Shown: piece after piece, positions 1 to 41,990 of the stretch
How the letters are laid out: the number at the start of each line of letters is the position of its first letter
Position numbering within the stretch: the first letter of the stretch is position 1
Virus record (IMG/VR): IMGVR_UViG_3300017719_000036
Coordinates: 1 to 41,990 of that record
Reading direction: 5' to 3' (one strand)
Length of the DNA: 41,990 nucleotides
Origin: a virus
Program-made: the position numbers and the translations under genes
The notes under the pieces: generated by a model
Databases searched by the model: none
What the model was told of the DNA's origin: nothing
The model's input: only the letters and a program-made list of their open reading frames with translations

Positions 1-648
1 TATTCAGGTATGTTTGTATTACAAGAAGATACAACACCACCTACACCAAAAGTTGCAAGTGCTGGTTCTTATATAGAATTACTTACAGAAAACTCATCCG
101 TTTCAAAACACCAAGATGTTAATATATCAGGTGTTGCAGACGGTAATATATTAGTATGGAATAGTACACAGGCAAGATTTAACGCTGGTGATACAGCATT
201 AGGTTTAGCACAAACTTGGAGAATAACAACATCAACTACCTCAACTGGTAACTCATCTTATGCTGACGCTACTGCTTGGGAACACGCTGATGACGCATTA
301 TACAGTAGTAAAGGTACTTTGTTAACGCAAAGTTCAGGAATATTTACACTACCTTCAACCGGTCTATACCTAGTCACAGTTAATTTTCAATGGACTGGTG
401 CAAATGGCGATTTCGTAAGAGTTGCTTTTTCTGCTACAGATAATAATAGTACATATACACAATTTGCAGTATCCGAGGATAGTGTAAGTGCAGGTGGATA
501 TGGAAATAACAATTTAACATATATTTTCAATTGTCAAGACACGGCAAATGAGAAATTTAAATTAGAACATAGTGGTTCAGGTAGTTCGCAGTTTTCAGGT
601 AATACGACTATGAACAGGTCTCACTTTACTATTTTAAAAATCGGTTAG
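1..648 (+). CDS. Fibre-like structural protein with C1q/TNF-like C-terminal domain (5' partial)
   Basis: The frame is open to the left edge; the first in-window ATG is at 10, so the gene probably begins upstream and 212 or more residues are visible. Roughly residues 75-212 read as a C1q/TNF-type jelly-roll: alternating hydrophobic strands, a central segment 'GIFTLPSTGLYLVTVNF' and a closing 'FTILKIG' strand. Such domains cap trimeric fibres in phages. No signal peptide or membrane segment is visible. It lies directly upstream of gp8, and a late promoter follows its stop. I infer a tail or baseplate-attached adhesin. The fold call is by eye and only moderately sure; the structural nature is likelier than the exact fold. 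Confidence 0.6.
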   Translation, partial: YSGMFVLQEDTTPPTPKVASAGSYIELLTENSSVSKHQDVNISGVADGNILVWNSTQARFNAGDTALGLAQTWRITTSTTSTGNSSYADATAWEHADDALYSSKGTLLTQSSGIFTLPSTGLYLVTVNFQWTGANGDFVRVAFSATDNNSTYTQFAVSEDSVSAGGYGNNNLTYIFNCQDTANEKFKLEHSGSGSSQFSGNTTMNRSHFTILKIG

Positions 649-656
649 AAAACTTG

Positions 657-664
657 TATAAATA
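657..664 (+). promoter_or_regulatory. T4-type late promoter TATAAATA upstream of gp8
   Basis: An exact TATAAATA octamer sits in the 40-nt gap before gp8, followed by an AAGGAAG ribosome-binding site. It matches the T4 gp55-dependent late -10 consensus, and the same octamer recurs in other gaps of this window. Confidence 0.7.
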
Positions 665-688
665 TTGATAAGGAAGAAATAAAAAACT

Positions 689-2158
689 ATGCCAGCAATT
701 ATTACGAACAAATTTAGAATTCACAATAGTGAGCAATTTCACGAAAGCTTCACAGAAGCTGCAGGAAACACTTACTATCTAGGTATTGGTAGACCTCATC
801 CGTTTACTACGACTACTAGACCTGACGGAAGAACAGAGAATTTAGGTACTGATACAGCACCTATTACTCCTGTTGACGCAATTGCTGAAGAAGCATACAT
901 CTATGATGAATTGTTAGCGGCTAAGAAAATTGGCGCTTCAGATATATCATTCGTTGTTCCTAGAAGAAACTGGACAACAGGTACTACATATGATGTTTAC
1001 AGACATGACTATGGTAGAAGAGAAACTGGTGGTACTAGTTTAATCACATCAAATTCAGGTGCGACTACTTTGTATGACGCAACTTTCTATGTTAAGACTT
1101 CAGCGAATAGAGTTTATAAATGTTTAGACAATAATGGAAATGCTGCTTCTACGGAAGAACCAACAACAACATCAACAGCAACTCAATCTACAAGTGATGG
1201 TTACAAGTGGAAATTAATGTACACTTTAACTGCTTCGCAACAATCTAACTTTTTATCAACTGACTTTATGGCAGTTGAAACGGATTCAACTGTAAATGGT
1301 GACGCCGTTGACGGTAAGATTGATATTTGTTTAGTTAAGGCTGCAGGTACAGGTGGTACAGCAGGTACACACACAAATATTCCTATAAGAGGAGATGGTT
1401 CAAACGGAAAAGTTTCTGTTACCATTTCAGCTGGTACAATTACAGACATTTCGGTAACTACAGCAGGAACAGATTACACAATTGGTTACATTACAGTTGC
1501 AGATATTAATGCTGCTGGCGGTGGTTCATTAATCAACGCAGAGATTGATGTAATTATAGGACCAAAAGGCGGACACGGATTTAACGCAGTAGAAGAATTA
1601 GGTGGATTCTTTGTTATGTTAAACCAATCACTAGACGGAACAGAATTAGCAAACTCTGGTGACTATACTGCCGAAAACGATTTTAGAAAAATTGTACTAT
1701 TCAGAGACCCCACATCAGCGGGTTCAGCTGCAACAGCAACTACAATGAGAGCAACAACAGCTGTTCATTTTGCAAGTTCACCTACACCAGGTACATTTGT
1801 TGCAGACGAAAATATTACTCAAACTGGCACAGGCGCAACAGGTAAAGTAGTAGAATGGGATAGTGCAAACAGAATTTTATACTTCATTCAAACAAGATTT
1901 GCGAGTGAAGGTGCAGACGCAAACGGAGACAACACATCATTTTCGGGAGCAGGAGTAATCACAGGTTCAACTTCAACTGCTACTGGTACACCATCAACAA
2001 GTACAACTGGAACAATTAATCAAGTATCAATCACAAGTGGGTATTCTGCTAGTGAATTTGACCACGATAGTGGTGATGTTATGTATGTTGAGAACAGAGC
2101 GCCTATCGTTAGGGCGGCTGACCAGACAGAAAACATTAAGTTGATTATAGAATTTTAG
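689..2158 (+). CDS. gp8: Baseplate wedge protein gp8 (T4-like), enlarged
   Basis: Baseplate wedge subunit of contractile-tailed T4-like phages. The N-terminus 'AIITNKFR', then 'GIGRPHP', 'FVVPRRNW' and 'DGYKWKLMYT' follow the order of T4 gp8. The C-terminus 'GDVMYVENRAPIV' plus 'DQTENIKLIIEF' aligns closely with the end of T4 gp8. At 489 aa it is about 150 aa longer than T4 gp8 (334 aa). The extra length is mid-protein: a beta-rich segment near residues 235-297 resembling a repeat in the 1184-aa adhesin, and a threonine/serine-rich stretch near 345-440. An AAGGAAG site precedes the ATG. The 2029-aa structural gene follows after 9 nt, probably co-transcribed. Confidence 0.92.
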   Translation: MPAIITNKFRIHNSEQFHESFTEAAGNTYYLGIGRPHPFTTTTRPDGRTENLGTDTAPITPVDAIAEEAYIYDELLAAKKIGASDISFVVPRRNWTTGTTYDVYRHDYGRRETGGTSLITSNSGATTLYDATFYVKTSANRVYKCLDNNGNAASTEEPTTTSTATQSTSDGYKWKLMYTLTASQQSNFLSTDFMAVETDSTVNGDAVDGKIDICLVKAAGTGGTAGTHTNIPIRGDGSNGKVSVTISAGTITDISVTTAGTDYTIGYITVADINAAGGGSLINAEIDVIIGPKGGHGFNAVEELGGFFVMLNQSLDGTELANSGDYTAENDFRKIVLFRDPTSAGSAATATTMRATTAVHFASSPTPGTFVADENITQTGTGATGKVVEWDSANRILYFIQTRFASEGADANGDNTSFSGAGVITGSTSTATGTPSTSTTGTINQVSITSGYSASEFDHDSGDVMYVENRAPIVRAADQTENIKLIIEF

Positions 2159-2167
2159 GGGAGTTAA

Positions 2168-5100
2168 ATGCCAAGTCCAACTGACTTTAACCTCACGCCT
2201 TACTTTGACGACTTTAATGAGGATAAGAAATTTCACCGAATCCTTTTTAGACCAGCGTATGCAGTTCAGGCTAGAGAGTTAACACAATCACAAACTATTC
2301 AACAAAACCAAGTTGAAAGTCTATCAGACCACTTTTTCAAAAAAGGTGCAATGGTTATACCTGGCGAAATCTCTTATGATTTAAATTACTTTTCAGTCAA
2401 GGTAGAGAATTTAACAGGCACATCAATTCTTGCAAATTTTCAAAATGTAAAATTAACTGGTGGTGCTTCAGGTATTGAAGCTGAAGTTATTAATACACAA
2501 GTTGCTGAAGGTTCAGACGCCGATACAATATTTGTTAAATACTTAAAATCAGGTACAGATAACACTACTCAATCGTTTAATGATAATGAAACATTATCAG
2601 GCACGGCTACAATTGATGGTGTTTCAACTTCCGTTTCATTAACAGTATCATCTACACACACAGGTTCAGCTGCTTTCATAGCAGAGGGTACTTACTATAT
2701 TAATGGTTTCCATGTTCAAGTAAATGCACAGACTTTACTATTAGACAAGTACACAAACACACCATCATTTAGAGTTGGTTTACAAGTCACAGAAAGTTTT
2801 GTACAAAGTACAGATGACGCAAGTTTATTAGATAACGCACAAGGTAGTTCAAATGTTAATGCTCCTGGTGCAGACAGATTTAAAATAGATTTAACATTAA
2901 CAAAGAAAACATTATCATCTACGGAAGATAACAACTTTGTAGAATTGTTGAGACTATCAAATGGCGTTTTACGAAACCTTGTTAGAACAACTGAATATTC
3001 AGTATTAGAAGATACACTTGCTCGTAGAACATTTGACGAAAGTGGGGACTATGTTGTAAGAAATTTTGATTTAGATATCAGAGAACATATTATTGATGGC
3101 GATAACAGAGGTGTATTTACACTTGCTCAAGGTGGTAGTGAAGCAAAAATGGCCGCTGGTTTATCTCCAGGAAAAGCATACATTCAAGGTTACGAAGTAG
3201 ATACAATTGGTACACAATTTATTGATGTAGAAAAAGCAAGAGAATTCTCAACACAAAATAACTTTAAGACAAGATTTAATGTTGCAAACTTTGTTTATGT
3301 TAATAAAGTTTACGGCGCTCCTGATATAGGTTTCGTTTCTGGTTCAACAGAGGCATTTAAACCTGTACAATTATTTAATGTTGCCAATGCAGTTAGAGGA
3401 ACATTACCTTCAACTGACGGTGCAATCGTACCACAAGTAGGACAATCTAAATCAAGAGGTTTCGAATATCACGCAGGTACAACAGCAGCAAATATATTTT
3501 CAAGTGCTTCTAAAACAAGTGGCGTTTACAAACACTATCTATTTGATACTGAAATGTTTACACATATTCATTATGCTGGTAATGCTTCATTTACAAACGG
3601 TGAAGTGGTAACTGGTGGTACATCAGCTGCAACAGCGATTGTACAAAGTGCTTCAACAAATTATAATTCTTTAGCAGTAGCAGCTATAACAACTGGTGCA
3701 ACTCCTCAAGTTCAGTTTGCTTCGGCACCTAAACTAGAAGAGGGTCAACAAGTTTCTTTTGATAGCCCTAGTTTTAATATTGCTAGTGTAGCAGTTACCT
3801 CAACAGATGTATTTACTGTAAGACAAATTTCAGGTAACAATTTTGAATTATTTAATGCTGATGGTACAACAAGACCAAATGTGACATCATTCACAAGTTG
3901 TGGTAATGTACAACACGGTGTATTAGTTGTATCAAATGTAAAAGGTACTTTTAATCCAGCAGAAACAATTACTGGTGCTCAATCAAGTTCAACAAGAACA
4001 ATACAATCTGACATAGTTGGTTACAAAGCAATACAATCATTTAACTTTGGTGAAACTAAATCTTTAGGTCAACCAGGTTCTCCAACTTATACAGCAGATA
4101 CAGATAATTCAGATTTATATGGTGAAGTATTAACACTAACAGGTAATATTTCAATCACAGCAGCTTCAGACGCTGTAATAGGTTCTGGTACTAAATTTAC
4201 AACAGAGTTGAAAGTTGGCGATATCATTGAAATGATAGACGCAGGTGCTAATACTATTCAAAGAGAAATAGAAGAAATTATTAGTGACACAAGTATTACT
4301 CTAACAGCTGTTATAGGTTCAGACGCAGTAGCGGCTTCTATACCAGTAAGAAAAAGAAGTAAATTACAAGAACCACAAAAAAATATTTCTTTATTTAAAT
4401 TACCATACGAAAAAATTAAAACATTAAAGACTACTGCTAATGGTGGTTTAACAGATACAAACTTTAAAATAAGAAGACAGTTTGTTGCTACACTATCATC
4501 CGGTACTGCTACAATTACTGCTGGTACTAACGAGACATTTGCTATCTTATCAGAAAACGATTATACGATTTCTGTTATTAGTGCTGGTTCTTCTTCTACT
4601 GCTGTTGTAGGTAATGTATTAAGTAATACAGGAACAAACCACGCAGGTGGCGACATATTCACACTTGGCGGTTCTCCTACAGGTAAGACATTAGAATTAG
4701 ATTACGGTACTGATTATGCAAATGCACAAATTAAAATTATTGCAACAGTAGACCGGTCTTCAGCAGGTTCTAAAACTAAATCAACTAACTCAAACGAAAT
4801 TCAAGCAGTATCAAATCAAGTAGAAATTGAGAATGGTATTATTAATATGGGTAAGGCAGATGTTAAAACTTTAAATACAGTTTTCATGGCACCAGACTTT
4901 AGTACAGCTGCTACAACATCTCATGTAGATATTACAGATAGATTTATTTTAGATAATGGTCAAAGAGATAACTATTATGACATTGGTAGATTAAAATTAA
5001 AAACAGGTGCATTAGTACCAACTGGTAGATTAAGAATAGACTTTGATTATTTCTCACACGGCGCTGGTGATTACTTTGATATTGATAGTTATACTTCATC

Positions 5101-8100
5101 AGGTATTGACTACGAAGATGTATTATCTTATACGAGTGATACAAACGGTGACACTTATGATTTAAGAGATTGTTTAGACTTTAGACCTAGAGTAGATGAC
5201 GCAAGTACAATTGATAGTGGTTCAGTTGACCGTTCTTTTGACGGCACAGGCGCTTCAATAGTAGATGTTGTTAAATTTAATTCAGATGTAACCTCTGACT
5301 TTGAATATTACTTACCTAGAATTGATAAAATATTTGTAGATAAAGAGGGTGCATTTAAAGTATCAAAAGGTTCAAGTGCATTAGTGCCACAAGTTCCTAT
5401 GAATTTGGCGGGTGCATTACACTTGTACACAATAGAAATACCTGCTTACACATTATCTACCGAAGATGTATCAGTTAAGAAAATTGATAATAGAAGATTT
5501 ACTATGAGAGATATTGGTAAATTGGAAGATAGAATTCAAAACCTAGAATACTATACTCAATTATCATTATTAGAAACTCAAGCACAATCTTTACAAATAC
5601 AAGACGCAAGTGGTTTTGACAGATTTAAAAACGGATTTATTGTAGATAACTTTACAGGTCACAATATTGGTGATGTAGGTAATGAGGGTTATAAATGTTC
5701 AGTTGACATGGCAAGAGGTGAATTAAGACCTATGTTTACAGAGGACATTATCGAATTACAAGAAGCTGATGATGATGGTTCTGATATAGTAGCAACTGAT
5801 AGAACAGACGGCAACTATGCAAAAACAGGTGACCTTATTTCGTTACCATTTACAGAGGTAACAATTGTTGACCAACCTTTCGCAAGTAAAACATTAAATG
5901 TTAACCCATTCGATATTAGAAGCTTTGTTGGCACAATAGAATTAAATCCACCGACAGATGAGTGGAAAGAAACAGAAAGAGCCCCAGAATTAATTATCAA
6001 TAATGTTGGTGGTTTCGATACACTAGCTTCAAACTTAGGCAATGCAGCTTTAGGTGGATTCGAGATTGGTACAATTTGGAATGAATGGCAAGACCAATGG
6101 ACAGGTAATCCTGTTGACATTGCTTCGAGAGATACTTCAGGTCATAGAAGAGCAGGTAGAAGACTATTTGTTAATACTGAAATTACATCTACTCAACAAG
6201 CTAATCAAACTAGAACAGGTATCAGACAAACAATCGTACCTCAAACTGTAAGAAACTCAATTGGTGACAGAATTATATCAGTTGCATTTGTACCGTTTAT
6301 TAGAAGTCGAGTAGTATCATTTACTGCTACAAGAATGAAACCTAATACAAGAGTATATGGATTCTTTGACAATGTTGATGTCGCTTCATACATTACACCA
6401 TCTGGTGGTGCATTAGGTGGTAATTTAACAACAGACGCTAATGGTGCATGTACAGGTACTTTCTCAATTCCTGACCCTAAAGTAAATGCTAATCCTAGAT
6501 GGAGAGCAGGTACAAGAGTATTCAGATTATCAAGTTCAGCAACAAATAGAAAAACAGACGATATTCAAACGGCTGCTGAAGCAGATTATGTAGCAAGAGG
6601 TTTATTAGAAACAGTACAAAATACAATTATCTCTACAAGAGAACCACAAATTGTTAGAAATGCTGTAAATGAAGATAGAAGTATTACAAGAACAACAACA
6701 AGAGACGCAACTAGAACGATTGGTTGGGTTGACCCATTAGCACAAACTTTCTTGATTGATGAACCAGGCGGTGTACAATTATCTAGTATTGATGTTTTCT
6801 TTTCTACTAAAGATGATAATATTCCGGTAACTTTACAAATTAGAGAAGTTATCAATGGTTATCCTGGAAATAAAATTCTACCATTTTCTGAATTGTCATT
6901 AAATCCAAATCAAGTAAGTATAAGTGAAGATGGTGCAACAGCAACAAACTTTAAGTTTCCTTCTCCTGTGTTTATACAAGAGAATGTTGAGTATTGTATG
7001 GTACTATTAGCTAACTCACAAGACTACAATGTTTATGCAAGTAGATTAGGTGAAACTCAATTAGGTTCTAATAGAACAATATCACAACAGCCATATGCTG
7101 GTGTTTTATTTAAATCACAAAACGGTTCTACTTGGACTGCTGACCAACAAGAAGATTTAAAATTCAAAATTAATAGAGCAGAGTATTCTCTTAATCCAGG
7201 TACGGTTACTTTTGTAAACGAAGATGTACCAACTAGATTATTAGGTGCTAATTCATTAAGAACAACAATTACATCAAATGTAATTAGAGTGTTCCATAGA
7301 AATCACGGTATGCATGGTTTAGATAATAATGTCACAATATCAGGCATTCCTTCAGGTACATACAATGGTATTCCTCACACAGAATTAAATACCACATTTA
7401 CAAGTATATCAAATATCACATTAGATAGTTATGATATTACTGTGGTTACAAATGCTTCAGCGAGTGGTGATATTGGTGGTACAGAAATAAGAGCAACAGA
7501 AAATAAAATATTAGATATATTAAACTTAAATGTACAGACTATGGAATTACCAGGTACAGAAATTGATACAACTATTAGAACAACTAGTGGTCGTTCAGTT
7601 CACGGTGCAGAAACAGAATTTAGTTTGACTGCTATAGGTAATAAACAATCAGTTGTACCTAACGATAACATTTACTTTACAACACCTCAAATGGTTGCAA
7701 GTCCAATCAATGAGGCTAATGAGATGACAGGTAGTAAATCTCTATTTGTACAGTTTACTTTACAAACTACAAATAGTAAATTATCTCCTGTAATTGATTT
7801 ACAAAGATGTTCAGCGATTGCAGTACAGAATAGAATTAATACACCAACAGTTTCAAACACACCTGACTTTGTTGCAGAAACAACAAGCACAGGTGCCTCT
7901 AGTTCGGCTGCGTATATAACTAGACCGATAACATTAGAAAATGCTTCAACAGCATTAGATATTAGATTATCTGCTAATGTTCGTTCAAGTTCAGAATTAG
8001 AGGTTTTTTATAGAGTGATATCTTCAGCAGATACTAGAGATATCAGAGATTTGAGTTTTGTACCTTTTAATGGTGACGGTAAAGAAGATTTATCCGTGAC

Positions 8101-8257
8101 ACCTGCTGAAGATGATACATCTTTCAAAGAGTACAAATATTCAGATAGTAGTATAAACGACTTTACAACTTTCCAAATCAAGATTGTGATGAAAGGTAGT
8201 ATTTCATCATATCCACCTAAGGTGAAAGATTTAAGAGGAATAGCATTGGCACTATAA
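2168..8257 (+). CDS. Very large baseplate/tail structural protein (DUF4815-like)
   Basis: 2029 aa. The N-terminus ('FNLTPYFDDFNEDKKFHRILF', then 'QARELTQSQTIQQNQVE' and 'GAMVIPGEISYD') matches the start of large virion proteins next to gp8 in marine T4-like phages, a family I know as DUF4815. Mid-protein there are several 'GE.I.G..S.ATA.V' beta modules (for example near 3597-3660 and 3955-4010). A conserved 'FVPFIRSRVVSFTA.RMKPNTRVYGFFD' region lies near residues 1375-1405 and a 'DPLAQTFLI' block near 1522. No transmembrane segment is visible. It probably replaces or extends wedge components of the gp9/gp10 type, but its exact T4 counterpart is not established from sequence alone. Confidence 0.75.
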   Translation: MPSPTDFNLTPYFDDFNEDKKFHRILFRPAYAVQARELTQSQTIQQNQVESLSDHFFKKGAMVIPGEISYDLNYFSVKVENLTGTSILANFQNVKLTGGASGIEAEVINTQVAEGSDADTIFVKYLKSGTDNTTQSFNDNETLSGTATIDGVSTSVSLTVSSTHTGSAAFIAEGTYYINGFHVQVNAQTLLLDKYTNTPSFRVGLQVTESFVQSTDDASLLDNAQGSSNVNAPGADRFKIDLTLTKKTLSSTEDNNFVELLRLSNGVLRNLVRTTEYSVLEDTLARRTFDESGDYVVRNFDLDIREHIIDGDNRGVFTLAQGGSEAKMAAGLSPGKAYIQGYEVDTIGTQFIDVEKAREFSTQNNFKTRFNVANFVYVNKVYGAPDIGFVSGSTEAFKPVQLFNVANAVRGTLPSTDGAIVPQVGQSKSRGFEYHAGTTAANIFSSASKTSGVYKHYLFDTEMFTHIHYAGNASFTNGEVVTGGTSAATAIVQSASTNYNSLAVAAITTGATPQVQFASAPKLEEGQQVSFDSPSFNIASVAVTSTDVFTVRQISGNNFELFNADGTTRPNVTSFTSCGNVQHGVLVVSNVKGTFNPAETITGAQSSSTRTIQSDIVGYKAIQSFNFGETKSLGQPGSPTYTADTDNSDLYGEVLTLTGNISITAASDAVIGSGTKFTTELKVGDIIEMIDAGANTIQREIEEIISDTSITLTAVIGSDAVAASIPVRKRSKLQEPQKNISLFKLPYEKIKTLKTTANGGLTDTNFKIRRQFVATLSSGTATITAGTNETFAILSENDYTISVISAGSSSTAVVGNVLSNTGTNHAGGDIFTLGGSPTGKTLELDYGTDYANAQIKIIATVDRSSAGSKTKSTNSNEIQAVSNQVEIENGIINMGKADVKTLNTVFMAPDFSTAATTSHVDITDRFILDNGQRDNYYDIGRLKLKTGALVPTGRLRIDFDYFSHGAGDYFDIDSYTSSGIDYEDVLSYTSDTNGDTYDLRDCLDFRPRVDDASTIDSGSVDRSFDGTGASIVDVVKFNSDVTSDFEYYLPRIDKIFVDKEGAFKVSKGSSALVPQVPMNLAGALHLYTIEIPAYTLSTEDVSVKKIDNRRFTMRDIGKLEDRIQNLEYYTQLSLLETQAQSLQIQDASGFDRFKNGFIVDNFTGHNIGDVGNEGYKCSVDMARGELRPMFTEDIIELQEADDDGSDIVATDRTDGNYAKTGDLISLPFTEVTIVDQPFASKTLNVNPFDIRSFVGTIELNPPTDEWKETERAPELIINNVGGFDTLASNLGNAALGGFEIGTIWNEWQDQWTGNPVDIASRDTSGHRRAGRRLFVNTEITSTQQANQTRTGIRQTIVPQTVRNSIGDRIISVAFVPFIRSRVVSFTATRMKPNTRVYGFFDNVDVASYITPSGGALGGNLTTDANGACTGTFSIPDPKVNANPRWRAGTRVFRLSSSATNRKTDDIQTAAEADYVARGLLETVQNTIISTREPQIVRNAVNEDRSITRTTTRDATRTIGWVDPLAQTFLIDEPGGVQLSSIDVFFSTKDDNIPVTLQIREVINGYPGNKILPFSELSLNPNQVSISEDGATATNFKFPSPVFIQENVEYCMVLLANSQDYNVYASRLGETQLGSNRTISQQPYAGVLFKSQNGSTWTADQQEDLKFKINRAEYSLNPGTVTFVNEDVPTRLLGANSLRTTITSNVIRVFHRNHGMHGLDNNVTISGIPSGTYNGIPHTELNTTFTSISNITLDSYDITVVTNASASGDIGGTEIRATENKILDILNLNVQTMELPGTEIDTTIRTTSGRSVHGAETEFSLTAIGNKQSVVPNDNIYFTTPQMVASPINEANEMTGSKSLFVQFTLQTTNSKLSPVIDLQRCSAIAVQNRINTPTVSNTPDFVAETTSTGASSSAAYITRPITLENASTALDIRLSANVRSSSELEVFYRVISSADTRDIRDLSFVPFNGDGKEDLSVTPAEDDTSFKEYKYSDSSINDFTTFQIKIVMKGSISSYPPKVKDLRGIALAL

Positions 8258-8258
8258 T

Positions 8259-8495
8259 ATGAGTATTAGATTTTTAAAAGTCGAAGGACACGGCGATTTA
8301 ATCAGAGATACAGGTTCGAATGGTATCATAAATACCAACAGGAGTGAATACGAGATTTACATGAAAAGAACAAAGGCGAGACTAACTCAACATGATAAAA
8401 TGCAAGATGTATGTAGAGAAGTAAACGACCTTAAAAAAGAATTGAGAGAAATAAAAGGTTTATTAATGAATATAGGTAAAAACAATGGCAATTAG
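8259..8495 (+). CDS. Small conserved coiled-coil protein
   Basis: 78 aa. It starts one base after the preceding stop and overlaps the next gene by 11 nt, so expression is probably translationally coupled. The second half (residues ~43-70: 'HDKMQDVCREVNDLKKELREIK') has heptad-like hydrophobic spacing typical of a short coiled coil. I do not recognise a defined function. Position between two virion genes suggests a small tail or fibre-attachment component or an assembly factor. Confidence 0.6.
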   Translation: MSIRFLKVEGHGDLIRDTGSNGIINTNRSEYEIYMKRTKARLTQHDKMQDVCREVNDLKKELREIKGLLMNIGKNNGN

Positions 8496-9888
8496 AAGCA
8501 TAGCACAAACAGATACTTTAGAAAAGTTTAGAACAGAATTTAACCAAATGACTGCTAATGATTTTGGTGATATTGCTACGCTTGACGCCGGTCTATCTGC
8601 TACAACCGTTATCGGTGCAGTAAACGAATTATCAGCTGCTGTATCATCTGGACAGGCATTTTTGATTGAAGACGCAAGTTCAACAGTTCAACAGGTTGCT
8701 TCTGGTCAAACATTAAAATTTAGAGGCACATCAAATCAATTAAATGCAGTTGTAAGTGTTCCAGATACAATGACTATCTCACTTGCAAATGATGTCACTA
8801 TACCAAATGATTTACAAGTCACAACAGATTTAAATGTTGCTGGTATTTCTACTCTTCAAGGTAATATTGTAGCAAGTTCTACTATGACAATATCAAGTGG
8901 TTCAATTGTTGATACCACAGGTCAAGTATCTTTCGGAGATGAAAACATAATTACAACAGGTAATATGTCGGCCGCTACTTTAAATGGTTCAAGTCTTGTT
9001 TCAAGTGGTTCAATTTCAGGTACAACTATTACAGCTTCGGGTGCTTTAGAGGGAACAAGTTTAGAATTAACAAGTGGCGGAATTGTTTTTGAAGGTTCTA
9101 CACCTGATGGTTTCGAAACTACTTTAACACCTACTGACCCTACAGCAGACCACACACTTACATTACCTAATATCACAGGTACTTTAATTACATCTGGTGA
9201 TACAGGTACAGTTACCTCAACTATGATTGAAAATGCAACTATTCAAAATGAAGATATTGCAAACTCAACAATCAGAGCTGCAAAAGTAAACTTTGCTACT
9301 GACACATTAGTTGTAGATACCTTACAGGCAAATGCTATTACTGGTACTGCTTCGATTGCACAGTTAGTTTCATTAACTGCCAACAATTCGACAGACGAAT
9401 CCGTTTTCTTAACATTTGCTGATGGTGCTACTGGTAACCAAGGTCTTGAAACAGACACGGATTTATTTTATAATCCTAGTACGAATATTTTAAATACAAC
9501 TGCTACAGCGGCTAGATATGCTGACTTGGCAGAGATGTATGTTACCGACAAACCTTATGGAATCGGTACAATTGTTATGTTTGGTGGTGAAAAAGAAATT
9601 ACCCTTGCAGACTTAAAAACGAGAAAAGTCGCAGGAGTTGTATCGGATAAGCCTGCTTTTTTAATGAATAAAAATTGTCAAAATGGACTTGCCATTGCCC
9701 TACAAGGTAGAGTAAAATGTAAAGTAATGGGTACTATACAAAAAGGCGACATGATAGTTGTAAGTGAAGAAGGCGGCGTAGGTACAGCAGACAGTAATCC
9801 TCAAATGGGTATGGTTGTTGGTAAAGCATTACAAGATTACAATTCAAATACCGAGGGACTAATCGAAGTAGTTGTTGGCCGCCTGTAA
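8485..9888 (+). CDS. Tail-fibre-like structural protein
   Basis: 467 aa. The N-terminus ('IRSIAQTDTLEKFRTEFNQ') has the style of phage fibre attachment regions. Residues ~60-330 are Ser/Thr/Gly-rich, low in charge and repetitive, as in trimeric fibre shafts. A motif of type 'GIVFEGSTPDGFETTLTPT..TADHTLTLPNITGTL' (residues ~194-234) recurs in the 126-aa protein at 24297. The C-terminal ~125 residues, starting near 'RYADLAEMYVTDKPYGIGT', form a compact beta-rich domain common at the ends of marine phage fibres. The ATG lies inside the end of the upstream gene. Receptor specificity cannot be read from sequence. Confidence 0.7.
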   Translation: MAIRSIAQTDTLEKFRTEFNQMTANDFGDIATLDAGLSATTVIGAVNELSAAVSSGQAFLIEDASSTVQQVASGQTLKFRGTSNQLNAVVSVPDTMTISLANDVTIPNDLQVTTDLNVAGISTLQGNIVASSTMTISSGSIVDTTGQVSFGDENIITTGNMSAATLNGSSLVSSGSISGTTITASGALEGTSLELTSGGIVFEGSTPDGFETTLTPTDPTADHTLTLPNITGTLITSGDTGTVTSTMIENATIQNEDIANSTIRAAKVNFATDTLVVDTLQANAITGTASIAQLVSLTANNSTDESVFLTFADGATGNQGLETDTDLFYNPSTNILNTTATAARYADLAEMYVTDKPYGIGTIVMFGGEKEITLADLKTRKVAGVVSDKPAFLMNKNCQNGLAIALQGRVKCKVMGTIQKGDMIVVSEEGGVGTADSNPQMGMVVGKALQDYNSNTEGLIEVVVGRL

Positions 9889-9898
9889 TAAATACAGG
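9882..9898 (+). promoter_or_regulatory. Late-promoter-like AATAAATA inside a small hairpin
   Basis: CCTGTA and TACAGG form a 6-bp inverted repeat around a 5-nt loop, overlapping the stop of the fibre gene. AATAAATA (9887-9894) straddles the loop. It sits immediately before the first gene of the modification island. It could be a weak late promoter or an RNA hairpin; there is no T-run typical of an intrinsic terminator. Confidence 0.4.
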
Positions 9899-9902
9899 TG
9901 AT

Positions 9903-10352
9903 ATGATTAAATTATTAGAATGTGAAGTTGAAGATTATTCTCGTTATGAAAACAATCAATTAATTTTCCTTAAAGACAGAAAAGACTTTAGAGTAAAAGA
10001 TGAAATGTCTTTTGCCTCATGGTTACAACAATGGCGAAACCAAGATAGTATCAAGGTTGAAGGCCTAGAAGATAATGCTTCTATTGTAGCTAACTTTCCA
10101 TTTTTAAACATCAACAGTATTCATCTTTTTGCAAACTTAAAAGGTGAGTTTAGTTTTCCTAAACATAGTGATGATGTAAATGTATATCTACATATCGTAC
10201 AAGGTAGTAAAAAAATCTATCAATGGGTTGATGATATGAAATACGAAACTTTTATACAAGTCGGGCAATCACATGTTATTAACAGCGGTGTTGAACATGA
10301 GGTTGATAGTGAAAAAAATACATGGGCGTTGAGCGTTGGGTTTAATAGATGA
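9903..10352 (+). CDS. Cupin/JmjC-like Fe(II) oxygenase-like protein
   Basis: 149 aa. The second half reads as a cupin barrel: an H-x-D pair at His88-Asp90 ('FPKHSDDVNVYLHIVQGSKK') and a distal His132 in 'SGVEHEVDSE', at the spacing of the 2-His-1-carboxylate iron site of JmjC/cupin-type 2OG dioxygenases. 'GSKKIYQW' resembles the turn after the first ligand strand. A basic 2OG-binding residue is not obvious. The stop overlaps the start of the radical-SAM gene (ATGA), implying coupled translation and shared function. The oxygenase fold is likely. The substrate is unknown; I infer a peptide or protein of the same island. Confidence 0.6.
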   Translation: MIKLLECEVEDYSRYENNQLIFLKDRKDFRVKDEMSFASWLQQWRNQDSIKVEGLEDNASIVANFPFLNINSIHLFANLKGEFSFPKHSDDVNVYLHIVQGSKKIYQWVDDMKYETFIQVGQSHVINSGVEHEVDSEKNTWALSVGFNR

Positions 10353-11386
10353 ATTGGATGTTTTATGTAAAGACAACTGAAACATGTCAGTTGAATTGTA
10401 AACATTGTTTTACAAATGGTATTAATGGTGCAAAGATATATTTTAATCCAGAGAAGACCATAGATTGGTTTAAAAGATTTAGAGAATATCATGGCGAAAA
10501 TCATCAAGCACATTTTGAGTTTCATGGTGGTGAACCTTTCTTAGCACCAGTTTCGCATATGACGAAAGTATATGAAGAATGTAAAGATTTGTGGAAACAT
10601 TCATCATTCGGTATCACATCAAATTTAGTATTTAAACTTAAACAAGAACATTACGATTTTATTTCTGGTCCCCTTAATAATAGAATGGGAACGAGTTGGG
10701 ATCCTAAAATACGGTTTGCAAATGACAAACAATATATTTTATGGGAAAATAATGTAAGAGATTTAATAGAAAGAGGTACTATAATAAAACTATTTGTATC
10801 AGTAACCAAAGATACAATCAATATAGAACCTATTGAGTTATTAAAGTGGATAAAAAATCTAGGTATTCAAGAGGTATCATTTGAGAGATTAACAGGTAAT
10901 GGTAATGCAAATTTACATCCTGAAATCTTTCCAAGTAATATAGAACAGGATTTATGGTTTCTTAAAATGCACCATCAATCTAAAGAATATAATACTAGAG
11001 ACTGGTTTGAAAATGAATTCCTAGAAGTAATATATGACAAGTTTGAAACAGGTTTTTTAAAGGGTGGTACATTTTGTAGAGATTGTGAACAAAAAATATT
11101 TACAATTAATGCAGATGGAACATTAAGTGGTTGTCCTAATGCAGCTCCAGAGTTTCAGTTTGGTAATATAATACAAGATATAAAATCTCTTATAAATAGT
11201 CCACAAAGAATAGAGAATATTGCTTGTGAGAGGGCACGAAATCCAATATGTTTCGAGTGTCCTGTATTTGAATTTTGTGGTGGTGATTGTCACCAACTAT
11301 CATGGCAAGGCGATATTTGTGGTGCTCCAAAGAGCTTAATGAAGGAATTAAAGGCAGAAAAATATGGCAATATCGAATCCAGTTAG
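10349..11386 (+). CDS. Radical SAM/SPASM-type enzyme
   Basis: 345 aa. The 4Fe-4S/SAM motif is CxxxCxxC at Cys13, Cys17 and Cys20 ('CQLNCKHC'), followed by 'HGGEP' near residues 59-63, the usual SAM-binding glycine motif. The C-terminal third carries many cysteines ('CRDCEQ', 'GCPNAA', 'CFECPVFEFCGGDCH', 'GDICG'), the layout of a SPASM domain holding auxiliary Fe-S clusters, as in peptide-modifying enzymes (sulfatase maturases, RiPP enzymes). It overlaps the oxygenase gene upstream (4 nt) and the glycine-rich protein gene downstream (23 nt). I infer modification of a ribosomally made protein, the best candidates being the next two gene products. The family is firm; the substrate is inference. 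Confidence 0.88.
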   Translation: MNWMFYVKTTETCQLNCKHCFTNGINGAKIYFNPEKTIDWFKRFREYHGENHQAHFEFHGGEPFLAPVSHMTKVYEECKDLWKHSSFGITSNLVFKLKQEHYDFISGPLNNRMGTSWDPKIRFANDKQYILWENNVRDLIERGTIIKLFVSVTKDTINIEPIELLKWIKNLGIQEVSFERLTGNGNANLHPEIFPSNIEQDLWFLKMHHQSKEYNTRDWFENEFLEVIYDKFETGFLKGGTFCRDCEQKIFTINADGTLSGCPNAAPEFQFGNIIQDIKSLINSPQRIENIACERARNPICFECPVFEFCGGDCHQLSWQGDICGAPKSLMKELKAEKYGNIESS

Positions 11387-12290
11387 TACACAAGGTATAG
11401 TTGACAGGTTTGAAGACTTGGTCACAGATGTTGTTAATGCAGGTATAGTTTGGGGTGTAAATAACTTACCTTTTACTGAAATGCCTACTTCTAACTATGC
11501 GTTGGAATCAACTATTCTAGGTCAACAAAATTTAACCTTTGCAGGTACAACTACAACAACTGTACCATCTGGTGCTAATACAATTCACATAATCGCTGCT
11601 GTTGGTGGTGGTTCTGGTGGAGTTATGGGTGCCGAGTATGACAGAGGTGGCGGAGAAAGTGCAGGCGCTGGCGGTGGTTCAGGTGGTTATATTTCTGATA
11701 AAGCTTTCAATGTATCTGCCGGAGAAACAATGACATTTGTTGTAGGTTCTGCTGGTACTGCTGGTTCAGGTAGCGGATATAATACAACTGCTGGAAACGG
11801 TGGTTCAACTACAGCTTCAGGTTCATCAACAGGTGCTTTGTTTACATTAACAGGTGGTGTTGGTGGTTCAGGTACAGGAGGAGCAGTTTCAGGTCCTCTT
11901 CGAACAAACACAGCAAGTTCAGGTGGAACAGCAACGATTTCAGGAACACCATTAACAAGTGGTACATTTGTTGATACAACAGGTGCTTCAAGTAGTATTG
12001 TAAGTTCGTTTGTAAACGGACCTACTTCAACATTTAATGACCATGGTTCAGGTAGTGCAGGTGTAAATCCAGGAAATTGTGGTAGTGATAACTGTACAAT
12101 AACTGGTGGCGCAGGTGCTAGTTCATATGGTTCGGCCGTGAGTGGTGGAATAGGTGGCGTAGCAAGTTCATCTTCAGGTGGAGATGGTACAAGAGGTTCT
12201 GGAGGCGGTGGCGGAGGTGCTCAACACACTACTGCTGGTGGAATAGGCGGAGCAGGAGAAATAAGATACAGATTTTTATTTGTATCATAA
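11364..12290 (+). CDS. Glycine-rich fibre/adhesin-like protein
   Basis: 308 aa. After a short N-terminal region (residues 1-65, 'RFEDLVTDVVNAGIVWG') the protein is Gly/Ser/Thr-rich to its end, with runs such as 'GAGGGSGG' and 'GSGGGGGGA', ending in 'GEIRYRFLFV'. The 'HIIAAVGGGSGG..GAGGGSGGYISD' pattern resembles the glycine-rich domains of the three fibres at 29312-34401. Such domains form polyglycine-II-type sandwiches in some phage adhesins. The start lies inside the end of the radical-SAM gene, which is unusual for a virion protein and links the two. Two cysteines occur in 'NCGSDNC'. It could be an adhesin tip and a substrate of the island enzymes. Confidence 0.65.
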   Translation: MAISNPVSTQGIVDRFEDLVTDVVNAGIVWGVNNLPFTEMPTSNYALESTILGQQNLTFAGTTTTTVPSGANTIHIIAAVGGGSGGVMGAEYDRGGGESAGAGGGSGGYISDKAFNVSAGETMTFVVGSAGTAGSGSGYNTTAGNGGSTTASGSSTGALFTLTGGVGGSGTGGAVSGPLRTNTASSGGTATISGTPLTSGTFVDTTGASSSIVSSFVNGPTSTFNDHGSGSAGVNPGNCGSDNCTITGGAGASSYGSAVSGGIGGVASSSSGGDGTRGSGGGGGGAQHTTAGGIGGAGEIRYRFLFVS

Positions 12291-12293
12291 ATA
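12286..12293 (+). promoter_or_regulatory. Late-promoter-like CATAAATA
   Basis: The octamer overlaps the stop of the glycine-rich gene and lies 17 nt before the ATG of the (CHxS)3-tail gene. It differs from TATAAATA only at the first base. It would allow separate late expression of the putative substrate gene. Confidence 0.45.
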
Positions 12294-12309
12294 GTATAAA
12301 GGTAAATTT

Positions 12310-12732
12310 ATGGCAGTCACAATAGGAATAACAGGTGTAGATATAGCTGAGAGTGGTGATATAATTGAAGCTGATGATATTAGAACAGTTTTAGAAACCG
12401 AGACAGCACTATACACAAATGTTAGAAAACAAAATGCAGTTTTAAATGTCACAGGTGGTGGCGGAAATACAGGTTCAAGACCAACTGCCGGTGTTGTATT
12501 TAATTCAACAGAAATTGCACACTTACGAACAAGTGTAAGGCAAACATTGTCAGCTATTTCAGGTGCAGGTGTCACAACAGGTGATATAGTTAATGATGGT
12601 AATTTAGAAACATATTTTGGCAGAATTGCCACAGAATATAGTAGTCAGGCAAATAATGTGGTCACAGATACAATTGATGTATGCCACGCAAGTTGTCACT
12701 CATCTTGTCATGGAAGTAGAGGTAGAAGATAA
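12310..12732 (+). CDS. Small structural-like protein with C-terminal (CHxS)3-RGRR tail; putative modification substrate
   Basis: 140 aa. Residues 1-122 look like an ordinary small phage virion protein (Thr/Gly/Asn-rich, no cysteine). The last 16 residues are entirely different: Cys125-His-Ala-Ser, Cys129-His-Ser-Ser, Cys133-His-Gly-Ser, then Arg-Gly-Arg-Arg. This is a perfect three-fold CHxS repeat, and it also contains His-x-Ser repeats, the hallmark of HxsA-type substrates of radical-SAM maturases. The gene lies between radical-SAM genes. Its stop overlaps the next start (TAATG). I infer a RiPP-like core region on a virion protein. A metal-binding tip is the main alternative. Confidence 0.6.
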   Translation: MAVTIGITGVDIAESGDIIEADDIRTVLETETALYTNVRKQNAVLNVTGGGGNTGSRPTAGVVFNSTEIAHLRTSVRQTLSAISGAGVTTGDIVNDGNLETYFGRIATEYSSQANNVVTDTIDVCHASCHSSCHGSRGRR

Positions 12733-13406
12733 TGATTATTGAAACTAAAGCGCCAATAGCAATTGACGATTTAAAGAAACATTTTACAGACGAGAATGTA
12801 GAATTTTTAATTGATTATGATAAGTCAGATTTAAAAGGTGAAAAACTATTAACTTATTTAAGTAATTTAGATTTACCTTGTGATTTAAAGAATATGGACA
12901 TGTCATTATTAAAAGACTATTTTCATTCTACATCTTTATTATGTTGCAAAGAATTAGAAGAACAGGCTATTGATGTATTGTTGCAGTTTAAGACAATTGA
13001 TGACTTTGGTCCAGAGGTACAAAAGTTTATTAGTGAAAATTTAGATATTGTTAAAACATGGACAAGTAAACTAGACAGTTTATCATTATACAATATGCAT
13101 ACAATAAATGAACCAAAGTTCAAAGAATATGCAGAGGGTTTTACACATGATGATACAGACGAATTAGAGGGTGTTAATTTTATTAGTGTATTAAAGAATA
13201 CTAGATTTTTCGAGTTTTACAAACATGTTAAGAAAGATGACTTGAAATTCTATACTAAATACTTTAATGAATATATGTTTAGAGGAAAGAATATGTATTC
13301 ATATTGGGCAAATGCAAACAACCCAATGTTTTTATTAACAAGAGAAACGGTTGCCGGCAGACATAAAGATTATATGACTGCTAGAAATAACGAATTAGGA
13401 AAGTAA
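12732..13406 (+). CDS. Protein of unknown function in the modification island
   Basis: 224 aa. The start overlaps the previous stop (TAATG) and the next gene starts immediately after this stop, so the three are very probably co-translated. It appears soluble and acidic, predicted largely helical, without signal peptide or membrane segment. Cysteines occur at 'LPCDL' and 'LLCCKELEE'. No catalytic motif is recognisable. Its fixed place right after the (CHxS)3-tail gene makes a partner role (substrate recognition, chaperone or scaffold) plausible, but this is only inference. Confidence 0.55.
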   Translation: MIIETKAPIAIDDLKKHFTDENVEFLIDYDKSDLKGEKLLTYLSNLDLPCDLKNMDMSLLKDYFHSTSLLCCKELEEQAIDVLLQFKTIDDFGPEVQKFISENLDIVKTWTSKLDSLSLYNMHTINEPKFKEYAEGFTHDDTDELEGVNFISVLKNTRFFEFYKHVKKDDLKFYTKYFNEYMFRGKNMYSYWANANNPMFLLTRETVAGRHKDYMTARNNELGK

Positions 13407-14531
13407 ATGTTTTATCTATTTAAAAAGGTATATCTAGCTAGTGATAGTATCATTGATACATTTAGAGATAGAGTAGTAATCTCTAGTACAAATGGTGTCA
13501 AAGCAAGTCAACATATCGACATGTTTCCAGGTGCTCTTATGGCATGTGGTTCTAGTATCGTAGATGTTATAGGTCCAGGTAAAAATTTCTCAAACTGGTA
13601 TAACTTTTTTAAACAGTTGAACGATAAGACTACTGCTACAGGCAAACAAGTTGTTGTATATTGTGACAACGAAAGTTTAGTTTCAGTATGGATTGCTTAC
13701 ATGAAATATGTATTGGCAAATCCAGATAAAGATACTTGTAAAGCATTATTAGAAAGTCATGTATATAGATATGAAGTTTTTGCAAAAGGTAGATATTCAA
13801 GAAATACTACAAATACAAATATTGCATTTACAATCGAACAAGATAACTTTGATGATGAGTGGGCGGCCATTTCGGCACCTATTGAAGAAGATAGAGCGAA
13901 TTGGTTAGTAATTAATAAAGACCATTTACCAGTTGAATATCTATTAGCAACATATCTAAAAGATGGTACTTATAAAGATGAATTAAAAGGCCAACTTAAA
14001 AAACTATACAAGAAAGATTTAGAAAAGTTCTTGTTAGAATTAAAAGAAATATTCTATACACATTTAACAACTTCAAGTTTACCAGCAAGTTTAAGTCTAG
14101 CAAAAACATATACATTTGAGAATGCTAGAGAAATAGAAGATGATACAACGACATACGGTGAGTTATTTAATAATCGTAGATATTGGATGTATCCATATAT
14201 GAATTATGCTTCATCTGGTAAAAACATTAACTTTGATAATATTACTTCAACAGATATAACAAACTTAAAAGCTTTCGCAGACAAAGCTGAGGACGCATTT
14301 GCTGAATTTACTTCACTATCAGAAAGTGATAAATTAGATAAAATAGCAATTGCCAACGGAGAATTTACAGACGCTTTACTGACTACACTTATAGATGATG
14401 AAGCTGCATATGCTAATCAATCAGGTTCTTTTTCTTCAATAGATTTAGAAACTGTAAATCATTATTTTGTAGGTGCTATATTGTCTAATAAGTCAGACAA
14501 TGCATTTTTGGGTAAATACTCTATAACATAA
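13407..14531 (+). CDS. Protein of unknown function in the modification island
   Basis: 374 aa, starting directly after the preceding stop. The N-terminal ~130 residues look like an alpha/beta domain ('DRVVISSTNGVKASQHIDMF', 'KQVVVYCDNESLVSVWIAYM'), the second half is mainly helical with Lys/Glu-rich segments ('KGQLKKLYKKDLEKFLLELK'), and the C-terminal part is acidic and Ser/Thr-rich. I do not recognise a family. No Cys clusters, no HxD/H triad and no membrane segment are seen. Operon position between the putative substrate and two radical-SAM genes suggests a dedicated partner of the modification pathway. Confidence 0.55.
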   Translation: MFYLFKKVYLASDSIIDTFRDRVVISSTNGVKASQHIDMFPGALMACGSSIVDVIGPGKNFSNWYNFFKQLNDKTTATGKQVVVYCDNESLVSVWIAYMKYVLANPDKDTCKALLESHVYRYEVFAKGRYSRNTTNTNIAFTIEQDNFDDEWAAISAPIEEDRANWLVINKDHLPVEYLLATYLKDGTYKDELKGQLKKLYKKDLEKFLLELKEIFYTHLTTSSLPASLSLAKTYTFENAREIEDDTTTYGELFNNRRYWMYPYMNYASSGKNINFDNITSTDITNLKAFADKAEDAFAEFTSLSESDKLDKIAIANGEFTDALLTTLIDDEAAYANQSGSFSSIDLETVNHYFVGAILSNKSDNAFLGKYSIT

Positions 14532-14532
14532 T

Positions 14533-14537
14533 GAGGA
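14533..14537 (+). promoter_or_regulatory. Ribosome-binding site supporting a GTG start
   Basis: GAGGA lies 7 nt before the GTG at 14545. No in-frame ATG occurs nearby, so this site fixes the unusual GTG start of the radical-SAM gene. Confidence 0.55.
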
Positions 14538-14544
14538 AATATTT

Positions 14545-15576
14545 GTGTCATTTTATGATGTCATTGACAACAAGGTTGTTGATTATTGCGAGATAGTAAC
14601 CTGTCTCTTTGAACATTGCAATTTAAATTGTATTTTTTGCCCACAAGACCATAACAGTATTGTTGGTAGTTCAAGAAAAGAAATACTAGACAAAGCTCAA
14701 ACAATATCACACTACATTAATAATAATACCAGGTCGACAGATTTTTCTGTTCATATCATGGGTGGTGAATTGTTTTCCGATTATTGGTTGCAACAAAATT
14801 ATATACCAATATACACCAAGTTTATTAAGTTAATACGAAATAAAGTTAAGCCAGAAAAAAATGTTATTTTTAACTTTGTCAGTAATCTAGTATTTGAAAA
14901 TCACCATTTAGTCAGAGAATTTTTAGACGCAAACGATTTAAAGATATCTATATCTTACGACCCACACGGCCGTTTCAATTCATATAATAGTACACTATTC
15001 AAACAAAATGTCGAAAGATTTAAAGACAGAATTAGAATGGTATCATGTGTACAAACATATCAAAACATCAAAGCAATAAAACATGGTGATGAATACTTTG
15101 ATTACCTTTACAGTTTATTTCCAGTAGATTGGGACCATTTATTACCTAGTACAGGTAAAAAATCAGACTTGGCGATTATGCCAAGAGAGAGTGAAGTTTT
15201 AGCCTTTTATAAAATATTAATTGACAAGTATCCCAAGTGTAGAAATATAGAACATTTTACAAATGGTAAGTCAGAAAATAAAATGACATGTACGAGAGGT
15301 AACAGTCTAACAATTATGCCAGACGGTACGATACCTACAGGTTGTTCAGGTTCAGTTTTATTAAAAGAATACAACACCGAAGATTTGGGTGGTACAAAGA
15401 TAATGGAGAATTGGGTAAACAAATATAATTGTTTTGAATGTGATTATTTCAAAAGATGTCCAATGTCTTGTTTCATCAAATCAGATTTTAAACATTTAGA
15501 AGACGATTTACCTGATTGCGCTTTCAGATTGGCATTCAAATATAGTGATGAAAAAATTAAACATAGCCTTCGTTAA
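14545..15576 (+). CDS. Radical SAM enzyme with C-terminal SPASM/twitch-like cysteines
   Basis: 343 aa with a GTG start. The CxxxCxxC motif is at Cys25, Cys29 and Cys32 ('CNLNCIFC'), followed by 'HIMGGELF' as the SAM-binding segment. C-terminal cysteines ('CTRGNSLTIMPDGTIPTGC', 'CFECDYFKRCPMSC', 'PDCAF') indicate an auxiliary cluster domain, as in peptide-modifying radical-SAM enzymes. The 3' end overlaps the B12-type radical-SAM gene by about 29 nt, indicating coupled expression. Sequence outside the motifs differs from the enzyme at 10349, so a different bond or substrate site is likely. Substrate unknown. Confidence 0.85.
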   Translation: MSFYDVIDNKVVDYCEIVTCLFEHCNLNCIFCPQDHNSIVGSSRKEILDKAQTISHYINNNTRSTDFSVHIMGGELFSDYWLQQNYIPIYTKFIKLIRNKVKPEKNVIFNFVSNLVFENHHLVREFLDANDLKISISYDPHGRFNSYNSTLFKQNVERFKDRIRMVSCVQTYQNIKAIKHGDEYFDYLYSLFPVDWDHLLPSTGKKSDLAIMPRESEVLAFYKILIDKYPKCRNIEHFTNGKSENKMTCTRGNSLTIMPDGTIPTGCSGSVLLKEYNTEDLGGTKIMENWVNKYNCFECDYFKRCPMSCFIKSDFKHLEDDLPDCAFRLAFKYSDEKIKHSLR

Positions 15577-17251
15577 TCCACCACACGCTGATTGGTCATT
15601 AGCTAATAATATGACCTATCTGATGGTACAAAGCCATTATAACCTAGTTGGTAGGTATAAGGCAAGCGTGAATTGGATAGAAGCGCCATTTAAATTTAAC
15701 AAATATACAACGATTGAGGAATTATATGAAGACATTAGTAAAACAAATAAACCAGATATTGTTATGTTTAGTTCTTATAGCTGGAATTTTCCTATTATTG
15801 ACAGCCTTGCTGAATATTGCAAACAACAAAATCCCAAAACAATCACAGTTGTTGGCGGACCCCACATTGGCCTTTATGAAAATGAATTATTAGAAGAAAG
15901 AAAAAGAATATACGATTTTATTTGTCAACCTACAAAACCTGGCGAACCATACATGGAAGATTTAATCAATAGTTGGTTTGAAAATGATGGTAAACCTGTT
16001 GTAGAAGATATTAGTTGGGAGATGAGAAGTCTAAAGGCAACAAAACATAATATTAATACAGACGCTTCTATTTACGAAGAACACCATGAGTACCTCAAAA
16101 AAACTTTAGATTACGCTAAAGCAAATAAAATGGAACCCTTTATGATATTAGAAACGACCAGAGGTTGTCCTTACAAATGTGTATATTGTGAATGGGGTGG
16201 TGGCACAGATACAAAGATTATTAAGAAAGATATTGAGTTAGTCAAAAGAGATATAGACTGGATTAAAAAGGCAGGTTATAGAGACGCATACTTAACAGAC
16301 GCAAACTTTGGTGCCTTTGAACAAAGAGATTTAGATATATTCGCCTATGCGTGGGGTAAGAATTTTAATTTAACAGATATTTCTACAATGAAGTCGCCAA
16401 GTTTAGAAAGGCGAAAACGATTGATAGATAAATGGTTTGAAATTGTTGGTGCAGGACCAGAAAAACATAGTAAGTCCGAGGGAGGTACCGATATGTGGGG
16501 AGATACACAGTATGTATCGGTAGTGCCAACAGTTTCAATACAATCTATTAGTGAAGAAGCTATGAAAGTATCTAAAAGAAAAGACTTATCATGTAAAGAT
16601 AAATTAGAATTAAGTAGGCATATTGAAAAAAGATGTAGAGAAGAGGGGTTTCCAGTACCAGCATTAGAATTAATTTTAGCTATGCCTGGTAGTACACTTG
16701 AAGATTTTTATGATGAGGTAGAAGTAATATGGAATTTTAAAGCATGGTCTAGTTTCAGACATGATTATATGTTTTTACCAGATAGTGAATTAAGTAATCC
16801 AAAATATATTAAAGAATATGATATTGAAACAGTAGAAGTATATTCTGATATTATAGACGAAGATGGTTCTGATAATTGGAACAGTTTGTATAAAAACAAA
16901 AAGACTACATTTAGAACAATGAGGTCTTGTTATTCTTATACAGTAGAAGATATGAAAGAGATGTGGTTTATGAATAATGCAGCTAATTATTTGTTAAGAA
17001 ATTTTTATGAGGGTATCAAAGAATATTGTAAACCACAAGAGATGGCCAAAGAGTGTTATAAAGTTATTAAAACACTACCAGAATTTGAACCTATTAGAGA
17101 AGAGATTGATGATATATTCAATCCTAACACACCCGCCAGGTCAATTAGAACATTGAATGGTGAATTTAGAGTAAAGGTAATTGATAGAATGTTAGAAGAA
17201 AATATGACGATAATTAAATCGGAAGTCATGTCCAAGTTGTTGAATAAATAG
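15548..17251 (+). CDS. Radical SAM enzyme with B12-binding-like N-terminal domain
   Basis: 567 aa from ATG at 15548 (GTG at 15545 is an alternative). Residues ~1-150 have the Rossmann-like pattern of cobalamin-binding domains: 'KLNIAFVNPP' strand, 'PDIVMFSSYSWNFP' and 'TITVVGGPHIGLYENELL'. The DxHxxG base-off motif is absent, as in many B12 radical-SAM enzymes. The cluster motif is Cys207, Cys211, Cys214 ('TTRGCPYKCVYCEWGGG'). A B12-type radical SAM next to SPASM-type enzymes is known from RiPP pathways, where it C-methylates peptides (PoyB/PoyC type). Other reactions are possible. Residues ~425-565 form a long helical extension of unknown role. Confidence 0.82.
   Translation: MKKLNIAFVNPPHADWSLANNMTYLMVQSHYNLVGRYKASVNWIEAPFKFNKYTTIEELYEDISKTNKPDIVMFSSYSWNFPIIDSLAEYCKQQNPKTITVVGGPHIGLYENELLEERKRIYDFICQPTKPGEPYMEDLINSWFENDGKPVVEDISWEMRSLKATKHNINTDASIYEEHHEYLKKTLDYAKANKMEPFMILETTRGCPYKCVYCEWGGGTDTKIIKKDIELVKRDIDWIKKAGYRDAYLTDANFGAFEQRDLDIFAYAWGKNFNLTDISTMKSPSLERRKRLIDKWFEIVGAGPEKHSKSEGGTDMWGDTQYVSVVPTVSIQSISEEAMKVSKRKDLSCKDKLELSRHIEKRCREEGFPVPALELILAMPGSTLEDFYDEVEVIWNFKAWSSFRHDYMFLPDSELSNPKYIKEYDIETVEVYSDIIDEDGSDNWNSLYKNKKTTFRTMRSCYSYTVEDMKEMWFMNNAANYLLRNFYEGIKEYCKPQEMAKECYKVIKTLPEFEPIREEIDDIFNPNTPARSIRTLNGEFRVKVIDRMLEENMTIIKSEVMSKLLNK
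17243..17250 (+). promoter_or_regulatory. Late-promoter-like AATAAATA
   Basis: The octamer overlaps the stop of the B12-type gene and ends only 6 nt before the next ATG. Transcripts would be nearly leaderless, so function is doubtful and the match may be due to A+T-rich codons. Confidence 0.25.
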
Positions 17252-17255
17252 TAAT

Positions 17256-17753
17256 ATGATTGATGATGTAAACATAAAAGGTTATGTGAAGTTGTATGAA
17301 CCAGGTATATCAGAGTTGGTAAACCTTGATGAACATACACTCTTAAACACCGAAGAAAGACAACGAGATAATGGAGAGAAAGATGTAAATCCTTTCTTAC
17401 ATCAAAAGTTGACAGTTGTTGGTAAATATCTACATGAGAAGTTTATCAAACCAAAATATGCTAATTCAGACTATATGTATTACAATGTATGGGACGGAGT
17501 TGATAAAGATAATCAAGGTTGGCATACAGACTTTATGGAAGGATATGATTTGTTTTTCTTATATTATTTTGACACAGCAAATGAAGATACTGGTGGTCAA
17601 ATAGAGTTTAAATGGCAAGACGGTGAAGAGAAATATTATCCTCAATCAGGTGATTTATTTTTAGTATCTAACAAAAGAGGATATTGGCACAAAGCAGGCT
17701 CTACGAATATTACAAGAAGAGTTGCTAGTTTCAATTTTAAAACAAATGAGTAA
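17256..17753 (+). CDS. Fe(II)/2-oxoglutarate-dependent oxygenase
   Basis: 165 aa, a minimal double-stranded beta-helix. The iron triad is His90-x-Asp92 ('GWHTDFMEGYD') with distal His145 ('RGYWHKAGS'), and the 2OG-binding arginine is Arg154 or Arg155 ('NITRRVASFNF'). 'TGGQIEF' and 'PQSGDLFLV' are typical strands between the ligands. It follows the B12 radical-SAM gene after 4 nt and overlaps the next ORF by 8 nt. Enzymes of this size hydroxylate amino-acid side chains or small molecules. In this context a peptide or protein substrate is my inference. Confidence 0.8.
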   Translation: MIDDVNIKGYVKLYEPGISELVNLDEHTLLNTEERQRDNGEKDVNPFLHQKLTVVGKYLHEKFIKPKYANSDYMYYNVWDGVDKDNQGWHTDFMEGYDLFFLYYFDTANEDTGGQIEFKWQDGEEKYYPQSGDLFLVSNKRGYWHKAGSTNITRRVASFNFKTNE

Positions 17754-18084
17754 TTTTGTGACAGACACCGGTAGTAAGTTTTATAAAATGAATGTTGATG
17801 ATTTAATGGTAAAGAAAAAGCGTTTAAGTCTTGAAAGGGATTTATGCGCCGAAATGTATAATTTAATGTTATCAAAAGCAAATGCTAGCATTAATAACGA
17901 AAGTAAATACAAATACTATTTAGATGTAGTAGAAGTAATGGAACCTTATGCTAAAGAAACTAAAGAAGAAATTAGGGAAATTAATCGTCAAATATGTAAA
18001 CTGGTGGGCAGGGATACACTAAAAGGTACAGTATATAATTTAGAATGTGAGGACAGGTATGGATTATCCAAACCCGAATTATAA
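17746..18084 (+). CDS. Small helical protein of unknown function
   Basis: 112 aa from ATG 17746, overlapping the oxygenase stop by 8 nt and the next oxygenase start by 26 nt. Predicted almost wholly helical and highly charged ('LMVKKKRLSLERDLCAEM', 'KETKEEIREINRQICKLVG'), with amphipathic spacing compatible with a short coiled coil. An earlier ATG at 17722 is possible but would overlap more deeply. No catalytic motif. Sandwiched between two 2OG oxygenases, it may be an adaptor or assembly partner. Confidence 0.5.
   Translation: MSNFVTDTGSKFYKMNVDDLMVKKKRLSLERDLCAEMYNLMLSKANASINNESKYKYYLDVVEVMEPYAKETKEEIREINRQICKLVGRDTLKGTVYNLECEDRYGLSKPEL
18049..18053 (+). promoter_or_regulatory. Ribosome-binding site choosing the 18059 start
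   Basis: GAGGA lies 5 nt upstream of ATG 18059. The in-frame GTG at 18047 has no comparable site, so the downstream ATG is preferred. Confidence 0.5.
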
Positions 18085-18571
18085 TGATTTTTTTCTAAAG
18101 GGTTATGTACATGGTAAATGCTCATTAGATGTAAGTCATTTTGAAGACTACAAATATCCAGACGCAAACGATTCCGAAGCAGATAGTAGACCTAAAGAAG
18201 CAAGGTCAGATTTAACAACTCTACACTTGTTAATAGGCCAAGAATATATTAATAAAATTTTTGGTAGAGATTACATACTAAAAGAAAATGGTATGTGGGA
18301 GGGTGTTGATGATGGTTCTCATATCTGGCACAATGACGCAAACAAAGGTAAAGATTTCAATACCAATTTTTTGATTTATATGGACGACAACGAAGTCGGT
18401 CTTAACAGTATTGGAGTTAGAGATAAGATAGATGAACATGTTATCTTTCCTAACAAATATGATTTTATGTGGTTAAACCAATCTTCAGCATTTGAACATA
18501 AAGCCGCCCACAACGGTGGTCGAAGAAGAGTGTTGTCATTTGAGTATAAGGTATATGGACTTAATAATTAA
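18059..18571 (+). CDS. Fe(II)/2-oxoglutarate-dependent oxygenase-like protein
   Basis: 170 aa. Ligand pattern: His91-Asn-Asp93 ('HIWHNDANKGKD'), distal His147 ('SSAFEHKAAHN') and an Arg155-157 cluster ('GGRRRVLSFEY') for 2OG. 'NFLIYMDD' and 'YDFMWLNQ' are the intervening strands. Weak overall similarity to the 17256 protein (same motif order and length) suggests distant paralogues. It overlaps the radical-SAM gene downstream by 17 nt. Substrate unknown, inferred to be shared with neighbouring enzymes. Confidence 0.72.
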   Translation: MDYPNPNYNDFFLKGYVHGKCSLDVSHFEDYKYPDANDSEADSRPKEARSDLTTLHLLIGQEYINKIFGRDYILKENGMWEGVDDGSHIWHNDANKGKDFNTNFLIYMDDNEVGLNSIGVRDKIDEHVIFPNKYDFMWLNQSSAFEHKAAHNGGRRRVLSFEYKVYGLNN

Positions 18572-19640
18572 ACCAACTGAATTATGTAATTTTAAATGTT
18601 CTTTCTGTTCTAGTACAAAGATTGCTGAACACAAGAAAGATATATTATCACACGATTACATATTTAAATTCTTAAAAAGATATCCAGATACAAATACAAT
18701 AATTGTAAATGGCGGTGACCCATTGATGATGGATCCTGATTACTATTGGAGAATTATAGAACATTTAAATGAAAATGATTATAAAGCAAGTATATCATTA
18801 ACAACAAACTTATGGCCATTTCTAGTAAAACCTAAAAAATGGAAAGACTTGTTTAATGATGACAGAGTAGGTGTCACAACATCTTTTCAATATGGTGGTG
18901 GTAGATTAAAAGGTGATTTTTCTGAATTTACGGAAGAAGATTTTTGGAGATGTTCAGACGCTATGTTAGAACATTGTGGTTATAGACCAGATTTTATCGC
19001 AGTTATTGTTCCAGAAAATGCAGACAGAGCTATTAAGAATGTAGAATTGGCATATGAGATGTCGGCAGGATTTAAACCAGTTGATACATTTGAAAATCTA
19101 TCTAAAGATAAGTTAGGTGTTGAGTGTAAATTAAACTATGCAATGGCAAGTGGTGACCAAGAGAAACCTTTTTTAAAAGGAGATATCTACAAAACATATG
19201 TTGAAATATACAACCAAGGTTTAGCGCCATGGGAGTTTAATACAAAACAAATGGCAAAGAGATTAAGAAGAGAACAAACACTTTGTCCTTTACATAGAAC
19301 ATGTGACGCAGGTATCAGAGCATTCAATCCTAGTGGTGATTATTATTCATGTGGTGCATTTGGTGATGACAAAGATAAACCAATTGACTTTGATAGAGAA
19401 ATGAATGGTGAGTTTTTTCTACCATTATCTAAAGACTTAAATTTACACTCTATGAAACAGGCATGTTATACTTGTCCTATGTTTGAGATATGTAATGGTT
19501 GTAGAAAAACAATTAAAGATTATAAAGAACATGGTTTAGTAGAACAACATTGTCGTAAAATGAAAAAGATTGCTCCGGAGATACTTAAAATAAATCGAAT
19601 AAATAGTGATGTGACACCTTATGTGGATGAAAGTATATGA
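18555..19640 (+). CDS. Radical SAM/SPASM-type enzyme
   Basis: 361 aa from ATG 18555, chosen because AAGG lies just upstream and the family start is normally close to the cluster motif. CxxxCxxC is at Cys11, Cys15, Cys18 ('CNFKCSFC'), with 'IIVNGGDPLM' as the SAM-binding segment. C-terminal cysteines ('CPLHRTCDAG', 'YYSCGAFGDD', 'CYTCPMFEICNGCRK', 'EQHC') fit a SPASM domain with auxiliary clusters. It overlaps both flanking 2OG oxygenase genes (17 nt and 4 nt), a strong hint that these enzymes act in one pathway. Substrate not evident. Confidence 0.87.
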   Translation: MDLIIKPTELCNFKCSFCSSTKIAEHKKDILSHDYIFKFLKRYPDTNTIIVNGGDPLMMDPDYYWRIIEHLNENDYKASISLTTNLWPFLVKPKKWKDLFNDDRVGVTTSFQYGGGRLKGDFSEFTEEDFWRCSDAMLEHCGYRPDFIAVIVPENADRAIKNVELAYEMSAGFKPVDTFENLSKDKLGVECKLNYAMASGDQEKPFLKGDIYKTYVEIYNQGLAPWEFNTKQMAKRLRREQTLCPLHRTCDAGIRAFNPSGDYYSCGAFGDDKDKPIDFDREMNGEFFLPLSKDLNLHSMKQACYTCPMFEICNGCRKTIKDYKEHGLVEQHCRKMKKIAPEILKINRINSDVTPYVDESI

Positions 19641-20188
19641 TTAATATTGAATTTGGAACACCTGTATTTGATACAAAGATAAGAAGTCAAGCTGCTAAAG
19701 ATACAGCAGAATACATACTTATCAATTATAATAGTTCTAATAAAAAATCAAGTAATGTAAGTGGTGATAATATATTTGATGATGAGGGTTTAACTAAATT
19801 TAAAAATGATGAAGTTATACCAACATTTAAAAGATATTGTTCATACTTTAATATTGATTTAGATAAGAAAGATTATGATTTGCGAGGTTGGGTTACCGGT
19901 TATGGTACTAACTATGCAATGCCAAAACATAATCATTCAGGTTCACATTTGAGTGCTGTGTTTTATTTGTTATGTGAAGAAACAAATGGTGGAGATTTAG
20001 TCTTACATGACCCACGAACAAATGCGAATAGAGGATATAAAGATGAATTTTTAAATATGTTTCAACCTGTAAGAATGACACCTAAAACAGGACAAGTTAT
20101 TATGTTTCCTAGTTTTATGTATCATAATGTGGAAACATTCAATGGTAAGATGAGGTTGGCAATGCCAGTCGATTTGATTATGTATTAA
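19637..20188 (+). CDS. Putative 2OG-Fe(II) oxygenase (TIGR02466-like)
   Basis: 183 aa. The core reads 'MPKHNHSGSHLSAVFYLL', then 'GGDLVLHDPR', 'PKTGQVIMFPSFMYHNVE' and 'MRLAMPVDL', which is the pattern of the 'putative 2OG-Fe(II) oxygenase' family common in cyanophages and marine bacteria. Likely iron ligands are His98/His100, a downstream acidic or His residue, and His163; Arg173 would bind 2OG. It lacks a classical HxD, which is normal for this family. The start overlaps the previous stop (ATGA) and the next radical-SAM gene begins 1 nt later. Confidence 0.75.
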   Translation: MINIEFGTPVFDTKIRSQAAKDTAEYILINYNSSNKKSSNVSGDNIFDDEGLTKFKNDEVIPTFKRYCSYFNIDLDKKDYDLRGWVTGYGTNYAMPKHNHSGSHLSAVFYLLCEETNGGDLVLHDPRTNANRGYKDEFLNMFQPVRMTPKTGQVIMFPSFMYHNVETFNGKMRLAMPVDLIMY

Positions 20189-20189
20189 T

Positions 20190-21134
20190 ATGAAGAAGAT
20201 TACAGTTTCAATCAATCCAAGTTATTTTTGTAATTTTAGATGTAAGTTTTGTTATTTAACACCTGAAGAATTAGGTGACCAAAAAAGAATAGACTTGCGA
20301 GAATTAGATAGATTACTAGATGAAATAACAATGCATAGAGAGATAGATTGGATTGATTTGTACGGCGGGGAGATTGGTGCTTTAAAGAAAAACTTTTTTT
20401 ATGGTATGCGAGATGTTATTAGAAAATGGTATGGTGGGAAAATTAATATCATTTCAAACTTTAGTATGCTACATAAGGGGTTTTTTGAGAAAGACTTTTA
20501 CCTATCGGTAAGTTATGACTTTGAAGCAAGGGAGATGTCTGATAGAGTATATCAGAATATGCTACAAAGTAAAGTGCCAATCGCCGTATTAATTCTTGCT
20601 AGTCAAGATGTGATTGATAAAGATGTTAATGAGATGATTACTATGATGAATGCTTGTAGTAGTATAGAGAGTGTTGAGATAAAACCATATTCTACAAATC
20701 AAGCTAATCAACAAAATGTGACACATAAAGATTTTGAAGAGTTTGTTAAAAAGTGGATAGATAGTGATGTTCCTAAAAGATTTGATTTTATCAATGAAGG
20801 CAGAATAGTAGATAGTTTGAATGGTGATTATAATGCCTTTTCAAATGACCACATTTACATAACACCAAATGGTAAGTTTGGTGTGTTAGAGTTTGATAAA
20901 GATGATAATGAATATTTTAAAGAGTTAGATACATTTCAAGATTATATAAAATGGGCAGATGAGGAACCAATACATAATGTATCAGATATTTGTCGTAAGT
21001 GCGTTTATTATGGTAAGTGTTTAACTGAACATTACAGATATGTGACCGACTTAACACATTCATGTAATGGGTACAAAGGACTATTAGATTGGTATGATGA
21101 AAGACTGGAAAATAAAACAAGAATTATATCATAG
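20190..21134 (+). CDS. Radical SAM enzyme with short C-terminal Cys cluster
   Basis: 314 aa, the smallest radical-SAM protein here. The cluster motif is Cys14, Cys18, Cys21 ('CNFRCKFCY'), followed by 'IDLYGGEIG' as the SAM-binding segment. The C-terminus has 'CRKCVYYGKCLTEHY' and 'HSCNGYKG', enough for one auxiliary cluster (twitch/SPASM-like). It lies 1 nt after the 2OG oxygenase and overlaps the next ORF by about 40 nt. Proposed role: last radical-SAM step of the island. The reaction is unknown. Confidence 0.85.
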   Translation: MKKITVSINPSYFCNFRCKFCYLTPEELGDQKRIDLRELDRLLDEITMHREIDWIDLYGGEIGALKKNFFYGMRDVIRKWYGGKINIISNFSMLHKGFFEKDFYLSVSYDFEAREMSDRVYQNMLQSKVPIAVLILASQDVIDKDVNEMITMMNACSSIESVEIKPYSTNQANQQNVTHKDFEEFVKKWIDSDVPKRFDFINEGRIVDSLNGDYNAFSNDHIYITPNGKFGVLEFDKDDNEYFKELDTFQDYIKWADEEPIHNVSDICRKCVYYGKCLTEHYRYVTDLTHSCNGYKGLLDWYDERLENKTRIIS

Positions 21135-21489
21135 ATTAAATAGAACACATGATGACGACCTCAAAGAAGTAAAGGTTGAGATTGATGATGATATTGTTGG
21201 TAATGCTATAAGATATTTTAGAGAGAGTGATATAGGCTGGATATATCCGGCAAAAAGTTATGCAGTAGGTATAATGTATGCGTACTGGTTGTCAAAAGAT
21301 TATGATGAAGATATGTATGACTTATTAAATGACAAAGATTTGTTGTACGGAAACGACCCTCATTTTAAACCATACCATGAGGATAAAGAGACATACGATA
21401 AGATAATACAGAGTGTGTGTCCGTTTGATGAAAATAAAGGTATGGTTTCCGATATTAAATATTGGTACAAACAAGAATTTCTGTTATAA
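21097..21489 (+). CDS. Unknown protein ending the modification island
   Basis: 130 aa from ATG 21097 (the adjacent ATG at 21094 is an alternative), overlapping the radical-SAM gene. It is acidic, with aromatic-rich segments ('IGWIYPAKSYAVGIMYAYWLSKDYDED', helical) and one cysteine ('QSVCPFDENKG'). No signal peptide. The central 'YAVGIMYAYWL' stretch is hydrophobic but too short for a confident membrane helix. Not recognised. A late promoter follows its stop, so it closes the unit. Confidence 0.5.
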   Translation: MKDWKIKQELYHRLNRTHDDDLKEVKVEIDDDIVGNAIRYFRESDIGWIYPAKSYAVGIMYAYWLSKDYDEDMYDLLNDKDLLYGNDPHFKPYHEDKETYDKIIQSVCPFDENKGMVSDIKYWYKQEFLL

Positions 21490-21492
21490 ATA
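21485..21492 (+). promoter_or_regulatory. T4-type late promoter TATAAATA
   Basis: An exact TATAAATA overlaps the end of the island and is followed by AAGGAG (21498-21503) and the ATG at 21512. It marks the change from modification genes to tail genes. Confidence 0.7.
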
Positions 21493-21511
21493 TACATAAG
21501 GAGATAAAATT

Positions 21512-21703
21512 ATGACTATAAAAATTGATGGTAAAGAATATGATGAGACTAAATTTAGTCCTGAATTGCAAAATTACATTATGTGTCGTCAAGAAATACA
21601 AGTTAATTTAACTAGATTGAATATGGAAATCGAAAAAATTAATGTCTTGACTACATATTATAATGGTAAAATCAATGATATGCTTAAAGAAGAGGCAAAA
21701 TAA
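21512..21703 (+). CDS. Small conserved coiled-coil protein (DUF6447-like)
   Basis: 63 aa beginning 'MTIKIDGKEYDETKFSPELQ', a pattern seen in small marine phage proteins that I associate with DUF6447; the family name is from memory. The rest is a charged helix suited to a coiled coil ('RQEIQVNLTRLNMEIEKINV'). A strong AAGGAG site and a late promoter precede it. The next gene starts directly after its stop. It is probably a small virion or assembly component; no known activity. Confidence 0.6.
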   Translation: MTIKIDGKEYDETKFSPELQNYIMCRQEIQVNLTRLNMEIEKINVLTTYYNGKINDMLKEEAK

Positions 21704-22042
21704 ATGGCTGCTATAGCTAACCTAACAATAGACCAAGGCGCAACATTCAGTTCGGATGTGACCGTCAAAGACGCAAACGGAAATAGATTTAATCTTACAG
21801 GATATTCAGCAACTGCTAAGTTAGCTAAAGGATATGCTAGTACGAAGACTAGAGTTTCAATGACAACTGCTATTGATACTGACCCCACAACTGGTGTGGT
21901 TACACTATCACTAAACGCAACTCAAACAGCAGCTTTAGACGCAACACGATATGTCTATGATTTAGAAATTTCCAGCGCAGGTGGCGAGGTTACTAGAGTA
22001 ATTGAGGGATTAATTCAAGTAAGACCACAAGTCTCTATATAA
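21704..22042 (+). CDS. Small beta-rich tail/baseplate protein (BppU N-domain-like)
   Basis: 112 aa. The layout 'ANLTIDQGATFSSDVTVKDANGN.FNLTGYSATAKL', an 'ATRYVYDLEISSAGGEVTRVIEGLIQVRPQVS' finish and the size fit the beta-sandwich seen at the N-terminus of phage baseplate upper proteins and in many short tail-associated proteins. It immediately follows the 63-aa ORF. The assignment is by pattern only. I infer a connector or adhesin-docking subunit. Confidence 0.6.
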   Translation: MAAIANLTIDQGATFSSDVTVKDANGNRFNLTGYSATAKLAKGYASTKTRVSMTTAIDTDPTTGVVTLSLNATQTAALDATRYVYDLEISSAGGEVTRVIEGLIQVRPQVSI

Positions 22043-22057
22043 GCAAATCTAAACCTT

Positions 22058-22065
22058 TATAAATA
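22058..22065 (+). promoter_or_regulatory. T4-type late promoter TATAAATA
   Basis: Exact consensus octamer in the 48-nt gap, 25 nt before the ATG at 22091; a GAGAGAG purine tract serves as ribosome-binding region. Confidence 0.7.
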
Positions 22066-22090
22066 TAAGAGTTAAACAAGAGAGAGAGTT

Positions 22091-22366
22091 ATGGTAGACG
22101 CAACCATTGGAAAAAAACAAAATATTACTGCTGATATTAATGTAAATACTACCAGCGGTCCCAAGAAAGTAGCGGTTACTTTGCCTGCCAGTTCTGGTGG
22201 CGCTTCAAACTCATCTTTAAGACTAGCATTACTAGGTGATGTTGATACAACTAATTTGGATGATGGTGCAATGCTTCAGTATAGGGCTTCAGACGCAAAG
22301 TTCGTTGCTCGTACAGAAATAATAACAACCACAGGTACAATCCTGTTTAATTGCGGAAGTTTTTAA
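22091..22366 (+). CDS. Short fibre-associated protein
   Basis: 91 aa. The N-terminus has a beta pattern ('QNITADINVNTTSGPKKVAV'), then a 'LGDVDTTNLDDGAMLQYRASDAKFVART' segment, a phrase frequent at the head of marine phage fibres ('...DGxxLxY......FVA...'). It ends 'FNCGSF'. The 571-aa fibre starts 3 nt later, so this is probably its attachment or accessory protein. No enzyme motif. Confidence 0.55.
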   Translation: MVDATIGKKQNITADINVNTTSGPKKVAVTLPASSGGASNSSLRLALLGDVDTTNLDDGAMLQYRASDAKFVARTEIITTTGTILFNCGSF

Positions 22367-22369
22367 CAT

Positions 22370-24085
22370 ATGGCAACAGTAATTCAGATAAAAAGAAGTT
22401 CGGGTACATCTACACCGGCTACACTAAAACTAGGTGAACAGGCCTATACATTTGGTGCAGGACTACAAGGTAATAACGGCGATAGATTATTCGTTGGTAC
22501 TGGTACAGTCGATAGTAATGGTGACGCAACAAGTATAGATACAATTGGCGGTAAATATTTTACTGCTATGTTGGACCATGTGACTGGTACACTAACAGCC
22601 AGTTCAGCAGTATTAGTTGATGTCAACAAAAGTATTGATGAATTAAATGTTGGTAATCATGCTTCTGCCGGTGGTCAAATAAAATTTAATGAGGGTACAA
22701 ATAATGGTACATCATTTATTTCCCTTAAAGCCCCCAATGATGTCACAACATCTACAACATTTACATTACCAAACGGAGACGGTACAGCAGGACAATTCCT
22801 TAAAACGGATGGTTCTGGTAATATGTCTTTTGGTACTGTTAATCAGTTTATCACATTAGATGGTGATACAGGTACAGACACATACAATACTGCTGAAACA
22901 CTAACATTCGCTGGTGGCGCAGGTATGGATACAGTTGTTACCGACAACAATATAGAAATTCAAGCGAATACATTAACAAACGCAAACTTGTCAGGTAGTG
23001 CAGCTATTTCAAATGCTAACTTGGCAAATCCTACAACTACTTTAGGTACATCTACTTTAACACTAGGTCAAAGTACACTATCTATTGACGGTTTACAATC
23101 ATTAATAGTTGATGATATTACAATTGACGGTCAAACAATGTCAACAACTGCTGGTAATAAAGATATTAATTTATCGCCACATGGAGTAGGTACAGTAATT
23201 GTTCCTACAGGTTACGAAGATAGAAGTGGTTTCGTAGATGAATCCTTGGCAAACAAAGCATATGTTGACCAAGTTGCTCAAGGTCTTGACGCTAAACCAT
23301 CTGTTAAAGTTGCTTCAACGGCAAATATACTGGCAACATATTCAAACGGTACAGCAGGTGTAGGTGCAACATTAACATCAACATCAAATGGTGCGATATC
23401 AATTGATGGTGTTTCGCCAATAGTTAATGATAGAATATTAATTAAAGACCAAACAACAGCTACTCAAAACGGTATCTATATTGTTTCTACTATTGGTGAT
23501 GGTTCAACTGCCTTTGTATTAACAAGAGCAACTCCGGAAGACCAACCTGCCGAATTATCTGGCGGTTCATTTGTCTTCGTAGAAGAAGGTACAATTGGTG
23601 GAGATAACGGTTATGTATTTACTCACACAGGTTTACCAACATTCGGAACAACTACTTTAGATGTATCACAATTTTCAGGTGCTGGGCAAGTTGTAGCTGG
23701 TGACGCATTATCTAAATCAGGAAACAGATTAGATGTTGAAGTAGATAATAGTTCAATGGAAGTAAATGCTGACCAATTAAGAGTTAAAGCATTAGGTATT
23801 ACTAACTCAATGTTAGCAGGTAGTATTGATGGTGCAAAGATAGAAAACTTTACCTTTAGTGATGAAACTTCATCTTTAGGTTCGGTTCAAATAGGAAACG
23901 CCATGGAGTTTTTAGCAGGCGAAGGTATTAATACAATTGCAAGTGGTAACACTTTACAGATTGAGGGTGAATTAGCAAGTACATCAAATATTGGTGTTGC
24001 TAGCTTCTTTACTGATAATTTTAGTGTAGGTGCCACAACTTCAGGTCAAGTGAAAATAACTAAAATAGATGGAGGAACATATTAA
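22370..24085 (+). CDS. Tail fibre protein
   Basis: 571 aa. The N-terminus 'VIQIKRSSGTSTPATLKLGEQAYTF...GDRLFVGTG' is a common fibre start in marine T4-like phages. Residues ~90-280 are Thr/Asn/Gly-rich shaft with 'TFTLPNGDGTAGQFLKTDGSGNMSF'-type repeats. Residues ~340-435 hold a conserved beta domain ('PIVNDRILIKDQT..QNGIYIVSTIGDG', 'FVLTRATPEDQPAEL.GGSFVFVEEG'). The C-terminus returns to short repeats. Its stop overlaps the next start (TAATG). Likely a receptor-binding or distal fibre subunit. Confidence 0.72.
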   Translation: MATVIQIKRSSGTSTPATLKLGEQAYTFGAGLQGNNGDRLFVGTGTVDSNGDATSIDTIGGKYFTAMLDHVTGTLTASSAVLVDVNKSIDELNVGNHASAGGQIKFNEGTNNGTSFISLKAPNDVTTSTTFTLPNGDGTAGQFLKTDGSGNMSFGTVNQFITLDGDTGTDTYNTAETLTFAGGAGMDTVVTDNNIEIQANTLTNANLSGSAAISNANLANPTTTLGTSTLTLGQSTLSIDGLQSLIVDDITIDGQTMSTTAGNKDINLSPHGVGTVIVPTGYEDRSGFVDESLANKAYVDQVAQGLDAKPSVKVASTANILATYSNGTAGVGATLTSTSNGAISIDGVSPIVNDRILIKDQTTATQNGIYIVSTIGDGSTAFVLTRATPEDQPAELSGGSFVFVEEGTIGGDNGYVFTHTGLPTFGTTTLDVSQFSGAGQVVAGDALSKSGNRLDVEVDNSSMEVNADQLRVKALGITNSMLAGSIDGAKIENFTFSDETSSLGSVQIGNAMEFLAGEGINTIASGNTLQIEGELASTSNIGVASFFTDNFSVGATTSGQVKITKIDGGTY

Positions 24086-24294
24086 TGTGGAGTAAAATTA
24101 AAAAGTTTTTTAATAGACCTTTGGTTCTTACAAAGAAAATGGAAGTAAAAAAACCAGAAATTGTAATCAAAGATTTACAAAAGAAAACTAAAAAAGAATT
24201 AGAAAGTATCGGCAGAAAAGTCGGTATAGAATTAGATAGAAGATTAACAAAAGCAAAATTAATTTCGCAAATTAAAAAAGCACATAGGAAGTAA
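24085..24294 (+). CDS. Small basic protein with SAP/HeH-like motif
   Basis: 69 aa, very Lys-rich. Residues ~30-68 ('DLQKKTKKELESIGRKVGIELDRRLTKAKLISQI') follow the helix-extended-helix pattern of HeH/LEM/SAP domains, with 'T..EL..I....GIELD.R.TK..LI..I' spacing. Such motifs bind nucleic acid or serve as small protein-binding units and are known in phage structural or DNA-packaging proteins. The position between two fibre genes is unusual. TAATG overlap upstream. The motif call is good; the role is unknown. Confidence 0.6.
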   Translation: MWSKIKKFFNRPLVLTKKMEVKKPEIVIKDLQKKTKKELESIGRKVGIELDRRLTKAKLISQIKKAHRK

Positions 24295-24296
24295 TA

Positions 24297-24677
24297 ATGA
24301 GTGTAAGAATTTTACCAAAAAGAAGTGAAACTACATTATCAATACCATCAACTTCGACATTAGAAGTTGGCGAAATTGCAATGAACATCACAGATGGTAA
24401 ATTTTTTACTAAATCTAGTGCAGGTGTTGTTAAAGAAATGGGTGGTGCTGGTGCGATTGGTCTACAAGATGTAACCAATACAAACGGTACAACTACAAAC
24501 AATATCACACTTAACGGTTCTGATTTGATATTCGAAGGATTCCTAGAGAATTCTTTTGAAACATTTTTAAGAGTTGAAGAACCAACAGCTGATAGAATTA
24601 TCAAACTTCCTAACCAATCAGGTACATTAGCAACGGTTGGTGACGCTTTAGCATATGCGATAGTATTCGGGTCTTAA
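24297..24677 (+). CDS. Short fibre-like protein
   Basis: 126 aa. It begins 'SVRILPKRSETTLSIPSTSTLEVGEIAMNITDGKFFTKS', a typical short-fibre N-terminus. It then has 'GSDLIFEGFLENSFETFLRVEEPTADRIIKLPNQSGTLATVGD', closely resembling a segment of the 8485 fibre. The C-terminus 'AIVFGS' is abrupt, suggesting a fibre reduced to an anchor domain. It may assemble with the 115-aa protein that follows 3 nt later. Confidence 0.6.
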   Translation: MSVRILPKRSETTLSIPSTSTLEVGEIAMNITDGKFFTKSSAGVVKEMGGAGAIGLQDVTNTNGTTTNNITLNGSDLIFEGFLENSFETFLRVEEPTADRIIKLPNQSGTLATVGDALAYAIVFGS

Positions 24678-24680
24678 TAA

Positions 24681-25028
24681 ATGGCGAGTGTATTTAAAAA
24701 TTTTGGTCAAGCAATTGACACAACAGACGGTAGTACAAATGACATATATACTGCTGGTACTGGTGTACAGGCAGTTGTCCATGCTCTTTTTATATCAAAT
24801 AAGAGTGAAACTACAACAGCGGCTGTCAATGTCAAGTGTACAACTGACGGTGGTTCTAACTTTTTTCACATTGCTAGAGCTATTTCAGTACCACCAAGAA
24901 ACACAATTACGATTGACAAACCCATTAATATGGAACAAAATGATAAGTTAAGAGTATATACAGAATTTAATCAAGATAGCACCTTCCCCGATTGTGAGGT
25001 TTTTGCAAGTATTTTGGAAGTTAGTTAA
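24681..25028 (+). CDS. Small beta-rich virion protein
   Basis: 115 aa. The strand pattern ('IYTAGTGVQAVVHALFISNKSETTTAAVNVKC', 'FFHIARAISVPPRNTITIDKPINMEQNDKLRVYTE') fits a small phage jelly-roll seen in conserved marine phage structural proteins. 'DKLRVYTE' before the end is characteristic. No enzymatic residues. It probably forms a tail accessory or cap. A tandem late promoter region follows the stop. Confidence 0.58.
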   Translation: MASVFKNFGQAIDTTDGSTNDIYTAGTGVQAVVHALFISNKSETTTAAVNVKCTTDGGSNFFHIARAISVPPRNTITIDKPINMEQNDKLRVYTEFNQDSTFPDCEVFASILEVS

Positions 25029-25035
25029 AATGTGT

Positions 25036-25055
25036 TATAAATATATAAATAAATA
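25036..25055 (+). promoter_or_regulatory. Tandem late promoter boxes
   Basis: Two exact TATAAATA octamers abut (25036-25043 and 25044-25051), and an overlapping AATAAATA ends at 25055, just before AGGAAT and the ATG at 25066. They stand upstream of the unit containing the largest adhesin. Confidence 0.65.
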
Positions 25056-25065
25056 GGAATTAAAG

Positions 25066-25479
25066 ATGGCATTATTATCAACAGGACACAATCCCTCAAC
25101 AACCTTTTCAGAGAAGAAGGCTGTTCATGGATTAACAAGAGAAGATGATGGTCTCTTGAAATATACGAGAGTATATTTAAGTAGTGATGAGAGTTTTCAA
25201 GTATCAGATGGTTCAGGTTTCGCTTATGGCGGACTAGAAGATGTTGCTTTAAACTTAACAAATGATGGTACTGCTGTCAACACAACAGTAAAGAATACTG
25301 CCGAAGCAGGCCTTGAAAGTTGGCAAAACGACAAAACAACAAGACAATACGAGCAAATTAGAATGGACGATAATCAATTATCATACTATATGAATGAAGA
25401 TGGATTCCTAGTTGCTCGATACAATGCAGATTATCCGTATGCAAATTCTAACGGTGCTGTAAGGAACTGGAAAGCGTAA
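25066..25479 (+). CDS. Conserved virion-associated protein of unknown function
   Basis: 137 aa. It is polar with few hydrophobic blocks ('GLLKYTRVYLSSDESFQVSDGSGFAYGGLEDVAL') and ends 'NSNGAVRNWKA'. It has no cysteine and no catalytic motif. It sits 2 nt before the 1184-aa adhesin and behind a tandem late promoter, so it is probably an adhesin-associated structural component. I do not recognise the family. Confidence 0.55.
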   Translation: MALLSTGHNPSTTFSEKKAVHGLTREDDGLLKYTRVYLSSDESFQVSDGSGFAYGGLEDVALNLTNDGTAVNTTVKNTAEAGLESWQNDKTTRQYEQIRMDDNQLSYYMNEDGFLVARYNADYPYANSNGAVRNWKA

Positions 25480-25481
25480 AC

Positions 25482-28400
25482 ATGGCAGATTTTATTCTAG
25501 GTAGACTTAAATTTAAATGGCAAGGCAATTGGGCTTCGAGCCGTGCATATGTCGTAGATGACATTGTAAAATACGGTGCGAACACATATGTTTGTGTAGT
25601 CAATCACACTTCAGGTGGTAATGACCCAGCCTTTTATGCAGACTTATCGGCAACTAAATGGAATCTTCATACAGAGGGTTTAAGATTTTTAGCGGCTGAA
25701 TTTACTGCTTCAACTTTTTATAAATTAAATGATGTTGTAAAATTTGGTGCTCAACAATACAGAGTTACCACACAACACGAATCCGACGGTACAGGTATTT
25801 TAGATACTGCTAACTTTGCAGTTTACAACGAAGGATTACAATTCGAGAATTCATGGGACGCTTCAACATACTACCAAGATGGTGATGTTGTCACATACGG
25901 TGGTTATTCATATACTGCCTTACAAAATCATTCAGGTCAAACACCATCAGGACTTGCCCCTTATTGGGATGTCCTAACAACTGGTTTTAATGCAACAGGC
26001 GATTACAATGCCGCTACAGCATACAAAACTGGTGACACAATGCAATTTGGTGGTTGGTCATATGTTTGTGTTTCAGATACAACAGCAGCTCAAACTCCTT
26101 CATCTCATTCATCTAAATGGGAAGTAATTAACGAAGGATTTAGATGGAACGGAAACTATGCAGGTTCAACAACTTACCAAAAAGGTGATGTAGTTGAGTT
26201 TTCAACATCTTCATATGTAGCAATTGCTTATGATGTTTTAAATATTGACCCGACTGCTGACGCAACTAAATGGAATTTAATGTCACAAGGTGACAGTAAT
26301 AATGTTCTTACCCAAAGAGGTGACATTATGGTCAAAGGTGCTTCTCAAAACCAGAGATTGCACATTGGTCCAAAAGGTTCAGTTTTAACAACAGACGGTG
26401 TTGATGTTAAATGGGGAACAAGTGAAGACGCAACAGTTAAATATGTTGCAAATAACGGTAACGATACTAACGAGGGTACAAAAGCATTTCCTTTCAAAAC
26501 AATTGCTAAGGCATTATCAGTTGTAAATAGCAAAGATGTTGTTGACATTGATACTCAAGCAGGTGGTACAGGCGGAACACCAGGTGTTTATAATGCAATT
26601 ATAGGTACTTCAAGTGGTTCAGGAACAAATGTTGAAGCAAGAGTGACAATTGATGGTTCATCAACTCCTCTAATAGAAATTACAGACGGCGGTTTTAATC
26701 ATTCAGTCGGCGACACAATTACAATTACAAGTGCTCAAATAGGTGGTAATACCGATATTACTTTTAATGTTAAATCAGTAAATGTTGGTGATATTATTTT
26801 TGTTAAGAATGGTGTTTACAGAGAACAATTACCATTAAGAGTTCCACCAAACATTACAGTAAAAGGCGAAAGTTTAAGAGGTACACAAATAAGACCTGCT
26901 TCAGGCAACGGTACTCAAATTGCTACAATTAATAACATTGCTGGTGGTACAGGCGGTACTCCAGGTTCATATCACTTTAAACACACAACTTCAAGTGCTT
27001 CAGGAACAGGTGCTTGTTTTTCAGTAATAAAAGATGGTTCATCTACACCAACAGTTGTTGTATATCATGGCGGTCATTCTTATACTGTCGGCGAAACAAT
27101 AACAGTTGCAGCTTCTGAATTAGGTGGCGGTGTTGATTTAACTGCTGATGTTGCTTCAGTTGAATTGAACAATGCTTCAAAATTCTGGTTAATGAACAAC
27201 AATACAAATTTAGAAACAATGTCAATGCAAGGTTTGACAGGTACTCCAGCAAACTCTGGTGGTACAGGTAAAGCGGCAGTAGTATCTTTAGACCCTACTG
27301 GTAATATTTCAACTGCTTCACCTTATTGTCAAAACTGTACATCAATAAACACAGGTGCTACAGGTATTGAGATTGATGGTGCATTACATAGATACGCAAA
27401 TTCAGGTTCAAACATATCAATTTTAGGAAACGATTTTACTCAAATCAATACAGATGGTCGAGGTGTTCATGCATTGAATAACGGCCGTGGTGAGATGGTT
27501 TCTATCTTCACATATTATTGTGATAAATCATTCTATGCTACAGGCGGTGGTTTCATAAGAGGACTAAACTGTTCATCTGCTTATGGTGAAGAGGGTGCTG
27601 TTGCAGAGGGAGAATATTACGAAGAAGTACCAGTAGAATTCCAAACAAGAGGTAGAATGTTAGAATTTAATTCTACAACTTTCGTTGGTGGTACAAATGA
27701 TGAGAACAACCTTGTAATAGGTCAAACATTAGTTGGTAATACATCTGGTGCAACTGCCACAATTTATTACTTACAGACATCTGCTAAGTATGTTTATATT
27801 GAAAGTATTACAGGCGCATTTACAAAAGGTGAAACTATCACGGCAACAAAAGCAGATAGTTCAACTTATACATTTAACTTAACAACTAACTTTGGTGTAC
27901 CAAATCCTTCAACACAAGGTGATAGTGGTATACAAGGTTTCTTAATACCAATCAAATCAACTGACGGTACATTAGGTTCAACAGGAGTAATTAAACTTGC
28001 TTCTAACTTCTTTACTGGATTTACAGGTGGTGATGGCGATACTCAATATTACAGAATTACGCAAGTATCGGAAGAAGATACATCTGCTCAAACAGCGATT
28101 ATTAAAATTAATCCTGGAATTACATCTGTTCTTGCAAAAGATGATGGTACAACAGTTAAAAATACAAACAGATTTTCAAATGTACGATTAACAGGACATG
28201 ACTTCCTAGATATCGGTACAGGTTCATTTACAGATACAAATTATCCTAATTCAGTTGGTGTCACACAACCTGCTGACCAAGATGATGAAGTATATGAAAG
28301 AACAGGCGGTAGAGTTTACTTTACATCTACTGACCAAAAAGGTGACTTTAGAGTTGGTAATCTTTTCAAAATTCAACAGGCAACAGGTATTGCGACATTG

Positions 28401-29036
28401 AACGCAGACGCCTTTGACCTTTCTGGTTTGACAGAATTACAACTAGGTTCTATTGGTGCTTCACTTGGTGCAACAATTAATGAATTCTCAACAGACGAAA
28501 CTATGGCTGGAGATAGTACAACTTCCGTGCCAGTTGAGAGAGCAATAGTAGGTTATACACAAAGACAAAAAATGGGTGTTGGTCATTTAACAGTACCTAT
28601 TGGTAGTACAGGACAAAGACCATCAAACGCAGGTACAAACTTATTCGCTGGTGGTATCAGATTTAATACAGATAAAAATACATGGGAAGGATACAATAAT
28701 ACTGCTCAATGGACAGGATTAAGTGGATTCTTACCTTGGTCAACAATAGTTGGTGACGGTTCTACCGTGACAACATTAAGTGTTGGTTCAAGAGCCTTTG
28801 TAAATACATCTTCAGCAAAAGCAATTATAAAATTACCTGCTTCACCACAAATTGGTGATACAGTTAGAATAGTTGACTTAGCCGATTTCTTTGCAACAAA
28901 CAATTGTGATGTTCAAGGTAACTCCGAAAAAATTATGGGATTAAGTGCGACATTTGTTATCTCAACAGACAATGCCGGCGTAGCATTAGTTTACACAGGC
29001 ACAACATATGGTTGGAAACTTGAAACGAATGTATAA
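25482..29036 (+). CDS. Large multidomain adhesin/tail fibre with CBM-like repeats and beta-helix
   Basis: 1184 aa. Residues 1-270 hold five copies of a carbohydrate-binding-module-like repeat (pattern W..Y..GDVV.YGG..Y.C......P....W). Residues ~320-345 ('YVANNGNDTNEGTKAFPFKTIAKAL') open a pectin-lyase-type parallel beta-helix. Two gap-free 76-aa repeats begin at residues 360 and 487, inside that region. A 'GQTLVGNTSGATATI' module lies near 745. 'GQRPSNAGTNLFAGGIRFNTDKNTWEGYN' near 1045 is a fibre trimer motif. The last ~95 residues match the middle domain of the three glycine-rich fibres downstream. Predicted to bind surface glycans. Confidence 0.78.
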   Translation: MADFILGRLKFKWQGNWASSRAYVVDDIVKYGANTYVCVVNHTSGGNDPAFYADLSATKWNLHTEGLRFLAAEFTASTFYKLNDVVKFGAQQYRVTTQHESDGTGILDTANFAVYNEGLQFENSWDASTYYQDGDVVTYGGYSYTALQNHSGQTPSGLAPYWDVLTTGFNATGDYNAATAYKTGDTMQFGGWSYVCVSDTTAAQTPSSHSSKWEVINEGFRWNGNYAGSTTYQKGDVVEFSTSSYVAIAYDVLNIDPTADATKWNLMSQGDSNNVLTQRGDIMVKGASQNQRLHIGPKGSVLTTDGVDVKWGTSEDATVKYVANNGNDTNEGTKAFPFKTIAKALSVVNSKDVVDIDTQAGGTGGTPGVYNAIIGTSSGSGTNVEARVTIDGSSTPLIEITDGGFNHSVGDTITITSAQIGGNTDITFNVKSVNVGDIIFVKNGVYREQLPLRVPPNITVKGESLRGTQIRPASGNGTQIATINNIAGGTGGTPGSYHFKHTTSSASGTGACFSVIKDGSSTPTVVVYHGGHSYTVGETITVAASELGGGVDLTADVASVELNNASKFWLMNNNTNLETMSMQGLTGTPANSGGTGKAAVVSLDPTGNISTASPYCQNCTSINTGATGIEIDGALHRYANSGSNISILGNDFTQINTDGRGVHALNNGRGEMVSIFTYYCDKSFYATGGGFIRGLNCSSAYGEEGAVAEGEYYEEVPVEFQTRGRMLEFNSTTFVGGTNDENNLVIGQTLVGNTSGATATIYYLQTSAKYVYIESITGAFTKGETITATKADSSTYTFNLTTNFGVPNPSTQGDSGIQGFLIPIKSTDGTLGSTGVIKLASNFFTGFTGGDGDTQYYRITQVSEEDTSAQTAIIKINPGITSVLAKDDGTTVKNTNRFSNVRLTGHDFLDIGTGSFTDTNYPNSVGVTQPADQDDEVYERTGGRVYFTSTDQKGDFRVGNLFKIQQATGIATLNADAFDLSGLTELQLGSIGASLGATINEFSTDETMAGDSTTSVPVERAIVGYTQRQKMGVGHLTVPIGSTGQRPSNAGTNLFAGGIRFNTDKNTWEGYNNTAQWTGLSGFLPWSTIVGDGSTVTTLSVGSRAFVNTSSAKAIIKLPASPQIGDTVRIVDLADFFATNNCDVQGNSEKIMGLSATFVISTDNAGVALVYTGTTYGWKLETNV
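26559..27167 (+). repeat. Internal duplication of a 76-aa beta domain
   Basis: Copies at 26559-26786 and 26940-27167 both encode 76 residues starting 'AGGTGGTPG' and align without gaps (shared 'Y', 'TSS', 'SGT', 'DGSSTP', 'GG', 'VG.TIT', 'GG'). The nucleotide sequences have diverged, so the duplication is not recent. Confidence 0.75.
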
Positions 29037-29043
29037 TAATTCT

Positions 29044-29051
29044 TATAAATA
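29044..29051 (+). promoter_or_regulatory. T4-type late promoter TATAAATA
   Basis: Exact octamer in the 39-nt gap after the adhesin, followed by GAGGAG and the ATG at 29076; it heads the tandem fibre modules. Confidence 0.7.
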
Positions 29052-29075
29052 TAAGCAACAAACGAGGAGTAATTA

Positions 29076-29309
29076 ATGTCAGACTTACGAGACTTTACAG
29101 GAAAAGCCGAGATTTACGGTTTCTTAAAGACAGACGCTGATGGTGATGGTGTTAATGACACTCTACAAGTAATAACTACTGCTGGAGGTGCTAACAACAT
29201 TACAACAGCACAACTAAATAGTTTTAACGAAGTAATATATGCTTCAACTGGATTTGTATTTTCAATAGACGCAAGTACAGGTCACTTAATAGCAACGATA
29301 GATAATTAG
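29076..29309 (+). CDS. Small protein preceding the fibre modules
   Basis: 77 aa: 'SDLRDFTGKAEIYGFLKTDADGDGVNDTLQV' and 'FVFSIDASTGHLIATI'. The Asp-rich 'DADGDGVNDT' resembles a dockerin/EF-hand-like Ca2+ loop. The gene has a strong GAGGAG site and lies 2 nt before the first glycine-rich fibre. Possibly an anchor or calcium-binding connector; no family recognised. Confidence 0.5.
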   Translation: MSDLRDFTGKAEIYGFLKTDADGDGVNDTLQVITTAGGANNITTAQLNSFNEVIYASTGFVFSIDASTGHLIATIDN

Positions 29310-29311
29310 AC

Positions 29312-30682
29312 ATGGCACAAATAGACTTAGGTAAATTAAAATTAAAAAATCAAGGCACATGGGTTTCAGGCACAACCTATGAAGTAGATGACTTTGTAGT
29401 TTACACCGATTCCGGTGTGACTTCTACATTTATTTACATAAATGCTTCGGCAGCTGCAGGTGAAGTTCCTTCAAGTGGCGGTACAGTAAATAGTTCACAT
29501 TGGCAAATAATGGCCAAAGGTACAGACGCTGTAGGTATGTCTTTTGGTACAACTGAAACAGCAGATTTTACTGCTTCTGGTGCAACAGGATATTTTATAG
29601 ATACAACAGCTGGTGTTATTTCAATGACATTACCTGCTTCTCCTTCAAAAGGTGACCAAATACAGATTATTGACAAAATGAAAACTTTTCATACTAATCA
29701 TTTAAAATTACTTGCAAACGGAAATTATATTCAAGGAGAACCTGATGACTGGTCTTTTGTAAAAAAAGGAACAAATGTTATGCTTACTTATGGTGACGCA
29801 AACATGGGTTGGCAGTTTTCAAGTTTTTCACATGATGACCAAGGTAGTATGAATAACGCTGTAAGTTCAGACATAGGTTCTAAAAGATATATTAGAGGAA
29901 CAAGTGACGCTGAAGAAGTTTACCTAGACGGCGACTATATGGTTCACAAATTTTTATCTTCAGGTACTTTTACAGTACATGAAGTCGGAACGGATTCAGT
30001 ACACGGTGCTGTTGTCAGATACATGATTGTAGGTGGCGGCGGTTCAGGTGGTACTCACCACTCTGGTGGTGGAGGCGCTGGTGCTTTTAGAGACACAGGC
30101 GCATACAATCATACCGTATCTGCTCAAGCATACACAATTACAGTTGGTGCTGGTGGTTCATTGAGAACAAGTGGCGGACATGGTAACAACGGTAGTAGTT
30201 CAACATTTGACAGTATAACCTCAGCAGGTGGCGGAGGCGGTGGCTCTTATAATAATAGAGGAAGAGATGGTGGTTCCGGCGGTGGTGCTGGTCACTCTCA
30301 TACTCATGGCGGTGCTACAGGTCAAGGTTCAGGAACAAGAGGCGGAGACCACAGCTCACACACAATGGGTGGTGGCGGAGGTTCTACACATAGAGGCGGT
30401 GACGCTTATGGCGGAGGACACCAAGGTGGCTCAGGCGGTTCTGGAAATAGTTCAGATATTACAGGAAAACAATCACACTTTTCAGGTGGCGGTGGTGCTG
30501 GAACACATCAACACGGTGGTGGCGGAGGCGGAGGTCTCGGCGGCGGCGGTGAAGGACAAGGTGGTTCTGCTAGAGATAATTCAGGCGGCGGCGGAGGTGG
30601 AACAGACGGTTCATCAGGTCAAGCTAATTATGGTGGCGCTGGCGGTTCAGGTATCGTTGTAATAAGATATAAGGTAAGATAA
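29312..30682 (+). CDS. Glycine/histidine-rich fibre, module copy 1
   Basis: 456 aa. Residues 1-70: CBM-like repeat ('GKLKLKNQGTWVSGTTYEVDDFVVY'). Residues ~75-180: a beta domain ('ATGYFIDTTAGVISMTLPASPSKGDQIQIID' to 'GWQFSS') also found at the end of the 1184-aa adhesin. Residues ~195-456: an 'AEEVYLDGDYMVHKFLSSGTFTV' linker, then a glycine-rich domain with many histidines, including HxHxH at His328-His332, ending 'GIVVIRYK'. Architecture and tandem paralogues indicate a host-recognition adhesin. The 151-aa partner starts 1 nt downstream. Confidence 0.75.
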   Translation: MAQIDLGKLKLKNQGTWVSGTTYEVDDFVVYTDSGVTSTFIYINASAAAGEVPSSGGTVNSSHWQIMAKGTDAVGMSFGTTETADFTASGATGYFIDTTAGVISMTLPASPSKGDQIQIIDKMKTFHTNHLKLLANGNYIQGEPDDWSFVKKGTNVMLTYGDANMGWQFSSFSHDDQGSMNNAVSSDIGSKRYIRGTSDAEEVYLDGDYMVHKFLSSGTFTVHEVGTDSVHGAVVRYMIVGGGGSGGTHHSGGGGAGAFRDTGAYNHTVSAQAYTITVGAGGSLRTSGGHGNNGSSSTFDSITSAGGGGGGSYNNRGRDGGSGGGAGHSHTHGGATGQGSGTRGGDHSSHTMGGGGGSTHRGGDAYGGGHQGGSGGSGNSSDITGKQSHFSGGGGAGTHQHGGGGGGGLGGGGEGQGGSARDNSGGGGGGTDGSSGQANYGGAGGSGIVVIRYKVR

Positions 30683-30683
30683 T

Positions 30684-31139
30684 ATGCATGTAGGAAAAAT
30701 AGATAGTAATAATTTAGTTGTAGAAACTTTAATTATAAAACTTGAAAAAATAATTTCAAATAACGGAACAGTTACCGAAGCTTCTTGTCAAGCTTGGTGT
30801 GCTCCAAGATTTGGTGCAGATTTCACTTATATTCCTGAAAGTATTTCAAATAATTTACCAAATATTGGAATGACATTTGATAGAGCAAAGATGGCATTTC
30901 ACGAAGGATTACCTTTAGATATTGAAGGTAATGAATGTACTTCATGGGTATGGAATACTGAACATTTTAAATTTCATGCTCCACATATTCACGGTAGTGC
31001 AGCTGGCAAAAAACAAATTTTATGGAGAGAAAGTAATTCAAGATGGTATTGTAGAGAAAAAGGTGAAACAGACGGAAACTATTTCACTTGGAACACAACA
31101 TCATCAACATGGGAAGATACTGGCTCAGCAACATTATAG
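30684..31139 (+). CDS. Small partner of glycine-rich fibre, copy 1
   Basis: 151 aa. Pattern: 'VGKIDSNNLVVETLI' N-terminal strand, then 'LPNIGMTFDRAKMAFHEGLP', 'CTSWVWNTEHFKFHAPHIHG' and a C-terminal 'RWYCREKGETDGNYFTWNTTSSTWE' repeat. The same order recurs in the partner proteins at 32541 and 34403. The Trp/Tyr-rich C-terminus resembles small fibre-partner proteins ('W.W......PP.......W') of marine phages. It could be a fibre-tip adhesin, hinge or chaperone; no direct evidence chooses between them. Confidence 0.6.
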   Translation: MHVGKIDSNNLVVETLIIKLEKIISNNGTVTEASCQAWCAPRFGADFTYIPESISNNLPNIGMTFDRAKMAFHEGLPLDIEGNECTSWVWNTEHFKFHAPHIHGSAAGKKQILWRESNSRWYCREKGETDGNYFTWNTTSSTWEDTGSATL

Positions 31140-31142
31140 AAA

Positions 31143-31150
31143 GATAAATA
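31143..31150 (+). promoter_or_regulatory. Late-promoter-like GATAAATA
   Basis: One mismatch to TATAAATA, between module 1 and module 2, followed by GGATAACAA and the ATG at 31160. It could allow module-specific late expression. Confidence 0.4.
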
Positions 31151-31159
31151 GGATAACAA

Positions 31160-32539
31160 ATGGCTACGATAGATTTAGGTAAATTAAAAATGACAAACAG
31201 AGGCACTTGGTCCTCTGGTACTGCTTATGTTGTTGATGATATCGTTCAATATACGGACGGTGGAACACTATCAACATATCTTGCTGTCGCAGGTTCGACA
31301 GGTCAAGCACCTTCTTCAGGTGGTACCGAAAATGCTTCTTTCTGGAAATTCATGGCAAAAGGTACAGACCAAATTGCCATATCTTACAATGCTGTATCAA
31401 CAACAGACTTTACAGTTTCATCTTCAAATGCATATTTTGTAGATACATCAGCTGGTGCAATAACGGTAACTTTACCGGCTTCGCCTAGTGATGGTTCATT
31501 TTTCAAATTATCGGATTATAAAAGAACATTTCAAACTAACAATGTACTCTTAGCTGCTAACGGAAATAATATCGAAGGAGAACCAGACGATTTTATTTTA
31601 TCAGGCAGAGGTACTGCTATAGAAATGGCATACAATGGTACAGGTGGTAGAGGTTGGAAGTTTATGTCTTACACAACCGAAGGCCAATCTTCAAGAGTAA
31701 ATCATGCCAATCAAGGTATGGGTTCAAAAAGATGGATTCATGCTTCTTCGGATGCTGATGAAGTTTACATGGATGGTAATGATATGGTTCACAGATTTTT
31801 AACTTCAGGAACATTTACTGTTGCTTCAGTAGGTACTGATTCCTTATACGGCGATAAGATAGAATACTTAATCGTTGGTGGAGGAGGCGGCGGTGGTTCT
31901 CACCACGGTTCAGGAGGTGGTGCTGGTGGTTATCGTGCTAACTCGGCATACGATTTTACAGTCACAGCACAAGCATATTCAATTACAATTGGCGCTGGTG
32001 GTTCTCATCAAACTGGAAATGGTTATGGTAATAACGGTTCTGCTTCAACGGCATTTGGAATGACAAGTGACGGTGGCGGAGGCGGAGGCGGTAATCCTAA
32101 CTCTGGTCGTTCAGGCGGTTCAGGTGGCGGTGGCGCTCACTCTGGTGGCCATGGTAACGCAACTGGAAATGGAACAGGTCACAGAGGCGGCTCAAACGGT
32201 CATCACACAGGTGGTGGCGGAGGCGGTGCTGGAGAACCTGGCGCAGACCATTATGGTAATCACATGGCAGGTCATGGCGGTAGAGGAGTAGAAAATGATA
32301 TCGAAGGCCGAGGAAAATCTTATGACAATCACTACGCAGGTGGCGGCGGCGCAGCCGGTCACAATCATACTTCTTGCCCAGCAGGAGGTGTAGGAGGCGG
32401 CGGCCAAGGTGGTTCAGGATACGGAATTGACGGCACAGGTGGTGGCGGCGGAGGAACAGACGGTTCTTCAGGTGGTCATAGACGAGGCGGTCAAGGTGGA
32501 GACGGTATTGTAGTAATCAGATATAGGGCGAAAGAATAA
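31160..32539 (+). CDS. Glycine/histidine-rich fibre, module copy 2
   Basis: 459 aa, paralogous over its whole length to the fibres at 29312 and 33010. CBM-like repeat at residues 1-70 ('GKLKMTNRGTWSSGTAYVVDDIVQY'); beta domain at ~75-180 ('AYFVDTSAGAITVTLPASPSDGS', 'GRGWKFMSY'); 'DADEVYMDGNDMVHRFLTSGTFTV' linker; glycine-rich domain from ~235 ending 'GIVVIRYRAKE'. It has fewer HxH motifs than its paralogues but contains 'GSHHG' and 'GHHTGGG' and a cysteine in 'HTSCPAGG'. Probably an alternative receptor-binding fibre. Confidence 0.74.
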   Translation: MATIDLGKLKMTNRGTWSSGTAYVVDDIVQYTDGGTLSTYLAVAGSTGQAPSSGGTENASFWKFMAKGTDQIAISYNAVSTTDFTVSSSNAYFVDTSAGAITVTLPASPSDGSFFKLSDYKRTFQTNNVLLAANGNNIEGEPDDFILSGRGTAIEMAYNGTGGRGWKFMSYTTEGQSSRVNHANQGMGSKRWIHASSDADEVYMDGNDMVHRFLTSGTFTVASVGTDSLYGDKIEYLIVGGGGGGGSHHGSGGGAGGYRANSAYDFTVTAQAYSITIGAGGSHQTGNGYGNNGSASTAFGMTSDGGGGGGGNPNSGRSGGSGGGGAHSGGHGNATGNGTGHRGGSNGHHTGGGGGGAGEPGADHYGNHMAGHGGRGVENDIEGRGKSYDNHYAGGGGAAGHNHTSCPAGGVGGGGQGGSGYGIDGTGGGGGGTDGSSGGHRRGGQGGDGIVVIRYRAKE

Positions 32540-32540
32540 T

Positions 32541-32999
32541 ATGTCAAACACAGGTAAATATATAGCAAAAATAAATGCTGATAATATTGTTGAACAAGTT
32601 ATTGTAGTCAATTCAAGAATTATTAGAAACGCAGATGGCACAATCAATCAATCTAAAGTAGATGAAGTAGGTACTGAATTTTTAGGTGCCGGAACATTTG
32701 TAGGTTGGGTAGCAGATGGAACATTAATGAATAAACCAAACGCAGGTGATGTTTACGATAACACTTTAAAAAAGTTTCATAGTCCAAGACCTAATGATAA
32801 AAATGGACAACCTTGTACAAGTTGGACTATAAATAGTGATACAATGGAGTGGCAATCTCCTCATAATTGTAGTAAAGAAGGTAGAATGAAAATTGATTGG
32901 GACGAGGCTGAACAAAAATGGTATTCACTCCCAGCAGGTGGTACAGATATGACGGAATCAGTTTGGAATGCAAGCACTAATGCTTGGGAAACAGTTTAA
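32541..32999 (+). CDS. Small partner of glycine-rich fibre, copy 2
   Basis: 152 aa, 1 nt after its fibre. Shares with the other partners an N-terminal 'IAKINADNIVEQVIVV' strand, a 'YDNTLKKFHSPRP' linker, 'PCTSWTINSDTMEWQSPHNCS' and a Trp-rich end ('DWDEAEQKWYSLPAGG', 'VWNASTNAWE'). The two 'W....' repeats look like small beta hairpins. The conserved pairing with one fibre each suggests a dedicated binding partner or tip. Confidence 0.6.
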   Translation: MSNTGKYIAKINADNIVEQVIVVNSRIIRNADGTINQSKVDEVGTEFLGAGTFVGWVADGTLMNKPNAGDVYDNTLKKFHSPRPNDKNGQPCTSWTINSDTMEWQSPHNCSKEGRMKIDWDEAEQKWYSLPAGGTDMTESVWNASTNAWETV

Positions 33000-33009
33000 G
33001 GAATAAAAA

Positions 33010-34401
33010 ATGGCGATAATAGATATAGGTAAATTAAAAGTCACAAACCAAGGTGTTTGGAGTTCAGGCACAGCTTATGAGGCAGATGACTTCGTACAAT
33101 ATAATTTTGGTGGAGTTGTATCAACTTATATCGCAGTAGCAAATAGTACAGGTGAAACACCAGAAGGTGGTGCTGGAGTAAATACAAGTTTCTGGCAATT
33201 AATGGCAAAAGGTACGGATGCAATTGCAATGTCATTTAATGTTGCACAGACAACTAACTTTACTGCTGTTGCAAAAAGTGGTTATATGGTAGACACAACA
33301 AGTGGTGTTATTACAATGACTATGCCGGCAAGTCCAGCAAGAGGTGACCTAGTAGAGGTTACTGATTACAGAGGAACATTCTCAATTAATCCTTTAACTA
33401 TCAATAGAAATGGTAGTAAAATTATGGGTCATGCAGATGATTGGTGCATAGCAGCTAAAGGCGCTACGGTATTATTTCAATTTGATGATGGTGCTTCAGG
33501 TGATGAAGGTTGGAGAATTACAAAATTTAATTCCGATTACGATAATGAATACGGAGGTCAACAAATGCGTGGACCTGGTGTTAAAAGTGTCGGTACAAAA
33601 AAATATTTAATTGCAACAAGTGACGCTGAACAAGTTTATATGGATGGTGAAGATGTTGTACATAAATTCGAAACAAGTGGTAACTTTAAAGTTCACTCAT
33701 TAGGTACAGACGCAACTCTCGGCGATAAAGTAGAATATTTAATCGTTGGCGGTGGCGGAGGCGGTGGTACACACCACGCTGCTGGTGGTGGCGCAGGTGG
33801 TTATAGAGCTAATAGTACACAAGACCATGTAGTCACATCACAAAATTATACAGTCACAGTTGGTACAGGTGCATCCGAAAAAACAAGTAATGGATATGGT
33901 AACAACGGTGGTAATTCAGAATTCGATACTTTAGTTTCTGCTGGAGGCGGAGGCGGCGGTGGTACAAATGGTGCAGGTCGTTCAGGCGGTTCAGGCGGAG
34001 GTGCGGCTCACTCACATACTCACGGTAATGCAAATGGCCAAGGAACAGGTCACAGAGGCGGAGACCATACTCAACACACTCACGGCGGAGGCGGTGGTGC
34101 TCATAGAAGAGGTGCAGACCATTATGGTTCACACCAGGGTGGCCATGGCGGAAGAGGTGAAGTAAACGATATTACAGGTTCAGAAACATGGTACGCCGGT
34201 GGCGGAGGTGCTTCAGGACATAATCATACATCAGCAGGCGCTGGCGGTGACCCGTCTGGTGGAATAGGTTCTGGTGGATACGGTGCAAGAAATACCGGAG
34301 GCGGTGGCGGAGGTACAGACGGTACTTCAGGTCCACAGCAATTCGGTGGTCAAGGCGGTTCAGGTATTGTTGTAATCAGATATAAAGGCAGAGAGAATTA
34401 A
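33010..34401 (+). CDS. Glycine/histidine-rich fibre, module copy 3
   Basis: 463 aa, same domain order: CBM-like residues 1-70 ('GKLKVTNQGVWSSGTAYEADDFVQY'), beta domain ~75-185 ('GYMVDTTSGVITMTMPASPARGD', 'GDEGWRITKF'), 'DAEQVYMDGEDVVHKFETSGNFKV' linker, glycine-rich domain to 'GIVVIRYKGREN'. The glycine-rich part is the most His-rich of the three, with HxHxH at 34009-34023 and HTQHTH at 34066-34083. These recall iron-coordinating HxH motifs of the T4 gp37 fibre tip, but are in a non-homologous background. Confidence 0.74.
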   Translation: MAIIDIGKLKVTNQGVWSSGTAYEADDFVQYNFGGVVSTYIAVANSTGETPEGGAGVNTSFWQLMAKGTDAIAMSFNVAQTTNFTAVAKSGYMVDTTSGVITMTMPASPARGDLVEVTDYRGTFSINPLTINRNGSKIMGHADDWCIAAKGATVLFQFDDGASGDEGWRITKFNSDYDNEYGGQQMRGPGVKSVGTKKYLIATSDAEQVYMDGEDVVHKFETSGNFKVHSLGTDATLGDKVEYLIVGGGGGGGTHHAAGGGAGGYRANSTQDHVVTSQNYTVTVGTGASEKTSNGYGNNGGNSEFDTLVSAGGGGGGGTNGAGRSGGSGGGAAHSHTHGNANGQGTGHRGGDHTQHTHGGGGGAHRRGADHYGSHQGGHGGRGEVNDITGSETWYAGGGGASGHNHTSAGAGGDPSGGIGSGGYGARNTGGGGGGTDGTSGPQQFGGQGGSGIVVIRYKGREN

Positions 34402-34402
34402 A

Positions 34403-34918
34403 ATGATAGAAGTAGCTAAATTAGATAGTAATAATAAAATTGTTAATACTTTTGCAATTCACAAAGCATATAGTAAAGACGCTACAGGTACAATTAGCCA
34501 ATCAAAGATTAAAGAATATTGTGTTGCAACTTTTGGTGGTACAGCAGATGAATACTTAGGAAACTTACCTAATATTGGCGGTACGGCAAACAAAGACGAT
34601 TTCTATGACGCAGATAAAAACTGTTTTCATGGAGGAAGACCTATCGATATGGCAGGTTCTCCATGTTCTTCATGGACATTAAATGCAGCTACAGGTCAAT
34701 GGGAACCACCTCACAACTATGTAAGACAATTAGATGATGGTGCTGATTTTAATTATGAAACTGTTGCAGGTGTACAATACGGAATTTTTACTTGGAGAGA
34801 AGAAACAAACTCTTGGTATGCAAAAAAACATTCTGAATATAAAGATGGCAATACATCAGCCGCATTTTACAAGTTCGACAATACAGATAAGACTTGGAAA
34901 TCACATACTGATTTCTAA
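34403..34918 (+). CDS. Small partner of glycine-rich fibre, copy 3
   Basis: 171 aa, 1 nt after its fibre. Conserved blocks: 'VAKLDSNNKIVNTFAI', 'LGNLPNIGGTANKDDFYDADKNCFHGGRP', 'PCSSWTLNAATGQWEPPHNY' and 'FTWREETNSWYAKKH'. It is about 20 residues longer than the other partners, with an extra acidic segment ('QLDDGADFNYETVAG') and a last 'KTWKSHTDF' block. A perfect 16-nt palindrome follows its stop, perhaps closing the unit. Confidence 0.6.
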   Translation: MIEVAKLDSNNKIVNTFAIHKAYSKDATGTISQSKIKEYCVATFGGTADEYLGNLPNIGGTANKDDFYDADKNCFHGGRPIDMAGSPCSSWTLNAATGQWEPPHNYVRQLDDGADFNYETVAGVQYGIFTWREETNSWYAKKHSEYKDGNTSAAFYKFDNTDKTWKSHTDF

Positions 34919-34921
34919 AAC

Positions 34922-34937
34922 CAACTCCTAGGAGTTG
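34922..34937 (+). terminator. Perfect 16-nt palindrome, possible terminator or processing hairpin
   Basis: CAACTCCTAGGAGTTG is fully self-complementary and can form a 6-bp stem with a CTAG loop. It lies 3 nt after the partner stop and 1 nt before the late-promoter-like CTAAATAA. No U-tract follows, so a classical intrinsic terminator is unlikely; an operator or RNA-processing site is possible. Confidence 0.4.
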
Positions 34938-34938
34938 A

Positions 34939-34946
34939 CTAAATAA
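34939..34946 (+). promoter_or_regulatory. Late-promoter-like CTAAATAA
   Basis: A degenerate version of the late box directly after the palindrome and 7 nt before the ATG of the oxygenase gene; weak evidence only. Confidence 0.3.
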
Positions 34947-34953
34947 TGGTATA

Positions 34954-35532
34954 ATGATGAAAAACTTTAATGATGGTTTTATTGATGTAATAGATAATTT
35001 TCTTCCAAAATATACATTTCAAAGAATACAAGAATTAGTTTTATCTACTGATTTTTTTTGGCATTGGACAGAAAACGATTACAACGAAGCAGACCCCACT
35101 CTAAAAAATATAAAAGAACAAGACATTGGTACATACATGATGTCACATGTTTTATATATTCCTCACAAAGAAACAAGTCCATTATATAAATCATTCCTTC
35201 CTATCACGGATAGTGTGAGGGAACATGGGTATTCTACTATTAGACCATTAAAATTTAAACTAAATATGTACACCAATCAAGGTAAACATAATCATCTAGC
35301 TAAACACAAAGATTTTTATGAAGTAGATAAATCGGAGAAGTTTATTACAGGTGTTTTAGGTTTAACAAATGATAATGGCGCTACTGTAATTGGTGATAAA
35401 GAATTTAAAACAAAAGAAAATACTATGGTTCTTTTTGATGGTAATTTGTTGCATGGTGGATATACACAAACAGATACCAAAAGAAGAGTTATATTAAATG
35501 TAAACTATGAGGTTAGAAAATGGGTAAATTAA
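34954..35532 (+). CDS. Fe(II)/2-oxoglutarate-dependent oxygenase
   Basis: 192 aa. The iron triad is His118-Lys-Asp120 ('LAKHKDFYEV') and His167 ('GNLLHGGYTQ'), with Arg177/Arg178 ('TKRRVILNVNYEV') for 2OG. The 'KFKLNMYTNQGKHNH' strand before the HxD is typical of phage 2OG enzymes. The C-terminus overlaps the start of the halogenase gene by 13 nt, so the two are probably translated together and may act on the same target. Substrate unknown. Confidence 0.8.
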   Translation: MMKNFNDGFIDVIDNFLPKYTFQRIQELVLSTDFFWHWTENDYNEADPTLKNIKEQDIGTYMMSHVLYIPHKETSPLYKSFLPITDSVREHGYSTIRPLKFKLNMYTNQGKHNHLAKHKDFYEVDKSEKFITGVLGLTNDNGATVIGDKEFKTKENTMVLFDGNLLHGGYTQTDTKRRVILNVNYEVRKWVN

Positions 35533-37133
35533 ACGATATCAAAATCATTGGTGGTGGTTCTGCTGGTTGGATGACAGCAACAACACTAATAAGAAAATTG
35601 CCGAAAGGCCATAAAATAACATTAATCGAAAGTCCTAATATCGCAACCGTAGGTGTTGGAGAAAGTACAATTGGCGGAATATCTAATTGGTTAGCTTCAG
35701 TTAAGCTTCATTCAAAATTAAACGAGTTTGTAAAACTTACAGACGGTACTATTAAATTGAGTATTCGTTTCGAAGACTTTTACAAAAAAGGTGACGGCGG
35801 GTTTCATTACCCATTTGGCCTGCCGGTTACCCTAGGTAATAGTTTTGGTACAAATGATTGGTATGTTAAAAAGATGAAATATCCAGAAACACATCCTTCA
35901 GATTTTGCAACACAGATGTATGGTCAAATGGCCATGGTCAATGCAAACACATTAACAAACAAAGAAACAAATATACCTTTTAATTGGGCAGGCGACAAAG
36001 CATTACACTTTGACGCAACTAAATTTGGATTATATTTAAAAGATACTGTATGTATTCCTGAAGGAGTACAACATGTCAAAGCAAATGTTCAAGATGTAAT
36101 TACAAAAGACGGTGCAGTTGATAAAGTTATATTAGATAATGGCGAAGAAGTCACGGCAGATTTGTTTATTGATTGTACAGGTTTCAAATCGTTATTATTA
36201 GGCAAAGCATTAAATGAAGAATTCATAGATTATTCTCCTATCTTACCAAACAATTCAGCATGGGCGACAAGATTACCTTATAAAAATAGAAAAAAAGAAA
36301 TGAATTTATATACAGATTGTTTAGCTATGAATAATGGTTGGGTATGGAAAATACCTTTATGGACTAGGTGGGGAAGTGGTTATGTATATTCAAACAAATA
36401 CATTTCAGACGAAGACGCATTACAAGAGTTTAAAGACTTTATTAAAAAGAAAGATTATACTAGTGCTAATGTAGATGAATTAGAATTTAAAAATATTAAG
36501 ATGAGAGTTGGCCGTCATAAAAGATTGTGGGTCAAAAATGTATGTGCTATTGGATTAGCAGGTGGGTTTATAGAACCATTAGAAAGTAATGGTTTATATT
36601 CAGTACATGAATTTTTAAATGAATTGGTAAAAGCAATCGGTGGCGATAGAGCAGGTCACTATACAGCATATGATAGAAACGAATTTAATAATAGTGTGAC
36701 CTCAAAGTTTGACGGTTTTGCAGCCTTTGTTGCTATGCATTATTCATTATCACATAGAGATGATACAGAATATTGGAGAGATGTTAATGAAAGAGATTAT
36801 GTTGAATTATGGGAAAAAATGGGTCATTCAAAACATAATCCATTTGAGGATTCTTTTAGAAGAAAAAATCTTGAAGGTTCTTGGGGTCTGTATGAAGGAT
36901 TAAATTGTATTGCTCCAGGAATGAGATGGAATATTTTAAGTGAAGGCCTTGTAAGTTTAACGGATGCCGTAGAAAATCCAGTACAAAATTATAATACTTT
37001 TTGGGAAGAGAGTATTAGAAAATTAAATGCAAGAAGTAAGAGTTGGTCAGAGATAGCTAAGAGACTACCAAGCACTTACGAATTTATTAGAGATGAGTTT
37101 TTTGATGGTAAAGATGAAATCACACCCGAATAA
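35520..37133 (+). CDS. Flavin-dependent tryptophan-halogenase-like enzyme (VirX1-like)
   Basis: 537 aa, full family length. FAD-binding GxGxxG at residues 11-16 ('GGGSAGWMTA'), 'GVGEST' near 45-50, catalytic Lys79 ('GTIKLSIRFEDF'; the same number as in PrnA), the halogenase signature WxWxIP at 274-279 ('GWVWKIP'), and 'GGFIEPLESNG' near 348-358 containing the conserved glutamate. All key residues are present, so it is probably active. FADH2 must come from elsewhere, since no flavin reductase gene is in the window. Cyanophage VirX1 is the known viral member and iodinates diverse aromatic substrates. Here flanking oxygenases and fibres suggest a protein or peptide substrate, but a free small molecule is equally possible. 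Confidence 0.9.
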   Translation: MGKLNDIKIIGGGSAGWMTATTLIRKLPKGHKITLIESPNIATVGVGESTIGGISNWLASVKLHSKLNEFVKLTDGTIKLSIRFEDFYKKGDGGFHYPFGLPVTLGNSFGTNDWYVKKMKYPETHPSDFATQMYGQMAMVNANTLTNKETNIPFNWAGDKALHFDATKFGLYLKDTVCIPEGVQHVKANVQDVITKDGAVDKVILDNGEEVTADLFIDCTGFKSLLLGKALNEEFIDYSPILPNNSAWATRLPYKNRKKEMNLYTDCLAMNNGWVWKIPLWTRWGSGYVYSNKYISDEDALQEFKDFIKKKDYTSANVDELEFKNIKMRVGRHKRLWVKNVCAIGLAGGFIEPLESNGLYSVHEFLNELVKAIGGDRAGHYTAYDRNEFNNSVTSKFDGFAAFVAMHYSLSHRDDTEYWRDVNERDYVELWEKMGHSKHNPFEDSFRRKNLEGSWGLYEGLNCIAPGMRWNILSEGLVSLTDAVENPVQNYNTFWEESIRKLNARSKSWSEIAKRLPSTYEFIRDEFFDGKDEITPE

Positions 37134-37722
37134 TAAAAATAAAAACTTTATTGCTGGTTGGTATATAGATAAATCTGTTTGTGATGATTTAATAGATTTT
37201 TTTGAAGATACTACAACTGAAAAGTGGAAAGGCGGTTTTGGAAAAGACGATATTCCAAATCCACTTATTAAAGATAGTACAGACACCGTTTTTTGGCCTA
37301 ATACAAATGACAAGAGATGTATGAATTATTATAACGAGTTAGAAAAATGTGTACCTGAATATATAAAATTATATCCTGAAACTAACGAAACTGAAAAATG
37401 GTCAATTTGTAGATATGGTACACAAATACAAAAATATAATCCAGGTGGTGCTTATTTCAGAGAACATTTTGAAAGAGCGTTAGGACCAGTTTCAGATAGA
37501 TTTTTAGTTTACATGACATTTTTAAATGATGTGACAGATGGTGGCGGTACATATTTTAAGTATCAAGATTTAGAAATTAAAGCCGAAAAGGGTTTGACAA
37601 TAATATGGCCTACTGATTTTACTCATACTCATAAGGGTGTAGTATCAAATACTCAAACAAAATACATTGCAACTGGATGGTATGCATTTGAGGATATGGG
37701 AGAATTTAAGAATTATGCATAA
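37114..37722 (+). CDS. Prolyl-4-hydroxylase-like 2OG oxygenase
   Basis: 202 aa from ATG 37114. In-frame ATGs at 37093 and 37105 are alternatives, and all overlap the halogenase end. The P4H-type core: 'IQKYNPGGAYFREHFE' with iron ligands His118 and Glu120 (HxE in place of HxD, as often in phage members), 'VTDGGGTYFKYQDL', 'KGLTIIWPTDFTHTHKG' with distal His173, and Lys183 ('TKYIATGWY') as 2OG anchor, as in prolyl hydroxylases. Likely hydroxylates a peptidyl residue. The HxE variant should be kept in mind, since loss of the carboxylate geometry can change activity. Confidence 0.82.
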   Translation: MKSHPNNKNKNFIAGWYIDKSVCDDLIDFFEDTTTEKWKGGFGKDDIPNPLIKDSTDTVFWPNTNDKRCMNYYNELEKCVPEYIKLYPETNETEKWSICRYGTQIQKYNPGGAYFREHFERALGPVSDRFLVYMTFLNDVTDGGGTYFKYQDLEIKAEKGLTIIWPTDFTHTHKGVVSNTQTKYIATGWYAFEDMGEFKNYA

Positions 37723-38299
37723 TATAAAAGAATTAACTATGGAACAGCATAAGAATGCTGAACGACAAGAGTTTGTAAAAACTTTAATGTCAGGTAATAT
37801 TAATAAACAATTGTACGCAACATATCTTTTTAATCAGTTAAAGTGTTATTCTGTATTAGAAAAATATGCTTTAGCAAACTCTTTGTTTTTAGATTTGCCT
37901 GGAATAGAAAGAGCCCCACACTTGCATTATGACTATGAGGCATTATGGACAAACGAATATGAAAAACCACCTGTACAAGAAAGTACAGAAAAGTATGTAA
38001 AACACATAGAGACTATCAAAGATGACGCTGAAAAATTATATGCTCATATCTATGTAAGACATATGGGCGATTTATCTGGTGGTCAAATGATTAGAAAGAA
38101 AACACCAGGACCTAATAGATACTATAAATTTGCAGGTCTACAACAACAAGAATACAAAACAATAATCAAAGAAAAAGTTGAAGCATACATGAATGTTTAT
38201 CAAATAAATGTTTTAGCTGAAGCAAGGTTTTGTTTTGAAAGTGCAACACAATTATTTAAAGAGATGAGGAGTTTGGATGCTTTGGGACATTTTAATTAA
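37715..38299 (+). CDS. ho1: Heme oxygenase
   Basis: 194 aa from ATG 37715, the start that leaves the usual short helix before the proximal histidine; longer in-frame starts overlap the P4H gene more. His12 in 'TMEQHKNAERQEF' is the proximal heme ligand. 'YVRHMGDLSGGQMI' (residues ~113-126) is the distal-helix signature with the flexible GDLSGG. 'YLFNQLKCYSVLE' is the typical second helix. It converts heme to biliverdin IX-alpha, CO and Fe(II), using reduced ferredoxin. Together with the bilin reductase downstream (overlap 23 nt) it forms a heme-to-bilin unit known from marine phages. Confidence 0.9.
   Translation: MHNIKELTMEQHKNAERQEFVKTLMSGNINKQLYATYLFNQLKCYSVLEKYALANSLFLDLPGIERAPHLHYDYEALWTNEYEKPPVQESTEKYVKHIETIKDDAEKLYAHIYVRHMGDLSGGQMIRKKTPGPNRYYKFAGLQQQEYKTIIKEKVEAYMNVYQINVLAEARFCFESATQLFKEMRSLDALGHFN
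38267..38271 (+). promoter_or_regulatory. Ribosome-binding site supporting the 38277 start
   Basis: AGGAG lies 5 nt before ATG 38277, inside the end of the heme oxygenase gene; the later in-frame ATGs at 38313 and 38322 lack such a site. Confidence 0.6.
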
Positions 38300-38963
38300 G
38301 AATACTAATACTATGATAGACATGCTCAACGCTTCATGTGAAGAGTATAAAGAACCAGGTATGGAAAGATTTAACAACGAAGAGTTTGGCTGGGTCAATA
38401 GAACATGGAAGAATAAAGATATACGAAGAGCACATGTTGATGTAGTTGATGTAAGAGATACTAAAAAATTATGGATGTGTCATGTATGTTTATTTCCAAA
38501 TACTACAAATGGCGGACCTATATATGGTTTTGATGTAATATGTGGCGCTAGAAAAATCACAGGTGCCTTTCACGATTTCAGTCCATTACTTAAAAAAGAA
38601 CACCCTTTGACAACATGGTTTGTAGATGATGTAAAACATTATAAACCTAGCAAAGATAGAGAATTGCCTGATTGGGCAAAAGCAATTTTTAGTCCTGGTA
38701 TGATAGCAGCTGGTAATATACAAGAAGATGAAGAAGCTCAACAAGTATGTGATATATCTTTAGGAACATTAAATCACTATATAAGACATATAGGTGAATA
38801 CAATGGTGATAGTGATGAAAAAGATGTTATTGAGGCACAAAACTATTACTGTACTCATCAACAAATGAATCCACATACACCAAAAGTTATGGAAAGACTT
38901 GGTTTACCAGAGGAAGACATTAAGTTGTTTTGTTCCGATAATCTATTCCCCAAGATAAAATAA
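38277..38963 (+). CDS. pcyX: Ferredoxin-dependent bilin reductase, PcyX-like
   Basis: 228 aa. FDBR hallmarks: 'GPIYGFDVICGARKITGAFHDFSPLL' (Asp86 and Asp100 in the substrate-pocket strands) and the C-terminal 'YYCTHQQMNPHTPKVMERLG' helix with the conserved Q..N..T pattern. The short N-terminus ('YKEPGMERFN.EEFGWVNRTW') fits PcyX/PcyA rather than PebA. PcyX was described from uncultured oceanic phages next to a heme oxygenase gene and makes phycoerythrobilin from biliverdin. The same pairing is seen here. It needs host or phage ferredoxin. PebS or PcyA remain alternatives until aligned. Confidence 0.83.
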   Translation: MLWDILIKNTNTMIDMLNASCEEYKEPGMERFNNEEFGWVNRTWKNKDIRRAHVDVVDVRDTKKLWMCHVCLFPNTTNGGPIYGFDVICGARKITGAFHDFSPLLKKEHPLTTWFVDDVKHYKPSKDRELPDWAKAIFSPGMIAAGNIQEDEEAQQVCDISLGTLNHYIRHIGEYNGDSDEKDVIEAQNYYCTHQQMNPHTPKVMERLGLPEEDIKLFCSDNLFPKIK

Positions 38964-38967
38964 CTAT

Positions 38968-38975
38968 TATAAATA
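38968..38975 (+). promoter_or_regulatory. T4-type late promoter TATAAATA upstream of gp13
   Basis: Exact octamer in the 41-nt gap between the bilin reductase gene and gp13, followed by a purine-rich leader; it drives the neck/terminase operon and marks the end of the accessory region. Confidence 0.72.
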
Positions 38976-39004
38976 TACCGTAGAGGAACAAAAAGGTATA
39001 AGAT

Positions 39005-39811
39005 ATGGCAAAACCATCAACAAGACAACAACTAAAGGAATACGCTTTAAGAGCATTAGGACATCCTGTAATAGAGATTAACGCAGATGATGACCAACTT
39101 GAAGATAGAATAGACGAAAGTTTACAGTATTTCGCACAATATCATTATGACGCTATTAGACGGACTTATTTAAAGTACCAGTTAACAGAGGCTGAAAAGG
39201 CTAGATTAACAGGTAACTCTAGTGAGACTGTGACTGTGGATTCTACAACCACAGAATGGTTAGAACAAAACAATTACTTGAATGTTCCCGAAGGTGTTTT
39301 GTCTGTAATTAATATCTTTCCTTTTTCAAACAAAGGTAATCTAAACTTATTTGATGTAAGATACCAATTAAGATTAAATGACCTATACGACTTCTCATCT
39401 ACAAGTGTAATCAATTATGATGTTGTTATGAGACAACTAGACTTTTTGGACCACATACTAGTAGGAGAAAAACCTTTAAGATTTAATCAAAACGATAACA
39501 GACTGTATATTGACATGGATTGGAAAAATGATTTAGCAGTCGGCGAATATCTAGTTATTGAGTGTTATAGAGAATTAGACCCTACAAAACATTCAGATGT
39601 TTATAATGACTTATATCTAAAAAGATATGTCACAGCAAAATTCAAAGCACAATGGGGTGCCAACTTATCTAAATTTAATGGTGTTGCCATGTTAGGTGGT
39701 GTTTCATTAAATGGTGCAGAAATTTATTCACAAGCATTAGCTGAGATTGAAAAACTAGAAACAGATATTAGAAGTACATACGAATTAAATCCAGCAATGA
39801 TGATAGGATAA
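39005..39811 (+). CDS. gp13: Neck protein gp13 (T4-like)
   Basis: 268 aa. The start 'AKPSTRQQLKEYALRALGHPVIEINADDDQLEDRIDESLQYFAQYHYD' is characteristic of gp13 in marine T4-like phages ('R..L..YCLR.LG.PV.EINV.DDQ..D..D.A...F..YH.D'). gp13 joins the portal-proximal neck of the completed head to the tail. Its fixed neighbours gp14, gp15 and gp16 follow in the same order as in T4. The 'KAQWGANLSKFNGVAMLGGV' helix near the end is also typical. Confidence 0.92.
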   Translation: MAKPSTRQQLKEYALRALGHPVIEINADDDQLEDRIDESLQYFAQYHYDAIRRTYLKYQLTEAEKARLTGNSSETVTVDSTTTEWLEQNNYLNVPEGVLSVINIFPFSNKGNLNLFDVRYQLRLNDLYDFSSTSVINYDVVMRQLDFLDHILVGEKPLRFNQNDNRLYIDMDWKNDLAVGEYLVIECYRELDPTKHSDVYNDLYLKRYVTAKFKAQWGANLSKFNGVAMLGGVSLNGAEIYSQALAEIEKLETDIRSTYELNPAMMIG

Positions 39812-39815
39812 TGAC

Positions 39816-40637
39816 ATGCCAGTTAATCACTACTTTCAGGCAGGTAAGGGCATTGGTAACCACGCAGAGAAAAGGTTACACGAAGATTTAATCGTTGAAG
39901 GCCTAAAGATTTATGGCCAAGATGTTCACTACCTACCTCGTACATTAGTTAATCAAGACCTTATTTTAGGAGAGGACACCTCTTCTCGTTTTGATGATAG
40001 CTATGCTATCGAAATGTACTTTGAAACAAATGAAGGTTTTGCTGGCGACCAAGAATTAATCAACAAGTTTGGTTTAGAAATAAGAGACGATACAACCTTA
40101 ATGGTTGCTAAGAGAAGTTGGGATTATTTAGTTGGTAATAAATCAAATCTAATAGCTGCAGGTAGACCAAATGAGGGTGATGTAATTTATGTACCCTTAA
40201 TGAATTCGTTTTTTGAAATACTATTTGTAGAAGACCAAGAGCCTTTCTTTCAATTAGGCAACTTACCAGTTTACAAACTTCGTGTCACTCGTTGGGAATA
40301 TTCAAACGAACAAATCAATACAGGCGTTGAGGGTATTGATAAGGCTGAAGATGAGTATTCATTAAATTACTTTAAACATAAGATGTCATTAGAAGATGGC
40401 CAGGCTGCATTAGATGGCGAAGGCTCAATTATGTTAGAACAAGGTTATAACACAGGTAAAAATGCTTTCTTAATGTTAGAAACTTATGTTGGAGAAAGTC
40501 CAGAATTTACACAAACACAATCAGCATATGCAGACAATCTAAATTTAAATACAGAAGCGGGTTATACAACTGAAAGTCTTGCAGACGATATCATAGACTT
40601 TAGCGAAAGAAACCCATTTGGGGAGATTGATGAATAA
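39816..40637 (+). CDS. gp14: Neck protein gp14 (T4-like)
   Basis: 273 aa. 'NHYFQAGKGIGNHAEKRLHEDLIVEGLKIYGQDVHYLPR' and 'RFDDSYAIEMYFETNEGFAGDQELINKFGLEIRDD' are the typical N-terminal half of gp14. 'LRVTRWEYSNEQINTGVEGID' is the conserved C-terminal region. gp14 forms the neck collar with gp13. The stop overlaps the next start (TAATG), showing a compact late operon. Length is close to that of T4 gp14 (256 aa). Confidence 0.92.
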   Translation: MPVNHYFQAGKGIGNHAEKRLHEDLIVEGLKIYGQDVHYLPRTLVNQDLILGEDTSSRFDDSYAIEMYFETNEGFAGDQELINKFGLEIRDDTTLMVAKRSWDYLVGNKSNLIAAGRPNEGDVIYVPLMNSFFEILFVEDQEPFFQLGNLPVYKLRVTRWEYSNEQINTGVEGIDKAEDEYSLNYFKHKMSLEDGQAALDGEGSIMLEQGYNTGKNAFLMLETYVGESPEFTQTQSAYADNLNLNTEAGYTTESLADDIIDFSERNPFGEIDE

Positions 40638-40804
40638 TGGATAGAGATAGAACAAAACAATTATTAGAACATACTAATAAAATGAATAAACAAAAAAAAG
40701 AACTAGAGATGTCTAAAAATTTAAGAAAAGAAGTTGAAATTGGTGCAACAGGCACACAAAGATATAGAATTAAAAACGGACCTAATAAAGGTAAGATACT
40801 ATAA
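40637..40804 (+). CDS. Small basic ORF between gp14 and gp15
   Basis: 55 aa (start 'MDRDRTKQLLEHTNKMNKQK'). The frame is bounded by 1-nt overlaps on both sides (TAATG at 40635 and at 40802), which is strong evidence that it is translated. It is rich in Lys/Arg/Gln; the first half is a charged helix and the end reads 'QRYRIKNGPNKGKIL'. I do not recognise a function; location suggests a neck or tail completion accessory. Confidence 0.65.
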   Translation: MDRDRTKQLLEHTNKMNKQKKELEMSKNLRKEVEIGATGTQRYRIKNGPNKGKIL

Positions 40805-41568
40805 TGTTTGGTAACCATTATTACAATCAAAGTTTTAGAAAGTTGACCGTAGCGTTTGGTCAAATTTTTAATAATATACTTGTACAAACAAAAAACAAAA
40901 CTGGTGGTGTGACAGGTCGAATGAGAGTACCTTTAGCATATGCACCAAAAGAAAAGTTTATACAAAGATTAGACCAACAATCTGATTTAAATAACAGAGA
41001 GTTTGCTGTTGTATTGCCTAGAATGGGATTTGAGATTACAGGTTTGGCATATGATGGTTCAAGAAAACTAACTAGAGTACAGAAAAGAGTTAAGGTTAAA
41101 AATGATGAGACTATGAATTTTAATTATCAACCTGTACCTTATGATATTAGTTTTAATTTATATACATTTACAGCAACTGCCGAAAATGGTTTGCAAATTA
41201 TTGAACAGATATTACCCTACTTTCAACCAGATTATACGGTAACAATTAATGCCGTTCCTGAAATGGATATTAAAACAGATGTACCTATTATTCTAAATGG
41301 TGTACAATATGAAGATACTTATGATGGTAGTTTTACAAATAGAAGAGCAGTAATTTATACATTAGGATTTACAGCAAAAACATATCTATATGGTCCTATG
41401 AATAACAGTAAGATTATTAGAAAGGTAACAGCTGACGCTTCTGCTGATTTACCAAATGCATTAACACAAGAGAAAATAGTTATTCAACCTAATCCAACAA
41501 GTGCAGACGCAGATGACGATTTCGGATTTACAACAACAATAACTTTTTATGAGAACGGTGAACAATAA
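40804..41568 (+). CDS. gp15: Tail sheath stabiliser/completion protein gp15 (T4-like)
   Basis: 254 aa. 'MFGNHYYNQSFRKLTVAFGQIFNNI' matches T4 gp15 ('MFGYFYNSSFRR...GDLFSNI'). 'MRVPLAYAPKEKFIQRL', 'LPRMGFEITG.AYD' and 'IIEQILPYFQPDYTVTIN' also correspond to T4 gp15 in order. gp15 caps the tail tube and sheath and accepts the neck. The stop overlaps the gp16 start (TAATG). Confidence 0.93.
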   Translation: MFGNHYYNQSFRKLTVAFGQIFNNILVQTKNKTGGVTGRMRVPLAYAPKEKFIQRLDQQSDLNNREFAVVLPRMGFEITGLAYDGSRKLTRVQKRVKVKNDETMNFNYQPVPYDISFNLYTFTATAENGLQIIEQILPYFQPDYTVTINAVPEMDIKTDVPIILNGVQYEDTYDGSFTNRRAVIYTLGFTAKTYLYGPMNNSKIIRKVTADASADLPNALTQEKIVIQPNPTSADADDDFGFTTTITFYENGEQ

Positions 41569-41990
41569 TGAGCAAATTAGAAGATAGCGTAAACGATTTA
41601 TTAGGTATTGAAAAGAAAAGTGAGGTTGCAATTTCAGACTTTGAACAACCAGCACCAGTACCTAGAACAATAGATGAAAAGAAAGACGATATTGATAATG
41701 ACTATACAAATAGTAGAGACAACTATTATCATTTAATCGACAAAGGTAATGAAGCCATTGAGGGTATATTAGAAATTGCTAAAGAGGGTCAACATCCTAG
41801 AGCATATGAAGTTGCAGGACAATTAATAGGTCAGGTTGCAACAACAGTAGATAAACTACAAGACTTGCAAAAGAAACTAAAAGATTTAAAAGAATTACCA
41901 AAATCAGCTAATACACAAATAAAAAATGCTTTATTTGTTGGTTCTACAAATGAATTACAGAAAATGTTAAATAGGAAAGATGATGATGAA
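41568..41990 (+). CDS. gp16: Small terminase subunit gp16 (T4-like), 3' partial
   Basis: 141 codons are open to the right edge. 'NSRDNYYHLIDKGNEAIEGILEIAKEGQHPRAYEVAGQLIGQVA' and 'DKLQDLQKKLKDLK' form the central coiled coil of gp16, and 'ALFVGSTNELQKML' is the conserved C-terminal box. It is the small terminase that recognises DNA and stimulates the large subunit gp17, expected just beyond the window. Acidic N-terminus as in the family. Confidence 0.9.
   Translation, partial: MSKLEDSVNDLLGIEKKSEVAISDFEQPAPVPRTIDEKKDDIDNDYTNSRDNYYHLIDKGNEAIEGILEIAKEGQHPRAYEVAGQLIGQVATTVDKLQDLQKKLKDLKELPKSANTQIKNALFVGSTNELQKMLNRKDDDE

Follow-up and report, generated by a model that had tools for sequence, protein, structure and literature searches.

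A radical-SAM enzyme island shared by phages and Bdellovibrio-like predators probably modifies the C-terminal tail of a fibre-associated protein

What might a virus modify with five radical-SAM enzymes that lie directly behind a fibre-like gene? This question is raised by an enzyme island in the window, a stretch of viral DNA of 41,990 nucleotides (IMG/VR record IMGVR_UViG_3300017719_000036). The first-pass annotation had proposed that the phage uses a RiPP-like pathway on a virion peptide or adhesin. The explanation that we favour, with a probability of roughly 0.7, is a RiPP-like pathway whose product is a fibre-tip protein with a modified C-terminus, for use on Gram-negative surfaces. The parts of the island are listed below in window coordinates; every part is encoded on the + strand, and "complete-class" refers to 68 islands whose definition already demanded rSAM-A, rSAM-C and rSAM-D or the 131-aa gene.

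8485..9888, +, fibre-like protein (467 aa) directly 5' of the island; weak C-terminal match to Pfam Peptidase_G2; PHROG 19602 (tail-fibre), E 3e-6
9903..10352, +, cupin/JmjC-like putative 2OG hydroxylase; weak Pfam Cupin_2/JmjC_2 match; HxD...H in 92/92 family members
10349..11386, +, rSAM-A, radical-SAM/SPASM peptide-maturase-like; PapB-like, E 1.7e-13; SPASM above cut-off
11364..12290, +, Gly-rich adhesin-like protein; Pfam Gly_rich_2, E 2e-10
12310..12732, +, motif protein (140 aa), proposed precursor/substrate; phrog_35144, E 1e-7
12682..12729, +, core CHASCHSSCHGSRGRR at the extreme C-terminus of the 140-aa protein; DNA pattern match at 12682-12711
12732..13406, +, 224-aa conserved protein, candidate recognition or scaffold partner; phrog_20767; model pLDDT 93.3
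13407..14531, +, 374-aa protein, semi-core, function not known; 62/68 complete-class islands
14545..15576, +, rSAM-B; phrog_1802, E 6e-32; 68/68 complete-class islands
15545..17251, +, B12-dependent radical-SAM (B12-rSAM), KedN5-like, C-methyltransferase-like, optional; NCBIfam KedN5 family, E 7e-30, below cut-off
17256..17753, +, 2OG-Fe(II) oxygenase-like 1; Pfam 2OG-FeII_Oxy_3, E 5e-5; HxD...H in 71/72
17722..18084, +, 120-aa protein, function not known; in 15 loci, usually after oxygenase 1 where the B12-rSAM is present
18047..18571, +, 2OG-oxygenase-like 2; HxD...H in 20/20 family members
18492..19640, +, rSAM-C, SPASM-like; Pfam Radical_SAM, E 7e-9
19637..20188, +, 2OG-Fe(II) oxygenase 3; PF13759, E 9e-14
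20190..21134, +, rSAM-D; Pfam Radical_SAM, E 6.5e-6, below gathering score; 68/68 complete-class islands
21094..21489, +, 131-aa core protein, function not known, last gene of the island; 55/68 complete-class islands

The five radical-SAM proteins (starting at 10349, 14545, 15545, 18492 and 20190) are backed by Pfam Radical_SAM/Fer4_12, SPASM and B12-binding matches, and they are accompanied by one cupin/JmjC-like protein (9903), three 2OG-oxygenase-like proteins (17256, 18047 and 19637) and four proteins without known function (12732, 13407, 17722 and 21094). This inventory and the gene overlaps are as the first-pass annotation had described them, and so are the C-terminal Cys clusters, which beyond residue 200 comprise 6-11 Cys in the A, B and C families and 4-9 (mostly 4-5) in the D family. 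All members of the radical-SAM families keep the CX3CX2C motif. Two of the 2OG-like calls are made through Pfam matches, and the third (18047) through the HxD...H motif and its family. The B12-rSAM contains a B12-binding domain, and its score against the KedN5 family (103.7 bits) lies below the cut-off of 700. The family start of rSAM-C is probably the ATG at 18555, its nearest solved structure is an anaerobic sulfatase maturase, and it is highly conserved, with 57-73% identity even to jumbo-phage copies. The possibility that rSAM-D is a viperin or defence enzyme was rejected (33 bits against a viperin cut-off of 180). No Pfam or NCBIfam match was obtained for the 374-aa protein, and no PDB match for the 224-aa protein.

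The order of the genes is nearly fixed: fibre, cupin/JmjC, rSAM-A, motif protein, 224-aa protein and (374-aa) in the 5' part, followed in the 3' part by rSAM-B, (B12-rSAM, 2OG enzymes), rSAM-C, rSAM-D and the 131-aa gene. Because the same arrangement is found in independent contigs, it cannot be put down to chance or to faulty assembly. The cupin/JmjC-like gene is present in 80/80 rSAM-A loci, and rSAM-A to D together with the 224-aa protein are present in 68/68 islands classed as complete by the definition above. The B12-rSAM, on the other hand, is present in 22 and absent in 46 of these 68 islands, and a 2OG enzyme is absent in six, so that the final product must vary. Among the fibre genes downstream of the window's island there is also a tryptophan halogenase gene.

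A feature overlooked by the first-pass annotation suggests what the substrate could be. The 140-aa protein encoded at 12310 ends with CHASCHSSCHGSRGRR directly before the stop codon. A motif scan identified 152 distinct proteins with the consensus ending CHxSCHxSCHxSRGRR, that is, three CHxS repeats plus RGRR in 16 residues, always at the extreme C-terminus, with RxRR-stop as the exact end. The Cys, His and Arg positions are invariant across these 152 proteins, and synonymous codons vary freely. In a set of 70 testable loci chosen by the rSAM-A gene alone, the motif protein was located just 3' of rSAM-A in all 70, and within 100 nt in 65. The enzymes are therefore not scattered through contexts devoid of the putative substrate, and the RiPP-type hallmark of an encoded precursor with a conserved core beside its maturases is present. 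DNA-pattern matches in Frankia, Pseudoalteromonas and Bordetella were dismissed as chance, having neither a motif ORF nor rSAM-A. A tblastn search of isolate phages with the window's 140-aa protein returned nothing; its relatives there were reached through rSAM-A instead, which shares 41-51% identity with isolate jumbo-phage proteins.

It could be argued that the enzymes act on another target, such as a host protein, the tail fibre, a nucleotide or a lipid, the motif protein being a recognition partner or an unrelated neighbour. Annotations of the radical-SAM genes of phage DT01 point to DNA repair or metabolism (PMC8541153), and the downstream halogenase would also fit such a view. However, the strict linkage between rSAM-A and the motif protein, together with an invariant tail that looks disordered in the model, makes it improbable. 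The presence of the B12-rSAM, moreover, tends to accompany a non-Gly residue at core position -6 (Fisher p 5e-5, 119 tests), a trend in which independent pairs agree in direction but are underpowered and which loses its significance when the tree is taken into account. It was the only covariation that stood out, and we rejected covariation as a means of assigning enzymes to residues.

The first-pass annotation had counted two structural proteins in the island as possible substrates. Both ORFs (11364 and 12310) are present, but they are not two substrates. The first ~46 residues of the 11364 ORF correspond to the anchor domain of the ancestral precursor (N-domain HMM, E 9e-16), with 28/44 residues identical to residues 4-47 of the unsplit precursor. 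Judged from sequence, the window's precursor is split, its anchor domain having moved onto the Gly-rich adhesin-like ORF. This split origin had escaped the first-pass annotation. The RiPP-like proposal itself is well supported by the precursor-like protein with its invariant core, and the Gly-rich ORF contributes only the split-off anchor domain.

Where the modified protein would act is suggested by its neighbours. In 71/75 loci, the 4 kb that precede rSAM-A contain a fibre-like gene. A 190-aa relative of the motif protein was modelled as a folded protein (pLDDT 86.8) with a low-confidence C-terminal tail. Since a PDB search with the precursor fold gave no match, the placement at a fibre tip rests on context. 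The mix of enzymes resembles that of natural-product RiPP clusters, and one could imagine a free RiPP, cut from the C-terminus and released, with a role in antibacterial action, signalling or superinfection exclusion. We consider this very unlikely: none of the genes of the window's island matched a peptidase or transporter, the N-terminal part is modelled as a folded domain and not as a short leader, and the fibre gene adjoins in nearly all loci. In Atu_ph07, the precursor orthologue is gp170, the first CDS of a virion cluster defined by mass spectrometry as CDS 170-215; it should be noted that all three virion clusters of this phage span exactly 46 genes, so that the cluster boundary may be conventional (PMC6102473).

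The enzyme set, beside a fibre-associated motif protein, is present in hundreds of phages and also in some predatory bacteria. The island was found in IMG/VR contigs and in jumbo phages of Sinorhizobium, Agrobacterium, Burkholderia and Pseudomonas, with the enzyme/motif set in four lineages of isolate jumbo phages and the 131-aa gene in all named jumbo phages examined. Papers state that the Ralstonia phages RSF1 and RP31 have such genes. Among 398 sampled genomes from the Pseudoalteromonas phylum, rSAM-A was absent at E 1e-40, an empty result that carries little weight. Beyond what the first-pass annotation could see, the island is also located on the chromosomes of sixteen Bdellovibrio-like predator genomes, where most copies adjoin an S74-capped pilin (a phage-type chaperone domain) and/or a G2-like gene. 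The C-terminal domain of the phage fibre-like protein is homologous to the gene adjoining the predator islands (hhalign probability 97.1, E 6e-11).

The predator cores bear on the role of the tip. Metal-bound His tips are known from phage spikes and fibres (T4 gp37, P2 gpV), and with three Cys and three His in 16 invariant residues the CHxS repeats, once hydroxylated or cross-linked, might bind Fe, Cu or Zn, or themselves serve as a redox group, at the tip of a trimer without being adhesive. Against this, predator cores lose most Cys (CHSSHSSHSSHSSRGRR) or have prolines spacing the CH pairs, keeping H-x-S/N and RGRR, and radical enzymes are not needed for simple metal tips. We therefore regard a metal tip as rather unlikely, and it is compatible with our main explanation in everything except the final role. 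A haem-c tip was rejected: CHxSCH is formally CX3CH, but it is lost in predator cores (CHSSHSSHSSHSSRGRR, CHGNFPPPCHGSRGRR), and the phage proteins are made in the cytoplasm.

In the pathway that we propose, the substrate would be the last 16 residues of a structural protein that is folded and associated with a fibre. In the cytoplasm, rSAM-A to D, the cupin/JmjC-like protein and the 2OG enzymes, optionally with the B12-rSAM, would cross-link, hydroxylate or methylate the flexible tail, probably presented by the 224-aa protein and perhaps by the 374- and 131-aa proteins too. The cupin profile matches the histidyl hydroxylase MINA53 (E 3e-5), a similarity that fits the His-rich core, and matches cupin dioxygenases such as quercetin dioxygenase better (E 8e-10). 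The finished protein would then be built in beside the chaperone-capped fibre without proteolytic release, its modified end forming a tip, hardened or able to bind a ligand, that makes contact with Gram-negative surfaces, and Bdellovibrio-like predators would use the same module beside a pilin fibre. As the same set of radical enzymes lies beside a protein with a constant tail, phages and predators probably equip themselves with a chemically modified tip with which to grip or pierce bacteria. More tentatively, and at somewhat less than even odds, this would be a new class of protein-derived tip, in which a fibre-associated C-terminal group built by radical enzymes is common to diverse phages and Bdellovibrio-like predators, the group having evolved as a means of gripping or penetrating Gram-negative cells and having been traded between viruses and predators.

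Radical chemistry that takes several enzymes has been described for natural products and for a few enzymes; we found no case for the building of virus particles, and no earlier description of this system among the open-access papers searched. If our reading is true, a covalently elaborated peptide, made by at least four radical enzymes per complete-class island, sits on the apparatus that touches the host, and the same module beside predator pilins would join two modes of Gram-negative attack through one chemical device. New peptide chemistry can readily be drawn from the island enzymes, such as rSAM-C, which is conserved even between phages that differ greatly. Direct mass spectrometry is feasible because several phages with the island have been isolated; their motif protein is gp72 in FLC6 and SURPRISE13, PA10_00065 in DT01 and gp170 in Atu_ph07.

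Ranthipeptide and sactipeptide systems (PapB, NF047865) resemble the island in that SPASM radical-SAMs adjoin a gene whose product has a conserved core of Cys repeats at its C-terminus, and PapB (NCBIfam NF047865) is the best NCBIfam match of rSAM-A, but at 50.5 bits it falls below the cut-off of 340. Unlike those systems, the island has at least four different rSAMs, a folded structural domain instead of a leader, a fibre/pilus context, and no peptidase or transporter was found in it. His-Xaa-Ser systems (HxsA/HxsB/HxsC/HxsD) share the repeated H-x-S of the core, one predator core being HSSHSSHSSHSS. The matches are distant and below their cut-offs for HxsA (E 0.009, 16 bits against 121.65), HxsB (34.2 bits against 370) and HxsC (at most 26.9 against 267.9), and HxsD had no match among the island proteins searched; the phage period-4 CHxS repeats, the RGRR and the extra 2OG and B12 enzymes also differ. 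The phage core is a CXXX repeat, as in the CXXX-repeat target systems (TIGR04115), but the score of rSAM-A, 22.5 bits, lies below the cut-off of 350, and predator cores can replace Cys. In proteusin maturation (polytheonamide-type), several rSAMs, a B12-rSAM methyltransferase and a 2OG hydroxylase act on one precursor, and the island contains the same mix of enzymes. It differs in its many distinct SPASM enzymes and its apparently structural substrate, with no proteusin-type leader seen. Finally, in maturation by anaerobic sulfatase maturase and in QHNDH thioether formation, too, the target of the radical chemistry remains a protein. Those systems, however, use a single enzyme acting on an enzyme active site or subunit, whereas here a multi-enzyme island would act on a fibre-associated protein.

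The window is a linear record of 41,990 bases (the whole IMG/VR record), probably a fragment of a phage genome, and its genes for a gp8-like baseplate protein, a DUF4815 protein, tail fibres and a tail-sheath stabiliser are those of a T4-like myovirus. The island at 9903-21489 has the composition that the first-pass annotation had described: five radical-SAM proteins, one of which has a B12-binding domain, one cupin/JmjC-like and three 2OG-oxygenase-like proteins, two ORFs that look structural and four unknown proteins, encoded on one strand by mostly touching or overlapping genes. Absent from that annotation was the C-terminal end of the 140-aa ORF (12310-12732), DVCHASCHSSCHGSRGRR, which is followed by the stop. 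In the jumbo phages reached via rSAM-A (the radical-SAM gene at 10349), the gene directly after rSAM-A encodes the same ending on a different protein body.

Endings of the motif protein encoded directly after rSAM-A
Sinorhizobium phage Phosso: DYCHTSCHASCHSSRSRR
Agrobacterium phage Atu_ph07: DFCHSSCHASCHNSRSRR
Burkholderia phage FLC6: TVCHSSCHTSCHGSRGRR
Pseudomonas phage DT01: TICHTSCHTSCHSARGRR

Scanning IMG/VR with a degenerate DNA pattern of the ending gave at least 120 stretches, and the majority of the matches listed are proteins with a stop exactly behind RxRR. Across 152 distinct proteins, the motif never varies at its Cys, His and Arg positions, while the codons there (TGT/TGC, CAT/CAC and those for Arg) vary freely, which amounts to strong constraint on the motif peptide. 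Locus L040 carries a four-repeat core, CHSNCHSNCHSNCHTNRSRR, together with duplicated radical-SAM genes and a very divergent rSAM-A. One phage group (loci L007, L032, L041, L043, L047, L055, L068, L075, L082, L084, L089, L103 and L105) has two tandem motif proteins of ~125-140 aa directly behind the fibre gene, and its radical-SAM genes are more distant; this layout is found in three contigs that were binned into a Rhodobacteraceae MAG.

As a guard against circularity, linkage was assessed at loci chosen by rSAM-A similarity alone (80 fetched of 361 relatives). The motif protein lies downstream of rSAM-A in all 70 loci with at least 1 kb of downstream sequence, at a distance of at most 100 nt in 65 and of 924-1038 nt in the remaining five, three of which owe the gap to a Gly-rich ORF like the one in the window. 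All 80 loci have the cupin, and a fibre gene lies at most 4 kb upstream in 71 of 75. All 68 islands classed as complete contain rSAM-A, B, C and D and the 224-aa protein; since the selection rule already demanded rSAM-A and rSAM-C plus either rSAM-D or the 131-aa gene, only rSAM-B and the 224-aa protein (68/68 each) are independent results. These islands vary in the 374-aa gene (62), the cupin (59), the 131-aa gene (55), the B12-rSAM (22) and 2OG genes (zero to five). Catalytic motifs of the island enzymes are intact throughout, except in oxygenase family 3, where only 49 of 93 members pass a simple HxD/E/N...H test. An additional radical-SAM-like family with CxxxCxGC, found in DT01 and predator islands, brings the radical-SAM-like genes to up to seven, and Burkholderia phage islands carry two neighbouring genes annotated as dihydrofolate reductases between rSAM-B and rSAM-C.

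Additional genes, by locus
L004, 18934-20965: CxxxCxGC radical-SAM-like family
L227, 2784-3866: CxxxCxGC radical-SAM-like family
L252, 3-3259: CxxxCxGC radical-SAM-like family
L003, 18319-19532: dihydrofolate-reductase-annotated pair
L005, 18406-19583: dihydrofolate-reductase-annotated pair

In relatives, the precursor is a single protein of ~190 aa. In the window, its first ~46 residues are part of a 308-aa Gly-rich ORF (64% identity over 44 residues) and the rest is the 140-aa motif ORF, a split that explains the two structural proteins of the first-pass annotation. That the anchor domain is joined here to an adhesin-like, Gly-rich region speaks for a fibre-associated precursor. The model of an unsplit precursor (locus L136; pLDDT 86.8, pTM 0.79), in which confidence falls to about 50 across the final ten residues, predicts a folded domain plus a tail that it leaves unplaced. 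Its Foldseek matches are phage proteins only, with none in the PDB: an Atu_ph07 protein of the same length as that phage's motif protein, a 178-aa protein that is probably the DT01 motif protein, and an uncultured phage protein. The other matches are three 504-660-aa proteins of the phage Myoviridae sp. ctijX18, which share the fold (Foldseek E 1e-4 to 5e-4; BFVD A0A8S5USJ8, A0A8S5USJ7 and A0A8S5USV2). The model of the 224-aa protein (pLDDT 93.3) had no match among solved structures.

Data from Atu_ph07, whose genome numbering agrees with that in print (gp198 is the portal and gp215 the major head protein), suggest that the motif protein may be in the virion: it is gp170, the first of CDS 170-215, one of three clusters of virion proteins identified by MS (PMC6102473), a cluster that leaves out the radical-SAM genes gp165 and gp168. 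Because rSAM-A (gp171) and the cupin (gp172) also fall inside, and each cluster is exactly 46 genes long (PMC6102473), this evidence is suggestive only.

When 84,980 prokaryote genomes were scanned for the exact pattern, 19 stretches matched, of which nine belong to Bdellovibrio-like predators (some assigned by shared island type), three are chance and the remainder are apparently phage contigs in MAGs. In two classes of such predators, 13/129 and 3/144 genomes have rSAM-A at E<1e-60. Long contigs place the islands on the chromosome, next to housekeeping genes such as those for cytochrome oxidase or a small ribosomal-protein-like gene. Most adjoin a pilin-like protein, a ~195-aa G2-like protein and a small Tat-like RR signal protein; in three genomes all of these neighbours are absent from the fetched stretch. 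The two pilin-like proteins tested with Pfam combine an N-methyl motif with a C-terminal Peptidase_S74 chaperone domain, and the ~195-aa protein is homologous to the G2-like C-terminal domain of the phage fibre (prob 97.1, E 6e-11). The predator cores CHGNFPPPCHGSRGRR, CHTNVPTPPPCHASRGRR, CHSSHSSHSSHSSRGRR and CHSNHCSHSNHGSRGRR retain H-x-S/N and RGRR, with some Cys gone. The rSAM-A tree, which has several long branches, requires three phage/predator changes, and the system has thus probably passed, in either direction, between phages and predators.

Radical-SAM enzymes of the island type form thioether or C-C bonds, B12-rSAMs methylate and JmjC/2OG enzymes hydroxylate. Most likely, cytoplasmic enzymes would act on the flexible tail of the folded precursor, which would then join a chaperone-capped fibre in phages or a pilus-like fibre in predators, where, speculatively, the Tat-like partner would fit export once the precursor is folded. 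By profile, the cupin is similar to MINA53, a histidyl hydroxylase (E 3e-5), with cupin dioxygenases scoring higher. Gly stands at core position -6 in 5 of 22 islands with B12-rSAM versus 35 of 46 without (p 5e-5, uncorrected, one of 119 tests; same direction but not significant in tree-based pairs), and the window is an exception to this association. A tryptophan-halogenase-like protein among the window's tail-fibre genes (35520-37133; phrog_2928, E 3.5e-141) is a possible further modifier; it comes after three paralogous fibre genes (29312, 31160 and 33010), behind each of which is an ORF of ~150-170 aa.

The consulted parts of the FLC6, SURPRISE13, DT01 and RP12/RP31 papers mention radical-SAM genes one by one and note neither the motif protein nor the island as a unit; the DT01 paper connects such proteins with the repair of DNA and with the metabolism of the host (PMC8541153). 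Searches of open-licence PMC full texts found no description of phage RiPP/radical-SAM systems or of the motif, and one may exist elsewhere. No island enzyme reaches an NCBIfam equivalog cut-off. The island is read here as a RiPP-type modification system with an apparently unprecedented substrate and setting.

Follow-up and report, generated by a model that had tools for sequence, protein, structure and literature searches.

What is the function of a threefold Cys-His-x-Ser repeat placed at the extreme C-terminus of a small phage protein and encoded next to several radical-SAM genes? The question was raised by a linear IMG/VR virus record of 41,990 bases (IMGVR_UViG_3300017719_000036), called here the window, in which T4-like tail genes are present. 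A preliminary description of this DNA reported the series CHAS-CHSS-CHGS followed by RGRR, and our reading of the ORF agrees: the series occupies residues 125-140 of a 140-aa protein which contains no other Cys, and whose C-terminus reads TDTIDVCHASCHSSCHGSRGRR directly before the stop codon. In the window alone, two overlapping CHxxCH matches are found against 0.16 expected from dinucleotide shuffling. The gene is situated inside the tail and host-recognition structural region, flanked by gp8-like and gp15-like genes with tail-fibre families between them, and belongs to an island (9903-21134; Table 1). In pelagimyophages the host-recognition cluster is likewise placed inside the structural region (PMC7029224) and the window island resembles this cluster.

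Table 1. Positions of the island genes, of the tag and of the neighboring structural and oxidative genes in the window, with profile scores and occurrence in related loci
Feature	Position	Strand	Observation
gp8-type baseplate wedge protein	689-2155		flanks the island
cupin-like protein (og9903)	9903-10352	+	Cupin_2 18.4 bits, below cut-off; 47/49 full-length related loci
rsA, radical-SAM/SPASM enzyme	10349-11386	+	phrog_1802 E 1.5e-65; SPASM TIGR04085 35.2 bits (cut-off 27)
glycine-rich protein	11364-12290	+	Gly_rich_2 41.5 bits (cut-off 24.3)
tag protein, 140 aa	12310-12732	+	folded body and C-terminal tag; probable virion/fibre-type protein
tag CHASCHSSCHGSRGRR	12682-12729	+	residues 125-140 of the tag protein
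h12732, conserved partner directly downstream of the tag protein	12732-13406	+	phrog_20767; 80/80 and 49/49 related loci
h13407, second conserved partner	13407-14531	+	49/49 full-length loci
rsB, radical-SAM enzyme	14545-15576	+	phrog_1802 E 6e-32; 47/49 loci
rsC, B12-binding and radical-SAM protein	15545-17251	+	B12-binding 42.8 bits and Radical_SAM 31 bits, both above cut-off; 16/49 loci
2OG-Fe(II) oxygenase-like protein (og17256)	17256-17753	+	2OG-FeII_Oxy_3 24.6 bits (cut-off 27); 12/49 loci
h18047, accessory protein, possibly oxygenase-like	18047-18571	+	no Pfam match; 16/49 loci
rsD, radical-SAM enzyme	18492-19640	+	Radical_SAM 36.4 bits (cut-off 29.5); 48/49 loci
2OG-Fe(II) oxygenase (og19637)	19637-20188	+	2OG-FeII_Oxy_5 52.1 bits (cut-off 27); 34/49 loci
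rsE, radical-SAM enzyme	20190-21134	+	Radical_SAM 26.8 bits (cut-off 29.5); 39/49 loci
second oxidative gene group	34954-38299		Asp/Arg hydroxylase-like 20.5 bits (under cut-off), flavin tryptophan halogenase 341 bits, 2OG oxygenase 32.5 bits, haem oxygenase 79.6 bits
head-closure protein	39816-40634
gp15-type tail-sheath stabiliser	40804-41565		flanks the island

Is the tag conserved elsewhere? The pattern CHxxCHxxRGRR-stop, in which two repeats are fixed and the third is not required, identified at least 119 stretches in viral_contigs. A third CH (position -16) is present in all 142 matches with enough upstream sequence and a fourth (-20) in none of them (0/142). The 48-nt tags comprise 118 different sequences and specify 56 different 16-aa peptides, with Cys and His each encoded by either of their two codons and Arg by several. 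Since synonymous codons are mixed at fixed positions, the tag is conserved at the protein level. The shuffling expectation, together with the third repeat and the codon usage, rules out a chance or low-complexity artefact. All three Cys and all three His are invariant over the 169 distinct proteins compared. Ser occupies positions 4, 8 and 12 in 160, 139 and 152 members, and at the end R13 is present in 168, G14 in 162, R15 in 168 and R16 in 169, counts which partly reflect the search patterns used. A second scan left the C-terminal end open (CHxSCHxxCHxx) and gave at least 120 stretches. Of the ORFs in which the motif is preceded by more than 80 aa (35 in all), 29 have R.RR ends (22 RGRR, 5 RSRR, 1 RARR and 1 GRGRR), one ends in I, three have long extensions and two are unrelated. 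In genome_contigs the first pattern retrieved 23 stretches, 15 of which are true tags. The 16-residue tag is nearly invariant while the protein that carries it diverges, one of the two outcomes envisaged in the preliminary description.

The tag is closely linked to the genes of the island. HMMs built from the window island genes were applied to 231 loci, 163 with a tag and 68 others. Radical-SAM ORFs were identified in 136 of the 163 tag loci versus 4 of the 68 others, a comparison that ignores kinship among loci and uses HMMs derived from the same loci; the four others (L150, L161, L165 and L217) hold variant tags, which leaves 0/64. The h12732 gene is present in 138/163 tag loci and either marker in 149/163. 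Most of the 27 tag loci without radical-SAM ORFs belong to a group with tandem tag-protein pairs. A search of whole records covered the 22 records behind 22 of these 27 exceptions and also L058 and L077, leaving out L051, L055, L066, L094 and L103. Radical-SAM genes occur elsewhere in 21 of the 22 records, exactly five of them in 14 of 21 virus records, and an rsA orthologue in 18; the four records without rsA are fragments of 18-39 kb.

The linkage holds in the reverse direction. Of the best 80 of 373 rsA loci, 75 are tagged and the remaining 5 end within 300 nt of rsA. All of the best 80 of 165 h12732 loci are tagged, mostly just before h12732. A second, distant rsA set (best 80 of 332, centred on a Pseudomonas jumbo phage) includes 72 tagged loci, 4 truncated loci and 4 with variant tags: CHSNCHINRSRR in L479, CHTSCHSNCNCNRGRR in L518 and longer repeat proteins in L484 and L485. 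Over both rsA tests every untruncated locus carries a tag or a variant (75/75 and 76/76, or 151/151), in sets that overlap in contigs and in which related contigs were not thinned. In the 49 full-length loci of the second set rsA, h12732 and h13407 are each present in 49/49. The tie between the C-terminal tail and radical-SAM genes, first proposed from the window alone, is therefore near-complete: the tail is neither widespread away from such genes nor missing from homologues that keep the island.

In some of these phages (L004, L022, L028 and similar loci) two tagged proteins of 126-140 aa each are encoded in tandem, at a distance from the enzyme genes. In this group a single set of enzymes seems to act on two substrates.

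The system is also present in named phages. Searches of 50,697 phage records with h12732 (E limit 0.01), rsA (1e-10), and rsE, rsD and rsB (1e-6) all converge on one set of seven: Pseudomonas phage pPa_SNUABM_DT01, Sinorhizobium phage Phosso, Agrobacterium phage Atu_ph07 (two records) and Burkholderia phages FLC6, FLC8 and SURPRISE13. Six of these records, which represent all six phages, were inspected and each encodes the tag; the remaining one (MF403008) duplicates the phage of NC_042013. A tblastn search with the window tag protein (E 10) matched none of the phages, a result explained by the short tag and the divergent body; the four enzymes share 29-62% identity, the substrate body none detectable by BLAST. 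The named phages share the order cupin, rsA, tag protein, h12732-type and h13407-type partners, rsB, with small swaps. More generally, T4-like marine phages, several jumbo phages and Bdellovibrionota chromosomes carry the same enzymes and tag in a similar gene order. In the Atu_ph07 locus (L236, about 14363-15076) an rsE homologue with 54% identity to the window rsE is annotated as a hypothetical protein.

Atu_ph07 provides a link to the virion. ESI-MS/MS identified 131 virion proteins of this phage, most of them from three clusters, one of which is CDS 170-215 (PMC6102473). The numbering of the record agrees with that paper for the gp181 baseplate, gp198 portal and gp204 prohead core proteins. 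The tag protein is gp170, with rsA as gp171 and h12732 as gp169. Since the stated cluster starts at CDS 170, detection of gp170 in the virion is implied, an argument that rests on the cluster boundary given in the paper's text. Together with the position of the gene among tail genes, this suggests that the tag protein is a virion protein of the fibre type.

Tags are not restricted to phages. Eight true tag loci from genome_contigs are named Bdellovibrionaceae, Bacteriovoracaceae/Bacteriovorax or Halobacteriovoraceae. On three long contigs (382, 219 and 228 kb) the flanks within 20 kb, 20 proteins scanned in all, include a 3-hydroxyacyl-CoA dehydrogenase, a pyruvate kinase, an ABC transporter, an AMP-binding enzyme and a P-type ATPase, and because of these cellular genes the copies look chromosomal. 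In a sample of 290 Bdellovibrionota genomes, rsA was identified in 16. The tag pattern missed 8 of the 16, and in 7 of these 8 a variant tag lies close to the same set of genes: YCHGNFPPPCHGSRGRR (three genomes), YCHTNVPTPPPCHASRGRR, YWCHSSHSSHSSHSSRGRR, YCHSNHCSHSNHGSRGRR and VCNSNFICHSNCYTPPPKSRSRR. No tag was seen in the 15 kb read in the eighth (G180), nor on the 7.5-kb contig that carries a second rsA copy in G028. The variants share a core of H-x-S/N units and an R[GS]RR end, and Cys is largely lost in the HxS-type tags. No obvious signal peptide was seen by eye in the Bdellovibrionota tag proteins. With no virion known in these bacteria either, a role confined to virions cannot account for all of the tags. 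On a Halobacteriovoraceae contig (L402, 657-1691) a Peptidase_S74 fibre-type protein (48.9 bits) is encoded beside the system.

Some repeat proteins end in another way. In L161 a Peptidase_S74 chaperone (44.8 bits, cut-off 22) takes the place of RGRR after four repeats, and in L217 a Hint domain (57.8 bits, cut-off 32.1) comes after four CH units. L165 has six repeats, a Pro/Thr linker and then a stretch that is Hint-like by eye, without a Pfam match. S74 and Hint domains cut themselves off, so that the repeats would remain on the body, at or near its new C-terminus. The repeat runs preceding these Hint-type stretches are longer than in the tag (six in L165, 1645-2895; four CH units in L217, 1-1248), and where its contig ends L217 seems to enter a second Hint-like start.

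Which known systems does this arrangement recall? The island shows two general features of radical-SAM/SPASM peptide maturation, namely CxxxCxxC and SPASM in rsA and a linked, conserved, repetitive substrate region. The rsA gene lies two genes upstream of the tag protein in the window. Its CxxxCxxC motif and C-terminal Cys set are conserved (alignment A2), and this universal radical-SAM partner, with its full SPASM set, is most like peptide crosslinking enzymes in sequence. A weak SPASM match is observed in rsD (TIGR04085, 22 bits, cut-off 27), and h13407 has no Pfam or PHROG match. By similarity, rsC resembles C-methyltransferases (103.7 bits against the KedN5 family, cut-off 700) and the 2OG oxygenases resemble hydroxylases; both are variable parts of the system.

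In its repeat the tag resembles the His-Xaa-Ser (Hxs) system. Both systems combine H-x-S repeats in a small protein with neighboring radical-SAM/SPASM enzymes, and the tags of two Bdellovibrionota relatives (L435 and L436) are HxS repeats of period 3, like those in the HxsA proteins of G409 and G574. However, the CHxS triplet of the window and the HxS repeats of these relatives stand in a C-terminal tag ending in R.RR, whereas in HxsA the repeats follow a signal-like start and precede a C-terminal domain (three Hxs loci were compared; in the two HxsA proteins read, the HxS repeats lie within the first half). The new system has four to five radical-SAM enzymes, two partners and oxygenases, Hxs two radical-SAM enzymes. 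At curated cut-offs membership is rejected for all four Hxs families. The window tag protein matches no NCBIfam family, HxsA (TIGR03979) included, at E ≤ 0.01. Against HxsB (TIGR03978) rsA scores 34.2 bits (cut-off 370), and this cut-off is reached in 0/9 records of the new system versus three Hxs genomes at 403.8-521.8 bits. Against HxsC (TIGR03977, cut-off 267.9) rsB scores 16.1 and rsD 26.9 bits. HxsD (TIGR03976), a short family, was found in 0/26 records, some of which are fragments; of three Hxs genomes searched likewise, two gave a match to it, with scores below cut-off. The tag system thus resembles Hxs in repeat and enzyme type and is not a member of it, judging from profile scores and gene content; the view of the preliminary description that the protein is an analogue of HxsA, with no HxsD-like gene beside it, stands, and the comparison gains strength from the period-3 repeats of L435 and L436.

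The best NCBIfam match of rsA is PapB (NF047865, 50.5 bits, cut-off 340), DynA scoring 41 bits, also far below cut-off. The alignment with PapB is nearly full length (9-316 on 9-318 of 330), and the Cys of both substrates are repeated with period 4. PapB joins Cys to Asp/Glu in Cys-X3-Asp/Glu motifs (PMC9413430). Acidic residues are by contrast almost absent from the tag: the residues four after each Cys are Cys, Cys and Arg (168/169), so that no Cys-X3-Asp/Glu occurs. Because the PapB score is far under cut-off and the tag lacks the acceptors of PapB, the crosslink chemistry is a guess. Attachment of c-type haem was also considered for the Cys-His pairs. It follows a CxxCH rule and is not favoured here, the spacing in the tag being CxxxCH.

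The body of the tag protein is a well-folded domain of 83 to about 290 residues in the main cluster. A model of a 190-residue relative (L111; alignment A3, 71 sequences) has a mean pLDDT of 88 and a pTM of 0.81. It consists of helices, a long hairpin, a helix and a β strand (167-174). The tag (175-190) projects from this strand and is modelled with low confidence, the last block scoring about 53. Foldseek searches of BFVD with the tag-protein model returned only uncharacterised phage proteins, including one of 296 residues from Atu_ph07, and no PDB chain reached Z ≥ 2. The h12732 model (pLDDT 92) has no PDB match at Foldseek E ≤ 0.001 and a best VIA Z of 4.1 over 50 residues, an absence of matches that does not establish a new fold. 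The tag bodies fall into 10 single-linkage clusters (BLAST, E 1e-3). The idea that they are wholly unrelated is weakened by profile comparison, in which the HxS-type protein of L435 aligns with A3 over 177 columns (98.5%), so that at least part of the bodies form one diverged family. For L430 and L004 the match depends in part on the tag. The window protein is itself unusual: it lacks the N-terminal segment usual in tag proteins, and the segment begins the preceding glycine-rich protein instead (first 43 residues, hhalign to A3, 98.0%, 42 columns). Substrate and N-terminal module seem to be split across two genes.

Taken together, the tag is probably a C-terminal modification tag on a virion fibre-type protein, acted on by a dedicated multi-enzyme set. 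The body would fold and end in a β strand, leaving the 16-residue tag hanging from it. The rsA enzyme foremost, with rsB, rsD, rsE, sometimes rsC, the cupin-like protein and the 2OG oxygenases, would act on the Cys-His-x-Ser repeats, and the universal partners h12732 and h13407 would help this set. Modification would take place in the cytoplasm, before or during tail assembly. Its probable products are thioether or other carbon-linked crosslinks together with hydroxyl or methyl groups. The terminal R[G/S]RR may serve as a recognition or end signal, and the tip so hardened may serve in adsorption or host-surface recognition.

A broader reading joins the phages and some Bdellovibrionota in a shared pathway in which Cys-His-x-Ser or His-x-Ser fibre tips become a crosslinked, hyper-modified cap for recognition of target cells, exposed either as an R.RR tail or after S74/Hint self-cleavage. 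Four to five radical-SAM enzymes, oxygenases and the two partner proteins would make up this pathway, which would amount to RiPP-like chemistry on a virion protein. We put this reading forward tentatively, considering it somewhat more likely to be wrong than right. Bdellovibrio MAT fibres are phage-fibre-like adhesins with S74 self-cleavage (PMC10769870), and a CHxS protein with S74 (L161) and the S74 protein adjoining the system in L402 recall them. However, the tag is not described for MAT fibres in the available text of that study, and only 16/290 genomes of the phylum carry rsA.

The spacing of the repeat might instead reflect metal binding. Known phage fibres and spikes bind iron at their tips through HxH sites, and a trimer of the tag might in a similar way bind Fe or Zn through its Cys and His in stacked rungs, the enzymes modifying something else or only tuning the ligands. 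The invariant Cys and His at fixed spacing, the position of the tag at the extreme C-terminus after a β strand in the L111 model and the fibre-type context, including the S74 variant, are all compatible with such a tip. It nevertheless leaves unexplained both the near-complete linkage to radical-SAM enzymes and two partners and the invariant R.RR end, and Cys is largely lost in the HxS-type tags. We regard it as unlikely, although it is the best of the alternatives to an enzymatically modified tag.

The linkage also bears on how phage radical-SAM clusters have been read. Such clusters have been noted since at least 2010 and numerous radical-SAM genes in a phage were called highly unusual (PMC12390700, PMC2853527). 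Those of Campylobacter phages CP220/CPt10, Aeromonas phage 332-Vera and pelagimyophages resemble the present island in having several such genes per module, sometimes among structural genes. They differ in that no protein substrate is proposed in the available text of these reports. The Campylobacter clusters are not shown to be tag systems, since rsA, rsB, rsD and rsE matched no Campylobacter phage among the 50,697 phage records. The published interpretations are metabolic (PMC2853527) or leave the clusters unexplained (PMC12390700), and two pelagimyophage islands differ by radical-SAM cassettes (PMC7029224). This would suit auxiliary metabolic genes acting in host metabolism or surface chemistry, with the tag as a non-covalent assembly or targeting signal that merely travels with them in a host-recognition island. 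We consider this improbable, a shade more so than metal binding: the same enzymes and tag recur in similar order across T4-like marine phages and several jumbo phages and again on Bdellovibrionota chromosomes, and no untruncated rsA locus in the two overlapping reverse tests lacks a tag or variant.

Release of the tag as a small free peptide, a toxin or signal cut from a precursor, is very improbable: although RiPP precursors usually carry a short, conserved C-terminal region behind a variable body and self-cleaving domains follow the repeats in a few cases, the 11 neighbour families profiled include no protease or exporter, the well-folded body is structured unlike a mere leader, and S74/Hint cleavage would keep the repeats on the body.

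A literature search, mainly of open-access papers and without bioRxiv preprints, found no description of the tag. A large group of phage radical-SAM clusters now has a candidate protein substrate in these 16 residues. If the modification-tag reading is correct, they represent a virus-encoded route to exotic protein chemistry on a part of the virion, testable in cultured jumbo phages, and tag and enzymes could become a genetically encoded C-terminal modification handle. The uncharacterised Hxs systems also gain a relative with a likely structural role.

Two further regions of the window deserve mention. Each of three consecutive large Gly/His-rich fibre-like proteins (starting at 29312, 31160 and 33010, within 29312-34918) precedes a small one (about 150-170 aa; 30684, 32541 and 34403), and together they look like triplicated pairs of adhesin and partner. 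Next to them lies the second oxidative gene group (Table 1). A halogenase beside fibre genes is odd, and it might also act on virion proteins.

Follow-up and report, generated by a model that had tools for sequence, protein, structure and literature searches.

The window, a virus record of 41,990 bases, carries on its plus strand a gene encoding a heme oxygenase of 194 aa (hemO, 37715..38299; PF01126, E 4.2e-22, far above the cut-off) followed by an ATG-initiated gene encoding a ferredoxin-dependent bilin reductase of 228 aa (pcyX, 38277..38963; PF05996, Fe_bilin_red, E 1.2e-17, far above the cut-off). The overlap of the two genes and the strong ribosome-binding site of the second, both described in an earlier sequence-only reading, were confirmed: 23 nt are shared, and the motif GAGGAG (38266..38271) lies within the 3' end of hemO, 5 nt 5' of the pcyX ATG. 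The corresponding motif of hemO is weaker (GGGAG, 12 nt upstream). The ATG at 37715 is equivalent to the annotated hemO start of Pelagibacter phage Mosig, while the ORF list gives a TTG at 37667 instead.

All neighbouring genes discussed here are on the same strand. Upstream of hemO are an Asp/Arg-hydroxylase-like 2OG oxygenase (34954..35532; PF05118, 4.7e-4, below its cut-off; phrog_274, 2.7e-30, a group bearing the PHROG name endonuclease V), a flavin-dependent tryptophan halogenase-like protein (35520..37133; PF04820, 1.3e-101) and a 2OG-Fe(II) oxygenase whose gene overlaps the start of hemO (37093..37722; PF13640, 1.7e-7; phrog_61, 6.8e-39). Downstream of pcyX are homologues of the neck proteins gp13 (39005..39811; phrog_211, 5.3e-42; 80% identical to that of Mosig) and gp14 (39816..40637; PF11649, 1.4e-34) and of the tail sheath stabiliser gp15 (40804..41568; PF16724, 7.6e-78). 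These Pfam and PHROG matches bear out the placement of the cassette between a halogenase/oxygenase island and gp13, in a T4-like structural context.

Further upstream, three tandem genes for Gly-rich tail fibres are each followed by a gene for a phrog_7759 protein (29312..34918), a fibre-plus-partner cassette being thus present in triplicate. They are preceded by a gene for a tail fibre of 1184 aa (25482-29036) that bears carbohydrate-binding modules of the chitin type (CBM_5_12), the best of them lying near the N terminus. An island of radical-SAM enzymes interspersed with 2OG-Fe(II) oxygenases was identified at 10349-21131, the enzyme at 15545-17251 possessing a B12-binding domain. No tRNAs were found in the window.

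Identity of the two enzymes

Heme oxygenases of the HO-1 type possess a proximal His and a distal helix with the sequence GDLSGGQ. The HemO of the window has both (His12, and GDLSGGQ at residues 118-124), and alignment showed that His12 is shared by 77 of 78 heme oxygenase rows, with a gap in the remaining one, and that Gly118, Asp119, Gly122 and Gly123 are present in all 78. The predicted reaction is the conversion of heme to biliverdin IX-alpha, CO and Fe2+.

The top PDB match of the reductase (phmmer) was 5owg, the PcyX EBK42635 (8e-108; 147 of 227 residues identical, 65%), with PcyA second (7e-12). Residue Asp55, which has been named as specific to PcyX (PMC11480375) and whose equivalent in PcyA is Glu76 (PMC10151467), is present in the window and in 72/72 PcyX rows of an alignment from which exact duplicates and ORFs of less than 215 aa were excluded; cyanobacterial, cyanophage and alphaproteobacterial PcyA have Glu at this position. 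His69 and Asp86, which correspond to the catalytic His88 and Asp105 of PcyA, were likewise found in all 72 rows. In a tree of 48 rows, among them 24 PcyX loci (10 chosen by hand and 14 at random), the window grouped with the contigs L005 and L030 in a clade (96/97) that also contains Mosig and EBK42635 and excludes alphaproteobacterial PcyA, cyanophage PcyA, PebS, PebA and PEBB; PebS was split off at 100/100 on a long branch, the outgroups being long-branched according to a warning of the tool. The predicted model of the protein (pLDDT 94) was closest to 5owg (Z 28.0, rmsd 0.8, 181 residues aligned), with lower scores for PcyA (Z 25.8), PebA (24.0) and PebS (19.1). The pair proposed from the letters, a heme oxygenase with a PcyX-like reductase, is thus upheld by the Pfam matches, the 5owg match, Asp55 and the clade of EBK42635, and the alignment and tree against PcyX, PcyA, PebS and PebA that had been suggested as a check grouped the window with PcyX. 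A PebS or PcyA identity for the reductase was ruled out by trees and residues. The enzyme would therefore be expected to convert biliverdin to phycoerythrobilin (PEB), a pink pigment, in a four-electron reduction.

Comparison of the window with L030, a near relative, gave dN/dS values of 0.068 for hemO, 0.128 for pcyX and 0.078 for gp13, with ranges over all pairs of 0.05-0.36, 0.005-0.18 and 0.04-0.20, respectively, the distant pairs being near synonymous saturation. Judging from these ratios, hemO and pcyX are under purifying selection. The invariance of the catalytic residues over 72 PcyX and 78 heme oxygenase rows, together with dN/dS values of 0.07-0.13, indicates that the gene pair is more than a chance occurrence.

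Among 50,697 phage records, a single close match to the reductase was found, that of Pelagibacter phage Mosig (68%; host HTCC1062), in which hemO adjoins the reductase gene and the neck genes follow. A tree of concatenated gp13-15 joined the window and Mosig at 100/100 and set five cyanophages apart at 100/100; phages HTVC008M (SAR11) and Melnitz (OM43) were next, with a branching order of low support (40.5/63). Because gp13-15 join the window with Mosig, with HTVC008M next, a SAR11 host is likely for the window phage, as judged from phage kinship; the proximity of the OM43 phage Melnitz counts against a firm assignment. The non-photosynthetic host considered by the sequence-only reading agrees with this, as the nearest isolate infects SAR11 bacteria, which are non-photosynthetic, the host again being taken from phage kinship only.

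A cyanobacterial host, in which PEB would go to the phycobilisomes as proposed for PebS, appears highly improbable. Mosig and the compared cyanophages are all recorded as Kyanoviridae, and PcyX has been described to make usable PEB in Synechococcus 7942 (PMC13197396), both of which favour such a host. Against it are the 100/100 separation of the cyanophages in the gp13-15 tree, the distance of the window PcyX from cyanophage PcyA and PebS, and the finding that in the five cyanophages a structural or hypothetical gene, not hemO-pcyX, precedes gp13. A cyanophage host was accordingly rejected on trees and residues, and the grouping with PebS or PcyA and a cyanobacterial host, named beforehand as the outcome that would speak against the reading, was not observed: the window falls in a separate clade and its nearest isolate is a SAR11 phage.

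A conserved slot upstream of gp13 and late promoter motifs

A scan of viral contigs identified at least 545 stretches encoding relatives, of which the best 80 were kept and examined together with earlier loci, giving 82 loci of the window type. Directly 3' of pcyX, gp13 was found in 74/82 loci; in the remaining eight, a 2OG gene (3) or another gene (2) was inserted, or the contig ended (3). Similarly, hemO was directly 5' of pcyX in 73/82, the other nine having a contig end (4), an unlabelled ORF (4) or a 2OG gene (1) at this position. Viewed from the gp13 side, 73 of 80 loci were decidable, with pcyX upstream in 40 and fibre or other genes in 33, which suggests that the cassette is common but optional and occupies a fixed position. 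The gene hemO was also present in 30/30 of the pcyX-bearing gp13 loci that reach far enough, the other 10 of the 40 being cut contigs. As the loci kept are the most similar ones, these fractions are valid for near relatives only, among which the slot of the cassette is nearly invariant.

The gene preceding hemO was found to vary. The window, Mosig and many other loci have a 2OG-Fe(II) oxygenase there, while among 71 loci 19 have a helical protein of 218-257 aa and 15 a small protein without assigned function; the link to oxygenases is therefore not constant. The helical protein (L062, 6190-6936, and 18 other loci) has a weak likeness to the heme-oxygenase/TenA fold. Modelled as a possible bilin-binding globin, it gave Foldseek E values of 0.5 or worse; on a second look the top rows were heme-oxygenase and TenA folds (Z of about 11, within the helical-bundle background), with no globin among the matches listed.

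Several other arrangements were observed. A protein of 353-358 aa is inserted in the pcyX-gp13 gap of two contigs (L033, 993-2069; L060, 1262-2323); its start resembles a signal peptide and it is porin-like by eye, with no PHROG match and, for L033, on which Pfam was run, no Pfam match. In other phages (L006, 1443-4204; L007, 7939-10687; L110), clpS precedes a run of genes in which a 2OG oxygenase and a carbon-nitrogen hydrolase stand between hemO and pcyX. L108, a 335-kb contig in a Neomarinimicrobiota MAG, encodes a PcyX of 54% identity and a T4-type gp23 capsid protein, and probably represents a jumbo phage that was assigned to a bacterial bin. Pairs of hemO and an FDBR gene also form a second phage lineage (L009-L021), often beside a DUF454 membrane protein, which has Ser at position 55 of the reductase (8 rows) and lacks the Asp of the GDLSGG motif in the three heme oxygenase rows aligned.

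The late promoter of phages T4 and KVP40 has been given as TATAAATA (PMC2984593). In the window this motif is located in the pcyX-gp13 gap (38968..38975, plus strand), where it was also found at 74/74 loci; it lies at most 70 nt from gp13 in 79/79 cassette loci. It was found near the start of hemO in only 2/67 loci and before gp14 in 0/68. The motif can be assigned to gp13, since 35/39 gp13 loci without a cassette also have it, some of these contigs being too short to exclude a cassette. With gp13 possessing its own late promoter motif after pcyX, the cassette falls outside the transcription unit of gp13.

Where at least 1.5 kb of sequence 5' of hemO was available (50 loci), a copy of the motif was found there in 36, the nearest one being intergenic in 36/36; none was found in the available upstream sequence of the other 14. 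These copies head a run of fibre or oxygenase genes that ends in hemO-pcyX, and their intergenic position suggests that hemO-pcyX forms the 3' end of a late fibre/oxygenase operon. In the window, the nearest intergenic copy upstream is at 29044..29051 (plus strand), a predicted operon head by its position, from which the operon would run to pcyX and would include the three fibre genes; the copy at 32828 is within an ORF. At one locus (L043), where the oxygenases are inverted, the motif is 44 nt upstream of the hemO ORF.

The nine copies of TATAAATA in the window are all on the plus strand and are without excess in number (7.35 expected). Seven of them are situated 10-45 nt before a listed start, as against 3.7% of positions (binomial 3e-9, approximate as two copies overlap). 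Sigma-70 promoters and terminators predicted between 32400 and 39300 were not in excess of shuffles. Furthermore, the annotated proteins of Mosig include a late sigma factor and an accessory protein of late transcription. The earlier description of the cassette as lying in a late structural region thus holds for the T4-like late context and needs amending as to the unit, because the cassette ends the preceding fibre/oxygenase operon and is outside that of gp13.

Late-promoter prediction has been described in a survey as unsuccessful in pelagimyophages (PMC7029224). The occurrence of TATAAATA before gp13, with and without the cassette, provides a usable anchor for such promoters, and the fixed slot together with the motif indicates when (late) and on which transcript the cassette should be looked for.

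Possible uses of the pigment

Taken together, we consider it probable (about 0.7) that the window belongs to a T4-like phage from the Mosig (SAR11) group and carries a functional hemO-pcyX cassette, with PEB as the product and expression from a late operon, the benefit to the phage being a separate matter. HemO would open the heme of the host to biliverdin, with release of iron and CO, and ferredoxin would feed PcyX, with four electrons reducing biliverdin to PEB. With hemO-pcyX placed last in a late gp55-type operon with tail fibres and Fe(II) oxygenases, the pathway would run late in infection. Mosig encodes a 2Fe-2S ferredoxin (PF00111) that could feed PcyX. A phage ferredoxin was found on 0/17 IMG/VR contigs, all fragments, and none was found from HTVC008M and Melnitz; in the reverse test, PcyX was found on 0/8 contigs with a ferredoxin, again all fragments.

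As to the benefit, our leading guess, a tentative one, is heme-iron salvage with biliverdin removal: the iron would supply the Fe(II) enzymes of the phage, and PcyX would remove biliverdin and so pull the reaction forward. In both the window and Mosig, genes for Fe(II) oxygenases belong to the operon predicted for hemO-pcyX, but the varying gene before hemO (no oxygenase in 19 and 15 of 71 loci) counts against this benefit. The constant pairing of hemO and pcyX counts against iron as the sole benefit, since salvage alone would have no need for PcyX, yet selection on PcyX is about as strong as that on gp13.

This pairing in 30/30 far-reaching loci, along with the invariance of the PcyX-specific Asp55 (72/72), could also mean that PEB itself is wanted, as a chromophore or ligand of a phage or host protein in light sensing or as a virion-bound pigment. 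Relatives from bacteria of the Acetobacteraceae adjoin a phytochrome-like ORF (by eye), and tail-fibre operons often end in the cassette. Nevertheless, this use is somewhat less probable than iron salvage with biliverdin removal: no bilin-binding family is among the 25 of 27 Pfam families listed for 76 hypothetical proteins of Mosig, the phycobiliprotein domain (PF00502) was found in 0/12 records, and the PHY domain (PF00360) in 0/32 genomes of the small-genome family of G003, putatively SAR11. A narrower form, in which PEB made late is bound by a phage protein of the same stage, perhaps a fibre or another component of the virion from the same operon, is a long shot; if true, it would mean a pigment-bearing virion or a virocell photoreceptor outside photosynthesis.

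Bilins are radical scavengers, and PEB or biliverdin might act as an antioxidant, or the pathway as an electron sink, in late-infected cells. The annotation of Mosig includes peroxiredoxin, rubrerythrin and glutaredoxin besides the 2Fe-2S ferredoxin, in keeping with such a role. Heme oxygenase would also release redox-active iron, however, and no antioxidant gene was recognised adjoining the cassette in the window from Pfam and PHROG matches, making this use rather unlikely. Heme-iron salvage with biliverdin removal is retained as the first candidate among the benefits.

Comparison with known systems

Cassettes of hemO-pcyX, in part with alaS, have been published from marine contigs of likely pelagiphage origin, with a comparison to Mosig and a gp13 phylogeny (PMC11480375), and the cassette of the window thus joins a known kind; the slot statistics and the promoter arrangement are additions of the present analysis. 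The same work calls the purpose of the cassette enigmatic and asks for what reason a light-harvesting pigment is made by a phage whose host is not photosynthetic. The gene order first described for the window stands, but it is less unusual than was implied, as hemO-pcyX-gp13 occurs in Mosig and in many contigs and as pelagiphage-like cassettes of hemO-pcyX are published. AlaS was tried as a third cassette gene and rejected, TIGR01821 being found in 0/20 related records, mostly fragments, which did not include the window.

The freshwater phage CB_2 has, like the window, a phage-borne pair of hemO and an FDBR gene (vHemO/vPcyA, with AlaS); its enzyme yields PCB and is without Asp55, which the PcyX of the window has (PMC11480375). 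Cyanophage PebS (P-SSM2), a one-enzyme PEB synthase, has its fold in common with the window PcyX, but belongs to a separate clade, has Asn where the window PcyX has His69 and matches the model with a Z of 19.1 as against 28.0 for 5owg. EBK42635, the protein of 5owg from an oceanic phage metagenome, retains Asp55, His69 and Asp86 and shares the 96/97 clade with the window, although in a different subclade. The contig closest to it in the tree, L092, shares the hemO-pcyX-gp13 slot with the window, but has the helical protein before hemO where the window has a 2OG oxygenase.

The closest system is that of Mosig EXVC030M (MT647606), in which the order 2OG oxygenase, hemO, pcyX, gp13 and gp14 is the same as in the window, and hemO and pcyX are 64% and 68% identical to those of the window, respectively. 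The islands differ in that the window has the halogenase, whereas additional 2OG genes and one with a ferrochelatase annotation are present in Mosig. Mosig on HTCC1062 is an existing isolate with the cassette, which makes the question of the pigment testable.
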